Origin: Pseudoalteromonas sp. MEBiC 03607
GTDB taxonomy: Bacteria > Pseudomonadota > Gammaproteobacteria > Enterobacterales > Alteromonadaceae
Assembly: GCF_004792295.1 (NCBI RefSeq)
Contig: NZ_SRRY01000001.1
Span: 3,231,501-3,295,500 of the forward strand
Reading direction: 5' to 3'
Length of the DNA: 64,000 nt
This document shows positions 1 to 64,000 of the stretch, piece after piece. Each line of letters starts with the position of its first letter. Position 1 is the stretch's first letter. The notes below the pieces were generated by a model. It had not been told where the DNA came from. It was given only the letters and a program-made list of their open reading frames with translations, and did no database searches. Position numbers and translations under genes: made by a program.

Positions 1-242
1 TCCATCGACGTATACGGTGTAGCACGTTGTTTAATGATCTCTGGCCATACATTTAATGACTCAAATAAGCCCTGACTAGCTAGGCTTAATGCGCTCACGC
101 GAAGTGCGTAATCATCACCCGGTAAAGTTTGATTTTTACTCGCATCAATCACCACAACGCTGATATCTGCTTTTGCTAAACCGAGTGCTAGCGTAAGGCC
201 AACACAGCCACCACCGACAATACAAACTTGTGCTTGTTTCAT
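1..242 (-). CDS. ubiI: UbiI/VisC-type FAD-dependent ubiquinone hydroxylase (N-terminal part, runs off window)
   Basis: Only the first 80 or so codons are present; the gene continues beyond the left edge. The protein starts MKQAQVCIVGGGCVGLTLAL, a Rossmann FAD-binding motif (GxGxxG variant GGGCVG), then an acidic residue after the second strand (VVVIDAS). In gammaproteobacteria the gene after ubiH is ubiI (visC), a flavin monooxygenase that hydroxylates the ubiquinone ring at C5. The start ATG overlaps the ubiH stop by four bases (ATGA), so the two are translationally coupled. Product assigned from synteny plus the FAD motif; another UbiH/COQ6 family member is possible because the C-terminal half is not visible. 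Confidence 0.8.
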   Translation of the reverse strand, partial: MKQAQVCIVGGGCVGLTLALGLAKADISVVVIDASKNQTLPGDDYALRVSALSLASQGLFESLNVWPEIIKQRATPYTSM

Positions 243-1420
243 ATCCGTTTACCTTGCTTAACCTGACCCATAAGCTGTTTTGCCAGTGGGGTTTTTAACG
301 AGGAGAATAAATCCATTGAGAAAAGACCAATGCTGCGACCAAGCGCAAGCAATCGTGATGAGTTTGAGAACAAACGCACTAGGCTGTCTGTGAGTGTCAT
401 CACGGTAGTAATATCTTTACTGCGAGTTTGGCTGTAATAACGAGTAAAAGCGTAATCACCAAGGTCGCTTCTATTTGCCATATCACACAATAATTGCACA
501 TCACGTAGGCCTAAATTAAAGCCCTGTCCGGCAATTGGGTGGATTGCATGGCCAGCATTACCAATTAATACTGTACGGTGGTTGCTCAGTGATTCTGCTT
601 TACCGTAAACAAGCGGATAACTTGCACGCATACCCACTTTACTAAATGAGCCACCGCAATAACCAAATGCTTTTTGCAGCGCAGCTAAAAAGGCATCGTC
701 TTCAAGTGCCATATGGTGCTCAATTTGCTCAGGCTCCATACACCATACCAGTGAGTATCGGTTGTTACTCATTGGCAACAGTGCCATTGGGCCGTGCTCG
801 GTAAAACGCTCAAAGGCATGATGATGATGACCACCAGCCACTTCGATGTTGGCAATAATTGCCGCTTGCTGATAAGCGCGAGTATTAAACTCAATATTAG
901 CCAGTTTACGACTTTGCGAATGAGCGCCATCGGCAATCACCACAAGTTTTGCGCTTAACTGCTCGCCAGAGTTTAGCGTGATGATGGCACAGTTGCTTTG
1001 GTATTCAAGCTTGGCAACCGTATCAGGGCAAAACAAACTAACATCTGTACGAGTAAGTTGCTGGTGAAGACTACGCCCAAATGGATTCACTTCAACCACA
1101 TAGCCAAGGGCATCATGACCATATTCTTGGCAATCAATATGCGTTTTACCAAAATGACCACGATCAGATACGGTTACTTTTTCAATCGCTGCTGCAAATG
1201 ACGCTTGGCAATCAAACGCATTGATTGATTTTAAGTACTGAACAGACTGCTGAGCCAGCGCAATGCTTCTATCATCAAAGCTTGGGTGATAGTCTGCGCT
1301 TACTTCATTTGCTTCAATTACAGCGATTGATAACTGATTATTGCTCTGTTTTAGGCCCAGAGCACAACTTGCTCCCGCCATTCCACCGCCGATAATGACA
1401 ACATCAAACTGCTTTGCCAC
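239..1420 (-). CDS. ubiH: 2-octaprenyl-6-methoxyphenyl hydroxylase UbiH
   Basis: 393-residue FAD-dependent monooxygenase of the UbiH/COQ6 family, which hydroxylates a ring carbon during aerobic ubiquinone synthesis at the inner membrane. The N-terminal dinucleotide motif VIIGGGMAGASCALGL (about residues 7-22) and the second FAD motif GNAGHAIHPIAGQGFNLGLRD (about residues 286-306) are intact. Length is normal for the family. It follows pepP by 8 bases and overlaps ubiI by four, the classic ygfB-pepP-ubiH-ubiI operon. UbiH rather than UbiF is chosen from this gene order. Confidence 0.92.
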   Translation of the reverse strand: MAKQFDVVIIGGGMAGASCALGLKQSNNQLSIAVIEANEVSADYHPSFDDRSIALAQQSVQYLKSINAFDCQASFAAAIEKVTVSDRGHFGKTHIDCQEYGHDALGYVVEVNPFGRSLHQQLTRTDVSLFCPDTVAKLEYQSNCAIITLNSGEQLSAKLVVIADGAHSQSRKLANIEFNTRAYQQAAIIANIEVAGGHHHHAFERFTEHGPMALLPMSNNRYSLVWCMEPEQIEHHMALEDDAFLAALQKAFGYCGGSFSKVGMRASYPLVYGKAESLSNHRTVLIGNAGHAIHPIAGQGFNLGLRDVQLLCDMANRSDLGDYAFTRYYSQTRSKDITTVMTLTDSLVRLFSNSSRLLALGRSIGLFSMDLFSSLKTPLAKQLMGQVKQGKRI

Positions 1421-1428
1421 GCTTGCTC

Positions 1429-2754
1429 CTAGCCTTTATTTGCTTGCATCACTGCTTCAATGTCACTAATGGTTTTAGGAACCGAAATGGTCAGGTTTTC
1501 ATGGCCATCTTCAGTGACAAGTAAGTTATCTTCAATACGAATACCGATGCCTTTATATTGCTCTGGTGCTTTTGCATCTTCGCTAATATATAAACCCGGT
1601 TCGATAGTTAGCACCATGCCCGGCTCAAATACGCGCTCTTTTTCATCAAGCTTGTATTCGCCAACATCGTGTACGTCTAATCCTAACCAATGACCAAGAC
1701 CATGCATGTAAAACGCTTTGCATGCTTGGTTTGCCATAAGCTCATCAAGCTCGCCGGTTAAAATGCCTAAATCAATAAGCCCTTGCGTTAATACTGTTGA
1801 GGCTAATTCATTGGCTTTAGATAAACTGCCGCCCGGCTTAACTTGGCTAAATGCTGCTTCTTGGGCTGCTAATACAATGTTGTAAAGCGCCGCTTGTGGT
1901 TCGCTAAATTTGCCATTAATTGGGAAGGTGCGTGTAATATCTGCCGCATAACCTTCAAGTTCACAGCCAGAATCAATTAATACTAAATCGCCATCTTTTA
2001 GCTCAGCATCATTTTGTGTGTAGTGCAAAATGTTGGCGTTGTCGCCACTGCCGACAATCGTGCCATAAGCAGGGTGACGAGCACCATTCATTGCATAATG
2101 ATGATGAAGCTCTGCTTCTAATTGGTATTCAGTTGCGCCTGGTTTGGCAAACTGCATCGCGCGAATATGCCCTTGTGCACTAATTTCGCACGCTGTGCGC
2201 ATAATGTTTAATTCTGCATCAGATTTAAACAAACGCATTTCATGCACTAAACCACGAATGTCTTTAATAGTGTGTGGGGCTTTATAGCCTTTTTTAGGTG
2301 CGCTGCGAAGTGTGCTTAATAAATCCCAAATTTTTGCATCGAAATTTGCGTAAGTACCTTGCGCATAAAATAAAATCTGCTGGCCGTTCACCAAATCTAA
2401 TAATTGTTCATCTAGTTCACTAAGTGGGCACGTTGCGTCGAATAAGTACTCAGATTTAGCTTTTTCGAAGCCAATTCGACGGCCATGCCAAATTTCAGCT
2501 AGTTTGTCTTTGTTACGACAAATAAGCGTACTTGGTGTATCGCTCGACGGGCAAAGCACTAAAACTGCATCTGGTTCGTTAAACCCAGTAAGATAGAAAA
2601 AGTCACTGTCTTGGCGAAATGCATATTCAGTATCACGGCTGCGTGTTACTTCTCCAGCAGCTGGAATAATAGCCACGCTGTTTTTATCCATCATCGCAAG
2701 TAAACGCTCGCGACGGGCTTTAAATTCAGCTTTATCGATAGCAATAGACGACAT
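1429..2754 (-). CDS. pepP: Xaa-Pro aminopeptidase PepP (aminopeptidase P II)
   Basis: 441-residue M24B metallopeptidase that removes the N-terminal residue from peptides with proline in position two. The N-terminal creatinase-like domain is followed by the pita-bread fold with the dimetal ligands: two Asp in LIDSGCELEGYAADITRTF, His in HGLGHWLGLDVHD, Glu in LTIEPGLY and Glu in GIRIEDNLL. Length equals that of the E. coli enzyme. It lies 20 bases after the ygfB-like gene and 8 bases before ubiH, so it is inside one operon. No oddities seen. Confidence 0.95.
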   Translation of the reverse strand: MSSIAIDKAEFKARRERLLAMMDKNSVAIIPAAGEVTRSRDTEYAFRQDSDFFYLTGFNEPDAVLVLCPSSDTPSTLICRNKDKLAEIWHGRRIGFEKAKSEYLFDATCPLSELDEQLLDLVNGQQILFYAQGTYANFDAKIWDLLSTLRSAPKKGYKAPHTIKDIRGLVHEMRLFKSDAELNIMRTACEISAQGHIRAMQFAKPGATEYQLEAELHHHYAMNGARHPAYGTIVGSGDNANILHYTQNDAELKDGDLVLIDSGCELEGYAADITRTFPINGKFSEPQAALYNIVLAAQEAAFSQVKPGGSLSKANELASTVLTQGLIDLGILTGELDELMANQACKAFYMHGLGHWLGLDVHDVGEYKLDEKERVFEPGMVLTIEPGLYISEDAKAPEQYKGIGIRIEDNLLVTEDGHENLTISVPKTISDIEAVMQANKG

Positions 2755-2774
2755 GCTAAACCTCTGTAATTTGA

Positions 2775-3338
2775 TTAGTGAAGGGTCTTTTTAGTACTTT
2801 TTCCTACTGGCTCTTTACCTAGCTCAGCAAAACATAGCAATGCAGAAACACGCACATACTCAATCACTTCGTGCAGTGCTTGGCTGTCTTCTTCGGTCTC
2901 TTCAAACATGGTGTCTAGGCGGGTAATTTCACTAAAGTCGCTGATCACTTCTTTCACATCAGCTGATAACTTGCCGTAATCTTTTTGTTTTAAACCAAAA
3001 CCAAGCATAAAACCCGATACCCAAGATACTAAGCCATTGGCTAAATCGATCAGCGTTTCATCATCGCTTGGTAAAAATAGGTCAAACTGAAATTCTTCAT
3101 CACTAAAACTGGCAACAACCTGAGAATATACATCAGCAAAAAATGCTTTTAAATCTTTACTAAAAGCTTGGCCATCGTTGAATACATCACTTAATAAACC
3201 TAAGTATTCATCGGCTTCAATATTGATGCCACAGGCTAATAAACCACTTATCACACCATGGGCTTCTGACGGTGCGACAAAAATTTCATTTTTTTCTAAT
3301 AACAATTGGGCTTGTTGGTAATCAGGTAACGTGCTCAT
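2775..3338 (-). CDS. ygfB: UPF0149 family protein YgfB
   Basis: 187-residue acidic, mostly helical protein of the YecA/YgfB (UPF0149) family. Family features visible are the N-terminal PSEAHGVISGLLACG stretch (about residues 22-36) and the central LVSWVSGFMLGFGL segment (about residues 103-116). YgfB is the first gene of the operon in E. coli and here too, with pepP following. In Pseudomonas aeruginosa the homologue has a regulatory role in antibiotic resistance; no catalytic residues are evident. The divergent space upstream leads to the 6S RNA gene. Confidence 0.88.
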   Translation of the reverse strand: MSTLPDYQQAQLLLEKNEIFVAPSEAHGVISGLLACGINIEADEYLGLLSDVFNDGQAFSKDLKAFFADVYSQVVASFSDEEFQFDLFLPSDDETLIDLANGLVSWVSGFMLGFGLKQKDYGKLSADVKEVISDFSEITRLDTMFEETEEDSQALHEVIEYVRVSALLCFAELGKEPVGKSTKKTLH

Positions 3339-3530
3339 AACTTTTTCTTTGTTCGGCTAAGTAACGTCATGCTACCACTCGATAAATCGCAACTCCAATT
3401 AATTGTATGATTGAGGTCAAAAAGCAATCTGAAAAGTAAATAAGCAGTTAAAGGTGGGGAAAAACTACGCGAACGATCCGCTTTTTTTGCTTCTATGGTT
3501 TAAGGATTGAAACTTGTCTTATATACTGAA

Positions 3531-3717
3531 GGTGTTCCCTAGGGTGCAGGAGCTTGGTTAAGTCCCTGAGCCGATAAATTTTATGTTAGGGTTTCTGTTC
3601 GTTTACTATTGTGCAAGCTCGGCATGTACCGAGAAGCCTACGGTAGACCGCAGATCCCCGCCCTGAAACCTCAAGGTTTCAGGACTGACACCGGGCACCG
3701 CATACTTGGGGAACACC
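3531..3717 (+). ncRNA. ssrS: 6S RNA (ssrS)
   Basis: About 187-nt RNA whose ends pair: GGTGTTCCC (3531-3539) with GGGAACACC (3709-3717). Inside are the signature blocks of gammaproteobacterial 6S RNA: GTCCCTGAGCCGATA after the closing stem, GCTCGG...CCGAGAAGCCT around the central bubble, and a hairpin CCTGAAACCTCAAGGTTTCAGG on the 3' side. 6S RNA mimics an open promoter and sequesters sigma70 RNA polymerase in stationary phase. A -10-like TATACT lies at 3522-3527. Position next to ygfB matches the E. coli neighbourhood, but zapA, which normally lies between, is absent. Ends are set by pairing, within a few bases. Confidence 0.88.
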
Positions 3718-3721
3718 ATCA

Positions 3722-3742
3722 AGCTATCAGCTATCAGCTATC
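3722..3742. repeat. Heptanucleotide tandem repeat (AGCTATC)3, split by the IS
   Basis: Three perfect copies of AGCTATC end exactly at the left end of the insertion sequence. A fourth copy is at 4993-4999, just past the IS and its 3-bp duplication. Removing the IS and one ATC gives four uninterrupted copies. This is one of several heptamer arrays in the window. Confidence 0.85.
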
Positions 3743-3781
3743 TGATCTGACTCCGATAAAGTAGACACAAGGTTTAATTAA

Positions 3782-4588
3782 CTTGTTCGTACTGCATGGG
3801 ACTTTTATACCCTAGGGTGCCATGCCTTCTTACTGAGTTGTAGTATTTTTCAATATAAAAATACGTTTGTGTTGTCATTTCACTACGACTCAGTTCATTT
3901 AAATTCTTTATCCACTCCTTTTATACTGCGCAAAGAAGCTTTCTGAGCATGCGTTATCCCAGCAGTTGCCTTTTCTAGACATACTCACTGTGACACCTCT
4001 ATTAGTTAACCACTTCACTGTTTCCTTTGCGACATACTGAGCTCCTTGGTCTGAATGAAAGAGCAAATTCGAACCATCAGGTTTACGTGCTGACCATGCT
4101 TTCCTCAGTGTTTTAATAACTAACTCGGCGTTGTTTATACGGCTTGTTACCCAGCCAACAACCTTACGAGAGTACAAGTCAAGGATGACGCATAAATACT
4201 GCCAACCATCTTTACAGCGTACTTGTGTGATATCTGATACCCACACGGTATTTACTGCATCAACATTAAACTGGCGCCGTAATAAATTACTCGCTTTGAT
4301 TGTACCTTCTTTCTTCGAGCGGCTTGTATAGCGTCTTTTACCTGACTTTGAACGATAGCCAACGCTTTGTAATAGTCTCTGCACACGCCCTTTACTGCAA
4401 TCAAAACCATGTGCTACCGCTGCCTCCCAGAGCTTCCTATAACCAGGAATACAGTGCTCTTGGTCGCTGACATACTTTAGAAATTTCAGTAACGAACTGT
4501 TTTCTTTCTGGCGTGTGCTAGGTAATTGCTTTAACCATTTATAGTATCCAGCCGGCGACACAGATAACCAGCTGCACAACTTCTTCAC
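3782..4588 (-). pseudogene. IS3-family transposase OrfB (DDE integrase), C-terminal frameshift
   Basis: Reading from a GTG at 4588, the product has the HTH_21 region and the rve DDE core. The first Asp is in VSDITQV, the second in FHSDQGAQY and the Glu in ACSESFF. The frame ends early at 3908 after QYKRSG. Shifting by one base at about 3918 restores a normal family C terminus (WIKNLNELSR..., then YNSVRRHGTLGYKSP), ending near 3782. One G appears lost (AGGAGTGG for AGGGAGTGG). The DDE residues remain but about 45 C-terminal residues are lost. Upstream of the GTG the frame is open back to orfA, as expected for a -1 fusion. Confidence 0.85.
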
Positions 4589-4629
4589 TGTGCGTTTGGC
4601 GTCTGTGACCTTGTGGATATATTCGAACC

Positions 4630-4959
4630 TTATTCTTTTAGGCTGTCGAAGTAGACCTTCGCCTTTTTTAAAACGTCATTCTCCAACTGAGCATCTTCGA
4701 GTTGCTTCTCAAGCTTGCGAATTTGGCGTTCTAAATCTGTGTATGATTTGTCAGGGCCTTGGTTCTTTAGTGGCTTTGCCGTTTTCTTTTTCGAGGTCAT
4801 GTGACTTCTCCAACTTGATAGCATGTCAGGATGAATACCGTACTTATTAGCGACCATCTTAACTGTATCTGTGGTGTCTAACGACTCTTGAACGACTTTT
4901 ATTTTAAATTCGAGGGAATATCTACGCTGTGACTTTACTTTCATGATTACTGACTCCAA
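4630..4959 (-). CDS. IS3-family transposase OrfA (helix-turn-helix)
   Basis: 109 residues: an N-terminal HTH (RRYSLEFKIKVVQES, then MVANKYGIHPDMLSSWR at about residues 36-52) that binds the IS ends, and a C-terminal leucine-zipper-like coiled coil (LERQIRKLEKQLEDAQLEND, about 76-95). Near its end, AAAAG at 4635-4639 is a plausible -1 slippage site. The -1 frame is open from there into orfB (KRIRFEYIHKVTDAKRTV), which would give the OrfAB fusion transposase. The gene itself looks intact. Confidence 0.88.
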   Translation of the reverse strand: MESVIMKVKSQRRYSLEFKIKVVQESLDTTDTVKMVANKYGIHPDMLSSWRSHMTSKKKTAKPLKNQGPDKSYTDLERQIRKLEKQLEDAQLENDVLKKAKVYFDSLKE

Positions 4960-5030
4960 AAAGGTGTCTACTTTTATGGAGTCAGATCAATCAGCTATCG
5001 AAAATCTTCGATGTAGTTTTTCTCTTATAC

Positions 5031-5290
5031 AAAACTTATTATTCTTATTCGCGCGAAATAAATTTCACGCCTACGGTATTATTTAGTTTCAAGTTATCAA
5101 TACTTTCCCTATATTTCCCTTTACAATAAATTTTAGTTTTCGGCGTTGAAACGCTTCCTACATCTCGAAACTCGTTAACTTAACTCTTTCCTCTTGCTAA
5201 CTCGCTAACTTGTTTGTTTTTCTGATAGCTGACGGCTGAAAGCTGATAGCTCCTGTGTGTTGGGTTTCATTTCACTCTACCCAACACACA
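5031..5290. repeat. Mosaic intergenic repeat, locus 1
   Basis: Gene-free stretch between the IS and the RND operon. It contains modules that recur at five other places in the window: the GCGCGAAATAAATTTCACGC module (about 5050-5076), a CTAACTCGCTAACTTG module, and a degenerate heptamer run reading AGCTGAT-AGCTGAC-GGCTGAA-AGCTGAT (about 5225-5250). It ends in a perfect 12-bp-stem hairpin, TGTGTGTTGGGT (5254-5265) with ACCCAACACACA (5279-5290). The hairpin lies 20 bases past the end of the RND gene and might protect or terminate that transcript, but it has no U-run. Confidence 0.75.
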
Positions 5291-5309
5291 TGTTTTCAAC
5301 CTATCGCCC

Positions 5310-8300
5310 CTACTTAAACCATCCCTGAAAGCGCTCCATTAATAGGTAATTAACTGGCACTAATAACAAGGTGATAAGCGTTGCGAAGATAATCCCAAAG
5401 CCAAGGCTTACCGCCATAGGAATAAGGAATTGTGCTTGCGTTGCTTTTTCAAATAGCAATGGCATTAAACCAATAAAGGTGGTTAAACTGGTTAACATAA
5501 CAGGACGGAAACGTGCCGCCCCAGCAATCTTAACGGTTTCAAGTAAGTCACCGCCTTCTTCACGCTTCTTATTGATAAAATCAACCAGTACGAGTGAGTC
5601 ATTCACTACCACGCCTATCAAGGCTAACATGCCAAGTAAGCTCATAATGGTTAACTCCATACCCATTACCCAGTGCCCCATTACCGCACCTATCATGCCA
5701 AACGGAATAACACTCATCACGATCAATGGCTGGGTATACGACTTAAACGGTATCGCTAATAACGCATAAATAATAAAGAATACAAACACGAGGCCCCAAG
5801 CCAGTGAACCAAATGACTCACGCTGCTCTTTGGCCTCACCTTCGAGTGTGTAATCAACACCTGGGTATTGCACCATTAGCTCATCTAAGTAAGTTTTTAA
5901 GTCTGCTTGTAGTACCGTCATATTGGTATTTGATTTTTCAACATCAGCTGTGACATTCAATGTTCGATAGCGGTCAATACGGTAAATAGACGATGGGCTT
6001 TGCCCCGGCACTAAAGTAGCCACATGCGAAAGCGGCACAGTCCCACCAGCAGGTGTTTTAATAAGTATGTCTTTTAAGTCTGCAACCGAGCGACGCTCTT
6101 CAATCGGTAAGCGTACCATTACCCGCACATCGTCGCGCCCACGTTGAATGCGCTGTACCTGCGCTCCAAAAAACGAGTTACGCACTTGCTGCGATACATC
6201 AACACGGTTTAATCCAAGCGCTAAACCTTGCTCTGTCAGCTCAATTTGCAACTCTTCTTTACCATCTGACATGCTATCGGCTATTTCGTACACAGTTGGA
6301 TACGTCGATAAACGCACTTTAACTTTTTCAGCAACTGCTTCGAGGGTGTCGATTGAGCTACCGCTTAACTGTACATCAATCGGGCTAGATGTTCGGCCAA
6401 ACTCAGCACGGAAAGTGACACTCTCTGCTCCCGGTATAATACCGATAAGATCACGCCATTCGCTGGCAAGTTCTCGTGAGCCTATATCTGATTCACGCTT
6501 TTCTGCTGGCATGATCTCAAATCTAACACTACCGGTATTTGACGAACCACCACGGCCACCTGTGGTTGCCAAAATATTTAGAATTACACTTTGGCCGTCT
6601 TCATCGCGGTATTTGTCTTGTAATTCTTTTGCCTTGTCTGACATTTTAATGACGTATTTATTGGTCACTTCAAACGGTGTTCCGGCAGGGAAAGTTACGG
6701 ATGCACGTACAGTTTCACTAGGAATACGCGGGAAAAAGGTAAATTTAGTCCAACCACTTGTGATCAAGGTAACAATTATTACAAAAATCCCCACAAATAA
6801 GCTAACCGTAGCCATTTTATTCTTTAAAGCTAGATTCAATAATGGTTGGTAATACTTCATTATTGCGTGTTCAAAACCATCAGCAAAACGCTGTTGAAGA
6901 CGCTCTAGTCTCGATGGCTCGCCCTTTTCATGACGTAGCTTCAAGTATTTTAAGTGTGCTGGTAATACAAACTTAGACTCAATCAAAGAGAACAGTAAAA
7001 CCGGAATAACCACGACAGGAATTTGTGCAAAAATGGCGCCTCGAGCACCTTCAATAAAAGCGAGAGGTAAAAATGCCGCAACGGTTGTAAGTACACCAAA
7101 GGTGACTGGAGTTGCCACCTCTTGCGTTCCACGAATAGCGGCTTGCTCACCACTTTCTGCAGTTTTTAAATGGGTATAGACGTTTTCACCGGTCACAATG
7201 GCATCGTCAACAACAATACCGAGTACCAAAATAAAACCAAATAAACTGATAACGTTAAGTGTAATACCAAATATCGGCATCATTAAAAACGCGCCCATGA
7301 ACGACACTGGGATACCAATAAATACCCAAAATGCAATGGCTGGACGCAAGAATAAGGTGAGTAGTGCGAGGACTAAAATTCCGCCCTGAATAGCGTTACT
7401 GGTAAGCGTTGCTATTCGGCTTTTTACAACTTCTGAGTCATCATCCCAATAACTTAACTCAAACCCTTCTGGAAGCTGGCTCTGATGCTCAGTTATGTAA
7501 TTTTTTACCGCATCAGCAACTTCAATCGCACTTTGCGGACCAATACGATACACATCAATAAATGCAGCTTGCTTACCATTAAAGCGAGTGCGAACTGGGG
7601 TTTCTTCAAAATCATCACTAATACGGGCTATATCACCTAAACGAATAATCGTGCCATCAGCTTGGTTTTTTACCACTATATTAGCAAATTCATCTTTGCG
7701 ATAAGCTTGGCCTTTCGAGCGGATGAGTACATCACCCCCTTCTGTTTTTAAGTTACCGGCAGAAACATCAGTACTAGAATTGCGAATTGCTGATGATATG
7801 TCAGCTAAGCTTAAATCATACTGGCGTAAGGTATCTTGGCTCACCTCTATTGCTATTTCGTAATCACGAACCCCACTTAGCTCAACTTGAGTTACACTTG
7901 GTAAACGCAGTAGTTCATCACGCACGGTTTCTGCGTATTCAAGGGTTTCTTTTTCGCCATAAATACTTGAAACAGAAACGGCAATTACTTCTCGCTTCCA
8001 TTCAGCAAGCGAAACTATTGGTTTTTCAGCATCGACGGGAAAGGTGTTAATTGCATCTACTCGGCTTTTAATGTCAGCCAAAAGCTCCCTAGGATCATAC
8101 CCAGTCTCAACTTCAATACTTACCGAAGAAGAACCTTCAGAAGAGCGGCTAGTGATACGCTTAACTCCCTCAAGATCTTGCACCGCTTCTTCTATGCGAA
8201 TTGATACCCCTTTTTCAACATCTTCAGGAGTTGATCCTCGAAGTGATACACTGACACTAATTCGGTCAGACTCAAACGATGGAAACACTTCAAGTGGTAT

Positions 8301-8390
8301 TTGCGTCGAAACGCTAAATAAACCTGCTAATAAAATGCTGATCAGCAATAAGTTTGCTGCAACATGATTCTTTGTAAACCAAGCAATCAT
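5310..8390 (-). CDS. RND efflux transporter, inner-membrane pump subunit
   Basis: 1026-residue AcrB/HAE-1 superfamily protein, a proton-driven multidrug pump with twelve membrane helices and two large periplasmic loops. The TM4 proton-relay motif GIVVDDAIVTGENV with adjacent aspartates is intact, as are the pseudo-repeated second half (GVVVNDSLVLVDFINKKREEG) and the N terminus (MIAWFTKNHVAANLLLISIL). The start ATG shares one base with the stop of the adaptor gene (TAATG), so pump and adaptor are translationally coupled. It is last in an operon of outer-membrane channel, adaptor and pump. Substrate cannot be told from sequence. Confidence 0.93.
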   Translation of the reverse strand: MIAWFTKNHVAANLLLISILLAGLFSVSTQIPLEVFPSFESDRISVSVSLRGSTPEDVEKGVSIRIEEAVQDLEGVKRITSRSSEGSSSVSIEVETGYDPRELLADIKSRVDAINTFPVDAEKPIVSLAEWKREVIAVSVSSIYGEKETLEYAETVRDELLRLPSVTQVELSGVRDYEIAIEVSQDTLRQYDLSLADISSAIRNSSTDVSAGNLKTEGGDVLIRSKGQAYRKDEFANIVVKNQADGTIIRLGDIARISDDFEETPVRTRFNGKQAAFIDVYRIGPQSAIEVADAVKNYITEHQSQLPEGFELSYWDDDSEVVKSRIATLTSNAIQGGILVLALLTLFLRPAIAFWVFIGIPVSFMGAFLMMPIFGITLNVISLFGFILVLGIVVDDAIVTGENVYTHLKTAESGEQAAIRGTQEVATPVTFGVLTTVAAFLPLAFIEGARGAIFAQIPVVVIPVLLFSLIESKFVLPAHLKYLKLRHEKGEPSRLERLQQRFADGFEHAIMKYYQPLLNLALKNKMATVSLFVGIFVIIVTLITSGWTKFTFFPRIPSETVRASVTFPAGTPFEVTNKYVIKMSDKAKELQDKYRDEDGQSVILNILATTGGRGGSSNTGSVRFEIMPAEKRESDIGSRELASEWRDLIGIIPGAESVTFRAEFGRTSSPIDVQLSGSSIDTLEAVAEKVKVRLSTYPTVYEIADSMSDGKEELQIELTEQGLALGLNRVDVSQQVRNSFFGAQVQRIQRGRDDVRVMVRLPIEERRSVADLKDILIKTPAGGTVPLSHVATLVPGQSPSSIYRIDRYRTLNVTADVEKSNTNMTVLQADLKTYLDELMVQYPGVDYTLEGEAKEQRESFGSLAWGLVFVFFIIYALLAIPFKSYTQPLIVMSVIPFGMIGAVMGHWVMGMELTIMSLLGMLALIGVVVNDSLVLVDFINKKREEGGDLLETVKIAGAARFRPVMLTSLTTFIGLMPLLFEKATQAQFLIPMAVSLGFGIIFATLITLLLVPVNYLLMERFQGWFK

Positions 8391-9628
8391 TATTGCGCTC
8401 CTTGCTCTTTAGGCGGCTGTTGATTGCTTGAACGCTTAGCTTTTCCTCTGGTTGCCTGATACTCTTCGCTACCCATAACGGTAACTTGCGTACCAGAGCT
8501 CACTTGACCAAGCGGTGTAATCACCAAGTTATCGCCTGCAGACAAACCATCAGCGACAACAGCTTGGTTAGCGTTTTGCCAAGCAAGTGCAATATTTTTA
8601 CGACGCAGTACACCCTGCTCTTCTACGTAAACATAGGTGCCTTGGTAAATTGCGCTATTTGGGATCACAATGGCATTTTCAATAGCTTTACCAGTAATTT
8701 GTGCTTTGATGTACTGACCAATTTTAATTGGATACTGATTCACAGTCGTGGCTTTATAAGGGTCGTTAATTTGCGCAACCACATAAAGCTGCTGCGCATT
8801 TTCATCTATAGCACCTTCAGTACGAATAACTTGACCTTGCCAATGCTGTTTACCAACAAGGTCTGAGCTGAATTCAACTAATGAACCCGCGCTATTTTTA
8901 GCCCCATCACGAAATTGCTCTGGCAAATTAATAAACGGTAAGTCTTTATTTTTGATTGGTAAACGGATCTCAACTCTATCGATAGCATAAATACTGGCAA
9001 GCTCCATGTTATTACTCACCACTTGGCCTAAATCAACGCTACGACTTAAAACACGACCCGCATATGGTGCTGTGATCTTTGTACGCTCTAAATCAAGTTT
9101 CGCTTTTTCAAGTGTCGCTTGCGCAGACAACACACTGGCTTCGGCTGCTGCTAATTGTGGTTTACGAAGTACCAAGCTACTTGCTTGCTCGCCTTTACCT
9201 AAGCGCTTCCAGTCAGTTTCGGCCTGCCGACCACGAGCCTGTTCTTCAAGTAAACCTTGCTCGGCTGTTAATAAGGCCGCTTGCGCTGATTTTACTTCGG
9301 CACGGTGATCTCTATCATCTAATCGCAACAACACATCGCCTTTTTCAAAAAAGCCACCTTCGCGAAATTGCTCACTTATTTCAATAATTTGCCCTGATGC
9401 TTGCGCGACTAACATACTTTGCGTTCGCGGTTTTACGGTACCAAAACTATCAATCATCACTTGATAAGTTTCTGGCGTTAAGGTTTTAACAGCCACATTT
9501 ACTTTCGCTTTCGGTGGTGAAGAAAAACGATTTGCTTGCGGCGGGTTACCTTTAATAAACATGACGAGTAATACCGTCACGACAATGACAATAACTGGAA
9601 TTAATATTTTACGTGTCTTAGTATTCAT
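8390..9628 (-). CDS. RND efflux periplasmic adaptor (membrane fusion protein)
   Basis: 412-residue HlyD/AcrA-type adaptor bridging the inner-membrane pump to the outer-membrane channel. It has an N-terminal signal anchor (ILIPVIVIVVTVLLVMFIKG, about residues 8-27). A barrel-sandwich half-domain (GQIIEISEQFREGGFFEKGD) follows, then a helical hairpin (about 110-185), the second lipoyl half (ITAPYAGRVLSRSVDLGQVV) and a beta-barrel domain. No lipobox is seen, so it is anchored by the helix. The tail is charged (KRSSNQQPPKEQGAQ). It sits 2 bases after the channel gene and overlaps the pump gene by one base. Confidence 0.92.
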   Translation of the reverse strand: MNTKTRKILIPVIVIVVTVLLVMFIKGNPPQANRFSSPPKAKVNVAVKTLTPETYQVMIDSFGTVKPRTQSMLVAQASGQIIEISEQFREGGFFEKGDVLLRLDDRDHRAEVKSAQAALLTAEQGLLEEQARGRQAETDWKRLGKGEQASSLVLRKPQLAAAEASVLSAQATLEKAKLDLERTKITAPYAGRVLSRSVDLGQVVSNNMELASIYAIDRVEIRLPIKNKDLPFINLPEQFRDGAKNSAGSLVEFSSDLVGKQHWQGQVIRTEGAIDENAQQLYVVAQINDPYKATTVNQYPIKIGQYIKAQITGKAIENAIVIPNSAIYQGTYVYVEEQGVLRRKNIALAWQNANQAVVADGLSAGDNLVITPLGQVSSGTQVTVMGSEEYQATRGKAKRSSNQQPPKEQGAQ

Positions 9629-9630
9629 GA

Positions 9631-11037
9631 TTATTGCTCTGCTACTTCGCTATTTGCTTCACTAAAGTCGCCGCCAAGGGCAATGTGTAAGTTGATTCTA
9701 TTTTTAATAAGTTGGTTTTTGAGTTCGATAACAGAGCTTTGCGCGTTAAAAGAGCGATCTTGCGCATCAAGCACTGTCGTGTATGTTACTAAACCACTTT
9801 GATATTGCTCAAAAGACAAACGCTCTGCGGCAATTGCATTTTCTTGTGCTTCTAAGGTTTTTTCATAACGCACTTTCAAGGCTTGCTCTTGGCTGATTGC
9901 AGTTTCAACTTCATTAAATGCATCATAGAGTGTGGCAAGGTAAGCTTGCTCCTGACGTTTAACGCTAAGCCTTGCCTGCTCTTCATTGGCTTTTAAGCGA
10001 CCACCTTCAAAAAGCGGCATTGAAATACTACCAATCAGTGACCAAGCTAAGCTTGAAGGCGAAAATAAATCACTCACTCTATCTGTGCTATCACCGATAG
10101 ATGCTGAAAGATTTAAGCTCGGAAAACGTTGTTTGTGCGCGTAAGCAAGTCCTGCATCAGTACTTAACAACTGATACCAGCTCGCCATTAACGCTGGTTT
10201 GCGGGTGATAAGCTCTGAAGGTAAACCCAAAGGAATTGTGTTCTCAAGTAGTGGCAAATCGGCACTAACCGATAATGCCCCAGCAGGATATTGGCCTGTT
10301 AAACGCTCTAAATCACGAATTGATTTAGTTAAGGTAGCTTGCTGTGCAGCAATATTCGAGCGCTCAGTATTTAGCTCATTACGGGCAAGGTAAACGTCAA
10401 GCGCTTCATTTAAACCTTGACGATAACCCGACTCAATAATATCTAAGTTTTTCTCGGCGTTTTGTTCGCGCTGCTTATATAGTTCAAGTAATTTGTGGTT
10501 AGTAATTACATCAAACCAACCCGAAACCACATCAGCTACTAATTGTTGTTTGCTTTGCGAAAATGTGGCTTTTTCAGCTAAATATTCAAGGTTTGCTTGC
10601 CGTTCAGAGGCCGATAATTTGCCCCATAAATCAACTTCGTAGCTTAATTCTAATGATGCAGAACTAGCGTTGTTATAACTAACAGGGCGATTATCTTTAC
10701 TACGGCTCGCTCGTGTTGATAAATCAAGGCTTGGCCATAAATCGGCCCCAGCAGCAATAAGCTGTTGCTCTTTAATCGCCACATCATAACCTGCTTGTAA
10801 AATTGCTTGGTTATGGGCTAATGCTTGCTCAACTAAATTAAAAACTTGAGGGTCTTGTAACTGCTGCAACCAATTATCTTCAACAGCAAGAAATTTGTTG
10901 TCCGTAGGTAATTGCTGCCATGCACTTGGTAAGGTCTCAAGCTCAGCGACTCGTTCATTATGAGTCGTCTGGCTTGCACATGCACTTAGCAAAATTACAC
11001 TTAAAGCCAATAAACTCGGCTTATATTGCCAATTCAT
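9631..11037 (-). CDS. RND efflux outer-membrane channel lipoprotein (TolC/OprM/NodT type)
   Basis: 468-residue outer-membrane factor. The lipobox ILLSACAS puts the lipidated cysteine at residue 20. Two tandem OEP repeats follow, the usual internal duplication of TolC trimers. Typical phrases include AGYDVAIKEQQLIAAGADLWPSLDLS and, in the second half, SWSLIGSISMPLFEGGRLKA. It is the first gene of the efflux operon, 2 bases before the adaptor. The stretch upstream (11038 on) would hold the promoter; no operator was recognised and no regulator gene is adjacent. Confidence 0.93.
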   Translation of the reverse strand: MNWQYKPSLLALSVILLSACASQTTHNERVAELETLPSAWQQLPTDNKFLAVEDNWLQQLQDPQVFNLVEQALAHNQAILQAGYDVAIKEQQLIAAGADLWPSLDLSTRASRSKDNRPVSYNNASSASLELSYEVDLWGKLSASERQANLEYLAEKATFSQSKQQLVADVVSGWFDVITNHKLLELYKQREQNAEKNLDIIESGYRQGLNEALDVYLARNELNTERSNIAAQQATLTKSIRDLERLTGQYPAGALSVSADLPLLENTIPLGLPSELITRKPALMASWYQLLSTDAGLAYAHKQRFPSLNLSASIGDSTDRVSDLFSPSSLAWSLIGSISMPLFEGGRLKANEEQARLSVKRQEQAYLATLYDAFNEVETAISQEQALKVRYEKTLEAQENAIAAERLSFEQYQSGLVTYTTVLDAQDRSFNAQSSVIELKNQLIKNRINLHIALGGDFSEANSEVAEQ

Positions 11038-11173
11038 TCTAAAAACCTGAAAAACATCTATTTATGATTGTAATTCAAGCACTACCTTAAGTTTTGCTCA
11101 ACTGACTTTACATAACATTACACTGCCTGACATTTGGGGACGATGAATGGTAGATAAATGGAGATAAGTTACA

Positions 11174-11247
11174 AGTTGCGAGTTGCGAGTTGCGAGTTGC
11201 GAGTTGCGAGTTGCGAGTTGCGAGTTGCGAGTTGCGAGTTGCGAGTT
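11174..11247. repeat. Heptanucleotide tandem array (AGTTGCG) about 10.6 copies
   Basis: Seventy-four bases of uninterrupted AGTTGCG with no visible variation. It is non-coding and lies 137 bases upstream of the efflux operon's first gene. A second, different heptamer array follows 37 bases later. Seven-base periodicity with perfect copies suggests slippage-driven expansion. Position upstream of the operon could affect its promoter, but no promoter element is seen inside it. Confidence 0.95.
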
Positions 11248-11284
11248 TTCAAAATTGTAGCAGCGATTTTATATCGCGTAAGAA

Positions 11285-11334
11285 AGGTGCTAGGTGCTAG
11301 GTGCTAGGTGCTAGGTGCTAGGTGCTAGGTGCTA
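11285..11334. repeat. Heptanucleotide tandem array (AGGTGCT) about 7 copies
   Basis: Fifty bases of perfect AGGTGCT repeats, 37 bases after the AGTTGCG array. Same unit length, different unit. Non-coding. Confidence 0.95.
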
Positions 11335-11349
11335 ACAGCGTAGTGTCGG

Positions 11350-11575
11350 TTTTGGATTCTTAAAGGGGTCACCCTAGCAAATCGACTTTTTTCGACGTTA
11401 AAACGCCTCCTACAACTCGTATCTCGGGCCTCGAAACTAGTACCTTTACCCTTTACTCTTTCCCCTTTCTAACTCGCTAACTTATGTATTTAAAATCTGA
11501 TAGCTGACGGCTGAAAGCTGATAGCTCTTATCTTCATCGCGCGAAATAAATTTCACGCCTACGGGATGTAAAGTA
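11350..11575. repeat. Mosaic intergenic repeat, locus 2
   Basis: Gene-free DNA between the efflux operon and the tRNA-Phe remnant. It shares with locus 1 the segments AAACGCCTCCTACAACTCG, CTCTTTCCCCTTTCTAACTCGC, the AGCTGAC-GGCTGAA-AGCTGAT heptamer run (about 11500-11527) and the GCGCGAAATAAATTTCACGC module (about 11538-11564). No promoter or ORF of substance is seen. Confidence 0.75.
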
Positions 11576-11594
11576 GTGATTTGGAGGGGACAGA

Positions 11595-11624
11595 AACAAA
11601 AAAGCCTCGCGATTGCGAGGCTTT
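11595..11624 (-). terminator. Orphaned tRNA-operon terminator
   Basis: Perfect 10-bp stem AAAGCCTCGC/GCGAGGCTTT with a 4-base loop (11601-11624), followed on the minus strand by TTTTTT. It lies six bases past the detached tRNA-Phe 3' end at 11631. It is therefore almost certainly the original terminator of the tRNA array now 12 kb away, separated by the island. Confidence 0.85.
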
Positions 11625-11630
11625 GAATCA

Positions 11631-11676
11631 ATGGTGCCCAGAGGCGGAATCGAACCACCGACACGAGGATTTTCAA
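11631..11676 (-). repeat. attL-like site: detached 3' end of tRNA-Phe
   Basis: 46 bases identical to 23794-23839, covering the tRNA-Phe 3' end from the anticodon loop through the T arm, acceptor strand and CCA. After the match the sequence diverges at once (CCCTTAACGC in place of TCCTCTGCTC). The anticodon-stem partner, D arm and 5' acceptor strand are missing, so it cannot fold as a tRNA. Together with the matching copy it delimits the island. Confidence 0.93.
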
Positions 11677-11857
11677 CCCTTAACGCTTGTGCATCTAACA
11701 TACTGTTTTTACTACACAAACCCACAAAATATTTCCTATAACTTTCGTCTAGTTTAATATTTATGGTTAATTTAGCTAAAATTACTTTGTTTTTAATAGC
11801 TTAGAAATTTTAGCTAAACATACAATTCTTAATTTAAAAATAATGCCTTTTTTATCA

Positions 11858-12937
11858 CTACTTTTCAATGCTTTGTTTTTTCTTATCATCTGGCGACTTT
11901 GGCGTGACTGGCGTTACTTGTGAGTAACCTCGCCGATAAACACGCTTTGTTGTTGCCACATTTGAGTGGCCCAATAACTCAAATGCCTGGGTAATTGTCT
12001 CGCACTCACTTGCTGTTTTAGCTCTTAAATCTCTATCCTGAAAACGCTGCTCAGGTTGTAAGTCACCACTTTCGATTGCTGCACGTATCGCTTTATTCCA
12101 CGCAGTTCTAAAACCGTCGGGGGTCAATGCTTGTTCCTTTCGTGAATTAGCGCTTGATGCAAAGAAATACCAATGTAATAACGGCGTTCTGTGTTTTCTA
12201 GTGGTACGGTAACCATTAATTTGTTTAAGCTCGCTGATGATAAAGCTAAGGTGATCCACCGCTTCGAACTGCAATCGGCTACCTGTTTTTGATGCTTGAA
12301 CTTTTAGTCCATTTTCGTCATCCCAGTCTTTGCTGCTAAGTTTAAGCATGTCGGTTTGCCTTAAGCCGGTTGCCAGCTTTAGCGCCACATATAATTGCAG
12401 CCATCGAGGGCAATACTTAACAAACACTGCCAATTCATCATCTGTGACTAGCCGATCTCTTGGCTGTTCTGGGTTACGTATAATTCCATGAAATGGTGTG
12501 TCGTCAATTACGCCCCAGCGCACAGCATGAGACATAATGGTGCTCAGTAACGCAAACTCACGATTGCCTCTTACCGGTGCCCCCTCTCGATTTCTAAGAT
12601 CGAGATATTGATAGGCATGCCTGGCTCTAAGCACACTTGGGTTCATATGACCAAAACGCTTTATCAAATGCTTTGACGCACTAATATTACTCTTGTGTGT
12701 CGATTCTGCCTTAGTGGGTGAAATCTCTTTGAGATACCGGTCAATCAAGTCATGCATCGTTTGGCATTCAAAATTAATCGATGCGTAAGCGTAGTAATTG
12801 CGAAAAGCTTCACTCAGAGTTTTACCAAGGCGCATATCTTTCTGACCGCTTGCCCTTAAGTAATAGGTATTCCCTTTTTTATTAAAGATCATGCCCTTGG
12901 GCAGATTTGCATTTTCTGCAGAACGTTTTCTTCCCAT
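11858..12937 (-). CDS. int: Tyrosine-type site-specific integrase of the island
   Basis: 359-residue phage-type integrase, the likely enzyme for attachment at tRNA-Phe. It has an N-terminal arm-binding-like segment, a SAM-like core-binding domain (about 60-150) and a catalytic domain. Candidate catalytic residues are Arg193 (GLRQTD), Lys217 (ASKTGS), Arg305 (RDLRAK), His324 (LLGHSN) and the nucleophile Tyr334 (KRVYRRG). The usual His of the HxxR box is replaced by Arg302. It starts 5 bases after the DUF4224 gene and ends about 180 bases from the left att copy. The adjacency to the att site is why it is preferred over the second recombinase as the island's integrase. Confidence 0.93.
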   Translation of the reverse strand: MGRKRSAENANLPKGMIFNKKGNTYYLRASGQKDMRLGKTLSEAFRNYYAYASINFECQTMHDLIDRYLKEISPTKAESTHKSNISASKHLIKRFGHMNPSVLRARHAYQYLDLRNREGAPVRGNREFALLSTIMSHAVRWGVIDDTPFHGIIRNPEQPRDRLVTDDELAVFVKYCPRWLQLYVALKLATGLRQTDMLKLSSKDWDDENGLKVQASKTGSRLQFEAVDHLSFIISELKQINGYRTTRKHRTPLLHWYFFASSANSRKEQALTPDGFRTAWNKAIRAAIESGDLQPEQRFQDRDLRAKTASECETITQAFELLGHSNVATTKRVYRRGYSQVTPVTPKSPDDKKKQSIEK

Positions 12938-12942
12938 GACTG

Positions 12943-13173
12943 CTATTGCCCCGTATACAGCTCGTCACCTCTAAGCGTAGTCCCGCCACGCTTAATTTGA
13001 CAGCTATCGCTCGCGCCCAGCTCTGTTTCAATCGTTTTACGCAAAACTTTAGGCCAGCCAAAGGCATCAAGGGTGAAAGTAATATGCATTGAGATCAGTT
13101 GCTCAATTTGCTTCTGGCGCTGCTTACGGCCAGTTAACTCAGCAACTTCAGTTTTAGATAGGAATGTGCTCAC
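12943..13173 (-). CDS. DUF4224 domain protein, integrase partner
   Basis: 76 residues from a GTG start at 13173, chosen because GGAGG stands 8 bases upstream. An in-frame ATG at 13209 would add 12 residues but has no such site. The sequence FLSKTEVAELTGRKQRQKQIEQL followed by ITFTLDAFGWPKVLRKTIE matches the DUF4224 family, small helical proteins very often encoded directly before phage or island integrases. The spacing to int is 5 bases, so the pair is an operon. A DNA-binding or excisionase-like role is plausible but unproven. Confidence 0.8.
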   Translation of the reverse strand: MSTFLSKTEVAELTGRKQRQKQIEQLISMHITFTLDAFGWPKVLRKTIETELGASDSCQIKRGGTTLRGDELYTGQ

Positions 13174-13445
13174 AAAATCCTCCAACGAATAAGTAACCAC
13201 GACTAACAACTAGCCGTGAATCAGCTTGGGACTAACCTTATTCGCGATAATCAGAATTTCGTTTTTGCTCATTTCTGCTGATTTCCCAATATTTCAGCGT
13301 TTTTTAATGTACTTTATAAGTTTTTAGATTACAACAGGTAAGTTTTAAATAGAGATAAATCACAAAAACTAGAAATGACTTGATTTTATTTTTAAATCAA
13401 ATAAATATATTAAGGAAATTACTAACAAATAATAAAAATGTATAT

Positions 13446-13931
13446 ATGAAATTTATAATCCAAACTTTCAAAAAAGGTAGTATTTGCTTTTTTTTCACAC
13501 CATTGTTGATGGGGATCTTAATTATTGCTATTAACTTTTTTGGTGTGACAGGTGAGACCGAGCTCCCTCAATTCCTTGTGGACTTCCTAACTCTTAGATA
13601 TTCAGTGGAAAGTATGATAATACCATTTTTAGTTTTATCAGTACTCAGCATAACTGTATCTCTCATATATGATAACTTTAAGTTATCACACAGTGAAAAA
13701 ATTAGACTATCTAAGTTTTATAATTTTTTGGGTTACTCTGTTAGAAACCTAATTATGTTTAGTGCGGGGTGGTTTTTCGCCTGGTCATTTGCATCACATG
13801 TAGTAGATTTTATTAAACCTATAGATGGGCAAGAAGTTACAGCATTTGCGACACTGCTCTTAGCTTTCATTATTAGTTATTTCATTACTAAATTAAAACA
13901 TAATAAAGTTAAAGGAACTCCTATGCTATAA
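13446..13931 (+). CDS. Unknown four-helix membrane protein (island cargo)
   Basis: 161 residues if started at the ATG at 13446; the frame is open upstream to about 13380 with only a TTG, and no good ribosome site marks either. Four membrane segments are predicted by eye: about residues 11-33, 54-73, 101-122 and 130-150. The C-terminal tail is basic (TKLKHNKVKG). The gene is AT-rich compared with core genes here, in line with acquired DNA. No family recognised. It points the opposite way to its neighbours. Confidence 0.6.
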   Translation: MKFIIQTFKKGSICFFFTPLLMGILIIAINFFGVTGETELPQFLVDFLTLRYSVESMIIPFLVLSVLSITVSLIYDNFKLSHSEKIRLSKFYNFLGYSVRNLIMFSAGWFFAWSFASHVVDFIKPIDGQEVTAFATLLLAFIISYFITKLKHNKVKGTPML

Positions 13932-13953
13932 TTGGTGTAGCTTAAAAGATAAC

Positions 13954-14187
13954 ATGACTGGTACTAGTTATATGTTCAACATCAAATCCGTTTCTAAAAT
14001 ACTTCTAGAATCAATCCTAGAAACAATAGAAGAGGGAGTTGAGGCGTCTAAATGTTCAGGGAACGTCTACGAGGATAGCGATGATTTTTCTAATTCATAC
14101 CGCCTTAACGGTGACGGTGACATAGCAACTGACTTAGAAGGTAAGAACTCAGCCTGCAACGGCGGCCAGTGGATGCGTAAAGTGTAA
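13954..14187 (+). CDS. Small acidic hypothetical protein
   Basis: 77 codons from ATG 13954; a second ATG at 13972 (MFNIKSVSK) is equally possible. It follows the membrane protein gene by 22 bases on the same strand. The protein is acidic with a glycine-rich tail (NGDGDIATDLEGKNSACNGG). No family recognised and no clear ribosome site. A hairpin (GACC-GC/GC-GGTC, 14189-14208) lies just past the stop. May be a chance frame. Confidence 0.35.
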   Translation: MTGTSYMFNIKSVSKILLESILETIEEGVEASKCSGNVYEDSDDFSNSYRLNGDGDIATDLEGKNSACNGGQWMRKV

Positions 14188-14206
14188 AAGACCAGCTTAC
14201 GCAGGT

Positions 14207-15871
14207 CTATTTACTCATTCCTTTTGTGGCCACCTTCTTACCAACTTTACCTCCAGCTTTATTTGCAGCCTCACCACCTTTCCTACCAGCACTTGCACCT
14301 TTACTCATGCCTTGAAAGCTTCCAATAGCGCCACCCAAGCCCAAACCAGCATAGGTTAATAACGAGGTAAGGATGAAAGGGAACGCAATAAACATCATAT
14401 CTGTTATACGCTGGCTGTTCATCATAACGTTAGGTTGCGTTAACACATCAACGACGGGAACGCTTGAGCTATTAGCAACCGTCTGAATAAATGATTTTTG
14501 AAAAACAATTGTCAGCTCCCAAAAGAAGGGCCAGAGCTGTATAGAAACAAATAGCGCCCCAACGGTGGTAGCTATTTTGATACTGTACTGGCTTACCATG
14601 AGAACCAAAGGAAAGGCCGCTAATAGAATCAGTATCGCAGCACCTTTAATCATAGGCGCGGCTGATTGAACTAAACTGGCTTCGGCATAATCAGGAACAG
14701 TGGACATTACATTACCGACAGTACCCACTAGTCGGTTAAACCAACTACCAATTTTACCCATAACCCCTTCACCTTGAAGGCCATAATCCCTTGTTTCTGC
14801 GCCTTGAATACGGTTCATGGCCACCTTGCTGAAATAGGCCTTTTCCATTAGTTTATCTTCATACCAGCTATCAGAAACATCATGGTAAGATGCCTGTAAA
14901 AGCACCCATATACTGCTTTTATCATCTTCCGGCATACTATCCCATAGACGCTTACGGAGGCTCATATCGTTACTGCTAACGTTGATACCGCCATAACCAG
15001 CTCCGATACCTTGCCACCACTCACGACACGAAGGAAAACCGCCTACTTGGTGGATGCACTGGCCACCGCTGCAATCAATTTCCCCTCTACTTTCCGCTTG
15101 CTGGCTCTCAGACCACTTAGGGATATGCTTATTAGTTCTCGCTCCCTGCCAACCAGATAACAAGACTTGAGAATAGAAGCCCTTTCCTATGTTTCCGTAG
15201 TAAGCGTTATTCATAAATGAGTTATGTCCTGGCCACGGTTGAGCATCTGTACGAGGATCATCTATCCACGGCATGTTCTTATCGCCTTGGCGTAACGCTT
15301 TATTGAGTGCCGGTTGGTAACACTGTTTTATAAATTCCTTTGTCTCGATACGTAGCACTGTATCAACAATACGACTATTCATTAAGGTATTCGTTGCTCC
15401 CTGCAAGTTAAAACCGCAAGGTAAGCGGTCAACCGACTCAATAGAAAAGCCTGTTCCAAAGGCTCTAGCCAGCGCAACGATAACCGGAACTTTTAGTTTA
15501 TTGTTCGACAGCATTACCCCTAAATCTTCTGCAGGGCCGCCCTTCTTAAAAAAGCCATTATTAATCTTTGGTTGCTTGTAGCCTTCGCACTGCTTGCTGT
15601 ATAGCTGAAAACTATCCAACTTAAGCGGCACCATTGGATAAAAAGCTGTTATAAACACAAACATTTGCAGGTATGTGCCAATTTCCAGCTTGCCAAGCAT
15701 GCCTACCTTAGCTTCTTCATCCCCTTCAGCCGCCTTTAATAATTGGGTCACAACAAACACAATCACAGGCGCAATTATCAGTTTAGTGCTGATAGCAATG
15801 TCAGTTATGGTGTTGAGGGCATATACTCCTGTAGCAAAAAAATACAGGTCACTTAGGCTCGTAAATGTCAT
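14207..15871 (-). CDS. TraG N-terminal domain conjugation protein
   Basis: 554-residue membrane protein resembling the TraG-N family of integrative conjugative elements and F-like plasmids, which acts in mating-pair stabilization and, in some elements, in entry exclusion. It begins SLSDLYFFATGVYALNTITD, with N-terminal membrane helices (about 30-45 and 67-82). A long Cys- and Trp-rich periplasmic section follows (about 90-390), then C-terminal helices (about 405-445 and 490-520) and a Gly/Lys-rich tail. F TraG is longer because it has an extra C-terminal domain; island TraG-N proteins of this length are known. It overlaps the small membrane gene upstream by four bases. No other mating-channel genes are present. 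Confidence 0.8.
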   Translation of the reverse strand: MTFTSLSDLYFFATGVYALNTITDIAISTKLIIAPVIVFVVTQLLKAAEGDEEAKVGMLGKLEIGTYLQMFVFITAFYPMVPLKLDSFQLYSKQCEGYKQPKINNGFFKKGGPAEDLGVMLSNNKLKVPVIVALARAFGTGFSIESVDRLPCGFNLQGATNTLMNSRIVDTVLRIETKEFIKQCYQPALNKALRQGDKNMPWIDDPRTDAQPWPGHNSFMNNAYYGNIGKGFYSQVLLSGWQGARTNKHIPKWSESQQAESRGEIDCSGGQCIHQVGGFPSCREWWQGIGAGYGGINVSSNDMSLRKRLWDSMPEDDKSSIWVLLQASYHDVSDSWYEDKLMEKAYFSKVAMNRIQGAETRDYGLQGEGVMGKIGSWFNRLVGTVGNVMSTVPDYAEASLVQSAAPMIKGAAILILLAAFPLVLMVSQYSIKIATTVGALFVSIQLWPFFWELTIVFQKSFIQTVANSSSVPVVDVLTQPNVMMNSQRITDMMFIAFPFILTSLLTYAGLGLGGAIGSFQGMSKGASAGRKGGEAANKAGGKVGKKVATKGMSK

Positions 15872-16215
15872 GCGATCACCGTCAATATTGGAACGGCTAA
15901 CAATGCAACCAGAACGCGCATCTTCTTAGTTTGTAGATAGTCTGCTTGTGCTTGTGATAAGCGCTTGGACTTTACTAACCAGGCTAAGCCTTTTTCAAAG
16001 CGAAATATCAACACCAAGGCGGCAACGATGACCAGAATATCAGTGATAAAACCAATGCTTACCGTGGATTTATTCATGGCCACTAAACCAGCAAGGAAAC
16101 TATCAGCTCCGTTCACTATCGCGCTAGGATTACTGACAACAAGGCCTAACAACAAGGCTTGAACCGCCAGAACTGCAACTGAAATGATAAGGGTATTTTT
16201 AAGAAATGTTTTCAT
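15868..16215 (-). CDS. Small membrane protein paired with TraG-N
   Basis: 115 residues with an N-terminal helix (TLIISVAVLAVQALLLGLVV), a second helix (about 55-72, IGFITDILVIVAALVLIF) and a C-terminal helix (about 100-114). Its stop overlaps the start of the TraG-N gene (ATGA), so they are translationally coupled and probably act together in the inner membrane. Genes of this size commonly precede traG in integrative elements. No family is assigned with certainty. Confidence 0.7.
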   Translation of the reverse strand: MKTFLKNTLIISVAVLAVQALLLGLVVSNPSAIVNGADSFLAGLVAMNKSTVSIGFITDILVIVAALVLIFRFEKGLAWLVKSKRLSQAQADYLQTKKMRVLVALLAVPILTVIA

Positions 16216-16355
16216 ACAAAGCTCCGTATTTCGTAAATCAAAAACATCGAGCCGCAGCCAATCTACGCCTCAACTAAATTCTTCTTATTTGCTCTGATCT
16301 ACGATGGCCGATGCCTCGTTATTACGTTTACTGGTTTACAGACTCAGTAGGTCTA

Positions 16356-17297
16356 TTAATCATTGAGTAGTTTGCTCACCTCTAAATTTAACTGATAATC
16401 ATCATGTTCGAACTCTGCAACCAATGTCTTTTGAATAAACTTGTATAAGGTTTCAATTCGATAACCAAATGTATGATGTAAGCCTAGGTATATCTTTACC
16501 ACAGAAGCTCTTGATTGCACCATTGACTTGAATTGCTCATACACTGTTTCACAATCTTTTGCAGTGATGAACTCGGTTTGCCAATGGGCTCCATACAGCA
16601 TTCGGCATTGAGTAAAGAGCTTGCTGCTAACATGCTTTACCCCTGTATATTTGCGAACAAAGCTTAAATCAGCTCCGGCTGCGATAAGTTCTTTAATTGG
16701 CCGAGTCTTTTGTAATTGAATCTTCATTAACGCAACCGCTCTATCGACCCTAGCACTATCCACTTCAAGTCCAATCACGCTTTTTTGAATTAACAATCGC
16801 ATATACAAGTTGAGATGAACGGCTTGTAACCGTTGCATTACAACTATTAACTCGGACGGTACCGGAAACATAAAGTAATTGCTTGGAGCTTGCTCCGCAT
16901 GTTCCATTGCACCACTCAACAAACCTAAAAACTTACTCGCTAAAAGTTGATCATGCTCGAATCTTGCGCCCAAACTCTTTACGTATAATTGAGTCGATAC
17001 ATTAAGCTTTTGTAATTGATATAAATTTAGTTCCGCAACTAACTCAGCCAACTTTGTAGCAGTATTAAAGTTAACTTTTACCTCAACTGCTTTTTGACTC
17101 GACAGCTTAAGGCAAAACTCATGCAGCTCACATACTGTCAATTCGGTAATAAACACACCAGCCTGCCTGCTAATTCCAAGTTCTTGCACTGCGGAGTCAA
17201 TACCATCATAAGCGCTAAGCTCACATATTCCATGAACTAGCAACGGTGCAGCTTCATTTTTGAAATCAAGTGTCCCTTCAAACATGGCTTCCTCCAT
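16356..17297 (-). CDS. Island protein of unknown function (possible DUF2857-like regulator)
   Basis: 313 residues, largely helical. A segment at about 215-245 (KELIAAGADLSFVRKYTGVK) looks like a helix-turn-helix and recalls DUF2857 proteins of integrative elements, but the match is by impression only. The N terminus has a basic-free acidic region. It overlaps the small gene upstream by 20 bases, and that gene follows the recombinase at 17510 by 13 bases, so the three form one transcription unit. An in-frame ATG three codons after the first (MEEAM) may be the true start. Confidence 0.6.
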   Translation of the reverse strand: MEEAMFEGTLDFKNEAAPLLVHGICELSAYDGIDSAVQELGISRQAGVFITELTVCELHEFCLKLSSQKAVEVKVNFNTATKLAELVAELNLYQLQKLNVSTQLYVKSLGARFEHDQLLASKFLGLLSGAMEHAEQAPSNYFMFPVPSELIVVMQRLQAVHLNLYMRLLIQKSVIGLEVDSARVDRAVALMKIQLQKTRPIKELIAAGADLSFVRKYTGVKHVSSKLFTQCRMLYGAHWQTEFITAKDCETVYEQFKSMVQSRASVVKIYLGLHHTFGYRIETLYKFIQKTLVAEFEHDDYQLNLEVSKLLND

Positions 17298-17496
17298 TAT
17301 TGAACTTAGCCAGCTGTCTATCCTTACGTTGAATGATCCTTGCCAACTTTTTTAACTTGTACTGTTGCTCACCATTTACTTTTTCCAGTTCTGTAGAGCG
17401 CAGTTTAATAGTACTTACATCATCTAAAAATTGTGCCCATTCAGCGTCAGGAATAAATATACCGTACACATCGCGGTACTTTATTTTTTCTGCCAT
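17278..17496 (-). CDS. Small coiled-coil protein of unknown function
   Basis: 72 residues; residues about 30-65 form a charged probable coiled coil (LEKVNGEQQYKLKKLARIIQ), ending in a Gly-Gly tail. It lies between the second recombinase and the 313-residue protein, overlapping the latter by 20 bases, which supports co-translation. No family recognised. Confidence 0.6.
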   Translation of the reverse strand: MAEKIKYRDVYGIFIPDAEWAQFLDDVSTIKLRSTELEKVNGEQQYKLKKLARIIQRKDRQLAKFNNGGSHV

Positions 17497-17509
17497 CTAA
17501 TTGCTCCTA

Positions 17510-18409
17510 TCATCGACCTAAATATATGACTGTGATCTGCTCTCGGCTGTGGCCAAGTTCATTAGAAACCTGTAATCGCGCTTGCCTATCAATTTGTTTT
17601 TGTTCTGGTGTGAGTTGTTTGCTTGTTGGCCCACCGGCGATTGGAGAGCGCCAACCGGTTAGTTCTAAGTAACGCTGTTGGGCATACATGTGCCTAAGCC
17701 CGTGGTTTTTATCTAGCCCTGCTTGGCTTGTTTGCCGTTCATATGCTTTGAGTTGTTGAATATAGTTTCGGTCGGGGCGGATCAGCGCGCCTCCACCGAC
17801 TTGCTTTTGCACTTGTTGAAGTAGATGTCGCTGAGATTCTGTTCTAATAGGAATGACTCTGGGACGACCGCCCTTTGTCCAGCTGGGCTTTAGTACTAAC
17901 TGTTCGCCTCGAATGGCATAATTAGGTCGAAATTTAATGGCTTCTTCTCTACGTAAGCCAAACTCTCGCTGCAGTCGAAGTGAGAGTTTAACAAGCGGGT
18001 CGCTGACTTTCTCAAGCTTATTTTGTTCTAGTTCTTTTGCTTTTGACTCGGTAGGTGTGTAGGTTCGCTTTTCCAAATCAAGTGTGATTGCTTGGTTTGC
18101 ACCATTATTAGACTTCGGCAGCATCGAGGCTTTACCGATTTTTTCCGCCCACCATCTTACATGGCTAAGTCGATTTTTAATGGTGCCAGCAGATAGCCCT
18201 TCCCCCTGCCAGCGCTCAACAAGATAGTTTACGTGTTTGGGTTTGAGTGATTGCACCGATTGCAAGCGGTACCCGCCCTGTTTAAGCTGAGCAGAGATCT
18301 GGACCAGTACTTTTTTTCGCTCAGCCTTAACTCCAAAACTGCCGTCTTGGTTTCTGAGCATAAGCCCTTGAAGCTGATATTTTAAATTACTCAATATTTG
18401 TTCACTCAC
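17510..18409 (-). CDS. Second tyrosine recombinase (Integrase_1 / phage_int N-type)
   Basis: 299 residues. Residues about 1-95 form a SAM-like core-binding domain. The catalytic domain has the complete set: Arg153 (FGLRREEA), Lys179 (SWTKGGRPR), His236 and Arg239 (NHGLRHMYA), His287 (LGHSREQ) and Tyr296 (VIYLGR). The tyrosine stands only four residues from the C terminus. It belongs to the integrase-domain proteins often found inside integrative elements away from the att end. It leads an operon with two small unknown genes. Its target site is not evident; a role in dimer resolution or cassette movement is possible. Confidence 0.85.
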   Translation of the reverse strand: MSEQILSNLKYQLQGLMLRNQDGSFGVKAERKKVLVQISAQLKQGGYRLQSVQSLKPKHVNYLVERWQGEGLSAGTIKNRLSHVRWWAEKIGKASMLPKSNNGANQAITLDLEKRTYTPTESKAKELEQNKLEKVSDPLVKLSLRLQREFGLRREEAIKFRPNYAIRGEQLVLKPSWTKGGRPRVIPIRTESQRHLLQQVQKQVGGGALIRPDRNYIQQLKAYERQTSQAGLDKNHGLRHMYAQQRYLELTGWRSPIAGGPTSKQLTPEQKQIDRQARLQVSNELGHSREQITVIYLGR

Positions 18410-19052
18410 CGTGTTTATAAGTTCGATTACACGTTACCAACCCAACTAACTATTTGAACCAATATCCAAATGGTAAGTTTTAAATGCCAACTGCACGTTG
18501 GAGCGTACAATTTCCGTATAAATACGAATAAAGGCACAACAGTTCAAAATGGCCAAATTAGCCTCGCTTTAGATGCTTCCCGCAGTGGGCGTGCATGATA
18601 AAGCGCATATAAAAATGTGCTCAGCACAGGTCAGTTAGGTCATAACACTTCTCCTATTTGAGTTCGTTAGGGATCGCTTAATTCTCTGCAAAACGCAGGT
18701 ACAAATAGCCAAACTCAAGGCATAAAAGTGCCTAAATCAGATGAACTAATTTGTTAGGTAAAAAGCCCGAAAGCTTGGTTTCTAGTTGTGAGTAGATCTC
18801 ACTGATATGATAAAGCCACAGGCTTTATTTCTTGACGCGATGACATTCGTCTCGCTTTTGCTGGAATCATTTTTAGAGTGTCATAACGCGCACATAAGTT
18901 CAACAAATAATTTCCCCTCTTTGTTCTTCTTGGTTTAGCGCGGGGTTTGCCACCGCGTCATTCCTCTTTGCTTCGCGGAATGACGCGGTTTATCAGGTAC
19001 TTTTTAAGCATATTTTTTTCTTTGTGCTGGATAAGAAATATGCAAAAATCAA
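18410..19052. other. Non-coding island segment with hairpins
   Basis: 643 bases with no convincing ORF. Visible structures are a hairpin ATAAAGCC-ACA-GGCTTTAT at about 18810-18828 and a perfect 13-bp stem ACCGCGTCATTCC/GGAATGACGCGGT with a 12-base loop at 18952-18989. The latter has no U-run on either strand, which argues against a simple terminator. The segment could hold the promoter of the leftward recombinase operon, a small RNA or a transfer/replication origin; none can be assigned. Confidence 0.5.
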
Positions 19053-19745
19053 ATGCATAGAAATGTTCAAATCGCGATAGGGAAGATGACAAACTTAAAC
19101 AAATGGGGTGAGTTATACGGCATTTATAAGAAAACACACCGTTCAAGAATTGTAAAATCTCTGTATAGACACAAACCGATAAGCAAGTCATGGCCATACT
19201 TTCTTGCATTTTTTATGTACCTTGCAGTCTCTGTGGGTGCTTTTTTCTTAGGGAGAGACTCTAATTTATCGCTATTTTTGGTCGCTTTAGCAGCTATTAT
19301 TCTCTACGTTTGGTTAGAGCTTAGAATTCAGAATGAATACAAGAATCTTTATATTACCCATAATCTAAAGTCTCATCCTTTCTTCTTGAGGACGAGATAT
19401 TTAAGATATATCCTTTTTGCTGAAGAACTTACTAAAAGAAAGACTTTTACTCCAACATCTGTAGAAAAGCTCATCGAGTGGGAGGGGGTACGTAAAGAAA
19501 AATTAGAAACTAACGGAATATTCAACGCCCCAATTTTATTAATATTGTTCACTAGCTTGGCAAGCTTAACAGTAGAGTACTTAAAGCAGGAAAAGCTTGT
19601 ATCTTCTCAACTTATCTATTTAGTCATTTTTATTGTGGCCTTAATTGTTTGGTTTTTATGGACACTATCAGACTTATTACAAAGCCATAGGAAGAAATGC
19701 CTAGAAATTTGCCGATTTTTGAAGTGGTGGAAATTAGATTGTTGA
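19053..19745 (+). CDS. Unknown four-helix membrane protein next to the retron
   Basis: 230 residues from ATG 19053; ATG 19086 (MTNLNKWGELYG) is an alternative and would remove 11 residues. Two hairpins of membrane helices lie at about 48-68, 72-90, 158-177 and 187-206. Between them is a cytoplasmic-looking region rich in basic residues (RTRYLRYILFAEELTKRK). The tail carries HRKKCLEICRFLKWWK. AT-rich. It converges with the retron gene (115 bases between stops). No family recognised; whether it is part of the defence locus is unknown. Confidence 0.65.
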   Translation: MHRNVQIAIGKMTNLNKWGELYGIYKKTHRSRIVKSLYRHKPISKSWPYFLAFFMYLAVSVGAFFLGRDSNLSLFLVALAAIILYVWLELRIQNEYKNLYITHNLKSHPFFLRTRYLRYILFAEELTKRKTFTPTSVEKLIEWEGVRKEKLETNGIFNAPILLILFTSLASLTVEYLKQEKLVSSQLIYLVIFIVALIVWFLWTLSDLLQSHRKKCLEICRFLKWWKLDC

Positions 19746-19860
19746 TTGATATTTGCTTATCAGCTCAGTGATGGTTGCCCTCTCACCAGTCATAAAAGAG
19801 TGACAATCCTAGGATACCCACAACAAAATAATCAAAAGGCACTAACCACTAAATTAACAA

Positions 19861-21690
19861 TTACAACGTTTTATAATGATTCTGAACTAATACTATCCGT
19901 TCTAACAATTTATGAAAACCTGAAAAGTCTATAACATTTTTCTTGGCTTGCACAATATGTCTTGAAAAAGCATCTTTACTGAGGTCTACATTATCATTCC
20001 TGAGCTTTACAGTATTAAAGCACTTCCCATTGTAAGGCCTTTTTCGATCGAAATCTGTGAAAAAGTACTCAATATCTGTATTATCACCAGTGTTGGATTG
20101 AGGAGTTAGAATCAAGTACAGATTATTTGAAATATGAACAAAATCCGACTTCCTTATATCACCCTTATTCAAGCTTGTAGGGTAAATCCCTATCCCTTTC
20201 ATTCCTTTTATTCTGCTTATTAGCTGATCAGGTCCTGTATCATTATCAACGAAAATAATAACCGGATTTGCAGGCTTTGGTGCTTTATATAATCGATAGC
20301 GCTCTTCGTATGAGCCAACAAAACTTTTAAAATAGTCCCCACCACCATGCAACTCTAACAAAAAACGTGTTCTTTCTGTATATTTAAAGAACTGGCAAAG
20401 TGGTTCATAAGGTTGAGACTTAGCTAACGATGGAAACGCCGTTGCTAAACGACTTAAAGCAGCTTTTAGATATATGTTATCTGTTTTCCCTTCCGTTAAA
20501 ATCATTGTTAGAGGATTCGCATAGAAAAGCTTATAAAACAGAAAATTGCTAAAGGTTTTCTCCCGATTGTTATACAGGTACCTACGTTGTTTTTGATTTC
20601 CCCCTTTAGCAAGGGCGTCTTTTTGCCGGTGATACTGTGGGTTGAGCGCTGGCTTTTGACGAAGCCTGTTATAGTGGTCTAGTTGGTCTATAAAATTTAG
20701 CTTACCTTCCAACTCATAAATATTCCCCTCTACCTCCTTGTTATTTATAAGATCATAAAACTTTCCTGTCTTAAATAATAAATTGCATTGTGCTCTAACT
20801 GTTCTCCAATATTCAGCTTTAATATTGGGCTTTTTATTTACAATCAAGCCAGTAACATCTTGCCTTGAATCTTTATAAAGAACCCTTGTCTTTTTTGAGT
20901 TTATAGAAAAACCAGAGCGCCTAACCTCAGATTTAAGCTTCTTTCCGAGAGCACATATACCATTTTCCTCACTAACAATTTCAGATGGAAATTTTCTCTT
21001 TCCAGTTGAAAAAGTTATATCATCTGCATACCGACTGTATGTACATGAATTTTTCCTCGCCAAATCAGCAAGCCTAATATCTAATGAATGAGTGATGAGA
21101 TTCGTGATTACTGGAGAACAAGGGCTTCCTTGAGGTAATTCATTATCATGGCAAGCTATCTGAGCTATTGTTGTGGCAACGTTATCATCTAATTCAAAGT
21201 TTTTGTTTTTTATAAAGAAGCCACGAACCCGCCCAAAATTGAAGCTTGAGAAAAAATCTTTTAAATCAATATTCAAAATTGCTTTTTTATTAACATGCAT
21301 CATAGCATTAGTAATAATTGAGCGATGCCTTGTAAAACCGTGAGAAAGTGAAGGCTGCTTAGTTTTCGCACTGTTACATTTGACCTTCAATATATTCGAG
21401 TGACTAGCTTTCGGTGACGCTAACTCTGAATCAGGAAAATTGGCTAAATTGATTTCATCGATACAGTCTAAAAGCAAGTTGGATAATGCAGATTGAATTG
21501 ACTTGAGGCCAGAATCAGGGGATTGTATAGTTCTTACACCGCCAGACTTTTTAGGTATATTAAAGGAAGTATAGAGCGAATTTGTTCCTCGCACATACAG
21601 AGTATATGTAAGAAAAGATGGATGCACTCCTAGCACATCGGCCAACTCAGGTTTTGTTTTTGCAGCTCTTAGCTTTGCAAGCTTACTCAT
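19861..21690 (-). CDS. Retron reverse transcriptase-TOPRIM fusion (Ec67/Eco2-like, type I-C)
   Basis: 609 residues. The retron-specific NAxxH motif is NAMMH (128-132). RT motif A is IDLKDFF (141-147) and motif B QGSPCSP (187-193). The YADD active site is at 221-224 and the retron VTG motif (QDVTGLI) at 279-281. From about residue 395 a TOPRIM-like domain begins: Glu400 in LTEGKTD, then the DxD pair in IIFVDNDTG (Asp482, Asp484). Retron RTs copy part of a partner RNA into multicopy single-stranded DNA; in Ec67-type systems the fused TOPRIM part is the effector in phage defence. ATG 21690 has AAAGGA about 8 bases upstream and lies 16 bases after the msr-msd locus. No separate effector gene is needed. 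Confidence 0.93.
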   Translation of the reverse strand: MSKLAKLRAAKTKPELADVLGVHPSFLTYTLYVRGTNSLYTSFNIPKKSGGVRTIQSPDSGLKSIQSALSNLLLDCIDEINLANFPDSELASPKASHSNILKVKCNSAKTKQPSLSHGFTRHRSIITNAMMHVNKKAILNIDLKDFFSSFNFGRVRGFFIKNKNFELDDNVATTIAQIACHDNELPQGSPCSPVITNLITHSLDIRLADLARKNSCTYSRYADDITFSTGKRKFPSEIVSEENGICALGKKLKSEVRRSGFSINSKKTRVLYKDSRQDVTGLIVNKKPNIKAEYWRTVRAQCNLLFKTGKFYDLINNKEVEGNIYELEGKLNFIDQLDHYNRLRQKPALNPQYHRQKDALAKGGNQKQRRYLYNNREKTFSNFLFYKLFYANPLTMILTEGKTDNIYLKAALSRLATAFPSLAKSQPYEPLCQFFKYTERTRFLLELHGGGDYFKSFVGSYEERYRLYKAPKPANPVIIFVDNDTGPDQLISRIKGMKGIGIYPTSLNKGDIRKSDFVHISNNLYLILTPQSNTGDNTDIEYFFTDFDRKRPYNGKCFNTVKLRNDNVDLSKDAFSRHIVQAKKNVIDFSGFHKLLERIVLVQNHYKTL

Positions 21691-21706
21691 ATAAATCCTT
21701 TAAAAG

Positions 21707-21842
21707 TAATTAGCTTACGGGCACTCTTACGCGTGTCGAGAAGTACCTTAAAGTGATGATACATTTCCTCATAGGCGGTCCGTTCGAACATTTTTTTCAC
21801 TGTTCGCGAAGCGCGAACAAAAATCTGCCCGTAAGCTAATTA
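21707..21842 (-). ncRNA. Retron msr-msd RNA (msDNA template)
   Basis: Directly upstream of the retron RT on the same strand. It is bounded by a perfect 17-bp inverted repeat: a1 TAATTAGCTTACGGGCA (minus strand of 21826-21842) and a2 TGCCCGTAAGCTAATTA (minus strand of 21707-21723). After a1 comes GATTTTT and an msr hairpin with an 8-bp stem, TGTTCGCG/CGCGAACA (21801-21819), then AGTGAAAAAA. The G right after a1 (21825) is the probable 2'-5' branch residue, by analogy with Ec67, whose RNA also reads GGCAGATTT and ends in AGTGCC before its a2, as I recall it. The msd would lie in about 21724-21785. Confidence 0.88.
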
Positions 21843-22105
21843 ACAACTTAGCGAACTATGTATGTATAGGCAAGAATTTTGAGTTTGGAACCCCAAACAA
21901 CTTCACTACTTTGCTTTATGAAAAAGCCAATGGTACTCACAAATCGTTTTCACTTTCACGTCGATTATTAAAGATTAACTCTCTGTTTCTCATAGTAAAA
22001 CAGCGGTTATCAATCTGGAGGTACTCCACGCAAGAAACTAGGGGGGGGAAATATCTAAAGCCTCAACCACGGCGAATCGTCCCACCTCCTAGACTTGTTA
22101 ACCTT
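21843..22105. other. Retron promoter region and gene-free stretch with a G8 run
   Basis: No convincing gene. On the minus strand TATACA (about 21865) and TTGCCT just upstream give possible promoter elements for the retron transcript, none of them strong. A run of eight G lies at 22041-22048, and GGAGG (about 22017) and CCTCC (about 22085) could pair around it. A small open frame on the plus strand here has no ribosome site and is disregarded. Confidence 0.4.
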
Positions 22106-22345
22106 TTAGTGTGTACTACTGTTACTCAAGGGTTTTTCATCAGACATGCTCAAAATAACTTGCATCATATAGTCTTGAATCGCTTCACTTTCATCATCTG
22201 ATACACCTTTCAACACAGCTCGTTTTGAAACGCACTCGACACCAAATCGCTCAAAGTCAGTTTGACCAACACAGAAAAATACATTTTCACCATTCAGATC
22301 ATGCTGAAACGTTACTGGCTCAACTCCAAGCTCAATCTTTTCCAT
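22106..22345 (-). CDS. Small acidic hypothetical protein upstream of the retron
   Basis: 79 residues, acidic (MEKIELGVEPVTFQHDLNG), ending SDEKPLSNSSTH. AAAGG stands about 11 bases before the ATG, a weak ribosome site. It is oriented toward the retron, with about 260 bases between. No family recognised; amino-acid composition looks protein-like rather than random. Confidence 0.5.
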   Translation of the reverse strand: MEKIELGVEPVTFQHDLNGENVFFCVGQTDFERFGVECVSKRAVLKGVSDDESEAIQDYMMQVILSMSDEKPLSNSSTH

Positions 22346-22714
22346 TACAACGGCTACCTTTAAAAAACTTAAAAATGATTTTGGCCAAACTACGTTTTGG
22401 TAAAAATCTATCTATTTATATTTAAACACTATATTTAAAGGCATCACCAGCTAAAAGTGATAGATCACTAAGTTTGTAGCTTTTAGCACTGATTTAAATT
22501 GAACGAAAAACACCTATCACTAATTTATATACACTGTACTCTCAAGGCGTGCAAAGAGCGCATTTAGGCCTTTAAGTTGCTTAAATTCGGAAAACTCTGA
22601 CCTTCACTCATCTGAGGAAGCCAACGGAAGAGCTGTGTGCTTTATTTTTTGAATTTCAGGCACGACAAAGCCCAGCATCGAGGCAGTTCTGATTTATCTT
22701 GGCGAAAGCTGTAA
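22346..22714. other. Gene-free island stretch with an operator-like inverted repeat
   Basis: 369 bases without a supported gene. It contains AGTGAT-AG-ATCACT at about 22456-22469, nested inside a longer inverted repeat GCTAAAAG...CTTTTAGC (about 22451-22487). This could be a regulator's operator or a stable hairpin. Nothing else recognised. Confidence 0.4.
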
Positions 22715-23512
22715 TTAAGCTATGGGAATATCGCGGTATCGCTCGATTGGAGCTGCTTCGCGCTCTTTTTTGGGAATTATCGTTCGGCGCACTTTGGCTT
22801 TACTTGCCTTCACTTCACCAAATATAAACTTTGCTACACGACTTACTTGCTCTTTTATCACAGACAACAAACCAAGTGGCCGCATCGTTTCAATTAAAGA
22901 CTTTACTGTCATGTATGCCCATCCCAACTTTTTAGAAAGCTGGGAAATGCTTTGTTGGTAGGTATCTCGTTTATTGCGTGTAGATAGTTTGCTAGCTTTG
23001 ATTTTACTGCTGATCAACGCATGTAGCATCAGCATTTTGTGCTGATGTCGTGAATCATACCGGCTTTTAGAGTCGAATAAATGCAACTGAAGACCATAGA
23101 GGGGAAGTGTATTAGCTGCTTGTTGGCCATGAATGATTTGCGTGTAGCTTTGAAGTAGTCGGTAGCCTAGCGGGTGTTTTAAATTAAGCCTCAATTTACG
23201 GCTATAGCCTTTTGTACACTCTTCGAACAATAATGGTTGTTTTTCATCACTTTTAGCACTGAGAAGCTGACTCAGCGCATTTTTTACCGCGTTGATTGAA
23301 TAGCAAAGGTGTTTTGCGATAGATGAAACGCTGGAGTTAAATTTTCCGTGTTTAGCATGGTGATACGCAATATGGCCTAAAACTAATGCCTGGGTATCAG
23401 ATTTAGTTTCATGCAGCACTTCTAATGAGAAGAAGACTTGCTTCTTTCTACCTTGGTTGCCCAAGTTTTGCTTTGCATTTGGTGCAAATTTATTTTTTTG
23501 GTTGTAACTCAA
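22715..23512 (-). CDS. Two-winged-helix DNA-binding protein (possible replication initiator)
   Basis: 265 residues, basic. Two helix-turn-helix segments are visible: SSIAKHLCYSINAVKNALSQ (about 62-81) and SQLSKKLGWAYMTVKSLIET (about 192-211), each followed by a wing-like strand. A tandem pair of winged helices is the plan of many plasmid Rep initiators and of some phage replication proteins. The Lys/Arg-rich tail (KASKAKVRRTIIPKKERE) fits nucleic-acid binding. It is the last gene before the right att site. Function is inferred from fold impression only; it could be a regulator. Confidence 0.6.
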   Translation of the reverse strand: MSYNQKNKFAPNAKQNLGNQGRKKQVFFSLEVLHETKSDTQALVLGHIAYHHAKHGKFNSSVSSIAKHLCYSINAVKNALSQLLSAKSDEKQPLLFEECTKGYSRKLRLNLKHPLGYRLLQSYTQIIHGQQAANTLPLYGLQLHLFDSKSRYDSRHQHKMLMLHALISSKIKASKLSTRNKRDTYQQSISQLSKKLGWAYMTVKSLIETMRPLGLLSVIKEQVSRVAKFIFGEVKASKAKVRRTIIPKKEREAAPIERYRDIPIA

Positions 23513-23617
23513 CTCATTTTCGACAGGAACGTCGTCAGCAAATTTTTAACTACCTACTAGACACAGGATTACCCTACAGCTAAGATAGCCATATAAACAC
23601 TTTCGAATGTTTATGAA

Positions 23618-23676
23618 AGCCGCGTTGGAAACTTAAGTCGCCAAACTTAATCTGAGTTTCTTTATCGCGGTTTTTT
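23618..23676. other. Long hairpin near the right end of the island
   Basis: Outer stem CCGCG/CGCGG with an inner stem GAAACT/AGTTTC, followed on the plus strand by TTTTTT. It resembles a terminator for plus-strand transcription, but no plus-strand gene precedes it. It could insulate the island from the tRNA array or be part of the recombination site. Confidence 0.4.
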
Positions 23677-23793
23677 GCTTTCTGGCGTTCGCAAAATCGC
23701 CTCCGTCAATTACGACGAATACAGATATTTTTGTAGGGAAAGTATGTTTTAGTAGGAAACGATATTTTAGATTTCAGCGGGACGCTAGTAAAA

Positions 23794-23839
23794 ATGGTGC
23801 CCAGAGGCGGAATCGAACCACCGACACGAGGATTTTCAA
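23794..23839 (-). repeat. attR-like site inside the intact tRNA-Phe
   Basis: 46 bases identical to 11631-11676, forming the 3' part (anticodon loop to CCA) of the intact tRNA-Phe. The island supplies this 3' end, so the gene stays functional after integration. Confidence 0.93.
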
Positions 23840-23870
23840 TCCTCTGCTCTACCGACTGAGCTATCTGGGC
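23795..23870 (-). tRNA. tRNA-Phe (GAA), last of the array; island attachment gene
   Basis: 76 nt with encoded CCA. Acceptor GCCCAGA/TCTGGGC pairs perfectly; anticodon stem-loop AGGATTGAAAATCCT gives GAA; the T arm is GGTTCGATTCC. The sequence equals the other three Phe genes. Its natural terminator is now at 11595-11624, beyond the island. Confidence 0.97.
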
Positions 23871-23896
23871 ATTTTAAACTTTCGTTTAAAAATAAA

Positions 23897-23972
<76 letters not shown>

Positions 23973-24023
23973 ACACTAAACCTGTGTGCATTTAGCACTT
24001 AATCACATTGTGATTATAAATAA

Positions 24024-24099
24024 TGGTGCCCAGAGGCGGAATCGAACCACCGACACGAGGATTTTCAATCCTCTGCTCTACCGACTGAGCTATCTGGGC
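24024..24099 (-). tRNA. tRNA-Phe (GAA)
   Basis: 76 nt, same sequence as the gene at 23795; anticodon GAA and CCA end encoded. Third from the 3' end of the array. Confidence 0.97.
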
Positions 24100-24134
24100 A
24101 TAACAAAAAGCTATAAGCTTGATGTTTAAATAAA

Positions 24135-24210
<76 letters not shown>

Positions 24211-24267
24211 ACACTAAAATCGTGTGCGCTGTGCACTATAATCACTTTAAAAGAGATTATCAAATAA

Positions 24268-24343
24268 TGGTGCCCAGAGGCGGAATCGAACCACCGACAC
24301 GAGGATTTTCAATCCTCTGCTCTACCGACTGAGCTATCTGGGC
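24268..24343 (-). tRNA. tRNA-Phe (GAA)
   Basis: 76 nt, same sequence as the other Phe genes. The spacer between this gene and the next Thr gene is identical to that at 23871-23896, pointing to duplication of a Phe-Thr pair. Confidence 0.97.
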
Positions 24344-24369
24344 ATTTTAAACTTTCGTTTAAAAATAAA

Positions 24370-24445
<76 letters not shown>

Positions 24446-24509
24446 ACACTAAATCTGTGTGCTATGCACGATACTGATGCTTAGTCTTAAGCACCAATAT
24501 ATTAAATAA

Positions 24510-24585
24510 TGGTGCCCAGAGGCGGAATCGAACCACCGACACGAGGATTTTCAATCCTCTGCTCTACCGACTGAGCTATCTGGGC
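24510..24585 (-). tRNA. tRNA-Phe (GAA)
   Basis: 76 nt, first intact gene from the promoter side. Beyond its 5' end come two decayed tRNA-Phe copies and then the promoter. Confidence 0.97.
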
Positions 24586-24611
24586 AATATTCAGTTTTAT
24601 GCAGAATATCC

Positions 24612-24663
24612 ACAAGGATTTTCAATGCATTCCCTAACAGCTCTACAACGGAGCTATCTGGGC
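24612..24663 (-). pseudogene. Decayed tRNA-Phe copy 1
   Basis: Minus strand begins GCCCAGATAGCTC like the Phe genes. The D arm is altered (CGTTGTAGAGC), an unrelated stretch follows, and then ATTGAAAATCC, the anticodon-loop core, appears. No T arm, 3' acceptor strand or CCA can be found. It lies in the leader of the tRNA transcript. Confidence 0.75.
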
Positions 24664-24692
24664 AAACTTCGGTTTTAAGCTGAAAATCTTAT

Positions 24693-24743
24693 AGGATTTT
24701 CAATACAACTTCCACAGTGCTCTACCGACTGAGCTATCTGGGC
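24693..24743 (-). pseudogene. Decayed tRNA-Phe copy 2, at the transcript start
   Basis: The first 26 bases match tRNA-Phe perfectly through the D arm (GCCCAGATAGCTCAGTCGG, then TAGAGCA). Unrelated bases and then ATTGAAAATCC follow. The 3' half is missing. Its 5' end lies about ten bases after the -10 element, almost at the expected start of transcription. Confidence 0.75.
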
Positions 24744-24752
24744 GTGCGGCGT

Positions 24753-24781
24753 ATTAAACGGGTTTTGCCTTCTCAAGTCAA
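24753..24781 (-). promoter_or_regulatory. Sigma70 promoter of the tRNA array
   Basis: Minus strand: -35 TTGACT (24776-24781), 17-base spacer, -10 TTTAAT (24753-24758), then a GC-rich discriminator CGCCGCAC. The -35 and -10 each match five of six consensus bases. A GC-rich discriminator is typical of stable-RNA promoters under growth-rate control. No other promoter was seen within the array. Confidence 0.8.
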
Positions 24782-25007
24782 CTATTTTTTGAGGATTCTA
24801 TCTGTTTGCACAGTTTTCAATCAAGATTGCTGTTTTTAATGGTTTTTAGACTATTTATTCAACAAACTTATGCGCTTTTACAACGTCTTATGTTTTTAAT
24901 CAATTTCCTAGTCTAAAAACGTGGTGAATTTTTCTTCATTGATGGTAGGATTATCTAATTATCAAGAATATACCTACTATTGCAGTATAAATTGTTGGAT
25001 TAAAGCT

Positions 25008-27770
25008 ATGCGAAGTAAATCAACTTCTCCTGTAAAAGGCCTGTTACCGCTTTTTATTATTACGAATCTTGTTATCACACTTTTAGCAGTTATTGCTTTA
25101 GCTTTTTACCCTTCCAACAATTCTGAAAAACAATCATCACAACCCAAACTCACCGCATCACAAGTTGCATCTCAGTTATCAGCTCCTTTGGTAAGCGCAT
25201 TAACAATGCCAGGACAAGATAAAGTAAAAGAGGTATTAGATGTTAGTTTGTTGCTAAACAATAATTTTGATTACTACTTATACCGATATGAAGTAAATGG
25301 TGATGTCTCACTGGTGTTTGCAAGTAATCAAGAGCGAATTGATGCAAGTAAAGTTAATCAGCAACTCGAACAAAACATGCTTGTTCATACTGTACTTGAG
25401 TTTAACGACCAACCAGTCGGCGAGCTTATAGTTAAACAGCATCCAACTGAACAGCCTGTAGTTCAGTCAGCTGGGATTTCATATGCTTTAGCCGCTTTAG
25501 CTGTATTAGCGCTGATAATTTTGTCAATTGCGATGAGTATATTTATCAATAAGCGTTTTACTAAAAGTAGCGGCTCTTTAAGCCAAGAGTTAATTGCGAT
25601 CACGAATAATGCAGACTACAACACGCATGTTACAGAGAATCTTGAGTTCGGATTAGATATTGTTGCTGAAAATATCAATCAATTGCTGAGAAAGGTTCAA
25701 TCCGCAATTAAAGAAAACAAAGCAGCGCAAGCTGATCTGCAAAAACTACAAAGCAGCCTAGAAACAGAAGTACACAACAGAACTCTCGCGCTTGAACAAG
25801 CAACTTTAAAAGCAGAACAAGCGAATGAGACCAAAACAACCTTCTTAGCAACCATGAGTCACGAAATTCGCACACCGATGAATGGTGTGATTGGTACCAT
25901 TGATTTACTTCGCCAAACTGAGCTTGATGGTGCCCAGCACAGGCTAAGTACTATTATCCGTGATTCTGCGTTTTCTTTATTAGGTATTTTAGACGATATT
26001 CTCGATTTCTCGAAAATTGAGGCAGGTAAACTTAATATTGATAATATTCCATTTTCTGTTTCGGATACTGTTGAAGAAGTAGCTCGCGTTCTGTCATCAG
26101 TTGCAAAAAAACGAAACCTTGAACTTGAACTTGCTATAGCACCCGATATTCCCACAAACTTAATCGGCGATACCGTTCGAGTTCGTCAGGTACTCTATAA
26201 CCTATGTAGTAATGCTATTAAGTTCACAAGCACAGATGAAAACAAAAAAGGTCATGTAAAAATATCTGTTGAGGTTGCTCAGAACACAACCGATCATTAC
26301 ACATTGCGTTTTACTGTTTCTGATAATGGTAAAGGAATGACGCAAGCCCAGCTTCGTGAAATTTTTAACCCCTTTATTCAAGCCGAAGGCTCTATTACTC
26401 GAGAATATGGTGGTACCGGTTTAGGATTATCAATTTGTAAAAGCTTAACAGAACTTATGTTGGGCAGTATTTCTGTTAGTAGTGACTTAGGTATTGGTAG
26501 TGAATTTGTTGTCGATTTACCATTTAGCACCGAAGGTAAAGTAGATCTCGCCCACAGACATACAATGAAAGGCCATCGTGTTGTTGTGGTAACACAACAT
26601 AGTGGCCGTAAAGCTTTGCTTGCCCGTTATTTATCTTTTATGGGAGCGACTCATGTTTTTGCCGATAGCAATGATTTAATAGAGGCGGAACAAGATAACG
26701 AAAACATTATCTGGATCCTCGATGGTATAGAGGGAATGGAGGATATTAACTATATCTTGCGCCGTTTACTCTACACACTAGAAGATAATAACCAGCAAGT
26801 TATCGTGTTGAGTAAATTAGATGAAGCGGCGGTAAATCATAAAAATATCTTCTACTTAAATGCGTCACCATTTTGTAAGTCAAACTTCATGATGTCGCTG
26901 TTAGTGGCTGCGGGTTTACACACACCAAAACAAGTTGTCTCAACCAAATCTTTCAATGATTACTTGAGCGTTGACCAAGCTCGTGACGAAAACAAACTCG
27001 TGCTTTTAGTAGAAGATAATGTGCTAAACCAGCAAGTGTTAACAGATCAACTTCACTTGTTAGGCTATGGTGTTGAGCTTGCTGAAAATGGCGAAAAAGG
27101 TCTTAATATATGGCGAGCAGGCCATCACTCAATTATTTTAACTGATTTGCACATGCCAAAAATGTCAGGGTATGACATGGTTGAAAAGATCCGCAATGAA
27201 GCTTCTCAACTCGAAGACATTAATGCTCAACCTTACATAATTGCTATCACAGCAAACGCTCTTAAAGGCGAAAAAGAGCGCTGTTTAAATGTAGGAATGA
27301 ATGACTATATAACAAAGCCTGTTGAGTTAAACGTACTTGAAGCCGCACTTCATAAATGTGCTTATAAAGCTAACCCTGAAGAGGTGAAACTGGCCCCACC
27401 TAAACCTGCAATCCCTATTGATATGAGCGTATTATCTAAATACGTAAATAATGATGAAGCTAAAAAGCTACGCTTTTATAAAATGTATTTAGAGCAAAGT
27501 AATCAACTTAGCCGTGAAGTAAATGCAGGGGTTATCGAGCTTGATCTTGAGAAAATAATAAACTCATGCCACCAGTTAAAATCTATCTCAAAAACGATAG
27601 GTGCAATGAAAGTCGCTGAGTTAGCTGAACAATTTGAACATCGCTGTAAAAATGAAGACCCTACAAGTGATGAATTAATTGAGCTTAGAGATAATTATGA
27701 AATTGAATACTCTAAAGTCGCTCAATATATAAAAGAGCAAATACAAAAAGCCGAACAAGAAAACAAATAG
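25008..27770 (+). CDS. Hybrid sensor histidine kinase (BarA-like: HisKA-HATPase-REC-HPt)
   Basis: 920 residues from ATG 25008 (MRSKSTSPVKGLLPLF); the open frame extends 29 codons upstream to 24921, but this start places the first membrane helix normally. Domains: TM helix (about 12-35), periplasmic section, second TM (about 155-180), coiled coil, HisKA with His near 284 (FLATMSHEIRTPMNGVIG) and HATPase (GGTGLGLSICKSL). A degenerate receiver (VVVVTQHSGRKALLARYL) is followed by a true receiver with Asp near 712 (IILTDLHMPKMSG) and an HPt with His near 854 (SCHQLKSISKTIG). This is the BarA-type phosphorelay; the partner response regulator is not adjacent. Confidence 0.9.
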   Translation: MRSKSTSPVKGLLPLFIITNLVITLLAVIALAFYPSNNSEKQSSQPKLTASQVASQLSAPLVSALTMPGQDKVKEVLDVSLLLNNNFDYYLYRYEVNGDVSLVFASNQERIDASKVNQQLEQNMLVHTVLEFNDQPVGELIVKQHPTEQPVVQSAGISYALAALAVLALIILSIAMSIFINKRFTKSSGSLSQELIAITNNADYNTHVTENLEFGLDIVAENINQLLRKVQSAIKENKAAQADLQKLQSSLETEVHNRTLALEQATLKAEQANETKTTFLATMSHEIRTPMNGVIGTIDLLRQTELDGAQHRLSTIIRDSAFSLLGILDDILDFSKIEAGKLNIDNIPFSVSDTVEEVARVLSSVAKKRNLELELAIAPDIPTNLIGDTVRVRQVLYNLCSNAIKFTSTDENKKGHVKISVEVAQNTTDHYTLRFTVSDNGKGMTQAQLREIFNPFIQAEGSITREYGGTGLGLSICKSLTELMLGSISVSSDLGIGSEFVVDLPFSTEGKVDLAHRHTMKGHRVVVVTQHSGRKALLARYLSFMGATHVFADSNDLIEAEQDNENIIWILDGIEGMEDINYILRRLLYTLEDNNQQVIVLSKLDEAAVNHKNIFYLNASPFCKSNFMMSLLVAAGLHTPKQVVSTKSFNDYLSVDQARDENKLVLLVEDNVLNQQVLTDQLHLLGYGVELAENGEKGLNIWRAGHHSIILTDLHMPKMSGYDMVEKIRNEASQLEDINAQPYIIAITANALKGEKERCLNVGMNDYITKPVELNVLEAALHKCAYKANPEEVKLAPPKPAIPIDMSVLSKYVNNDEAKKLRFYKMYLEQSNQLSREVNAGVIELDLEKIINSCHQLKSISKTIGAMKVAELAEQFEHRCKNEDPTSDELIELRDNYEIEYSKVAQYIKEQIQKAEQENK

Positions 27771-27780
27771 TACTTATCAA

Positions 27781-27805
27781 AAAAGGGCCATAACGGCCCT
27801 TTTTA
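27781..27805. terminator. Bidirectional terminator between the hybrid kinase and yggX
   Basis: AAAAGGGCC-ATAAC-GGCCCTTTTT; stem of eight to nine pairs, with A- and T-runs on both sides, so it can serve both converging genes. Confidence 0.85.
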
Positions 27806-27820
27806 CTTTATTTTCTTGGT

Positions 27821-28093
27821 TTATTTTTCTGGTGGACGGTAGCCTTCGATTTCTACGTCTTTACCTTCAAATAAGAAACCGACCATTTGCTCTTCTAAAA
27901 AAGCACGGTGCTCTGGGTCCATCATGTTTAAATGCTTTTCGTTAATCAACATCGTTTGCTTGTGTTGCCATTGGCCCCACGCTTCTTTACTGATGTTGTT
28001 GAAAATCTTTTCACCAAGCTCACCTGGGTATAGTTGGAAGCCTAAGCCTTCAGCTTCTTTTTGTAACTTTTGACAAAATACTGTACGTGCCAT
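27821..28093 (-). CDS. yggX: Fe(II)-trafficking protein YggX
   Basis: 90 residues, normal family length, starting [20 protein letters not shown]. Cys7 is the conserved cysteine, and the family phrases [14 protein letters not shown] and [12 protein letters not shown] are present. YggX helps protect iron-sulfur clusters from oxidative damage. It follows mutY by 15 bases, the same mutY-yggX pairing as in E. coli; MutY itself carries a 4Fe-4S cluster. Confidence 0.95.
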
Positions 28094-28108
28094 AATTGCT
28101 CTCTACTC

Positions 28109-29185
28109 TTATTGCGTGATGCTATTGTAATCTATTGTGCTTAATTGTTTAACCAGCTTTTTCGTTGGCGCTGCAAGGCCAACTTCAACTGACTCATCAA
28201 GCGGATACCAAACCAGTTGTCGCTCATTGATGAGATCTGGAATATTTGGCAATGTTAAAACATGCGGATTAATAGTCAGTTCAAAATGCGAAAACACATG
28301 GGTAAAGGCTTCAAGTGCCTGCGTATTTGCAGTTAAACCGTGCTGAGCTAAAAATGTTTCTAGTTCAGTTAGTTCGCTAAACTCAAAAAAGCCAAACAAG
28401 CCGCCCCATATTCCAGAGCTCGGGCGTTTTTCCATAAGTACTTTATTGTCACAGGCTAGGATAAGCTGATGACATGACTTTTTAGGCACTGCCTTTTTCG
28501 GTTTTGAATGTGGGAACTCTTTAACTTTGCCTTCATTAAAAGCAAGGCATTTACTATTTAAAGGGCACGGCTCACAATCAAATTTACTACGCGAACAAAG
28601 GCTTGCACCTAAATCCATCATTGCCTGATTAAACTCAGTGACCGACTCTTTAGGGGTTAATTGCGATGATAATGACCAAAGCTGGTTTTCGACCTTTTTC
28701 ACCCCATACCAGCCTTCAATCATAAAAAAGCGCGCCAGTACTCGTTTAACATTACCGTCTAGAATTGGATGATGTTGTCCAAGCGATAAAGACAAGATAG
28801 CCCCTGCAGTAGAGCGACCAATGCCCGGCAAGTCCATCACCTCTTCAAGTGTGGTTGGAAATTGCCCTTGGTATTTATCACGAACTATTTTTGCTGTTTT
28901 ATGTAAGTTGCGTGCACGAGCGTAATAGCCAAGGCCAGTCCAGTGGTGCAACACCTGATCTTCATCCGCATTTGCAAGCGCAATGATGTCAGGAAAGCTT
29001 TGCATAAACTTTTCAAAGTAAGGAATAACAGTTACGACTTGAGTCTGCTGTAGCATGACCTCAGAGATCCATACCTTATAAGGGGTTTTATTTAATTGCC
29101 ATGGAAGAGTTTTACGGCCGTGAAGGTGATACCAGTCAACCACTTGGTTTGCAAACCAAGTTGACTCCTTATTGCTTAAATTCAA
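28109..29185 (-). CDS. mutY: Adenine DNA glycosylase MutY
   Basis: 358 residues. It removes adenine mispaired with 8-oxoguanine. The HhH motif is [13 protein letters not shown] (about 119-131). Catalytic Glu42 (SEVMLQQTQ) and Asp143 (ILDGNV) are in place. The 4Fe-4S cysteines follow the C-x6-C-x2-C-x5-C pattern (197, 204, 207, 213), and the C-terminal NUDIX-like domain (about 235-350) recognises the oxidised base. Operon with yggX downstream. Length is typical. Confidence 0.96.
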
Positions 29186-29403
29186 AATAACATCTTTACT
29201 TGCTGAAGCTCATTGCGGCCAAGTCTATTGCAGTTAGTTAGGCCAAGCAAGTCGAACCGACTCCGCCTTGCCAAATAGCCCACATATGGCTGCAAAATTA
29301 ATCTCGAAAGATAAACAGGTTCTTACTATTGTACTCAAGGCGCAGGTCAGGGATAATACGCAACCTTTTTCTATAGTCAGTGTTTTTTATCAGGCCAAAT
29401 TAT

Positions 29404-30129
29404 ATGAATGACTCAAGTAACCCAAACCTCGAGCAAGCAAAGCAAGAGGGTAAATATATCCGCACGATTCGTAGTTTCGTTAAGCGCGAAGGTCGCCTAA
29501 CAAAGGGCCAAGCAGCCGCCATCGAAAAGTGTTGGCCAACAATGGGCCTTGAGCATAAAAATGGTATGCTCGATCTAAAAGAAGTATTCGGTAACGATAA
29601 CGATGTCGTACTAGAAATCGGCTTTGGTATGGGTAAATCACTGGTTGAAATGGCTAAAAATGCACCTGAGCTTAACTTTATTGGTATTGAAGTTCATCGC
29701 CCTGGTGTTGGCGCTTGTTTAATGGACGCTGACGAAGCAGGGATCACCAACTTACGTGTATTCGAGCATGATGCAGTTGAAGTGCTTGCTGATTGTATTG
29801 CTGATGAGAGTTTATCTAAACTGCAATTATTTTTCCCTGATCCATGGCATAAAAAGCGTCACCACAAGCGTCGTATCGTGCAGCCTGAGTTTGCGCAAAA
29901 ATTACGTAGCAAATTAAAAATTGGTGGTGTTTTTCACATGGCGACTGACTGGGAAAACTATGCCGAGCATATGCTTGAAGTAATGCAAGTTGCTGAAGGT
30001 TACAAAAACCAATCAGAAACCAATGATTACGTTCCTCGCCCAGATTCACGTCCTTTGACAAAATTTGAGCAACGCGGTCATCGCTTAGGTCACGGCGTAT
30101 GGGACTTGATGTTTGAGCGTACTAAGTAA
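29404..30129 (+). CDS. trmB: tRNA (guanine-N7-)-methyltransferase TrmB
   Basis: 241 residues from ATG 29404 ([14 protein letters not shown]); an upstream in-frame start at 29380 is less likely. Methylates G46 of tRNA using S-adenosylmethionine. The SAM loop is [15 protein letters not shown], followed by [10 protein letters not shown] and the active-site region [17 protein letters not shown]. The N-terminal basic segment ([17 protein letters not shown]) is family-typical. Next to mutY in divergent orientation, as in E. coli and Vibrio. Confidence 0.95.
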
Positions 30130-30146
30130 TAAAAGGTAAAAGCAGC

Positions 30147-31175
30147 ATGAGTAAGTTAACCAACCCAAGTTTATTATTGCTTCGAAATGAAGACGAACTT
30201 GTTGGCCAGTCGATTTTAGTGGTTAACTTTGAGCAAGATGGCTTTTTACGCGAACTTAAAACGCTAAACCCAGACGCAAAAATTACTGCGTTCAGTTATA
30301 ACCACGCTAATGCCATGTATGCCAGCAAAATTGCAGGTGTACATGCTGTGGTTGATCACACTATTCCAAATGGTAACTACGATTTAGTTATCTATTACTA
30401 CCCAAAAGCTAAGCCAGAGGCACTAATGTGCCTTGATAATATCCGTGCTGTTTGCCAGCAAGATGCTCAGCTTTTTGTGGTTGGTGAAAATAAAAGCGGC
30501 GTAAAATCAGCAGAGAAACAACTAAAGGACCACTGCGGCTTTAGTAACAAAATCGATAGTGCTAAGCATTGTATTTTGTATATGTTCTCTGAGCTTACGT
30601 TAAATGATAACTTCGATATCAGCCGCTATCACAAACAATTCCAAGTTAAAGCTGGTGATGCTGAATTCACTGCTATCAGTGTACCAGGGGTATTTAATCA
30701 CGGTGCTCTTGATATTGGTACCGCGGTACTACTTAACCATGCCCCTTCTATTAACAAGGGTAAAGTGCTCGATTTTGCTTGTGGGGCAGGCATAATTGCC
30801 ACCTACTTAGGTTTAAAGCAGCCTGAGCTAGAATTTGTTTGTAGCGATGTAAGTGCCCTTGCAACTTACGCCACAGAACAAACACTGGCACTAAATAATC
30901 TCAAAGGTGAAGCCATATTAAGTGACGGTTTAGCAAGCATTGAGGGGAAATTTGATTTAATTATCAGTAACCCGCCTTTCCACACGGGTATTGCCACAGA
31001 CTACACCATTGCCGAGGCCTTTCTAAGCTCTGCAAAGCAGCACTTGAGTAAGCAAGGAAAATTGACCATTGTTGCTAACAGCTTCTTAAAATATCCACCC
31101 ATTTTAGAAGCGCAATTTGGCCAGTACAGCACCGATTTTAAAAATACTAAATTTGCCGTTTACTCAGCTTCATAA
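30147..31175 (+). CDS. rsmC: 16S rRNA (guanine1207-N2)-methyltransferase RsmC
   Basis: 342 residues built from two methyltransferase-like domains. The N-terminal half (about 1-160) is the degenerate chaperone-like domain. The C-terminal half has the SAM motif VLDFACGAGIIATYLG (about 208-223) and the catalytic motif ISNPPFHTG (about 275-283). AAGG lies about ten bases before the ATG. It follows trmB by 17 bases on the same strand and may be co-transcribed. Confidence 0.93.
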   Translation: MSKLTNPSLLLLRNEDELVGQSILVVNFEQDGFLRELKTLNPDAKITAFSYNHANAMYASKIAGVHAVVDHTIPNGNYDLVIYYYPKAKPEALMCLDNIRAVCQQDAQLFVVGENKSGVKSAEKQLKDHCGFSNKIDSAKHCILYMFSELTLNDNFDISRYHKQFQVKAGDAEFTAISVPGVFNHGALDIGTAVLLNHAPSINKGKVLDFACGAGIIATYLGLKQPELEFVCSDVSALATYATEQTLALNNLKGEAILSDGLASIEGKFDLIISNPPFHTGIATDYTIAEAFLSSAKQHLSKQGKLTIVANSFLKYPPILEAQFGQYSTDFKNTKFAVYSAS

Positions 31176-31294
31176 CAATTTGTAAAATAGCTTATTCATA
31201 ACAAAAATATTTTATTAAATATTTAGTTACTTTTTCTGTTTTTGCTAGACTTAATTTTTAATAACAATATAAAAAGATTGGCCTTCTATCGCGC

Positions 31295-32917
31295 ATGTCA
31301 CTATTTTCGGCACAAACAAGTATTCGTAAAGCGTTGGCAAATGCGGTCATGCTCGTCACTGCGCTATGCCTATCTTTGTCGATTTCGATATCGACTTATC
31401 TTGACGTTAAAGAACAAAAAGCGTTAATCGTTGATAAAATCACCCTACTTGCAGAAATCATTGCCTACAATGCGCAAGTAACAGTGCTTTTTGATGATAA
31501 TGAAACAGAAGCAGAGCGTTTAAAACTATTTGAATCTGTGCCTATGATCAAAAATGTGCATATTTATGCTATTGATGAGTTATCAAATAAGCCTAAATTC
31601 TTTAGTAGTTTTAACGCAATAAGAACCCCTCCAGTACCAATTAAAGTTAATAATATTGATGAGCTATTAGAACCTCAATTTAAAAACAAAGCGATAGAGC
31701 TAATAAAACCTATTGTTTATGAAGGTAATACGATTGGCTATGCCTATGTCCGTGGTGACTTAGAAAGACTAAACCAATATATTAACAAGAAGATTTTTAT
31801 CGATATTTTGTTGACTCTTTTTGTCTTGGTTATTGTGTATTTTGTTTCTAGACGCATTCAAAAACGCATAGCAAACCCAATCGATAATTTGAGTAACCTG
31901 CTGCAAGACGTATCTAGAAACCACAACTACGAAACACGTGCGCAAAAAACCAATGTTGACGAGATCAATCAACTAGCTAATAGCTTAAATATCATGCTTG
32001 CCCGTACTCAAAAGCAGATTGAACGCCATGAAAATGACAAGCAAGAAATTAAGCAACTGAACCAAAGCCTTGAAGAAAAAGTAAATCAGCGCACAATCGC
32101 CCTACGAGAAGCGAATCAAGAGCTACTCAATACCCTTGAGCGAATGCATCAATATCAAAACCAAATTGTAGAAAATGAAAAAATGGCCTCTCTTGGCCAA
32201 ATGGTCGCAGGCGTTGCCCATGAAGTTAACACGCCGATTGGTTTAGGTATCACAGGTTCAACATTACTTCGCGATAAACTTGCAGAAATAAACAGTTTAT
32301 TTGAGCAAAAAACCTTAACCTCATCACACCTAAAGCGTTTCATAGATGATGGTATTGAAAACCTCGACTTAATTTATCGAAACCTTAACCGTGCAGCAGA
32401 ATTGGTTTCTAGCTTTAAAAAAGTAGCTGTGAATCAAGATGTAGAAATGAGTACCAAAATAAATCTGCATGACTTATTAAGTGATGTAATTATGTCGATG
32501 CGCTCAGAAATACAATACCGCAACCCAAAAATCATTATCAATTGTAATAGTAACTTTAGTATCGAAACTAAATCTGGACCGTTACAACAAGTATTACAGC
32601 AACTTTTAAGCAATTCTGTTATTCACGGCTTTACTGATGATATTGGCAACGAAGTTAGATTTGACGTTGAACGTAATGAGAGCAGCCTTATTATCGATTA
32701 CTATGACAATGGTATTGGTGTTGATAAATCAATTAAGAAGCGTATTTTTGATCCTTTTGTCACCACTAAGCGAGGTGAAGGCGGAAGCGGTTTAGGTATG
32801 CACCTAGTTTACAACCTTGTAACCCAAGCACTTGGAGGAACGATTGTATATGATGAGCTTAATCAAGAAGGCGTGCACTTTATAATCACACTACCTTTGC
32901 ATGAAGGTGACATGTGA
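31295..32917 (+). CDS. Membrane sensor histidine kinase paired with a YfiR-like protein
   Basis: 540 residues: TM helix (about 13-37), periplasmic sensor (about 40-160), second TM (about 165-184), HAMP (about 186-235), a coiled coil (IKQLNQSLEEKVNQRTIALR) and a HisKA-type His near 309 (VAGVAHEVNTPIGLG). The ATPase has N-box QQLLSNSVIHG and G boxes YYDNGIGV and GGSGLGMHLVYNL. The His box AHEVNTPIG is typical of NtrB/RsbU-like kinases that often work with a c-di-GMP or periplasmic partner. Its stop overlaps the next gene's start. No receiver domain and no adjacent response regulator, apart from arcA downstream, which has its own kinase. Confidence 0.88.
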   Translation: MSLFSAQTSIRKALANAVMLVTALCLSLSISISTYLDVKEQKALIVDKITLLAEIIAYNAQVTVLFDDNETEAERLKLFESVPMIKNVHIYAIDELSNKPKFFSSFNAIRTPPVPIKVNNIDELLEPQFKNKAIELIKPIVYEGNTIGYAYVRGDLERLNQYINKKIFIDILLTLFVLVIVYFVSRRIQKRIANPIDNLSNLLQDVSRNHNYETRAQKTNVDEINQLANSLNIMLARTQKQIERHENDKQEIKQLNQSLEEKVNQRTIALREANQELLNTLERMHQYQNQIVENEKMASLGQMVAGVAHEVNTPIGLGITGSTLLRDKLAEINSLFEQKTLTSSHLKRFIDDGIENLDLIYRNLNRAAELVSSFKKVAVNQDVEMSTKINLHDLLSDVIMSMRSEIQYRNPKIIINCNSNFSIETKSGPLQQVLQQLLSNSVIHGFTDDIGNEVRFDVERNESSLIIDYYDNGIGVDKSIKKRIFDPFVTTKRGEGGSGLGMHLVYNLVTQALGGTIVYDELNQEGVHFIITLPLHEGDM

Positions 32918-33438
32918 TGCGTTGGGTGTGTTATTTAGTCGTTCTTTTGCTTAGTGTGAACTCTGCTTTCGCAAAGTCACCAGAGCAAGTTAAGTCTGCA
33001 TTTTTATATCAGATTGCCAAGTTCACCAAGTTTGATGATCAAGTAGATCCTCCCCCTGTTACATTTTGTTTTTACGATTTAGAAAATGGTCCGGGCTCGT
33101 ATCTTAAAGAGAAAAATGAACTGCAAATTAACAAAAAACCAATCAAAGTAATTTTAGTGAAAAAAACTCAGCAAATTTCTGAACTTTCTCAAGTTTGTGA
33201 TATCACATACATTGATGAAACATTAGAAAATGATATACTTCCACTTTGGACCGATACAATTTCATTAAATACTTTAACAATAGGCGAAAGTATTAGTTTT
33301 TTAGAAAATGGCGGTATAGCCTCTCTGGTTCAAGAAGGAAATAAAATCCGACTGTATATCAATAAGCAGCACGTATTGCAGCATAACTTTAAAGTGCAAT
33401 CTCGATTGTTAGCTATGGCTAAGTTTTATCCAAATTGA
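32917..33438 (+). CDS. YfiR-family (DUF4154) periplasmic protein
   Basis: 173 residues from ATG 32917, which overlaps the kinase stop (TGATG); a GTG one codon earlier also fits. An N-terminal signal peptide (WVCYLVVLLLSVNSAFAKS) is followed by the family opening PEQVKSAFLYQIAKFTKFD (about 21-40). YfiR proteins are periplasmic; the best studied represses the diguanylate cyclase YfiN in response to redox stress. Here the coupled gene is a histidine kinase, so the protein probably tunes that kinase's periplasmic sensor. Two cysteines (CFYD, CDIT) remain in the mature domain. Confidence 0.85.
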   Translation: MRWVCYLVVLLLSVNSAFAKSPEQVKSAFLYQIAKFTKFDDQVDPPPVTFCFYDLENGPGSYLKEKNELQINKKPIKVILVKKTQQISELSQVCDITYIDETLENDILPLWTDTISLNTLTIGESISFLENGGIASLVQEGNKIRLYINKQHVLQHNFKVQSRLLAMAKFYPN

Positions 33439-33480
33439 TTTTACTTGTTAACAATTGGATCTAATCCTATAATCTCTAGT

Positions 33481-33512
33481 ATTCGGTTTTGCTTGATAAT
33501 ACCGAATTTTTG
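33481..33512 (+). terminator. Possible weak terminator before arcA
   Basis: ATTCGG and CCGAAT (33481-33486, 33502-33507) form a 6-bp stem followed by TTTTTG. Weak, with a long loop. It could end the kinase/yfiR transcript. Confidence 0.45.
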
Positions 33513-33543
33513 TAAATAAAATTTCCGAAAAGGTTAATATACA

Positions 33544-34260
33544 ATGCAAACGCCAGTCATTCTGATCGTAGAGGATGAAGACGTAACTCGACTAAACCTC
33601 GTTAGTTTATTTGAAGCTGAAGGTTACAAAGTTATTGAAGCCATTGATGGCGATGATATGCATGACAAGCTTACAAATAATGATGATGTGAACCTTGTAG
33701 TTATGGACATCAACCTACCAGGTAAAAACGGGCTAATCTTAGCACGTGAACTTCGTCAAAAACGAAACGTGGGTTTAATTTTCTTAACAGGTCGTGACAA
33801 CGACGTTGATCGCATTTTAGGTCTAGAAATTGGTGCTGATGATTACATCACAAAACCATTTAACCCGCGCGAGCTAACTATCCGTGCTCGTAACCTAATT
33901 TCGCGCACAGCTTTAGGCGGCGAAGAAGCAAATATCGAAACAAATGGTGTTATTACATTTAACGGTTGGGAACTTGATGAAAACAGCCGTTGTTTAACAT
34001 CTCCAAGTGGTGACGCTAAACGTTTACCTAAAGGTGAATATCGTGCGCTACGCTTAATGCTTGACTCACCGGGCCGTATTTTCAGCCGTGAGCAATTAAT
34101 CAAGCACATGACTGGCCGTGAGCTTCGCGCTAACGACCGTACTGTAGACGTAACAATTCGTCGTATCAGAAAACACTTTGAAAGCGATAACAGCACATCT
34201 GAACTAATCAGCACCATCCATGGTGAAGGCTATCGTTTCATCGGTAAAATCGACAGCTAA
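33544..34260 (+). CDS. arcA: Aerobic respiration control response regulator ArcA
   Basis: 238 residues, OmpR-type. The receiver opens [20 protein letters not shown], with phospho-acceptor Asp55 in [12 protein letters not shown], Thr in FLTGRDND and Lys in [17 protein letters not shown]. The C-terminal winged helix (about 135-232) includes [15 protein letters not shown]. Near identity with E. coli ArcA, as I recall it, makes the call firm. ArcA represses respiratory genes at low oxygen after phosphorylation by ArcB, whose gene here lies six bases away, convergent. Confidence 0.96.
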
Positions 34261-34266
34261 TTAGAA

Positions 34267-36594
34267 TTAATTTTCTAGTTGTTGTAAAAATAATTGGAGG
34301 GCTTCGCGCCCTTCATTTATTTTAACTGCTAGTTCATCAAGCCACTTTTGTAACTCTTCACTACTTTCTTCAAGCGCTCCATGCTCCATCTTCTTAGCGT
34401 GTAACTGAACATCGTTTAAGCCTACAGAACCAGCTGCGCCTTTTAATTTATGCGCCACCGATTTGTACTCTTCTCTATCATCTGCTGCTAACGCATCTGC
34501 AAGCTCAGTTTGATACTGTGGGTTTAGCTTATTAAACAGCTCACAACTACGGTTGAAGATAGTTAACCCCATTGAACCAACAAAGTCTTCAATGGTTTCA
34601 ATATCAAGTAACTCAACGCGGATACCTGACAAATCTTTGACTGACACTGGCTTGATTGTTTCTGACTGACAACTTTTTTGTTGTTTAATATCAAACAGCT
34701 CACCAAGCATTTTATCAAGCTTGGTTGTATTAATTGGCTTCGCAAGCGCGCCTTGAATGTTAATACCAGCAAGCTCTTCTTCAGCACTACGCACGTTAGC
34801 AGTTAAGGCAACGATTGGTAGGTTATCAAAGTGCTCATCGTCACGAATTTGGCGAGCAACTTCATCACCGTTGATATCTGGCAATTGCATATCAAGTAAT
34901 ACGAGGTCTAAGTCATCTTCTGTGTAGACAAACGACAGCGCATCTTCACCGGTTTCAGCCCAAATAACTTCGTGACCACGCTGCTCAAGTAAATTTGTGG
35001 CAATTTCAGCGTTAAGCGGAACATCTTCAACAAGTAGAATGTTTAAACTACGAACCGCATAATTTTGCTCTGTAGGCGCAATGCAGAGTTTAAGTGGGAT
35101 CTCTACCACAAAAACACTGCCCTCACCTTCTGTGCTGCTTACATGTATTTCACCTTTCATCGCAGTAACCAGTGCTTTTGTTACTGCAAGCCCAATACCT
35201 GAGCCAATAGCATTGGTGCCATTGATGTCTGGTGCTTTGTAGTACATGTCAAAAATACGGTGTAGTTGTTCTTGCGGGATCCCCTGACCGGTATCACTAA
35301 CACGCATCACTAACCAAGGACCATCTGGGCGATTTTCACGAATACATTCAAGCTCAACATGACCTTGCTGTGTAAACTTAACGGCATTATTTATTAAGTT
35401 CCATACAACTTGACGTAACCGAGTTGGGTCAAGCGATGCATACACATCCAACGTGCCTTTTCGTTTGATATTAAAATCAAGACTCTTTTGTTCAGCAATC
35501 AGGCCAGCAAAGTTAACAACATCATTGATAAAGTCAGCTACATTTACTGAGTCAGTAACGATATCTAGCTGCTCACGGTCAATTTTATCTAAATCAATAA
35601 TATCGTTAAAAATATTACCAAGGGTTTCAGCACTCGAAAACACTGTGTTACACCAACTACGCTGCTGTTTATCAAGCTCGGTATCAAGCAACATGCGTGT
35701 TAAACCTACAATACCATTCAAAGGCGTTCTAAGTTCATGGCTCAATGTGGCAATAAACTTCCCTTTGTCTTTATAAGCTGCTTCAAGCGCCTGTGCGGCT
35801 TCTTTACGGCTGGTGATATCACGGCCGAAAGCGAGCAAACCAATATACTCCCCTTTTTCGTTAATAAACGGTAACTTACGCATCTCAAACCAGCGCTTTT
35901 CACCATTAACGGGATATTCAACATCAAGCGTTAGGGCTTGGTGCGTTTGCGATACTTTTTTGTCGGTGCGCAGTACTTCAGGTAAGTAATTACTTGGGTA
36001 GATTTCCTCTACACTTTTGCCAATTAACTCTTCGCCACTTTTTCCAATCACTTGCTCAAACATTTTATTACAGCCAGCAAAGACGCCGTTGTTATCACGG
36101 TAATAAAATAAATCAGGAGAGGAGTCGACAATTGAGCGCAATAACATACCTTGTTGGGCTAATTCTTGTTGAGTTTTCTTGCGCTCAGCTATTTCACGTC
36201 TGAGCTCTTCAATTGCTCTGTGCTTAGCGTGAAACGCCATTTTACGCTCATCAATCTCTTCATTTAAGCGACTGATATTGTCTTTTAACGTTTGGTTTAA
36301 TAGTTTTTCTTGCTTAGTGGCGCTATCTAAATAGCTATATGATGCTTCGAGCTGGCGAATTGAATTTAGCAGTACCGAAATCAAAATTGGCGATACAACT
36401 GCGGTAAAAAACATCACCGCTAAAACATCTACCAAGGTGACAGTACCCACTGCAACATAATAAAACATGCAAGATAAAATCAGCGACATCACTAATAATA
36501 AGGCATAGCAAGCCGCAGCGGTCTTAAATTCACCGTATTTAGAAATAAAGCTTGAGAGTGTGCGAGCCCACGGACTCATAGAAGAATCAATCAT
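34267..36594 (-). CDS. arcB: Tripartite hybrid sensor kinase ArcB
   Basis: 775 residues with the ArcB plan. Two TM helices (about 26-48, 52-75) have almost no periplasmic loop. A coiled coil (about 80-148) and a PAS domain (about 150-262) follow, then HisKA with His286 (FIATLSHELRTPLNG) and HATPase (GSGIGLAVTKAL). A receiver (LNILLVEDVPLNAEIA, Asp in VLLDMQLPDINGD) and an HPt with His in VAHKLKGAAGSVG complete it. ArcB senses quinone redox state through two PAS cysteines in E. coli (180 and 241). The first is kept (AGCNKMFE, Cys175), but the second position reads Trp (KRWFEMRK, Trp235). Convergent with arcA. Confidence 0.93.
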   Translation of the reverse strand: MIDSSMSPWARTLSSFISKYGEFKTAAACYALLLVMSLILSCMFYYVAVGTVTLVDVLAVMFFTAVVSPILISVLLNSIRQLEASYSYLDSATKQEKLLNQTLKDNISRLNEEIDERKMAFHAKHRAIEELRREIAERKKTQQELAQQGMLLRSIVDSSPDLFYYRDNNGVFAGCNKMFEQVIGKSGEELIGKSVEEIYPSNYLPEVLRTDKKVSQTHQALTLDVEYPVNGEKRWFEMRKLPFINEKGEYIGLLAFGRDITSRKEAAQALEAAYKDKGKFIATLSHELRTPLNGIVGLTRMLLDTELDKQQRSWCNTVFSSAETLGNIFNDIIDLDKIDREQLDIVTDSVNVADFINDVVNFAGLIAEQKSLDFNIKRKGTLDVYASLDPTRLRQVVWNLINNAVKFTQQGHVELECIRENRPDGPWLVMRVSDTGQGIPQEQLHRIFDMYYKAPDINGTNAIGSGIGLAVTKALVTAMKGEIHVSSTEGEGSVFVVEIPLKLCIAPTEQNYAVRSLNILLVEDVPLNAEIATNLLEQRGHEVIWAETGEDALSFVYTEDDLDLVLLDMQLPDINGDEVARQIRDDEHFDNLPIVALTANVRSAEEELAGINIQGALAKPINTTKLDKMLGELFDIKQQKSCQSETIKPVSVKDLSGIRVELLDIETIEDFVGSMGLTIFNRSCELFNKLNPQYQTELADALAADDREEYKSVAHKLKGAAGSVGLNDVQLHAKKMEHGALEESSEELQKWLDELAVKINEGREALQLFLQQLEN

Positions 36595-36769
36595 ATATTA
36601 AAGCTTAGGCACATAATCGAAAAAAACAGCATAGCTAATTTTATCACTAATCCTTTAGAAATATTCACATTGTGCGATAAACATATAATTTTTTCACGTA
36701 TGGCACTTCTTTTTATATTTTTTCATGTAAAATATCGCGCTTTATTAATTGCAAAGAATGAGTATTACC

Positions 36770-37690
36770 ATGCAAACCACAATGCCAGATATTGCTGATA
36801 CGGCCCCAGCGTTAAAAACGGGTAAGTTAGACTGGGTTGGCATGGGTGAAATTGAACTACCTTTCATTTTTGAAACTCGTAACCAAGCCCCAGTAAATGT
36901 AATTGCTAAAGCACGCGCCTTTGTTAATTTACATAAAGAAGATGCCAAAGGCATTCATATGTCGCGTTTATTTTTGGCGCTTGATACCTTATCAACCGAG
37001 CAACAAGTTAATCCCCAAACCCTTGCTCAAGCACTTGATGCCTTTATCAGTAGTCATGATGACCTAAGTGACCAAGCACAGATCGAGTTTAAATTTGAGC
37101 TGCCTTTGCGCCGCAAATCACTATTAAGTGGTAAAGTGGGCTGGAAAAACTACCCTATCCACTTAATCGCTAAAATAAACCAAGGTGTATTAAGCTTTGA
37201 ATTAATGGTTGATGTGACCTACTCGTCAACATGCCCATGCTCAGCGGCCCTTGCACGACAACTAATTCAAAATGCATTTAGCGAAAAGTTTGCAGAGCAA
37301 GATATTGATAAGCAGACTGTTTTAGAATGGCTGGGCACAACAGATGGCATTGTGGCTACACCACACTCACAGCGCTCAATTGCAAACGTCAAAGTAAAGC
37401 TCGACAGCGAAATTGATAGTTTTGATGTGGTTGGCTTGATTGATGCTTTAGAAGCAGAGCTTAAAACGCCTGTGCAAGCAGCCGTTAAACGTGAAGACGA
37501 GCAAGAGTTTGCCCGCTTAAATGGTCAAAACCTAATGTTCTGCGAAGACGCTGCACGTAAAATTAAAGGCTTACTCGAAGAGCAAAATTACGCAGATTAC
37601 TGGCTACAAATAAACCACTACGAATCACTTCATGCCCACGATGCAGTGGCAATTGCTGTTAAAGGAATTGATGGCGGCTACACGGCTTAA
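36770..37690 (+). CDS. folE2: GTP cyclohydrolase FolE2 (type IB)
   Basis: 306 residues from ATG 36770; ATG 36758 ([13 protein letters not shown]) would add four. First step of folate synthesis, GTP to dihydroneopterin triphosphate. Family signatures are the opening [13 protein letters not shown], the metal cysteine in [12 protein letters not shown] (about residues 155-166) and [11 protein letters not shown] (about 202-212). FolE2 can use metals other than zinc and in many bacteria is the zinc-starvation backup for FolE1. No Zur-like palindrome was seen in the 150 bases before it, so here it may be the main enzyme. Confidence 0.93.
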
Positions 37691-37771
37691 AAAATTCAGG
37701 TGACTCCGCACACTTAGGCACACTAATTGCTAATTATTTTGAGTGTCAATTTGTTGTTGTGGAGTTACCAT

Positions 37772-38371
37772 ATGGAATTCGCTTTATTATCAATTTTAGT
37801 TTTAGTCGTAGTAGCCTCTGTTGTTGCGTCAAAGTTTACCGATGAAGGCGGAAACCCTTATCCTTTCACTCGTAAGCAAAGTGTTTTTACGCAAGTAGAG
37901 AGTGCATTTTTACATCTTCTTGAACGTGCCGTTGGCGATCAATACAAAATCGTGAGTCGCGTTAAACTCATTGATTTAATTGACTGCAAACAAGGCTTGT
38001 CTGTTAAAGCTAAACGCGCAGCTATTGCCAAAGCCAAAAATAAGCAACTAGATTATGTACTAATCGACAAAGACAAACTTACCATTGTTGCCGCTGTTGA
38101 TTTAGTTAACAACACTAACCGCGATGGCCATAAAGCTCAGCGTGATTGGTTTGTAAGTGGCGCATTAGAAGCTGCGGGTATTCCTCATATTCGTATGAAA
38201 GTAAAATCAGGATATCAACCAAGAGAAGTACGTGATGCAATCATGTTTAAGCTTGGTAAGCCTGCGGCAGCACCAATTAGACCAACGCGAAATCGCGTAA
38301 CTAAGCCAGCTGTATTATCACCATCACAAGCAAAAGCACATTCAACAGCTACAGCACTTGCTGAAATATAA
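37772..38371 (+). CDS. DUF2726 domain protein with membrane anchor
   Basis: 199 residues from ATG 37772, chosen for GGAG nine bases upstream. An N-terminal helix (FALLSILVLVVVASVVAS) anchors it. The DUF2726 domain (about 30-150) has RKQSVFTQVESAFLHLLERA and the later LDYVLIDKDKLTIVAAVDL, a PD-(D/E)xK-nuclease-like arrangement. Residue-level activity is uncertain. The C-terminal tail is Pro/Ala/Arg-rich (RPTRNRVTKPAVLSP). Followed by a good terminator; monocistronic. Confidence 0.8.
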   Translation: MEFALLSILVLVVVASVVASKFTDEGGNPYPFTRKQSVFTQVESAFLHLLERAVGDQYKIVSRVKLIDLIDCKQGLSVKAKRAAIAKAKNKQLDYVLIDKDKLTIVAAVDLVNNTNRDGHKAQRDWFVSGALEAAGIPHIRMKVKSGYQPREVRDAIMFKLGKPAAAPIRPTRNRVTKPAVLSPSQAKAHSTATALAEI

Positions 38372-38390
38372 GCTGTCATAAATTTGGCGA

Positions 38391-38417
38391 AAGCAGACTT
38401 TAGGTCTGCTTTTTTGT
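38391..38417 (+). terminator. Terminator after the DUF2726 gene
   Basis: AAGCAGAC and GTCTGCTT form an 8-bp stem around a short loop, followed by TTTTTG. Rho-independent type. Confidence 0.85.
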
Positions 38418-38494
38418 TTTTCCGCTAGCTGATTCTCGTAACCATACCTGGTTGCGTATATAATCTCGGTATTCAATCTAAGGAATCAAATATT

Positions 38495-39202
38495 ATGCAC
38501 GTTGGTATTATTGGCGCGATGGAGCCAGAAGTAAAAATTTTACGCGAAGCAATGGCAAACCCAAGCACTATGACTAAGGCTGGCTTTACATTTTACACTG
38601 GTGAATTAGCGGGTAATAAAGTTACTTTAGTACAGTCAGGTATTGGTAAAGTTGCATCTGCTGTTGCAACAACACTGCTTATCGATAATTTTAGCCCTGA
38701 TTGTGTGATCAACACAGGCTCTGCAGGTGGTTTTGAGCCATCATTAAACGTTGGCGATGTAGTTATCTCATCAGAAGTACGTCATCATGACGTAGACGTT
38801 ACTGCATTTGGCTACGAAATCGGTCAGGTGCCACAAATGCCAGCAGGCTTTGCTGCACACCCTAAACTGATTGAAGCGGCAGAGCAAAGCGTAAGTCAAA
38901 TTAGTGATGTTAAGACCATGATTGGTCTAATCTGTACAGGTGACTCATTCATGTGTGACCCAGTACGAATTGAAAAAACTCGCGCTGAATTCCCAACTAT
39001 GCTTGCAGTAGAAATGGAAGGCGCAGCAATTGCACAGGCTTGCCACGTATTAGAAACACCATTTGTTGTTATTCGTTCAATGTCTGACATTGCAGGCAAA
39101 GAATCACCGCAATCATTTGAAGAGTATATCGAAACTGCATCTATCAACTCATCAAAAATGGTTGTTGCTCTTTTAGAGAAGCTGACGTCGGTGAGTTTAT
39201 AA
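38495..39202 (+). CDS. mtnN: 5'-methylthioadenosine/S-adenosylhomocysteine nucleosidase MtnN
   Basis: 235 residues, PNP/UDP phosphorylase fold. It hydrolyses MTA, SAH and 5'-deoxyadenosine. The catalytic residues match the E. coli enzyme: Glu12 ([10 protein letters not shown]), Glu in [11 protein letters not shown] (about 174) and Asp in RSMSDIAGK (about 197). AAGGAA lies about ten bases before the ATG. It is one base away from the CobD/CbiB-like gene, so the two are an operon. Confidence 0.96.
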
Positions 39203-39203
39203 G

Positions 39204-40154
39204 GTGATTACAAATATTGTTCAAAACCATTTGGACATTATTGTATTTTTTGTAGCGCTCATTGCTGAGCGCTTTTTTCCTTTGGTTAGTTGGTATCATC
39301 CTAGTACCTTTTTAAGCGTTATTTTTTCTGCTCTTGGTGAGCGTTTATACAGCCCTTCTAACCCCAAAAGTTATCAGTATTTAGCATCAACCTTGGCATT
39401 CACCTTCACTGTGTTAGTTATAGTGACACTGGTTGTACTTTTTTTAGAATTTGCTTTTTATCCTGAGCTATTAAACGGCTTAATTTTGTATTTATTACTA
39501 AGTAGTCGTGCCCAAGAGAAAAAATCACTGCGGATAGCAAGATTAGTTAAGCTAAATCAAAAAGCGACAGCAAGAGAGCTACTTACAAGCCTTGTTGCTC
39601 GTGATGTTTCACGTTTATCGGCTCCTGGAATTTGTAAAGCCACCATGGAGTCACTGGTGCTGCAAAGTGCGCGGCATTATTTTGCCGTTATTTTCTTTTA
39701 TATAATTGGCGGCGCTATCTTTGCTTTGGTTTATCGCTTACTCACTTTAATACATCAAGCATGGCGTAAGAATCGTAAGCCAAATAACCCGTTTTTAACT
39801 ACCATAGCTAAACTACTGTTTGTATTAGAGTGGTTACCCATTCGATTATTGGCTTTAACGATTGCTGCAAGCAATGCCAGCAAGCAGAGTATTCATTATA
39901 TTAAGCACTATGGAAGACACTTTTATCAAACTAATACAGGCTGGCTATTAAGTGTGACCTCTGCGGCATTACAAGTGCAATTAGGCGGTCCGGCGCTATA
40001 CCAAGAAGAGCGATTTAATAAGATGCGTGTAGGTACCGACCGTTTACCAAATTCTGATGATATTGCCGCTTTAGTGAATCGTTTAAACCAAGCGAAAGCA
40101 TTTTGGTTACTACTGATAGTCGGGATTGAAGTAATTAGCCTATTCACAAACTAA
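39204..40154 (+). CDS. CobD/CbiB-family membrane protein
   Basis: 316 residues from a GTG one base after the mtnN stop. Polytopic, with helices about 7-25, 65-90, 155-180 and 293-312. The stretch LVARDVSRLSAPGICKATME followed by IGGAIFALVYRLLTLI matches the core of adenosylcobinamide-phosphate synthase (CbiB), the inner-membrane enzyme that attaches aminopropanol. The usual ESxAEN-type motif is weakened to ESLVLQSARHY, and no cobalamin genes are nearby. It may be a divergent paralogue with another role (AmpE-like) rather than a working CbiB. Confidence 0.75.
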   Translation: MITNIVQNHLDIIVFFVALIAERFFPLVSWYHPSTFLSVIFSALGERLYSPSNPKSYQYLASTLAFTFTVLVIVTLVVLFLEFAFYPELLNGLILYLLLSSRAQEKKSLRIARLVKLNQKATARELLTSLVARDVSRLSAPGICKATMESLVLQSARHYFAVIFFYIIGGAIFALVYRLLTLIHQAWRKNRKPNNPFLTTIAKLLFVLEWLPIRLLALTIAASNASKQSIHYIKHYGRHFYQTNTGWLLSVTSAALQVQLGGPALYQEERFNKMRVGTDRLPNSDDIAALVNRLNQAKAFWLLLIVGIEVISLFTN

Positions 40155-40170
40155 TCAAAATATAAGCACA

Positions 40171-40197
40171 AAAAAACCAGCCGTAGCTGGTTTTTTT
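40171..40197. terminator. Bidirectional terminator between the CbiB-like gene and tyrS
   Basis: AAAAAACCAGC-CGTA-GCTGGTTTTTTT; stem of eleven pairs counting the A/T arms. Serves both converging genes. Confidence 0.88.
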
Positions 40198-40213
40198 ATT
40201 TCTATTAGCTTGA

Positions 40214-41413
40214 TTAAGCTAAGGTGATTTTAGCAAACTTACGCTTACCTACTTGGTAAATCTGAGTTGTGCCTTTTGCAACTTCAAGCTTAGTATCCGT
40301 TACTTTTTCTTCACCATTTAATTTAACTGCACCTTGCTTGATCATACGCATCGCTTCTGAGGTACTTGCAACAAGATTAGCTTCTTTTAGTAAGTTAGTG
40401 ATAAACACTGTGTCTTCAGCGATAGTAACTGTCACTTCAGGGATCTCATCTGGTAATGCATTCTTTTGGAAACGCTTGATGAAATCTTGATGAGCACCTT
40501 CGGCTGCTTCTTCACTGTGGAAACGTGCAATCAGTTCTTTTGCTAATTCAATCTTGATGTCGCGCGGGTTTGCACCATCAGCAACACGCTGCTTAAGAGC
40601 TGCAATTTCTTCGATTGATAATGCACTTAATAAGTCATAGTAACGCCACATTAGCTCATCGCTAATAGACATCACTTTACCAAACATATCGTTCGGCTCA
40701 TCAGTAATACCAATATAGTTACCTAATGACTTAGACATCTTTTGAACGCCATCGGTACCTTCAAGCAGTGGCATCATAAGCACTGTTTGTGGCTTTTGGC
40801 CTTCGTCTTTTTGTAGTTCACGACCCATTAGTAAGTTAAAGCGTTGGTCTGTACCGCCAAGCTCAACGTCAGCTTCTAATGCAACTGAGTCCCAACCTTG
40901 TACCAGTGGATATAAAAATTCGTGGATAGCAATTGATTGACCATTGGCATAACGCTTTTTAAAGTCATCACGTTCTAGCATACGTGCTACTGTTTGACGC
41001 GCAGCCAGTTTAATCATACCTGCCGCACCTAAGTTCTCCATCCAAGTAGAGTTAAATGCAACAGTTGTTTTAGCAGGATCGAGGATCTTAAATACTTGCT
41101 CTTTATATGTTTCAGCGTTGGCTAAAACATCTTCACGAGTTAACGGTTTACGTGTTACGTTTTTACCCGTTGGATCACCAATCATACCGGTGAAATCACC
41201 GATTAAGAAAATCACTTCGTGACCTAGGTCTTGGAAGGTTTTCATTTTGTTGATAAGAACTGTATGACCTAAATGCAGATCAGGCGCAGTTGGATCGAAA
41301 CCCGCTTTGATCTTAAGTTTCTTACCTGACTTTAGTTTTTCAACTAATTCGTCTTCAATTAATATCTCTTCTGCACCGCGTTTTATCTCAGCTAGAGCGG
41401 TTTGTAAATCCAC
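40214..41413 (-). CDS. tyrS: Tyrosine--tRNA ligase
   Basis: 399 residues of the TyrZ-type class I synthetase. HIGH motif HLGHT (about 46-50) and KMSKS in [14 protein letters not shown] (about 228-241). The tyrosine pocket and [15 protein letters not shown] lie between. A C-terminal S4 RNA-binding domain (about 335-399) is present ([16 protein letters not shown]). Divergent from the M23 peptidase gene, with a 398-base gap. In E. coli tyrS is longer and of the other subtype; this shorter form is common in Alteromonadales and Vibrio. Confidence 0.95.
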
Positions 41414-41811
41414 TGTGTATTACTCCAAAAATTCAGCTACCGGGGCGTGGTGGCCTGTCAGGGTTATAATTATAGAGCTAAAAACTTTAAAATTTAGCTA
41501 GTTAGCATCAAAAGAGTGACACTAAAAAAAGCCTAACTTAAATAGTTTAAGAAACAGCCCTGCAGGCAGCGCGCATGATTGTTCTTTATACCGCGTTATT
41601 GCATTTTATTGAAGGTACTTTAGTTAACTAACAGCAAATTAGTTTAACTGACGACACATGCTGCAAATTCAACCAAAAAAGTTTAACGCGCAGGCCAATT
41701 CTAGCGCAAATTAGCGCCAGTTTAAATCTACAAAACACTGGTATTTGCGCTATTTTAGGTATATCCTGCAATATTAGTAATTAATTTTCTTGACAGCAGA
41801 AAAGGCACGTT
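41414..41811. other. Divergent promoter region between tyrS and the M23 peptidase gene
   Basis: 398 AT-rich bases with no gene. Short inverted repeats such as AGTTAACT...AGTTTAACT (about 41621-41647) are visible. No T-box, riboswitch or clear operator was recognised. Confidence 0.4.
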
Positions 41812-43128
41812 ATGGTTCATGTAGTGCACAAACTCCCCAAAAAACACAAACTGCTCATTCTAGGTTTGGTTTCTGCTATTGCCGGCTTGGCACTTTTGCC
41901 TTCTGAAAAAGCCACCGCCTCAAAGGATAACAGTGCAAACGCACTTGAAATTGGTAAACGCTACGAATTACAAGTTAAAGTTGATGATAACGAAAAACTA
42001 ACTGAACTAAATTCGGAGCAAGCAGCAGCAAAACTTCCAGAATATGAGCTTGTTGATCATGAAGTTCGCAATGGCGATAATTTAGCTCTTATTTTTAAGC
42101 GCGCGGGCTTCTCAGCGCAAACTCTGCACAAACTAGTTAACACAAACGCTGAAACGCGCAAGTTAACAAAAATTCATCCGGGTGAAATTTTAAGTTTTGC
42201 AACCGCCGAAGATGGCTCATTAGCGCAGCTTCGTTATGTAATTTCAAAAACAGATACCTTATACGTTACATTAAATGACGAAGGTAACTACGATACATCA
42301 ATCGACAGCAAAGAAATTGAAACTCTCAGCAAGTCTGCCGGTGGTGAAATCAGCAACAGCTTCTGGACATCGGGTATTGCCGCTGGTTTAAGCGAGCGTC
42401 AAATAATGAACTTTGCCGATATTTTTGGTTGGGATGTCGACTTTGCAAATGATATTCGTAAGGGTGACCAATTCGGTCTAATCTACGAAACCCACTATGT
42501 TGATGGTGAATACATTGGTGATGGCAAAATCATTGCAGCAGAATTCATAAACCAAGGTGAACGTTATACAGCGATTCGCCATACTGATGGTAACTTCTAT
42601 ACGCCTGAAGGCCGTAGTATGAAAAAAGCTTTCTTACGCGCGCCTGTTAACTTTAAGTATATTAGCTCAAGCTTCAACCCTCGCCGTTTACACCCTGTAA
42701 CTAAAACTGTTAAGCCGCATAATGGTATTGATTATGCTGCTCGCACAGGTACACCGGTAGTTTCATCGGGTAATGGTAAAGTGATTAAAGCGGGTTACAG
42801 CAAATACAATGGTAACTACGTATTTATTAGCCACGGTACTCAATATGTAACTAAATACCTTCACTTGAACAAACGTCTGGTAAAAACAGGTCAAAAAGTG
42901 AAGCAGGGTCAAAAAATTGGTACGGTTGGTGCGACTGGCCGTGTAACTGGCCCACACTTACACTATGAATTCTTAGTAAACGGTGTACACCGTAATCCGA
43001 AAACGGTCAAACTACCTAAATCAGAGCCTTTACCGCGTGATGAGCTAGCTAAGTTTAAACCGATTGCTGATAACTTCTTAGCGCAATTACAACGTAACCG
43101 TGAGTTACAATTAGCGTTAAATAAGTAA
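41812..43128 (+). CDS. M23-family murein endopeptidase (MepM-like)
   Basis: 438 residues: N-terminal signal anchor (LLILGLVSAIAGLALLP, about 14-30), an OapA/LysM-like domain (about 80-135, EVRNGDNLALIFKRAGFSAQ), a linking domain and the C-terminal peptidase M23. Zinc ligands are His and Asp in PHNGIDYAARTGTPV and the HxH in GPHLHYEF. Cleaves peptidoglycan cross-links to allow growth. The same arrangement next to tyrS is seen in other gammaproteobacteria. Length matches E. coli MepM. Confidence 0.93.
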   Translation: MVHVVHKLPKKHKLLILGLVSAIAGLALLPSEKATASKDNSANALEIGKRYELQVKVDDNEKLTELNSEQAAAKLPEYELVDHEVRNGDNLALIFKRAGFSAQTLHKLVNTNAETRKLTKIHPGEILSFATAEDGSLAQLRYVISKTDTLYVTLNDEGNYDTSIDSKEIETLSKSAGGEISNSFWTSGIAAGLSERQIMNFADIFGWDVDFANDIRKGDQFGLIYETHYVDGEYIGDGKIIAAEFINQGERYTAIRHTDGNFYTPEGRSMKKAFLRAPVNFKYISSSFNPRRLHPVTKTVKPHNGIDYAARTGTPVVSSGNGKVIKAGYSKYNGNYVFISHGTQYVTKYLHLNKRLVKTGQKVKQGQKIGTVGATGRVTGPHLHYEFLVNGVHRNPKTVKLPKSEPLPRDELAKFKPIADNFLAQLQRNRELQLALNK

Positions 43129-43141
43129 TTGAGTAAACATT

Positions 43142-43175
43142 AAAAAAGCCGCTTCAATGATGAAGCGGCTTTTTA
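43142..43175 (+). terminator. Terminator after the M23 peptidase gene
   Basis: AAAAAGCCGCTTCA and TGAAGCGGCTTTTT with a 4-base loop; perfect stem and U-run. Confidence 0.9.
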
Positions 43176-43291
43176 GTGCCTGCCACAAAATCAGCCTTAA
43201 TGACCTTTATTCTCTTCAATAATTGAAAGCAAGTATGAGCTTGCGCAGGCGCGATTCATGCCTGAAATAAAACACAACACAGAAGCTATTA

Positions 43292-43468
43292 TTACCTTAA
43301 TAAAACATAAATAAGTTGAATAATTAGCGAAATCATCACCAGTGGCCAAATGTACTTTGCGTATTTTGTAGCGCCATCAAGCCCCATTTTAGACTGATAC
43401 TTTTCAAGTAGCGGTATTAGAATAACCAAGGCAACAAAAAGGCATAGTAAGATAATAAAGATATTCAT
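43292..43468 (-). CDS. Small two-helix membrane protein
   Basis: 58 residues from ATG 43468, chosen because AAGGA lies about nine bases upstream; the open frame extends six codons further. Two membrane helices: about 2-19 (NIFIILLCLFVALVILIP) and about 41-57 (IWPLVMISLIIQLIYVLL), joined by a charged loop (EKYQSKMGLDGATKYAKY). No family recognised. It stands alone between two terminators. Confidence 0.65.
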   Translation of the reverse strand: MNIFIILLCLFVALVILIPLLEKYQSKMGLDGATKYAKYIWPLVMISLIIQLIYVLLR

Positions 43469-43532
43469 GGTGGCTTCCTTACACAACTATCATTTAACTA
43501 CAATTTCTTTAGGGTGACCCTAGTCTATAGGC

Positions 43533-43560
43533 AAAAAAAAGCGCAGTAAAATTACTGCGC
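43533..43560 (-). terminator. Terminator of the oadGAB operon
   Basis: GCGCAGTAA-AA-TTACTGCGC, a 9-bp stem, followed on the minus strand by eight T. It lies 24 bases past the oadB stop. Confidence 0.9.
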
Positions 43561-43583
43561 CAGTCGGTTGGAAGTAAATCGAC

Positions 43584-44714
43584 TTAGCCAACAATCGCTA
43601 ACAAAATACCTGCTGCAACGGCACTTCCTAATACCCCTGCAACGTTTGGTCCCATAGCATGCATTAATAAGAAGTTATGCGGATTGCTTTCAAGACCTAC
43701 TTTATTCACCACACGTGCTGCCATTGGTACCGCAGAAACACCTGCAGCGCCTACTAATGGGTTTATTGGCGATTTAGAGATCTTATTAAGACCTTTTGCC
43801 ATAAACACCCCTGAAGCTGTGCCAATCGCAAACGCTAATGCACCTAACACCAAAATACCGATAGTTTCTACAGTTAAGAACTTATCAGCAGCAAGCTTTG
43901 AACCTACCGCTAAGCCTAAGAAAATCGTGGTAATGTTGATGATTTCATTTTGTGCACTGTTACTTAAACGATCGACCACACCCGATTCGCGCATCAAGTT
44001 ACCTAAGCAGAACATACCTACAAGCGGTGTTGCAGCTGGTAAAAACAAGATAGTTAAACTAAGCACCATTAAAGGAAAAATAATCTTCTCTTTTTTCGAT
44101 ACAGTACGAAGTTGTGGCATTTGAATTTCGCGCTCTGCTTGCGTTGTTAGTGCACGCATAATTGGCGGCTGAATAATTGGCACTAGTGCCATATATGAAT
44201 AAGCCGCTACTGCGATAGCCCCAAGTAAGTCTGGTGCCAATTTAGATGCTAAGAAAATAGCCGTTGGACCATCCGCACCACCAATAATGGCAATTGCCGA
44301 TGCATCTTGTAGCGTAAATTCAAAGCCCGGAATAAAGTTAAGTAGAATTGCACCAAATAAAGTAGCGAAAATACCAAACTGCGCAGCCGCGCCTAGCAAC
44401 AACATACGCGGATTTGCTATCAAGGCACTAAAGTCTGTCAGCGCGCCAACCCCCATGAAGATCAGAAGTGGAAACACCCCAGAATCAATCCCTATGTGAT
44501 ACACATAATAAAGCAGTCCACCCGGTTCAGATAAGCCTGCAGCAGGAATATTCGTTAAGATCGCCCCAAAGCCTATTGGTAACAATAGCAAGGGTTCAAA
44601 ATTACGAGCAATTGCTAGATATAACAATAAGCAACCAACCGCAATCATGATCAAGGCAGGAAAGGTAAAGTTAGCGATACCTGTTGCATGCCAGAGATTT
44701 AAAAGACCATCCAT
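43584..44714 (-). CDS. oadB: Oxaloacetate decarboxylase beta subunit (Na+ pump)
   Basis: 376-residue polytopic membrane protein that decarboxylates carboxybiotin and exports Na+. Family phrases: [19 protein letters not shown] (about 145-163), [17 protein letters not shown] and the C-terminal [19 protein letters not shown]. Third gene of the oadG-oadA-oadB operon; 10 bases after oadA. In marine bacteria the pump recovers sodium-motive energy from oxaloacetate breakdown. Confidence 0.95.
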
Positions 44715-44724
44715 TCTCTGTCTC

Positions 44725-46497
44725 CTACGCCAGCGCGATTAATGCATCGCCAGTGGCAACAGAATCACCTTCGGCAACTAAAACTTCAGCAACCGTGCCG
44801 GTATGTGCAGCGCGAATTTCAGTTTCCATTTTCATCGCTTCCATAATGATAACTACATCACCTTGGTTTACTGTTTGGCCTGGCTTTACTTTCACTTTGA
44901 AAATATTACCCGCCAATGGCGCGTTTAAAGTTTCGCCAGCAGACGCTGAAGCAGACTGAGGAATTAACTCACTGTCTTTTAAAGTCACCTCTTTAAGCTC
45001 ACCACCTTGTGCTACAACGACATCGTAAACTTTGCCATCAACTTTAACGCTGTATTGCTCAGCTTTTACTGAGTTTGCAGCAGCTGGTTTGCTTTCTGGC
45101 TTAGCAACTTCACCTGTAGGAATAGCTTCAAATGCATCAGGATTATTTCGGTTTTTAATAAACTTAAGACCAATTTGTGGAAATAATGCATAGGTGAGCA
45201 CATCATCAATCACATCATCAGCAAGCTCTAAACCTTGCTCTTTAGCTTCTTTTAATAATTCAGCTTCTAGCTTCTCAAGTTCAGGTTCAAGTTTATCAGC
45301 AGGACGACAAGTAATTGCTTCTGCGCCATCTAAAACACGTTCTTGTAGCTCTTTATTCATAGGAGCCGGCGTTGCACCGTACTCACCTTTAAGTACACCT
45401 GCGGTTTCTTTGGTAATCGTTTTATAGCGCTCACCAGTCAATACATTAAGTACCGCTTGCGTACCGACAATTTGAGAGGTTGGAGTAACCAGTGGAATAT
45501 AGCCTAAGTCTTCACGAACACGTGGGATCTCAAGTAATACTTGATCAAGCTTATCGGCAGCACCTTGCTCTTTAAGCTGGTTTTCCATGTTAGTTAACAT
45601 ACCACCTGGCACTTGTGCTAATAAGATACGGCCATCAACACCTTTTAGGCTACCTTCAAAAGCAGCATATTTTTTACGAACATCACGGAAGTAAGCGGCA
45701 ATTTCTTCTAGTTGGTTTAAATCTAGGCCGGTATCTCGCTCTGTGCCTTCAACAATCGACACGATTGTTTCTGTGGCGCTATGACCATAAGTCATACTCA
45801 TAGACGAAATTGCGGTATCAAGCATATCGATACCTGCATCTATAGCTTTTTGGTAAGTTGCAGTACTTAATCCTGTCGTCGCGTGACATTGCATCGCGAT
45901 AGGAATAGATACGGTTTCTTTTAAACCTTTGATTAACTGCTCACAATCATATGGCTTCAATAAACCAGCCATATCTTTAATACAAATAGAATGACAGCCT
46001 AGTTCTTCGAGCTGTTTCGCAAGTTTAAGCCACATATCAAGTGTGTGTACTGGGCTTACGGTGTAAGAAATAGTACCTTGAGCGTGTGCGCCTACTTTAA
46101 CCGCTGCTTTAATTGCAGTTTCAAGATTACGTACATCGTTCATAGCATCGAAAATTCGGAACACATCTACACCATTTTTATGGGCTCGTTCTACAAACTT
46201 TTCGACAACATCGTCCGCATAATGGCGGTAGCCTAAAAGGTTTTGTCCGCGCAATAGCATTTGCTGTTTAGTATTTGGCATTGCCGCTTTTAATTCGCGA
46301 ATACGTTGCCAAGGATCTTCACCTAAATAACGGATACATGAGTCAAAGGTTGCTCCACCCCATGATTCAATAGACCAATAACCTGCACTATCAAGTTTTT
46401 CAGCCATGGGTAGCATGTCGTCTAAGCGCATACGCGTGGCCAATAAAGACTGATGAGCGTCACGCAATACTAATTCTGTAAGTTTTAATTTAGCCAT
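44725..46497 (-). CDS. oadA: Oxaloacetate decarboxylase alpha subunit (biotin carboxyltransferase)
   Basis: 590 residues: carboxyltransferase TIM barrel (about 1-300) with the opening [20 protein letters not shown] and the metal-binding HATTG region ([17 protein letters not shown]). The PYC_OADA domain follows (about 300-465), then a linker and a C-terminal biotinyl domain with the biotin lysine in [14 protein letters not shown]. It transfers CO2 from oxaloacetate to biotin for the membrane subunit. 15 bases after oadG. Confidence 0.96.
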
Positions 46498-46512
46498 GTT
46501 TAAGCTGCCCCA

Positions 46513-46761
46513 TTATTTTTGTTTATTTCGAAATTGTGCAATTGCAGCGCTGATCGCGGCAATATGTGCCTGAGGCACACCCTGTTGAGGTTGAATTTTT
46601 GCTGTTCGTGTTGGCTCTACACTTGTAGGATCATCGAATCGGCTTACAACTTTCGACATTAAAATAACCGCAGATATTAAAATGCTCAGAAAAACAAACA
46701 CGCCAACCATGCCTGTTACCATTAAGCTGCCTGCAGTTGTGAGCAATTCACCAATATCCAT
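46513..46761 (-). CDS. oadG: Oxaloacetate decarboxylase gamma subunit
   Basis: 82 residues: one N-terminal membrane helix (LMVTGMVGVFVFLSILISAVI, about 13-33), then a polar linker and a C-terminal segment (VPQAHIAAISAAIAQFRNKQ) of the family. It holds the alpha and beta subunits together and binds metal. First gene of oadGAB; its length and position decide the call. Confidence 0.9.
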   Translation of the reverse strand: MDIGELLTTAGSLMVTGMVGVFVFLSILISAVILMSKVVSRFDDPTSVEPTRTAKIQPQQGVPQAHIAAISAAIAQFRNKQK

Positions 46762-47293
46762 ACAACTCCCCTTCGATGATTAAAAATAAAAAATCATTTT
46801 TGTTAAATATTTATTCAGCAATAATAACAAACAAAAATAATTTGTATAGCCTATTGTAAATTGGTAAAACCAATTAAACTCAAAATAACATAGAGCACAA
46901 CTAATTAACACCATACTATTTCAGCAATTAACCTTACGTTATAGATGATAAAAATAATGAATATAGCCATCAGTTATATTAAAACAAACCGACGAAAAGC
47001 AAGTTCTGTTCAAAAACCCTGCTTAACAAGGTGTTACAGTAACAACTCATGACAAAGCGTGAAATTGGTCTTACCAATAAAGACAAAACTAAATATAAAA
47101 TGAATTTAATTAATATGAAAAAATATCACTATGAATAAGTTACACGCTTGATCGTAAAAGTTACCAAAAGAATAACCATGCCCCGCCCACAAAAACCGCT
47201 AAGTGACTGAAATATAATGATAATAATGTTTGGCATAAAACTCGCTTTATTCAACTCGACCATTTGAAAAATTAATTAGGCAAGGAGACCACT
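46762..47293. other. AT-rich gene-free region upstream of oadG and the UPF0391 gene
   Basis: 532 bases, very AT-rich, no supported gene. It must hold the divergent promoters of oadGAB and the small membrane protein. TGGCATAAAACTCGC at about 47231-47245 has the GG-N10-GC spacing of a sigma54 site but poor bases otherwise. GGAGA precedes the UPF0391 ATG. Confidence 0.35.
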
Positions 47294-47467
47294 ATGTTAC
47301 GCTGGACCATTACTTTTTTAGTTATTGCATTAATCGCTGCAGTGTTAGGTTTTGGCGGTATTGCTGGAGCCGCAGCAGGCATTGCTAAGATTATCTTTTT
47401 CATTTTTTTAGTATTGCTTGTTATTTCGTTAGTGTCAGGTGCTCTTAGAGGCAACGTACCTAAGTAA
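47294..47467 (+). CDS. UPF0391 (DUF1328) small membrane protein YtjA-like
   Basis: 57 residues, [20 protein letters not shown] then [15 protein letters not shown], ending GALRGNVPK. This is the complete DUF1328 pattern, two membrane helices with a Gly/Ala-rich turn. AAGGAGA stands about eight bases before the ATG. Such genes are induced by envelope or general stress in several bacteria and often sit beside small lipoprotein genes, as here. Confidence 0.88.
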
Positions 47468-47519
47468 AGCAAGTTAAAATTTAATTAACCCTAATATTTA
47501 ATTTACAAGGAATTTAGTT

Positions 47520-47711
47520 ATGAAAAATTCAACTTTAAAAGCCGCTACTATCGCCCTATTTTCAGGTTTATTCATTATGGGTTGTGAAGACAATTCAGCA
47601 GAGGAAGCCGGTGAGCGTATAGATGAAGCAATCACTGATACACAAAATGCAGTTGAAGATGCATGTGAAGAAGTTAAAGAAGGTGTTAAAGCAGAAGAAA
47701 CTAACTGCTAA
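47520..47711 (+). CDS. Small acidic lipoprotein
   Basis: 63 residues with signal peptide and lipobox FIMGC (Cys at 22). The mature part is acidic and helical (EEAGERIDEAITDTQNAVED) and ends with Cys63; a third Cys sits near residue 49. AAGGAA lies about nine bases upstream of the ATG. It follows the UPF0391 gene by 52 bases and is closed by a terminator. No specific family is claimed. Confidence 0.8.
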   Translation: MKNSTLKAATIALFSGLFIMGCEDNSAEEAGERIDEAITDTQNAVEDACEEVKEGVKAEETNC

Positions 47712-47725
47712 TATCACCCCTTACG

Positions 47726-47752
47726 AAAAAAGCGGCCTAGTGCCGCTTTTTT
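47726..47752 (+). terminator. Terminator after the small lipoprotein gene
   Basis: AAAAAAGCGGC-CTAGT-GCCGCTTTTTT; strong stem with U-run. Confidence 0.9.
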
Positions 47753-47757
47753 GTGTT

Positions 47758-48447
47758 TGTAAGTTAGCAACTTTAGGTTGCCTACTGCTTGTGTCAAGAA
47801 GCTTACTAACTTGTTGGGTTTCACTCCGTTCTAACCTATGGCATATTGGTCGTCATTTATGGCGACACATGTTTTATCACTCATACATAACGGGCTAAAG
47901 CCCGACTTACAGCTGCATTAATTGAGAAAATCGCGCGAAATAAATTTCACGCCTACGCGAGCCTCAAGTTAGCAACTTTACTCTTTCCCATAGAAACTCG
48001 CTAACTTGTTGGGTTTCACTCCGCTCTAACCTACGTCACGTAGGTCGTCAATTATGGCGACACATGTTTTATCACTCATACATAACGGGCTAAAGCCCGA
48101 CTTACAGCCGCATTAATTGAGAAAATCACGCGAAATAAATTTCACGCCTACGCGAGCCTCAAGTTAGCAACTTTACTCTTTCCCATAAAAACCCGCTAAC
48201 TTGTTGGGTTTCACTCCGTTCTAACCTATGTCATATTGGTCGTCAATTATGGCGACACATGCTTAATCACTGATATAGTGACGGGCTGAAGCCCGACCTA
48301 CGACTTACACGTAGATTTAAGAAACATCGCGCGAAATAAATTTCACGCCTACGTGAGCCTCAAACTCGCTAACTTATTGGGTTTTAATCTGATAGCTGAC
48401 GGCTGAAAGCTGATGGCTCTGAGTGCGTCTCCGTTCTACCCAACGTT
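47758..48447. repeat. Mosaic intergenic repeat, locus 3
   Basis: Gene-free stretch made of the same modules as elsewhere: GTTGGGTTTCACTCCGTTCT hairpin element, GGTCGTCATTTATGGCGACA, ACGGGCTAAAGCCCGA palindrome, GCGCGAAATAAATTTCACGC and CTAACTCGCTAACTTG. Most of it is a 195-bp tandem (separate entry), closed by the degenerate heptamer run AGCTGAC-GGCTGAA-AGCTGAT at about 48391-48418. Confidence 0.8.
47806..48390. repeat. 195-bp tandem repeat, three units
   Basis: Units start at 47806, 48001 and 48196 (each CTAACTTGTTGGGTTTCACT), an exact 195-base period. Units one and two differ at only a few bases; the third is more diverged and shorter at its end. Each unit carries the full set of mosaic modules once. 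Confidence 0.88.
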
Positions 48448-48448
48448 A

Positions 48449-49372
48449 TCACTCACATTCCTTAGTGAGGAGCACGTTTGTCGTTACACTCGCTATGTGC
48501 CACTGACCGTCGATAAAACTCACTTTTGCGACATCACTTACGGCAAAATCACCGGGGACATTTAAGCGCGTTAAGTTACTCGCTAACTGTTGTGTACAGT
48601 ATGGCCCTGTATCACCATGCATCACGAGCACTGGCTTATTGGTATGCTTTGCAAAATCGCTGATGGCATCTCGGTATACTTTAAAGGCATCACAATCGGC
48701 GCGCTGTGACTCACTGCAAGCGGATTTACTGGTTGGGTGGTAAATATCTGCCTGAAAGCCAAACACATAGGCCTTAGCATCCTGATGAACATGTGCTTGC
48801 TTTAGCCAAACGAGATTGTATTTATCACGCATATCGGCGGCATCCAGTGCTGCGTTTTTATCACTTTTTAAGATTTGCGAGCGACCATTAAAGGTGCCCG
48901 AGATATGCAAGGTACGAAACTCAATGCCATTAAATTGCCACCGGGCATTTTCTGGCAACTCAGCTTGTGTCGCATAACCCTGTAGCCGCTTTGCTTTTTG
49001 TGTATAGGCATCGTCGAACATTAAGCGTTTGATAAAACTTAGCCGCTCAAGCTCATCAAAACGCACAGATAGCTTTTCTCGGTCGCAATCGGTCCATTCA
49101 TTATCACCTGGGGTATAAATAAAAGGTTTTTCGGTCAACGATGTTAGTAACGCCTTGTTAGTTTGCAAAAGCTTATTCGTGCATGCAAGTGAGCCCGATT
49201 TCATATCGCCCAAGTGCATCAAAAATTCATGAGGTGTCGCTGCGATTGCCTTGGCAATTTTTCCGCCTTCTGCGAGATTAATTTCATCTATCGGGGTGTA
49301 TGGCATATCGCCCATAACCAAAAAAGTATTTGTAGTCATTGCAAGTGCTAACGACATTGAACTAACAAACAT
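48449..49372 (-). CDS. Secreted metallophosphoesterase-like protein
   Basis: 307 residues from ATG 49372, which gives a normal signal peptide (MFVSSMSLALAMTTNTFLVM); the open frame runs back to a TTG at 49459. Calcineurin-type metal motifs are visible: VMGDMPY, HLGDMKSG and YTPGDNEWTDC in the first third, VLVMHGDTGPYC near the end. Probably periplasmic phosphatase or nucleotidase; substrate unknown. Two cysteine pairs (CSESQRADC) fit export. It stands between mosaic repeats and a divergent gene. Confidence 0.75.
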   Translation of the reverse strand: MFVSSMSLALAMTTNTFLVMGDMPYTPIDEINLAEGGKIAKAIAATPHEFLMHLGDMKSGSLACTNKLLQTNKALLTSLTEKPFIYTPGDNEWTDCDREKLSVRFDELERLSFIKRLMFDDAYTQKAKRLQGYATQAELPENARWQFNGIEFRTLHISGTFNGRSQILKSDKNAALDAADMRDKYNLVWLKQAHVHQDAKAYVFGFQADIYHPTSKSACSESQRADCDAFKVYRDAISDFAKHTNKPVLVMHGDTGPYCTQQLASNLTRLNVPGDFAVSDVAKVSFIDGQWHIASVTTNVLLTKECE

Positions 49373-49496
49373 ATAGCTTACACCTTTAAAATACACATAC
49401 CTTAAGCTCTCACAATGACAACTAAATGAAAACCAACTGCGGCAGATTTTTTTTATCAATGTTAAACTGCTATCAGCAAATTAAGTGAGTCCACGA

Positions 49497-49964
49497 ATGA
49501 CATTAACTACAACTTACACATTAGATAAACCGTATTACTACGAGTGCTTTGATGAGTCTTTACCCTACTCATCTCAGGCTAAACCTAAATATCCTCTGTT
49601 AGCATTGCTCATAACATTAGGCCTACTTGCCTTTTACCAGTTAGAAAACCATTATTTAGGTAGTTTTATGATAATGCTTGCGGTAGTGGAGTGCTTATCG
49701 TTTTATTATAAACGTCCATGGTGGGTGGCCAGACAAATGATGAGTCGTGCTTCAGGTAGTGAAGTAACTATCGTGTTTGATGATGAAGGTGTTAAAGCCG
49801 AAAATCCCTATAAACACTATCAACTAACATGGCAACAAATCACAGACATAATTGAGACTGAGCGAGGCTATATTTTGAAAGCTAGTCGAGGTATGCAATA
49901 CCTGTCTAAAAAAGCGCTAAATGAAGAGATTGTTGCAGAACTAAATAAAAGAGCCACTCAATGA
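49497..49964 (+). CDS. YcxB-like membrane protein
   Basis: 155 residues from ATG 49497; a GTG four codons earlier also fits. N-terminal beta-like part, then two membrane helices (about 32-50, LLALLITLGLLAFYQL, and about 52-70), and a C-terminal YcxB-like domain (VTIVFDDEGVKAENPYKHYQ, then LTWQQITDIIETERGYILK). Function unknown in the family. The end of the gene forms one arm of a terminator shared with csrA. Confidence 0.65.
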   Translation: MTLTTTYTLDKPYYYECFDESLPYSSQAKPKYPLLALLITLGLLAFYQLENHYLGSFMIMLAVVECLSFYYKRPWWVARQMMSRASGSEVTIVFDDEGVKAENPYKHYQLTWQQITDIIETERGYILKASRGMQYLSKKALNEEIVAELNKRATQ

Positions 49965-49973
49965 GTGGCTCTT
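49949..49973. terminator. Hairpin shared by the YcxB-like gene and csrA
   Basis: AAGAGCCACTCA and TGAGTGGCTCTT, a perfect 12-bp stem that includes the stop codon of the plus-strand gene. Four T follow on the minus strand, so it suits csrA termination best. Confidence 0.75.
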
Positions 49974-49990
49974 AAAATATCTTTCGCTGA

Positions 49991-50182
49991 TTAAACGTTG
50001 CCCGGATTTGGGTTAGATTTCTCTGCTTGGATGCGCATGTAGATTTCTTCACGATGTACTGATACATCTTTAGGCGCATTAACACCAATGCGAACTTGAT
50101 TTCCTTTAACACCAAGAACAGTAACTGTAACTTCGTCACCGATCATAAGGGTTTCACCTACTCTACGAGTTAGTATTAGCAT
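49991..50182 (-). CDS. csrA: Carbon storage regulator CsrA
   Basis: 63 residues from ATG 50182 (GGGAG about eight bases upstream). Sequence [20 protein letters not shown] then [20 protein letters not shown] is canonical, including Arg44 and the Leu4 strand that bind GGA in mRNA leaders. Global post-transcriptional regulator. It follows lysC and alaS as in E. coli, Vibrio and Shewanella. The BarA-like kinase at 25008 would act on it indirectly through small RNAs if the usual pathway holds. Confidence 0.97.
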
Positions 50183-50275
50183 TCTCTTGCTCCCATATTC
50201 CAAAAAATTAAAAGATTCCGCGTCAAAAACATTCTAATGAAATCTAGACTTAAAAGTAAGTAAAAACTCTAAATC

Positions 50276-51493
50276 TTATTCATTTTCAGTTAAAAAAACT
50301 TTGTGCAGCGCACGTACTGCCAGCTCTAAATATTTTTCGTCTATTAGAACTGAAATCTTAATTTCAGATGTCGACACCAAAATGACTTTGATGTTTTCTT
50401 CGGCAAGCGCATTAAAAAATAAACTTGCTACTCCAGAGTGTGACTTCATCCCCACTCCTACTGCTGACACCTTAGCAACATTGCTTATTCCTTTAATAGA
50501 ATCTGCGCCAAGCGCAGCCTGATTTAAGGTTAAAACTTCCAATGCTTGTTCATAATCATTGGTGTGCACAGTAAAAGCATAGTCTATTTTTTCAAAGTTA
50601 TGATTAACTTGATTAATCATATCAATTTCGATACCAAACTCTGCAAAAAGTTTCGTAATTTTAGCCAGGTTTTCAATCCCATATTGCATTTGATTGATAT
50701 AAATCAAACTTTCATCACGATTGAAAGCAATACCTGACACAATATTTGCTTGCACTTCCGGTTCCTCAAAACTGATCAAGGTCCCTTGATCTGGGTTAAA
50801 ACTCGATAGTACTCTGAGCGGTATATTGTATTTTCCTGCCGCTTCTACACTACGAATATGCAATACCTTAGCACCTAAACTCGCCATTTCGAGCATTTCT
50901 TCGAAAGTAACATGGCTCATTCGACGAGCATTTGGTTCAATACGCGGATCAGTTGTATATACGCCATCAACATCGGTATAGATCTGACATTCGTCAGCAT
51001 TAATCGCCCCCGCAATCTCAACTGCTGAAGTATCAGTACCACCTCGGCCAAGTGTGGTGATATTACCTTCGATATCTCGGCCCTGAAAGCCTGCGATTAT
51101 AGCAATACGGTTGTGCTCAAGCTCATGCTTTAAACGAGTCGCTGCAACCTCTTCAATACGCGCTTTACCAAACATATTGTCGGTGCGAATGTTGACCTGA
51201 TCAGCCAGCAAACTTACCGCTGAGTGGCCACGTTTAATAATAGCCATTGCCAGTAAAGAAACAGACACTTGCTCACCTGTGGTAAGCAGTACATCAAGCT
51301 CACGGGCGCTTGGTCGAGAATCGATTTGTTTAGCGAGTTGAATAAGACGGTTAGTTTCTCCCGACATAGCCGAGAGCACCACCACAACTTGATGGCCTTG
51401 CTGCTTGGTTTTTACAACAAGGTCGGCGACGGCCTCAATTCGCTCGATTGAGCCAACTGAGGTGCCACCGAATTTTTGGACGATAAGTGCCAC
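50276..51493 (-). CDS. lysC: Aspartate kinase (monofunctional)
   Basis: 405 residues: kinase domain opening ALIVQKFGGTSVGSIERIE (about 2-20) and TTLGRGGTDTSAVEIAGAI (about 147-165), and two C-terminal ACT domains (about 260-405) for allosteric control by lysine and threonine. First step of the aspartate amino-acid family. Six bases after alaS. The class with this length is the Bacillus/Pseudomonas-type LysC rather than the E. coli fused enzymes. Confidence 0.95.
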   Translation of the reverse strand: MALIVQKFGGTSVGSIERIEAVADLVVKTKQQGHQVVVVLSAMSGETNRLIQLAKQIDSRPSARELDVLLTTGEQVSVSLLAMAIIKRGHSAVSLLADQVNIRTDNMFGKARIEEVAATRLKHELEHNRIAIIAGFQGRDIEGNITTLGRGGTDTSAVEIAGAINADECQIYTDVDGVYTTDPRIEPNARRMSHVTFEEMLEMASLGAKVLHIRSVEAAGKYNIPLRVLSSFNPDQGTLISFEEPEVQANIVSGIAFNRDESLIYINQMQYGIENLAKITKLFAEFGIEIDMINQVNHNFEKIDYAFTVHTNDYEQALEVLTLNQAALGADSIKGISNVAKVSAVGVGMKSHSGVASLFFNALAEENIKVILVSTSEIKISVLIDEKYLELAVRALHKVFLTENE

Positions 51494-51499
51494 TAGTGG

Positions 51500-54100
51500 T
51501 TAAGAACGCTCAGATAACCAACCAGTTACACTTTCTAAGGCTGTAGCTAGGTTCTCTGGCTGAGTACCACCAGCTTGTGCCATATCAGGACGACCACCGC
51601 CCTTACCGCCTACTTGTGCAGCCATGTGATTTACAAGCTCACCGGCTTTCACTTTACCTGTTAGGTCTTTAGTTACACCTGCAATTAGGCTTACTTTATC
51701 GCCATTAGCTACGCCAAGGGCAATAACACCTGAGCCAATCTTCGTTTTCAGGTCATCAACCATGCCGCGTAGTGCTTTAGACTCAGTACCAGCAACATCA
51801 GCAACCAGCAGCTTAATACCGTTCACTTCAACAACAGAGTCAAGTAACGATGCACCCGCCGCGCTTGCTAGCTTGTCGTTAAGCTGTGCAATTTGCTTCT
51901 CAAGGCCTTTTGATTTCTCAAGTAATGCCGTTACTTTTTCAAGTACTGTGCTGCTATCACCTTTTACTAGCGCTGCAACATCGTTTAGTTGTTGCTCTTG
52001 CTCACTTACATAAGCAACTGCTTCAGCACCTGTTACTGCTTCAATACGGCGGATACCGGCAGCGATACCGCTTTCTGATACGATTTTAAATAAACCGATA
52101 TCACCTGCACGCTTAACGTGAGTACCACCACATAACTCGATTGAGTAATCACCAATGGTTACTACGCGAACTTCGTCGTCGTATTTTTCACCGAATAATG
52201 CCATTGCACCTTTTGCTTTTGCATCTTCGATAGCCATTAGCTCAGTTTCAAGTGCAAAGTTACGACGGATTTCATCGTTTACTGCGCGCTCGATTTGACG
52301 TAATTCGTCTTTTGTAACTGCTTCAAAGTGTGAGAAGTCAAAACGTAAACGCTCTGGGTCAACAAGTGAACCTTTTTGATTTACGTGCTCACCTAAAATT
52401 TGACGTAACGTTTCATGTAAAATGTGTGTTGCAGTGTGATTTTTCTTGATGCTATCGCGACGTGCTGCATCAATGGTTGCCTCTGCTTTATCGTTTGTAC
52501 CAATGCGGCCTTGTACACGACCATGGTGCGCAAATGCATTACCAAGCTTAGTGGTGTTAGTAACGACAAACTCACCGCCAGCAACTTTTAACACACCGGT
52601 ATCACCAACCTGACCACCTGATTCAGCATAGAACGGTGTGCGGTCAAGGATTGCGATACCTTCTTGACCATCTTCAAGTACAGAAACAGATTGACCTTCA
52701 TGGAACAGCTCAACCACAGTGCCTGTGTAATGCTCTGCATCGTAACCTTTAAAGTCTGTGTGTTTTTCAGACTTAAGTTGTTGGTTGTAATCAGCACCAA
52801 ACTTACCAGCTTGCTGTGCTTGCTTACGTTGCACTGCCATGCACTCTTGGAAGCCGTGCTCATCAATGGTCATAAAACGCTCACGCGCCACGTCTGCCGT
52901 TAAATCAGCAGGGAAACCATAAGTGTCGTAAAGCTTGAATACTAAATCACCCGGGATCACATCACCTTTGATGTCTGCTAGGCTTTCTTCAAGAATTGCC
53001 AGACCACGTTCAAGTGTTTTACCAAACTGCTCTTCTTCAATACGTAGTACTTTTTCGATAATTTCTTGTTGCTTAGCAAGCTCTGGGTAAGCTTGACCCA
53101 TTTGCTCAATTAACGCAGCAACAAGCTTATAGAAGAATGCGCCTTTCGCGCCTAACTTGTTACCGTGACGAACCGCACGACGAATAATACGACGTAGTAC
53201 ATAACCACGGCCTTCGTTAGATGGCATAACGCCGTCAGATACTAAGAATGCACATGAACGAATGTGGTCAGCCACAACGCGTAACGATTTATCATCTAAG
53301 TCTTGTGCGTTAGTCACTTTAGCCGCAGCTGCAATGAGTGCTTGGAATAAATCGATTTCGTAGTTTGAGTGCACGCCTTGTAAAATTGCAGAGATACGCT
53401 CAAGACCCATACCTGTATCAACAGACTGCTTAGGAAGCGGCTCCATTGTACCGTCGGCATGGCGGTTAAACTGCATGAATACTAGGTTCCAGATCTCAAT
53501 GAAACGGTCACCGTCTTCTTCTGGTGAACCTGGAGGACCACCCCAAATGTGCTCACCGTGATCGTAAAATATTTCAGAACATGGACCACACGGACCCGTA
53601 TCGCCCATTGACCAGAAGTTATCGCTAGTTGCAATGCGAATAATGCGGTCTTCACTCAGACCTACTTCTTTATGCCAAATGTTGAAAGCATCTTCGTCAT
53701 CGTGATAAATGGTAACAAGTAGCTTTTCTTGCGGAAGTTTTACAACTTCAGTTAAAAATTCCCAAGCAAACTTAATTGCGTCTTGCTTGAAATAATCACC
53801 AAAGCTGAAGTTACCTAACATTTCAAAGAATGTATGGTGACGTGCTGTGTAACCTACGTTTTCAAGGTCGTTATGTTTACCACCGGCACGTACACAACGT
53901 TGTGAGCTGGTTGCACGTGAATAAGGGCGGCTTTCCGCACCTAAAAATACATCTTTAAATTGCACCATACCGGCATTATTGAATAATAACGTGGCATCGT
54001 TACCCGGGATCAGCGAGCTTGAAGGAACAATTTGGTGTTGTTTAGAGGCAAAAAAGTCTAAGAACTGTTGCCTGATCTGTGCGGTAGTCATATGCTGCAT
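51500..54100 (-). CDS. alaS: Alanine--tRNA ligase
   Basis: 866 residues: class II catalytic domain (about 1-240; [39 protein letters not shown]-type [18 protein letters not shown]), tRNA recognition, editing domain with [12 protein letters not shown] and the zinc site [15 protein letters not shown], and a C-terminal DHHA1 domain with a glycine-rich tail ([15 protein letters not shown]). Start at 54100 or the ATG three codons later. Follows recX by 17 bases. No frameshift. Confidence 0.97.
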
Positions 54101-54117
54101 GTGAAAATCTCACCCGT

Positions 54118-54570
54118 TTATTGCTGTGCTTGCATTGCAAAATCAATTTGTTCGTAATTAAAGCCTCGATACATCAAGTAGCGAACACGTTTCGCTTTTT
54201 CTTTCTGGTCGAGTTCTTTACCTGAATTTGAAAACTTCTTTAAATATGCGTCCTGTGCGAGTTCAAACCAATCGATTTCGAACTCTTCGAGCGTCTTATC
54301 TAATAATGCTCGGTCTATCCCTTTTGCCATCGCTTCGCTCTGAATGCGTTTTGCACCATGATACTTTGCTAAATGGCGGCGTACAAACCCTTCACAATAG
54401 CGCTGCTCGTTAATAAAGTTGTGTGACTCACACCAATCTAACAAACGCTCTGTGAACTCTGGCGTCGCCTCTTTTTGCTGTAACTTTCGGGTTAGATCCC
54501 GACGCGAATAATCTTGTCGAGATAGTAACCAAAGTACGTAATTCTTTAACTTTTGTTCTTTATCATCCAT
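54118..54570 (-). CDS. recX: RecA regulator RecX
   Basis: 150 residues with three repeats of the RecX triple-helix bundle (YVLWLLSRQDYSRRDLTRKL, then FINEQRYCEGFVRRHLAKY, then KRVRYLMYRGFNYEQIDFAM). It inhibits RecA filaments. recA itself is not adjacent, although recA-recX-alaS is the usual order. Instead a membrane protein gene overlaps by one base upstream. Confidence 0.93.
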   Translation of the reverse strand: MDDKEQKLKNYVLWLLSRQDYSRRDLTRKLQQKEATPEFTERLLDWCESHNFINEQRYCEGFVRRHLAKYHGAKRIQSEAMAKGIDRALLDKTLEEFEIDWFELAQDAYLKKFSNSGKELDQKEKAKRVRYLMYRGFNYEQIDFAMQAQQ

Positions 54571-55364
54571 TACGCGTCAAAACGTCCTGATTGCGACGGT
54601 GATTCAGGCGCATTAGCTTGGTCATCACTTTTTGGTACAACCGGCATAAAAATAGCCTGAAATGACACGAAGAAACTAATGTAACAAATTGGCATTAAAA
54701 CCAATAGAGGAATAAACGATAAAGGAATACAGATCACCATTAACACGGCACAAATAAGGCCATACACACTCAGTGGTGCCATATTTTTATAAAATACCAT
54801 AAAAGAGGTTTTTAACACCGCAAACATGTTGCTTTGCTTTTGAAAGTAGACCAAAGGTACTGCGTAGGCAAAAGCCGTTAAATACACACAGATAGCCAAT
54901 AAAAATACCGCAACTTGCCCCATAGAAATGGTCGCTAATAAATCAGCCAAATGAGCTTGATTTTGAGGGTCAAAAGTCTGACTCGAGATAACCGCGTAAG
55001 CATCTGCAAAGATAAAATTAGACAGTAATGCCAATAAAATACCCGCCGCCATCTGATACACAGCGACTCGTACTAAACCAATACGGTTTCCTTTGTTGCT
55101 AAATGGCTTAAAAATATCAGCTTGGCTGATAGTCCCACCTTGTTGTTTTGTGAGCACAGCTTGATAAAACCCCGCCATTAAAAACGGCGTCACAAACGCA
55201 CCAACAACTTGCAATAGAGGCAGTACTAGCGCCAAAAAGCTAATTACCACTATTAGCAGATGCATTAAGATAAAAGTAAGCGGTTGCAGCTTAAAGATTT
55301 CCCAGCCTGCTTTAAACCACTTTACGCCTGCACCAGCTTTAAAAACACGAACTTCGATTGACAT
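54570..55364 (-). CDS. BPSS1780-family membrane protein
   Basis: 264 residues, six or so membrane helices (for example LTFILMHLLIVVISFLALVL at about 29-48, VAVFLLAICVYLTAFAYAVP at about 150-169). The opening RVFKAGAGVKWFKAGWEIFK matches the BPSS1780 family of uncharacterised membrane proteins. The C terminus is polar (SDDQANAPESPSQSGRFDA). It overlaps recX by one base, sharing its transcript. Confidence 0.75.
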   Translation of the reverse strand: MSIEVRVFKAGAGVKWFKAGWEIFKLQPLTFILMHLLIVVISFLALVLPLLQVVGAFVTPFLMAGFYQAVLTKQQGGTISQADIFKPFSNKGNRIGLVRVAVYQMAAGILLALLSNFIFADAYAVISSQTFDPQNQAHLADLLATISMGQVAVFLLAICVYLTAFAYAVPLVYFQKQSNMFAVLKTSFMVFYKNMAPLSVYGLICAVLMVICIPLSFIPLLVLMPICYISFFVSFQAIFMPVVPKSDDQANAPESPSQSGRFDA

Positions 55365-55442
55365 AATTTCTCATTCAATAACGACAAAACGCACCGAGTA
55401 TAACTGGGTGCGCTACTTGTTTATAGTCACCTGTTGTGAAAT

Positions 55443-56069
55443 TTATTCAGGCTTTTTAATTTTTTTAATATCAAGCATGTGCGAACCATGTTTGATTTTC
55501 GTTTCGAGGTAAGCACGATTGCCTACTACACCTGCTTTAATATGAGCGTGCGTGCCCACAACAGAGTCAACCTCAATGCCTGCATCACGCAGTGCTTTAA
55601 GTTTATTTGGGTTATTGGTCATTAACTTAACGTGCTTTTGCCCAAGAGCCTCTAACATTAAAACCGCATCTGAAAAGTCACGTAAATCATCAGCAAAACC
55701 CAAGTGGTTATTCGCCTCGTAAGTATTCATGCCTTGTGACTGCAATACGTAAGCATCAATCTTATTGTATAAACCAATGCCACGGCCCTCTTGGCGTAAG
55801 TACAGTAAAATGCCGCCTTGCTGATGCATCATTTCGATACACTCATTTAATTGTTCACCACAATCGCAACGTGACGAGTGAAATACATCGCCAGTTAAAC
55901 ACTCTGAATGCATGCGAATTAATGGCACATCTTGCTCAGTGTCGGCTTGATTAAATACTAATGCCACATGCTCTTGACCATCTTTTAAACCACTAAAAGA
56001 TACGATTTCTGCAGGAATATCACTGTTTTTGCCAACATTTAGCTGGACTCTTGCTCTTACTTGCGCCAC
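55443..56069 (-). CDS. ribA: GTP cyclohydrolase II RibA
   Basis: 208 residues from a GTG at 56069, preferred because the stretch upstream (to 56186) is hydrophobic and unlike the family. First step of riboflavin synthesis. Zinc cysteines in [19 protein letters not shown], catalytic region [18 protein letters not shown] and [18 protein letters not shown] are all present. The E. coli enzyme has 196 residues. The start is the only doubtful point; a later initiation is also possible. Confidence 0.93.
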
Positions 56070-56332
56070 GACAAATCCAAAATTAAAAAATAAATGCGAT
56101 ACTGCAAATGTGATTACAACAGCTTGAAGGTTGTAAGAATGCAACATACGACGAGTGATAACTAATATTGAGGCAGTTACCAGCAATTCAAGTATTATAC
56201 ACTCAAACCACTTGAAGATACGAGCTTTGCGCTATGAAAGCCGGGGTTTTTACTGCAACAAATAATCTAAAAACATAAACACAAAGCAAGCATTGATGCA
56301 TCTAAAGCGATTTGATACCTTGTACCTAGTTA

Positions 56333-56347
56333 TGATAACCATTATCA
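56333..56347. promoter_or_regulatory. Fur box upstream of the TPR-TonB gene
   Basis: TGATAACCATTATCA differs from the 7-1-7 Fur consensus TGATAATNATTATCA at a single base, and is 54 bases before the ATG at 56401. It also overlaps an AT-rich promoter-like stretch (TAGTTATGATAACC). Suggests iron-controlled expression. Confidence 0.8.
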
Positions 56348-56400
56348 TTAACTTGTATCAGTTATCATCCAAAAACTGGGCAGAGATAATAAGGATTATT

Positions 56401-57471
56401 ATGAAAAAGAGCTCACTTGCCTTATGCATTGCACTACTATTTAGTCAGCAAGGCATTGCCAATCAAACGACCGCGCAAGAATTTAACGACACCTATCGCG
56501 CTTATGTCGCCGCTGTAGAAAACCAACAAGACAGCAGCGAACTTGCTAAAAAAGCATTTGAGTTAGGTAAAGAGATTTATGGCGAAAACGCCGACAACAC
56601 CGCAAATCTTGCCATTAACTATGCAAACAGCCTCGCTAAAAGCGAACAAGATCAGCGCTTTGAGTTATATCGCACAGCCTACGAAATACTCGAAAAAAAC
56701 CACGGCAAGCTAAGTGTGCAAGTGTATGACTCATTAATCGGCATGGCAGAATCCACCCCTTCAGCTAAGCGTGCTGATACGTATTTAGATGACGCTATTG
56801 CCATAGCTGAAAAGCAAAATTCAGCCAAACTTGTTGCTGACACAAAATTGACTGCGGCACGTATCCTTGCTTATAAAATTAATAGTGAACGCTATTACAC
56901 AGCAAAGGAATATCTTGAAGAAGCCGATAAATACTACCAAGAAAACTTACCCGATAACGCTGTCGATCGTATTAGCGCTGACTTCTTAGTTGCCGCATTT
57001 GCAGAAAGCCAACGTAAATACAGCACAGCCATTGAACGTTTAAATCATGTAGTAAGCGTGTTTGATAAAGAGCTAGACTTTGATCACAAAACGGAACTCG
57101 ATGCCCATTCTAAGCTGGTTCACTTATACGAAAAAACAGGTAAAAGTGACGAAGCAACCAAACATTGTATAGCGATTGCGAAAATGGTGCCTTGGAAAGA
57201 AAGCCAAGAACAAGAGCCGTTATACCGTGTGCCACCTAAATACCCAATGTCAAAAGCTCAACGTATGGAGGATGGCAGTGTCGTGATGGAATTTGAAGTA
57301 ACCCCGTCAGGCTTTGTAGACAACATAACTGTGGTTGATTCTGAAGGTGGTACTGCGTTTGAAAGAGAAGCGGTTAAAGCAATGAAAAAATGGCGTTATG
57401 CGCCTAAGTTTGAAAATGGTCAAGCTATTGCTGCGACTTCTCGGGTGCAATTAGATTTTAAAATCAACTAA
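56401..57471 (+). CDS. TPR and TonB C-terminal domain protein, iron-regulated
   Basis: 356 residues from ATG 56401, chosen for AAGGA about eight bases upstream; the open frame reaches back to 56293. A signal peptide (SSLALCIALLFSQQGIAN) is followed by helical tetratricopeptide-like repeats (about 40-265) and a TonB C-terminal domain (about 270-356; VPPKYPMSKAQRMEDGSVVM, then REAVKAMKKWRYAPKF). Lacking the TonB membrane anchor and Pro-rich stretch, it is probably periplasmic and assists TonB-dependent iron uptake. A Fur box lies just upstream. Confidence 0.8.
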   Translation: MKKSSLALCIALLFSQQGIANQTTAQEFNDTYRAYVAAVENQQDSSELAKKAFELGKEIYGENADNTANLAINYANSLAKSEQDQRFELYRTAYEILEKNHGKLSVQVYDSLIGMAESTPSAKRADTYLDDAIAIAEKQNSAKLVADTKLTAARILAYKINSERYYTAKEYLEEADKYYQENLPDNAVDRISADFLVAAFAESQRKYSTAIERLNHVVSVFDKELDFDHKTELDAHSKLVHLYEKTGKSDEATKHCIAIAKMVPWKESQEQEPLYRVPPKYPMSKAQRMEDGSVVMEFEVTPSGFVDNITVVDSEGGTAFEREAVKAMKKWRYAPKFENGQAIAATSRVQLDFKIN

Positions 57472-57478
57472 TAAAATG

Positions 57479-57503
57479 AAGGGTCGCAATGCGACCCTTT
57501 TTA
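57479..57503. terminator. Terminator between the TPR-TonB gene and the phosphatase gene
   Basis: AAGGGTCGC-AAT-GCGACCCTT followed by TTTAT; overlaps the last codon of the converging phosphatase gene. Confidence 0.82.
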
Positions 57504-57950
57504 TAACCTGCTTAACAAGTTATCTGCTGCATCCTCAATTAAATCGAGTACCTTTTCGAAACCTTGATCGCCACCATAATAGGGATCAGGGATTTCGCTC
57601 TGCCCTGCATCACCATGACTTAAAAACAGCGACAACTTATATTGTAAGTGCTCTGGACACTGGGCTTGTAAATCAGCAAGATTTTGCTTGTCTGCCGCAA
57701 GGATTAAATCAAACTCATAAAAATCAGCTTGAGTCACAGGTCGCGAATATATCCCTTTAAAACTATAACCACGCTTTTCGGCTGCTGCTTTTGAACGTGA
57801 ATCAGGTGGATTGCCTTGGTGATAGCCAATAGTGCCAGCAGAATCAACTTTAACATTGACACCCAATGCCTTGGCACGGCTACGAAGTACCGCTTCAGCA
57901 GTAGGTGAGCGGCAAATATTGCCCAAGCAAACAATCAAAACCTTTTTCAT
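57501..57950 (-). CDS. Low-molecular-weight protein-tyrosine phosphatase
   Basis: 149 residues. P-loop CLGNICRS (Cys8, Arg14) and the general-acid motif DPYYGGDQGFEKVLD near residue 121 are intact, so it should be active. Ends in helix EDAADNLLSRL. Family members dephosphorylate tyrosine kinases of capsule synthesis or other targets; no wzc-like kinase is adjacent. It precedes no obvious partner; the DUF3087 gene upstream is 9 bases away. Confidence 0.92.
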   Translation of the reverse strand: MKKVLIVCLGNICRSPTAEAVLRSRAKALGVNVKVDSAGTIGYHQGNPPDSRSKAAAEKRGYSFKGIYSRPVTQADFYEFDLILAADKQNLADLQAQCPEHLQYKLSLFLSHGDAGQSEIPDPYYGGDQGFEKVLDLIEDAADNLLSRL

Positions 57951-57959
57951 TATTCGTCC

Positions 57960-58466
57960 TTAAAATTGCTTTAAGATTGACTCATCATAACGTTCTGCAT
58001 CAAGTGACAGATTGTATTTTTCTGCCACACTATCAAGCTCTGCCTGCTTAATTGCCAACTCATCCATGGTAATGGTGTTGTCATCAAGCTGCCATAACAA
58101 ACGCGAACCGGCATAGCTGTAATGAATTGCTAATAAAGCATCTGCATTGCCCTCGCGCCCTGCAGCTTTTAACTTTGGCATTTTTCGAGTAATTTTATTT
58201 AGCGCTTTTTTAAGCTCCCACACATAGACAATTTCAGTCATGTAATCATGGTTGCGGTATTTATTAAGCACAAAGCCCACCAGCAAACTACACACAACAA
58301 CACCTAATAGGTTCCAATGAAAATGGCTACCGCTTGGGTCAGGAAATAACGCTATTAACGTTTGTGAAATGGCTAAACTGCCAACGGCTAAAGCAATTAC
58401 ACAAGCAATAATTACTTGGTTTAAATGTTTACGGTAACGGGCTTTATCTATTTGAATAAGTTTCAT
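57960..58466 (-). CDS. DUF3087 family membrane protein
   Basis: 168 residues with two membrane helices (about 17-38, VIIACVIALAVGSLAISQTL, and about 48-66, HWNLLGVVVCSLLVGFVLNK), then a soluble helical part (KKALNKITRKMPKLKAAGRE, LAIHYSYAGSRLLWQLDDNT). This is the DUF3087 pattern of marine gammaproteobacteria; function unknown. Translationally near the phosphatase gene (9-base gap). Confidence 0.82.
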   Translation of the reverse strand: MKLIQIDKARYRKHLNQVIIACVIALAVGSLAISQTLIALFPDPSGSHFHWNLLGVVVCSLLVGFVLNKYRNHDYMTEIVYVWELKKALNKITRKMPKLKAAGREGNADALLAIHYSYAGSRLLWQLDDNTITMDELAIKQAELDSVAEKYNLSLDAERYDESILKQF

Positions 58467-58572
58467 AACAACCTAAAAAACTTGTGAAAAATAAAAAGTG
58501 AAAAAAATTTCACCCCTTTTTTATTTGCCAGCCGTTTTAGCTATGAAAGCAATTATCCAAAGAGGAACGGCT

Positions 58573-59220
58573 ATGCATACTTTACCACTAAACTCAGCAA
58601 GCTTGAATAACAGCAATACAGCTTTAAAGACAACCGCAGCAATTATTGGTGGCGGTGTAATGACCTTTGCAGCATTTGCATTTATGCAGTACTTAATTTC
58701 TGCTGAGCAAAGAGCCGATGTAAAAAAAGGCCCAGATATTACGGTTGAAATTTATGAAGTACCAGAAGATTCAAAAGTGCAAGTAAAGCAAACACTGCCG
58801 CCACCACCAGTTGCTAAAATGCCACCAAAAACGCCGCCACGCCCAACGAGTGATAATCCAGATACGGTTGTGGTAGCAGATTTAACACCAACGATGACAT
58901 TCGATAACATTGGCGACACGCTTAGCAAAAGCATTAATCAACCAACGGGAGATGCGACACCTATTGTACGTATAAACCCTAAATACCCTCCTGTAGCAGC
59001 TCGCGATGGCATTGAAGGCTGGGTGCAAATTAGCTTTAGTATTTCACCGACAGGCGAAGTGATTGACCCTGTTATTATTGATGCTGAGCCTAAACGGGTA
59101 TTTGACCGCGAAGCAATTCGCGCGATTAAACGTTGGAAATATCGCCCTAAAGTTGTTGAAGGTGTGGCACAATTACAAACAAACCAAAGCGTTCAACTTG
59201 ATTTTAAAATAGATGGATAA
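58573..59220 (+). CDS. TonB-family energy transducer
   Basis: 215 residues from ATG 58573 (AGAGGAA about nine bases upstream). N-terminal membrane anchor (TTAAIIGGGVMTFAAFAFMQ), a Pro-rich periplasmic stretch (QTLPPPPVAKMPPKTPPRP) and a TonB C-terminal domain (NPKYPPVAARDGIEGWVQIS, then REAIRAIKRWKYRPKV). It energises outer-membrane receptors with ExbB-ExbD, which are not adjacent. It is followed by an ECF sigma factor in the same direction (6-base gap), an arrangement seen in iron and signal uptake loci. Confidence 0.88.
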   Translation: MHTLPLNSASLNNSNTALKTTAAIIGGGVMTFAAFAFMQYLISAEQRADVKKGPDITVEIYEVPEDSKVQVKQTLPPPPVAKMPPKTPPRPTSDNPDTVVVADLTPTMTFDNIGDTLSKSINQPTGDATPIVRINPKYPPVAARDGIEGWVQISFSISPTGEVIDPVIIDAEPKRVFDREAIRAIKRWKYRPKVVEGVAQLQTNQSVQLDFKIDG

Positions 59221-59226
59221 CGGCCT

Positions 59227-59778
59227 ATGCTAATGAGCATCAAGACATGGTTATTTGACAAGCCAAACACTGATTGTTTGGCGCAGTATGCCAAAACAGG
59301 CGACAACCGTTATCTTAACCAACTTGTTGCTCAGTACGGGAACGATCTTTATCACTACCTAGTCACCCAAAGTGATAAAGATCTTGCTCTCGATATATGC
59401 CAGCAAACTTGGTTAAAAGTTATTGATAAACGCGACTTTTACAATGATCAGAACAATCCAAAAGCGTGGCTATTTCGTTTAGCACGTAATTTGTTGATTG
59501 ATGAGTTTCGTAAGCAGCAAAAGTTCGTTGAATTAGAAGACAACCAAGTTTTTTCTGAACCAAAGGATGCAGAATATCACTACGACTATGAAGCCTTTGA
59601 TAAAGCATTAATGACGCTTAGCTTTGTACAGCGAGAAGCACTGACCCTACAGCAAGAAGGCTTTAGTCTCGAAGATATTGTTGCTATTACACAAAGTAAC
59701 CCAGAGACCATTAAAACTCGGCTGCGATATGCCCGTCAAAACCTGAAACAACAACTAGGAGGCCATCATGAAGCGTAA
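59227..59778 (+). CDS. ECF-type RNA polymerase sigma factor
   Basis: 183 residues from ATG 59227 or the ATG at 59233. Region 2: LALDICQQTWLKVIDKRDFY, then PKAWLFRLARNLLIDEFRKQ. Region 4: LSFVQREALTLQQEGFSLED, then PETIKTRLRYARQNLKQQ. Typical ECF size. It overlaps the next gene by 11 bases, which is characteristic of sigma/anti-sigma pairs. Confidence 0.92.
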   Translation: MLMSIKTWLFDKPNTDCLAQYAKTGDNRYLNQLVAQYGNDLYHYLVTQSDKDLALDICQQTWLKVIDKRDFYNDQNNPKAWLFRLARNLLIDEFRKQQKFVELEDNQVFSEPKDAEYHYDYEAFDKALMTLSFVQREALTLQQEGFSLEDIVAITQSNPETIKTRLRYARQNLKQQLGGHHEA

Positions 59779-60367
59779 CGACGAGCAACTCGATGCTGAT
59801 TTAAAAGCACATTTTCAAAAGCGTAAAACACAGCATAGCTTAAGCACCGAACAACTTGCACAAATGCAAACGCCACAAGTAACACAGCCTAAAAAACAAC
59901 GTTTTTTGAAAATACAAATGGCCAGTTTATTTGTTGCCCTAGCATTGTTTGGCTTTGTTATGCTTGAATATAATTATCGAGAACTAACAAACATTTATGC
60001 TGTTGATCTTTCTGATTATCAATGGGTAGAAGTTCACGAGCTCGACTCTAAAGGCAGTTATGTAAGCAATCTAAAGCAGCAAAAGCAAACGCTAGATACT
60101 AACTACCAACAAGCATTAGCCAATCACCAAGCCCGTACCAGCTTCACGGGGCGTCTAGTCAGTGTTGATAACGACTGGTATATCGCAGACTGCGAGCAAA
60201 ATGTACTCGTACAAATTAAACAATCGCTACTTGAAGAATTACAAAAGCACGGCACCCTAGATACCCATATTCACCAAGGTGACCTACTGGCACTTGACCA
60301 AAACAAGCAAGGCCAAATTATCGCTCTCAAACAGCTAACCCACGAAGCGAAAAAGTGTGCATCTTAA
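59768..60367 (+). CDS. Putative anti-sigma factor, single membrane helix
   Basis: 199 residues: a charged cytoplasmic N terminus (about 1-47, LDADLKAHFQKRKTQHSLST), one membrane helix (about 50-67, MASLFVALALFGFVML) and a periplasmic C-terminal domain with two cysteines (DCEQNV, KKCAS). No zinc HxxxCxxC motif is seen. Membrane topology plus an 11-base overlap with the ECF sigma gene suggests it holds the sigma factor at the membrane. No known family recognised. Confidence 0.65.
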   Translation: MKRNDEQLDADLKAHFQKRKTQHSLSTEQLAQMQTPQVTQPKKQRFLKIQMASLFVALALFGFVMLEYNYRELTNIYAVDLSDYQWVEVHELDSKGSYVSNLKQQKQTLDTNYQQALANHQARTSFTGRLVSVDNDWYIADCEQNVLVQIKQSLLEELQKHGTLDTHIHQGDLLALDQNKQGQIIALKQLTHEAKKCAS

Positions 60368-60374
60368 TAAAACG

Positions 60375-60985
60375 AGTTCGCCAGTTAGCAAAGGGAAAGA
60401 GTAAAGGAGTACCGTAGGCATGAAATTTATTTCGCGCGATGGCCTCAATCCATACTCTTGTAGGTCGGGCTTTAGCCCGTTAATGAAAAGATAATTTGTC
60501 GCCATAAATGACGACCTACGTGACGTTGGGTAGAACGGAGTGAAACCAACAATTTAGCGAGTTACAAGGATAAAGAGTAAAGGAGTACCGTAGGCGTGAA
60601 ATTTATTTCGCGCGAAGGTTTCGACGAGCCATCAGCTTTCAGATTTAAAACAAGTTAGCGGGCTACAAGAGTAAAGTCGCAAGTTTTTAGGTAGCAGCGG
60701 GTTTACCCAGCGTAGGCATGAAATTTATTTCGCGCGATGGCCTCAATCCAACTCTTGTAGGTCGGGCTTTAGCCCGTTAATGAAAAGATAATTTGTCGCC
60801 ATAAATGACGACCTACGTGACGTTGGGTAGAACGGAGTGAAACCCAAAACACTCGAAGCCGTCAGCTATCAGATTTAAAACAAGTTAGCGGGCTACAAGA
60901 GTAAAGTCGCAAGTTTTTAAGTAGCAGCGGGTTTACCCCGCGTAGTTAGATATCAGATCATTCTTCTGACATCTGATATCTAATA
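60375..60985. repeat. Mosaic intergenic repeat, locus 4 (reverse orientation)
   Basis: Gene-free. It carries GGAAAGAGTAAAGGAGTACC and GCGTGAAATTTATTTCGCGC (about 60412, 60591 and 60713, reverse of loci 1-3), GTAGGTCGGGCTTTAGCCCG and TTGTCGCCATAAATGACGAC twice each, and GTTGGGTAGAACGGAGTG. The two main copies (about 60400-60570 and 60700-60850) are nearly identical, which means recent duplication or conversion. The end (60947-60984) is AGATATCAGATC-type heptamer-like DNA. Confidence 0.78.
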
Positions 60986-60991
60986 TTAATT

Positions 60992-61738
60992 TCACTCCCC
61001 TACCTTCGGTAGCATGCTTTTACTAATCACTTCAAATGTATCTAGGTCTATCAGCATAGAGTAAACTTCATCGTTGTTGATAAATACAACGAATAAATTG
61101 CCTTCGGCGTTGAGATTAGACTCTACAATGCGGTTGTAACCTGAAATAACTTCGCCGTAGTTTGAACCATCAATCTTGCTTAGCGCGAAGGTGCGCTTAT
61201 CTTTGCCATCTAGCAGTTTGTCGTTGTTGGTATCGTTTTTGATAACTTCATACGAAACTGCCTTAGGAGCATCGACTTTTTGCTCCTTGTAAGGACGAGT
61301 ATCAAACTCTTTGTAACGGCTTAAAGCACCAAACTCTATGATCAACTGATCCGTTGTTTTAAATAGCCACTTGGCGTGATTGGTTTTGTCATTAAGAAAC
61401 AAGATGTTCTTTGAGCGCGTAGGTCTGTATTTATAACCACCGCTAAAATTATTGTAAACTGTTACGTCAGCTTTCACCTCGATATCCAGTTTTTCTGATT
61501 CCAACGGGATAAAGTAAAAATCACTCCCCTCGACCTTACGGGGGTAACCCAGTTTCCACTTTTCTTGCTGCTTTTCATCTTCAGCTAAGTTTAGTGTTTG
61601 TTGCTGTACATGGTTATCGGACTTTAATAAGTAAGAAACAAAGTTATACCCTATTGCAGCTGTTCCAATGATTAAGCCCATAAGTAAAATTAGACCGTTA
61701 ACATTCCACACCCATTTAAAAAACTTTTCTGACTTCAT
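60992..61738 (-). CDS. Single-pass membrane protein with an EF-hand-like loop
   Basis: 248 residues: one N-terminal helix (about 14-37, GLILLMGLIIGTAAIGYNFV) and an extracytoplasmic domain of beta character. One stretch, DTNNDKLLDGKD (about residues 170-181), has the Dx[DN]xDG-like spacing of a calcium-binding loop. No family recognised. It stands alone between two mosaic repeat loci. Start ATG 61738 gives the helix right after a short positive N terminus. Confidence 0.65.
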   Translation of the reverse strand: MKSEKFFKWVWNVNGLILLMGLIIGTAAIGYNFVSYLLKSDNHVQQQTLNLAEDEKQQEKWKLGYPRKVEGSDFYFIPLESEKLDIEVKADVTVYNNFSGGYKYRPTRSKNILFLNDKTNHAKWLFKTTDQLIIEFGALSRYKEFDTRPYKEQKVDAPKAVSYEVIKNDTNNDKLLDGKDKRTFALSKIDGSNYGEVISGYNRIVESNLNAEGNLFVVFINNDEVYSMLIDLDTFEVISKSMLPKVGE

Positions 61739-61784
61739 ACGACTTGTTAAATCCTTTTAAGAATAAGAACTTGCTAAGCTAGCA

Positions 61785-61985
61785 GATTTAAAGCAAGTTA
61801 GCGAGTTACAAGGGGAAAGAGTAAAGGAGTACCGTAGGCATGAAATTTATTTCGCGCGATGGCCTCAATCCATACTCTTGTAGGTCGGGCTTTAGCCCGT
61901 TAATGAAAAGATAATTTGTCGCCATAAATGACGACCTACGTGACGTTGGGTAGAACGGAGTGAAAACAAACAAGTTAATTAAACC
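61785..61985. repeat. Mosaic intergenic repeat, locus 5 (reverse orientation)
   Basis: Contains GGGAAAGAGTAAAGGAGTACC, GCATGAAATTTATTTCGCGC, GTAGGTCGGGCTTTAGCCCG, TTGTCGCCATAAATGACGAC and GTTGGGTAGAACGGAGTG in the same order as locus 4. Over about 150 bases it is nearly identical to 60400-60550. Confidence 0.78.
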
Positions 61986-62145
61986 CCGAGTTTACTTTAT
62001 CGGGGTCAAATCAGACGGCTGACGACTCCCCCGCTCCTTACCTCGATTTTCCTGCCAATAATCGCACATTACTCTAATGTTAATAACAATTTAATGCTGA
62101 ACCAGCTAGGCTAATAAAATCGTGTTTAAATATTATGGAGTTACC

Positions 62146-63282
62146 ATGAAAAGGTCTTTGTTTAACAATTTAATCATTGCCTCAATTAGCTTATGTAGCT
62201 TGCAAGGTTGTGCTCAGCCGGAGCAAAAGATTCCTCTGGATGCCAGCGCGAATAACTACAAACTAGAATTAGTAAGCGAAGGGATTCAAATTCCTTGGGG
62301 TATGGCTTGGCTTAACGAGCGTGACTTACTCGTTACCGACAGACGTGGTGAGCTTAGGTTAATTCGTGATGGCAAACTCGTTGAGCAAGCAATTAAAGGC
62401 ACACCTAAAGTACATGATGAAGGTCAAGGGGGCTTATTAGATATAGAACTTGATCCGAACTTTGCCGACAATGGCTGGATTTACTTTTCGTACTCGGGCT
62501 ATGAAGGTGATGGTGAGGGTTACAATACCTCAATTATGCGCGCTCGCTTTAAAGATATGACTCTTGTCGATCAGCAATTATTATTTGATGGCGAGCCAAA
62601 TATTAAAACAACGAAACACTATGGTTCGCGTATTGAGTTCGACAAAGAAGGTTACTTGTATTTCTCTATTGGCGACCGTGGCAAAAGAGACGTTCACCCA
62701 CAAAGTCTAGACTACGATGCAGGCAAAATTCACCGTATCAATAGCGATGGTTCTATCCCTAAATCAAACCCGTTTTATAACCATAAAACAACTCACAAAA
62801 GCATCTATTCGTATGGACACCGTAACCCACAAGGTATGGCGATGCATCCTGAAACGGGAGTTATATGGAGCCATGAACACGGCCCTCGTGGCGGTGATGA
62901 AATCAACATAGTTAAAGCAGGCGCGAATTATGGTTGGCCTGAGATCACCCATGGGATCAACTACATTGGTACAAAAATTACCGACGAAACCAGCCGCGAA
63001 GGAATGGAACAACCTGATTGGTATTGGGTGCCATCAATCGCCCCTTCTGGAATGGAGTTTATCACCAGCGATAAATACCCACAGTGGCAAGGTCAAATTG
63101 CCGTAGGCTCGATGAAGTTTGGCCACCTTGTGTTAGTGAAGCTAGATGGTGACAAAGTAACAGGCCACAGCAAAGTATTTGAAGGTGTAGGTCGTGTACG
63201 TAGCCTCGCCACCCACCCTAATGGTGATCTATACCTTGGTGTTGATGGTGTCGGTGTTTATAAAGTTGTACCTAAATCGTAG
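62146..63282 (+). CDS. PQQ-dependent aldose sugar dehydrogenase-like lipoprotein
   Basis: 378 residues from ATG 62146 (GGAG about eight bases upstream; an upstream start at 62122 is less likely). Lipobox SLQGC at Cys22. The six-bladed beta-propeller of the soluble glucose/aldose dehydrogenase (YliI) family follows: IQIPWGMAWLNERDLLVTDR, HDEGQGGLLDIELDPNF, KTTKHYGSRIEFDKEGYLYF and the catalytic-loop YGHRNPQGMAMHPETG. GPRGGDEINIVKAGANYGWP is also present. A periplasmic sugar oxidiser attached to the outer membrane; PQQ synthesis genes are not in the window. Confidence 0.88.
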   Translation: MKRSLFNNLIIASISLCSLQGCAQPEQKIPLDASANNYKLELVSEGIQIPWGMAWLNERDLLVTDRRGELRLIRDGKLVEQAIKGTPKVHDEGQGGLLDIELDPNFADNGWIYFSYSGYEGDGEGYNTSIMRARFKDMTLVDQQLLFDGEPNIKTTKHYGSRIEFDKEGYLYFSIGDRGKRDVHPQSLDYDAGKIHRINSDGSIPKSNPFYNHKTTHKSIYSYGHRNPQGMAMHPETGVIWSHEHGPRGGDEINIVKAGANYGWPEITHGINYIGTKITDETSREGMEQPDWYWVPSIAPSGMEFITSDKYPQWQGQIAVGSMKFGHLVLVKLDGDKVTGHSKVFEGVGRVRSLATHPNGDLYLGVDGVGVYKVVPKS

Positions 63283-63465
63283 GTTGGGTAGAGCGAAACG
63301 AAACCCAACAACTTAGCGAGTTACAAGGAAAAAGAGTAAAGGAATACCGTAGGCGTGAAATTTATTTCGCGCGATGGTTTCTGTCCACACTCTTGTAGGT
63401 CGGACTTTGGTCCGTAACTGTTTAAGAATTAAATGTGTCGCCATAAATAACGACCTATGTTTCAA
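63282..63465. repeat. Mosaic intergenic repeat, locus 6 (reverse orientation)
   Basis: Starts at the stop of the sugar dehydrogenase gene with GGTTGGGTAGAGCGAAACGA. It holds GCGTGAAATTTATTTCGCGC at about 63347-63376, GTAGGTCGGACTTTGGTCCG (the palindrome kept with compensating changes) and TGTCGCCATAAATAACGACC. More diverged than loci 4 and 5. Confidence 0.75.
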
Positions 63466-63470
63466 GCAAT

Positions 63471-63500
63471 AAAAAACCACAGAATTCTCTGTGGTTTTTT
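63471..63500. terminator. Terminator between the sugar dehydrogenase and antiporter genes
   Basis: AAAAAACCACAGA-ATTC-TCTGTGGTTTTTT; symmetric, works for both strands. Confidence 0.88.
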
Positions 63501-63529
63501 GCTTATAACTTAAAGCTTACAGCTATTAC

Positions 63530-64000
63530 TTATAAAACAATTATACTCGTTACAAGGTAAGCAATGAAGGTTAATGCGCCGCCGAATAAGGCGTATGGCA
63601 TTTGAGTTTTTACGTGAGTTAATAAGTCACACCCTGATGCAATGGCCGATACCGCGCTGGTATCTGAGATTGGCGAGCAGTGATCGCCAAACACGCCACC
63701 GCCTAAAATAGCGGCAATGACCAATGAAGGTGGTAAACCTAAAGCTTGAATGAGCGGTACACCAATTGGAATAAGAATCGCGAATGTGCCCCATGAGGTA
63801 CCAGTGGTAAATGAAATTACCGCACCGGTTAAGAATAGCACTGGCACAACCAAGTAAATAGGTAAGAAATCACCCACAAGACCAGCTACAAACACACCCG
63901 TACCTAGGTCTTTTAAGCTTGCCCCTAAGGTAAGTGACAACAATACAATTGCTACCAGTGGTAGCAACTCACCCATACCTTTAAAGCCAATATCAACAAG
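63530..64000 (-). CDS. NhaC-family Na+/H+ antiporter, C-terminal part (runs off window)
   Basis: About 156 codons are visible; the frame continues past the right edge with no start (LVDIGFKGMGELLPLVAIVL reads through). Membrane helices dominate. Signature phrases are FTTGTSWGTFAILIPIGVPL and GGGVFGDHCSPISDTSAVSA, typical of the NhaC/TetA-like Na+/H+ antiporter family of marine bacteria. The substrate could also be an organic anion in this superfamily. Confidence 0.85.
   Translation of the reverse strand, partial: LVDIGFKGMGELLPLVAIVLLSLTLGASLKDLGTGVFVAGLVGDFLPIYLVVPVLFLTGAVISFTTGTSWGTFAILIPIGVPLIQALGLPPSLVIAAILGGGVFGDHCSPISDTSAVSAIASGCDLLTHVKTQMPYALFGGALTFIAYLVTSIIVL

Follow-up and report, generated by a model that had tools for sequence, protein, structure and literature searches.

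An apparently complete type I-C retron of the Ec67/Eco2 family as exchangeable cargo of a tRNA-Phe element in Pseudoalteromonas sp. MEBiC 03607

The locus

The window analysed here, a stretch of 64,000 nucleotides from the genome of Pseudoalteromonas sp. MEBiC 03607, contains a single-copy gene of 609 codons (positions 19861–21690, reverse strand) that encodes a reverse transcriptase (RT, residues ~1–370) fused to a C-terminal Toprim domain (residues ~390–609). The gene begins with an ATG preceded by an AAAGGA site. Upstream, on the same strand, lies a non-coding RNA of the msr-msd type (21707–21842), and an orphan ORF of 230 amino acids with four hydrophobic segments (19053–19745, forward strand) converges on the RT gene from the other side. 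All of these features are located in a 12.2-kb element inserted at a tRNA-Phe gene. An earlier note on this DNA had described the locus as an Ec67-like, type I-C retron in a tRNA-Phe island. In a search of a plasmid collection, a 20-kb stretch of the second replicon of the genome matched seven records, every one of them from Pseudoalteromonas, with 88.6% for the best.

The RT-Toprim protein belongs to the Ec67/Eco2 family

The motifs that the earlier note had placed in the protein, namely NAMMH at 128–132, YADD at 221–224 and VTG at 279–281, together with Glu400, Asp482 and Asp484, were found exactly at these positions, so that the retron RT motifs NAxxH, YADD and VTG, as named in the excerpts of PMC12405507, are all present. 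The assignment to type I-C was borne out by PADLOC, whose best class is RT-Toprim_I-C (735.5 bits), followed by RT-TIR_XII (335 bits). A search against curated retron RTs, one of the checks the note had proposed, gave a match of 743.2 bits to the NCBIfam model NF038237 (retron_Ec67_fus, cut-off 450). The group II intron RT model TIGR04416 gave 43.7 bits against a cut-off of 300. The best sequence matches in the PDB are chains of the retron Eco2 (Ec67), with E 7e-135.

Among Pfam families only the RT domain exceeds the cut-off and the Toprim domain has no match. The fold model that had been suggested for confirming this domain supports it: the Toprim part could be placed by its Foldseek match to Eco2 and by alignment, in a region where the model is confident. 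The AlphaFold2 model, built from 36 sequences, has a mean pLDDT of 78.2 and a pTM of only 0.56. From residue 381 on, 20 of 23 blocks of ten residues have a mean pLDDT of at least 84; at residues 96–130, which extend into the NAMMH motif, values are mostly below 50. The five top Foldseek matches are Eco2 chains (best E 7.5e-52, TM-score 0.67/0.70), followed by other retron RTs and, lower in the list, by group II intron, Abi-P2 and DRT RTs. By alignment and fold, the fused Toprim domain carries the glutamate, the DxD and the metal-B residues, with the serine S513 of Eco2 replaced by D539.

Since RT folds resemble one another, and group II intron, Abi-P2 and DRT enzymes do appear in the fold list, we considered whether the gene could encode an RT of one of these other classes lying beside a fortuitous inverted repeat. 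PADLOC, NCBIfam, the PDB matches and the fold, as well as the covariation and the covariance model of the RNA described below, favour Eco2 by a wide margin; the profile and fold scores and the covariance-model match practically rule out an RT of the group II intron, Abi or DRT classes, and the chance that such a reading is correct is negligible. The retron is one more member of an already known family with solved structures.

The msr-msd RNA and the predicted msDNA

The earlier note had located the msr-msd 16 bases upstream of the gene, and indeed 16 bases separate the start codon from a perfect 17-bp inverted repeat (a1/a2), which forms the two ends of the RNA at 21707–21842. The predicted RNA fold has a z-score of –4.9, which none of 200 shuffled sequences equalled. 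A motif rule located the RNA in 35 of the 36 family loci, counts that include the own locus and four duplicates; the sole exception is L015, whose protein is 31% identical. The stretches chosen in this way gave an alignment of 31 distinct sequences. The covariation structure comprises 28 base pairs, at which 84.7% of the cells of the alignment can pair, against 76.3% in shuffles, and changes on both sides were found in 24 of the 28 pairs, against 13.8 in shuffles. The covariation score of 0.350, to be read with the caveat that the sequences are related to each other, compares with 0.182 in shuffled alignments, none of 500 reaching the observed value, and with at most 0.114 when the structure is slid along the alignment. 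Furthermore, a covariance model built from 24 homologues, with the window left out, matches positions 21708–21841 with 118.9 bits (E 5.6e-29), against 24.6 bits (E 0.00015) on the other strand at the same place, and this is the only place in the 4.56-Mb genome that is matched. Rfam has no family for this RNA at its gathering thresholds. The repeat, its recurrence in the family, the covariation and the independent model show the msr-msd RNA to be real.

The ends of the msDNA were placed against the rG15, the rG52 and the 67-nt msd of Eco2 given in the excerpts of PMC12405507, after locating the Eco2 RNA in E. coli S10. By this analogy, the branching guanosine equivalent to rG15 would be at 21825 (reverse strand) and the predicted msDNA would be 65 nt long, at 21725–21789 on the forward strand. 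Its DNA fold is weak, at –1.7 kcal/mol, and is equalled or bettered by 198 of 200 shuffles; for the msDNA of Eco2 itself the corresponding count is 93 of 200, and among the 31 predicted msDNAs of the family one lies below a z-score of –2 and one, that of the window, above +2. A strong DNA hairpin was thus not found in the predicted msDNA of the window and is not a trend in the family either, and by this measure a stable DNA hairpin is no family rule. We may speculate that an msDNA with little stable structure would be well suited to sensing single-strand nucleases such as DenB.

Comparison with Eco2 and a possible mechanism

Eco2 (Ec67, from E. coli S10; PDB 9lm3, 9i2f and 9s1f) is an RT-Toprim fusion alike over its whole length, with 42% identity in the fold alignment and 44% in the alignment with the S10 protein. 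The two retrons have in common the RT motifs, the Toprim carboxylates, the order of the elements in the ncRNA, a GGCAG at the branching guanosine, a 3-nt msr loop and the organization as a single gene. In particular, F46, YADD, E374, D378, D460, D462 and E515 of Eco2 are kept as F43, 221–224, E400, D404, D482, D484 and E541. The lysine printed as K562 of Eco2 is an aspartate in S10 by the numbering used here, and an invariant lysine nearby corresponds to K572 of the window.

The differences concern the msDNA, predicted to be 65 nt rather than 67, about 25 extra residues around positions 85–115 in the clade of the window, and several residues of Eco2. H281, which in Eco2 stacks on the msr loop, is N303 here, with asparagine at this place also in 6 of 10 aligned relatives. 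The metal-B ligand S513 corresponds to D539, and aspartate occupies this place in 33 of 36 aligned rows, the window included; R70 is replaced by S67. Finally, R332, which makes a trimer contact and whose change to alanine abolished defence in Eco2 (PMC12405507, excerpts), is Y353 here, so that trimer assembly may differ from that of Eco2. In ten other aligned proteins this place is Arg in two (Eco2 and L031), Tyr in five, Trp in one and a gap in two; the R332 contact is a detail of Eco2 and not of the family. The genomic setting also differs, with Eco2 lying beside phage portal, terminase and replication genes and the retron of the window in a tRNA-Phe element.

These differences raise the question of whether the retron could be decaying or silent, that is, a member of the family by descent whose function was lost as msDNA folding and trimer contacts drifted. 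The weak predicted fold of the msDNA would fit this, as would the absence of R332, R70 and H281 and a promoter scan that gave no excess over shuffles, with one 9-of-12 site upstream on the right strand (21993–21964). However, the 609-codon frame is open, with all of the RT and listed Toprim carboxylates, and the AAAGGA site stands ahead of the ATG; the tyrosine at the place of R332 is shared by five of the ten aligned relatives and the asparagine at that of H281 by six; and a1/a2 is perfect over 17 bp in spite of differing in sequence from the common one, indicating that pairing was kept through change. We therefore consider a silent retron very unlikely, and return to an intact one of the Eco2 type.

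In Eco2, according to the excerpts of PMC12405507, the msDNA and the RT-Toprim protein form an autoinhibited trimer, in which the Toprim part, an RNase toxic on its own, stays in the fusion and is blocked by the msDNA. Four phages that escape Eco2 carry mutations in denB, damage to the msDNA is the proposed trigger, and in the published model the Toprim domain acts as RNase once the phage nuclease DenB has damaged the msDNA (PMC12405507, excerpts). Of the suggestion in the earlier note that the Toprim part is released or activated by phage infection, activation thus agrees with the model of Eco2, in the text seen of that paper, and release does not. By analogy, a mechanism of this kind is likely here too: the ncRNA would fold through a1/a2; the branching guanosine would prime reverse transcription of ~65 nt; the resulting msDNA-RNA would keep the RT-Toprim protein in an inactive complex; infection would damage the msDNA, in Eco2 apparently through DenB; and the Toprim domain, once freed from inhibition, would cleave RNA and stop the infection. 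Formation of msDNA, RNase activity, trigger and defence are all transferred from Eco2, and we hold it highly probable that the locus is a complete type I-C retron acting as an abortive-infection anti-phage system and carried as exchangeable cargo of the 12.2-kb tRNA-Phe element.

Relatives and distribution

At least 5,995 homologues with E ≤ 1e-30 were found among 7,991 scored candidates, in candidate sets (patterns included) that favour near relatives, and about 20 of 120 homologues among the matches listed bear the name "retron Ec67 family." At the level of genomes, homologues are present in 3 of 108 Pseudoalteromonas genomes and in 11 of 295 sampled genomes of the family, own included in both counts. 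Plasmids contribute 29 of 72,556 records (E 1e-40) and phages a single one of 50,697, with 35% identity; ten stretches of viral contigs matched a pattern and none was confirmed as a homologue.

Marine retrons of the Ec67 family, from Marinobacter, Hahella, Vibrio, Colwellia, Thalassotalea and Shewanella, are 53–69% identical to that of the window; their msr is closely similar where the loci were compared, whereas the sequence of the a1/a2 arms differs by paired changes. In the phylogenetic tree the protein of the window clusters with one from a metagenome and with that of Marinobacter halotolerans (support 96/84), then with Hahella. The two other Pseudoalteromonas retrons fall in other branches, and these sequence relationships suggest that the retrons of the genus were acquired separately.

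The earlier note had supposed that such a locus might not have been described in the genus. No paper on this copy was found in a literature search that was narrow where it used the genus name; homologues with open frames are nevertheless present in 2 of 107 genomes of other Pseudoalteromonas species, with 57% and 48% identity. Retron RTs of cold-adapted bacteria, 83 in number, are reported in the excerpts of PMC11124354.

The tRNA-Phe element

The island itself was confirmed by an exact 47-bp repeat of the 3' part of tRNA-Phe, attL at 11630–11676 and attR at 23793–23839, the latter overlapping the tRNA-Phe at 23795–23870. ARAGORN finds four tRNA-Phe and three tRNA-Thr genes, and in the relatives G003 and G056 the site is empty, the left flank running directly into the first tRNA-Phe of the array. 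Outside of the element, two stretches in which 7-base units are repeated in tandem, one GAGTTGC-like and one GGTGCTA-like, were seen by eye just left of it at 11175–11335, as were degenerate pieces of tRNA-Phe after the last tRNA of the array at 24620–24743; farther away, a 6S RNA (3533–3716) lies near a transposase-like pair (HTH_Tnp_1 and rve, 3908–4959).

Most genes of the element are on the reverse strand. They encode a phage-type integrase, int1 (11858–12937); a DUF4224, excisionase-like protein (12943–13209); a TraG_N-like protein of 554 amino acids (14207–15871), accompanied by p115; a DUF2857-like protein below the Pfam cut-off (16356–17297); p72, a small ORF directly after int2 (17278–17496); int2, a tyrosine-recombinase-like protein with Phage_int_SAM_2 and Integrase_1 domains that is perhaps an atypical relaxase (17510–18409); and, at the tRNA-proximal end, an HTH protein (22715–23512) with an HTH_36 just under the Pfam cut-off, replication-initiation-like by PHROGs. 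A protein of 183 amino acids with three hydrophobic segments and no Pfam or PADLOC family (13380–13931, forward strand) is encoded in a second variable stretch.

The "conjugation-type genes" of the earlier note hold for the TraG_N protein; a canonical relaxase was not found by Pfam among the 12 island proteins. An integrative and conjugative element would have a relaxase and type IV secretion genes, and this element of 12.2 kb, with TraG_N as its only recognised transfer part, does not count as one. Like the I55 family described in PMC12595487 and the phage defense elements of Hussain 2021 that are cited there, it has direct repeats at a tRNA or tmRNA, a tyrosine integrase, defence cargo and no complete transfer machinery; unlike them, as far as the excerpted description in PMC12595487 goes, it has a TraG_N block, int2 and a palindrome-bounded cargo slot. 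The block of TraG_N, p115, DUF2857-like and p72 genes (14207–17496) is 89–96% matched in G002 and 25–52% in G088, the latter for three proteins paired by BLAST, and it possibly serves to hijack a helper as in SGI1.

Exchange of the cargo

The same element, recognised by the joint presence of int1, int2 and the HTH protein, is found in 7 of 108 genomes; that of G088 is split over two contigs, and G076 retains a fragment of the HTH gene and a remnant of the slot. We term slot A the stretch between the HTH gene and int2. The backbone around it is 91–94% identical to those of G002, G088 and G076; homology is lost at 18989, 18994 and 18989 and regained at 22010, 22132 and 22076, respectively. The exchanged module, 18990–22010 with a right edge that is ragged by copy (22010, 22076 or 22132), thus comprises the RT gene with its ncRNA and, in addition, the orphan membrane ORF.

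In the elements of six other Pseudoalteromonas species the module is replaced by other genes, five of them with other PADLOC-recognised genes. Slot A holds the type I-C retron in the genome of the window (G000), Septu PtuA/PtuB in G022 (343 and 225 bits), a type VI retron RT and HTH in G037 (224 and 79.5 bits), accompanied by a methylase gene, and a KAP NTPase of the candidate family PDC-S20 in G066 (276 bits); the genes tested in slot A of G002, G058 and G088 have no PADLOC family, two proteins having been tested in G058. In what we label slot B, a PDC-M62A/B-like pair is present in G037, a pair of GmrSD_N (PADLOC NsnA, 258 bits) and HEPN genes in G002, and a PDC-S39 gene (500 bits) on the other contig of G088. 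At least one PADLOC-recognised gene is thus found in six of the seven copies, three of the families (PDC) being candidate defence families only. In L098, the locus of G037, the RT_VI and HTH_VI genes of the type VI retron (2571–4026) adjoin the DNA methylase gene. The remnant in G076 has, at the place of the retron (L101, 7272–8447), a pentapeptide-repeat protein with an ion-channel domain.

The common module raises the question of whether the retron has a second component, the convergent membrane protein being an accessory or a second effector. The four hydrophobic segments of this protein, and its travelling with the retron in one module, are compatible with such a role. However, its ORF is on the opposite strand, tblastn matched it among loci L001–L057 in two own loci only, a single homologue (97%, from a metagenome) was found among 501 candidates, and PADLOC marks type I-C as a single gene; we consider the proposal unlikely and prefer the retron as a single-gene system. 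The remark in the earlier note that nothing downstream looks like a second effector stands as regards known effectors, and has to be qualified for the orphan ORF in the same exchanged module.

The palindromic slot edge and int2

The left edge of slot A coincides with a palindrome (18952–18989) with arms of 13 bp and a loop of 12 nt, which lies at the fixed edge of the cargo slot and is a candidate oriT. It is not a dispersed repeat, its exact core occurring once in the genome, and as RNA the stretch folds with a z-score of –4.2, which 1 of 200 shuffles equalled. A homologous hairpin, starting 520–544 bp upstream of the int2 start, is present in all seven element copies, and one pair of its stem is changed on both sides in three of eight sequences. 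Homology ends within 24 bp of the outer end of the hairpin in all 21 pairwise comparisons, which are not independent since the copies share descent, and six of these pairs are 91–97% identical up to the hairpin edge.

In the int2 family, among 29 loci, which include the own and several near-identical ones, 19 have a hairpin of score ≥12 within 1 kb, against none of 145 Markov controls; in 15 a strong palindrome lies 406–544 bp upstream (one partial start corrected), and in four more elsewhere within 1 kb. The other ten have no hairpin at this threshold, two of them (G022 and G037) having weaker ones. Int2 homologues are also present in 213 of 72,556 plasmid records, with up to 56% identity among the best 20 of the 213. 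In two of four plasmids a conjugative coupling-protein gene follows the int2 homologue, directly in the Pleionea plasmid and behind a small ORF in pSIO1; of the four, one has its own MobA/MobL gene and one has neither. In pSIO1 a palindrome with GTCACT/AGTGAC in its arms lies 532 bp upstream of the int2 homologue, and in the Shinella plasmid such a palindrome lies 476 bp upstream; no palindrome reached the thresholds used in the two other plasmid loci. When p72 was compared with three small ORFs, BLAST gave no match, and no relatives of int2 were found in the PDB by sequence.

This arrangement recalls SGI1. According to the excerpts of PMC8409611, SGI1 carries TraG but no full conjugation system; its relaxase, MpsA, is tyrosine-recombinase-like and has an auxiliary, mpsB, and its oriT is a stem-loop located upstream of mpsA. 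TraG_N, int2 with the small p72, and the palindrome upstream of int2 resemble the SGI1-like islands of that paper; unlike SGI1, as described there, our element has no TraN, TraH or SgaC by Pfam among its 12 proteins, is about half the size and occupies a different site. Int2 is likened to MpsA by gene arrangement and by the description in these excerpts. As a tentative possibility, to which we give a low probability, int2 could be an atypical tyrosine-recombinase-like relaxase and the palindrome ~0.5 kb upstream its oriT, at which defence modules would be swapped. Exchange at an oriT would explain why one edge of the slot is fixed, at a nick site by hypothesis, and the other ragged. A similar picture would be expected of a terminator, an insulator or an integron-like capture site; no T-run of an ordinary terminator was seen by eye on either side of the palindrome, and the part of the SGI1 paper used (PMC8409611) together with the plasmid int2 loci leads us to prefer a relaxase with its oriT over an integron-like capture site. 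Against the relaxase stand the 10 of 29 int2-family loci and two of four plasmid loci without a palindrome at the thresholds used, and the plasmid with its own MobA/MobL gene. No paper on the palindrome or the element was found in a literature search of titles and the beginnings of abstracts.

Concluding remarks

On its own, the retron is of modest interest; the unexpected part is the slot, exchangeable and with a palindrome conserved at its edge, which is described here and not proven. In different species, one type of tRNA-Phe element has been found with a type I-C retron, with a type VI retron, with Septu or with candidate systems, and the sharp, conserved edge of its slot makes the swapping of defence genes between mobile elements directly testable. 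As for the family, whose mechanism was worked out for the E. coli Eco2, the retron of the window is an intact-looking marine member, and the differences in its trimer contact, metal ligand and msDNA offer a test of which parts of the Eco2 mechanism are general.
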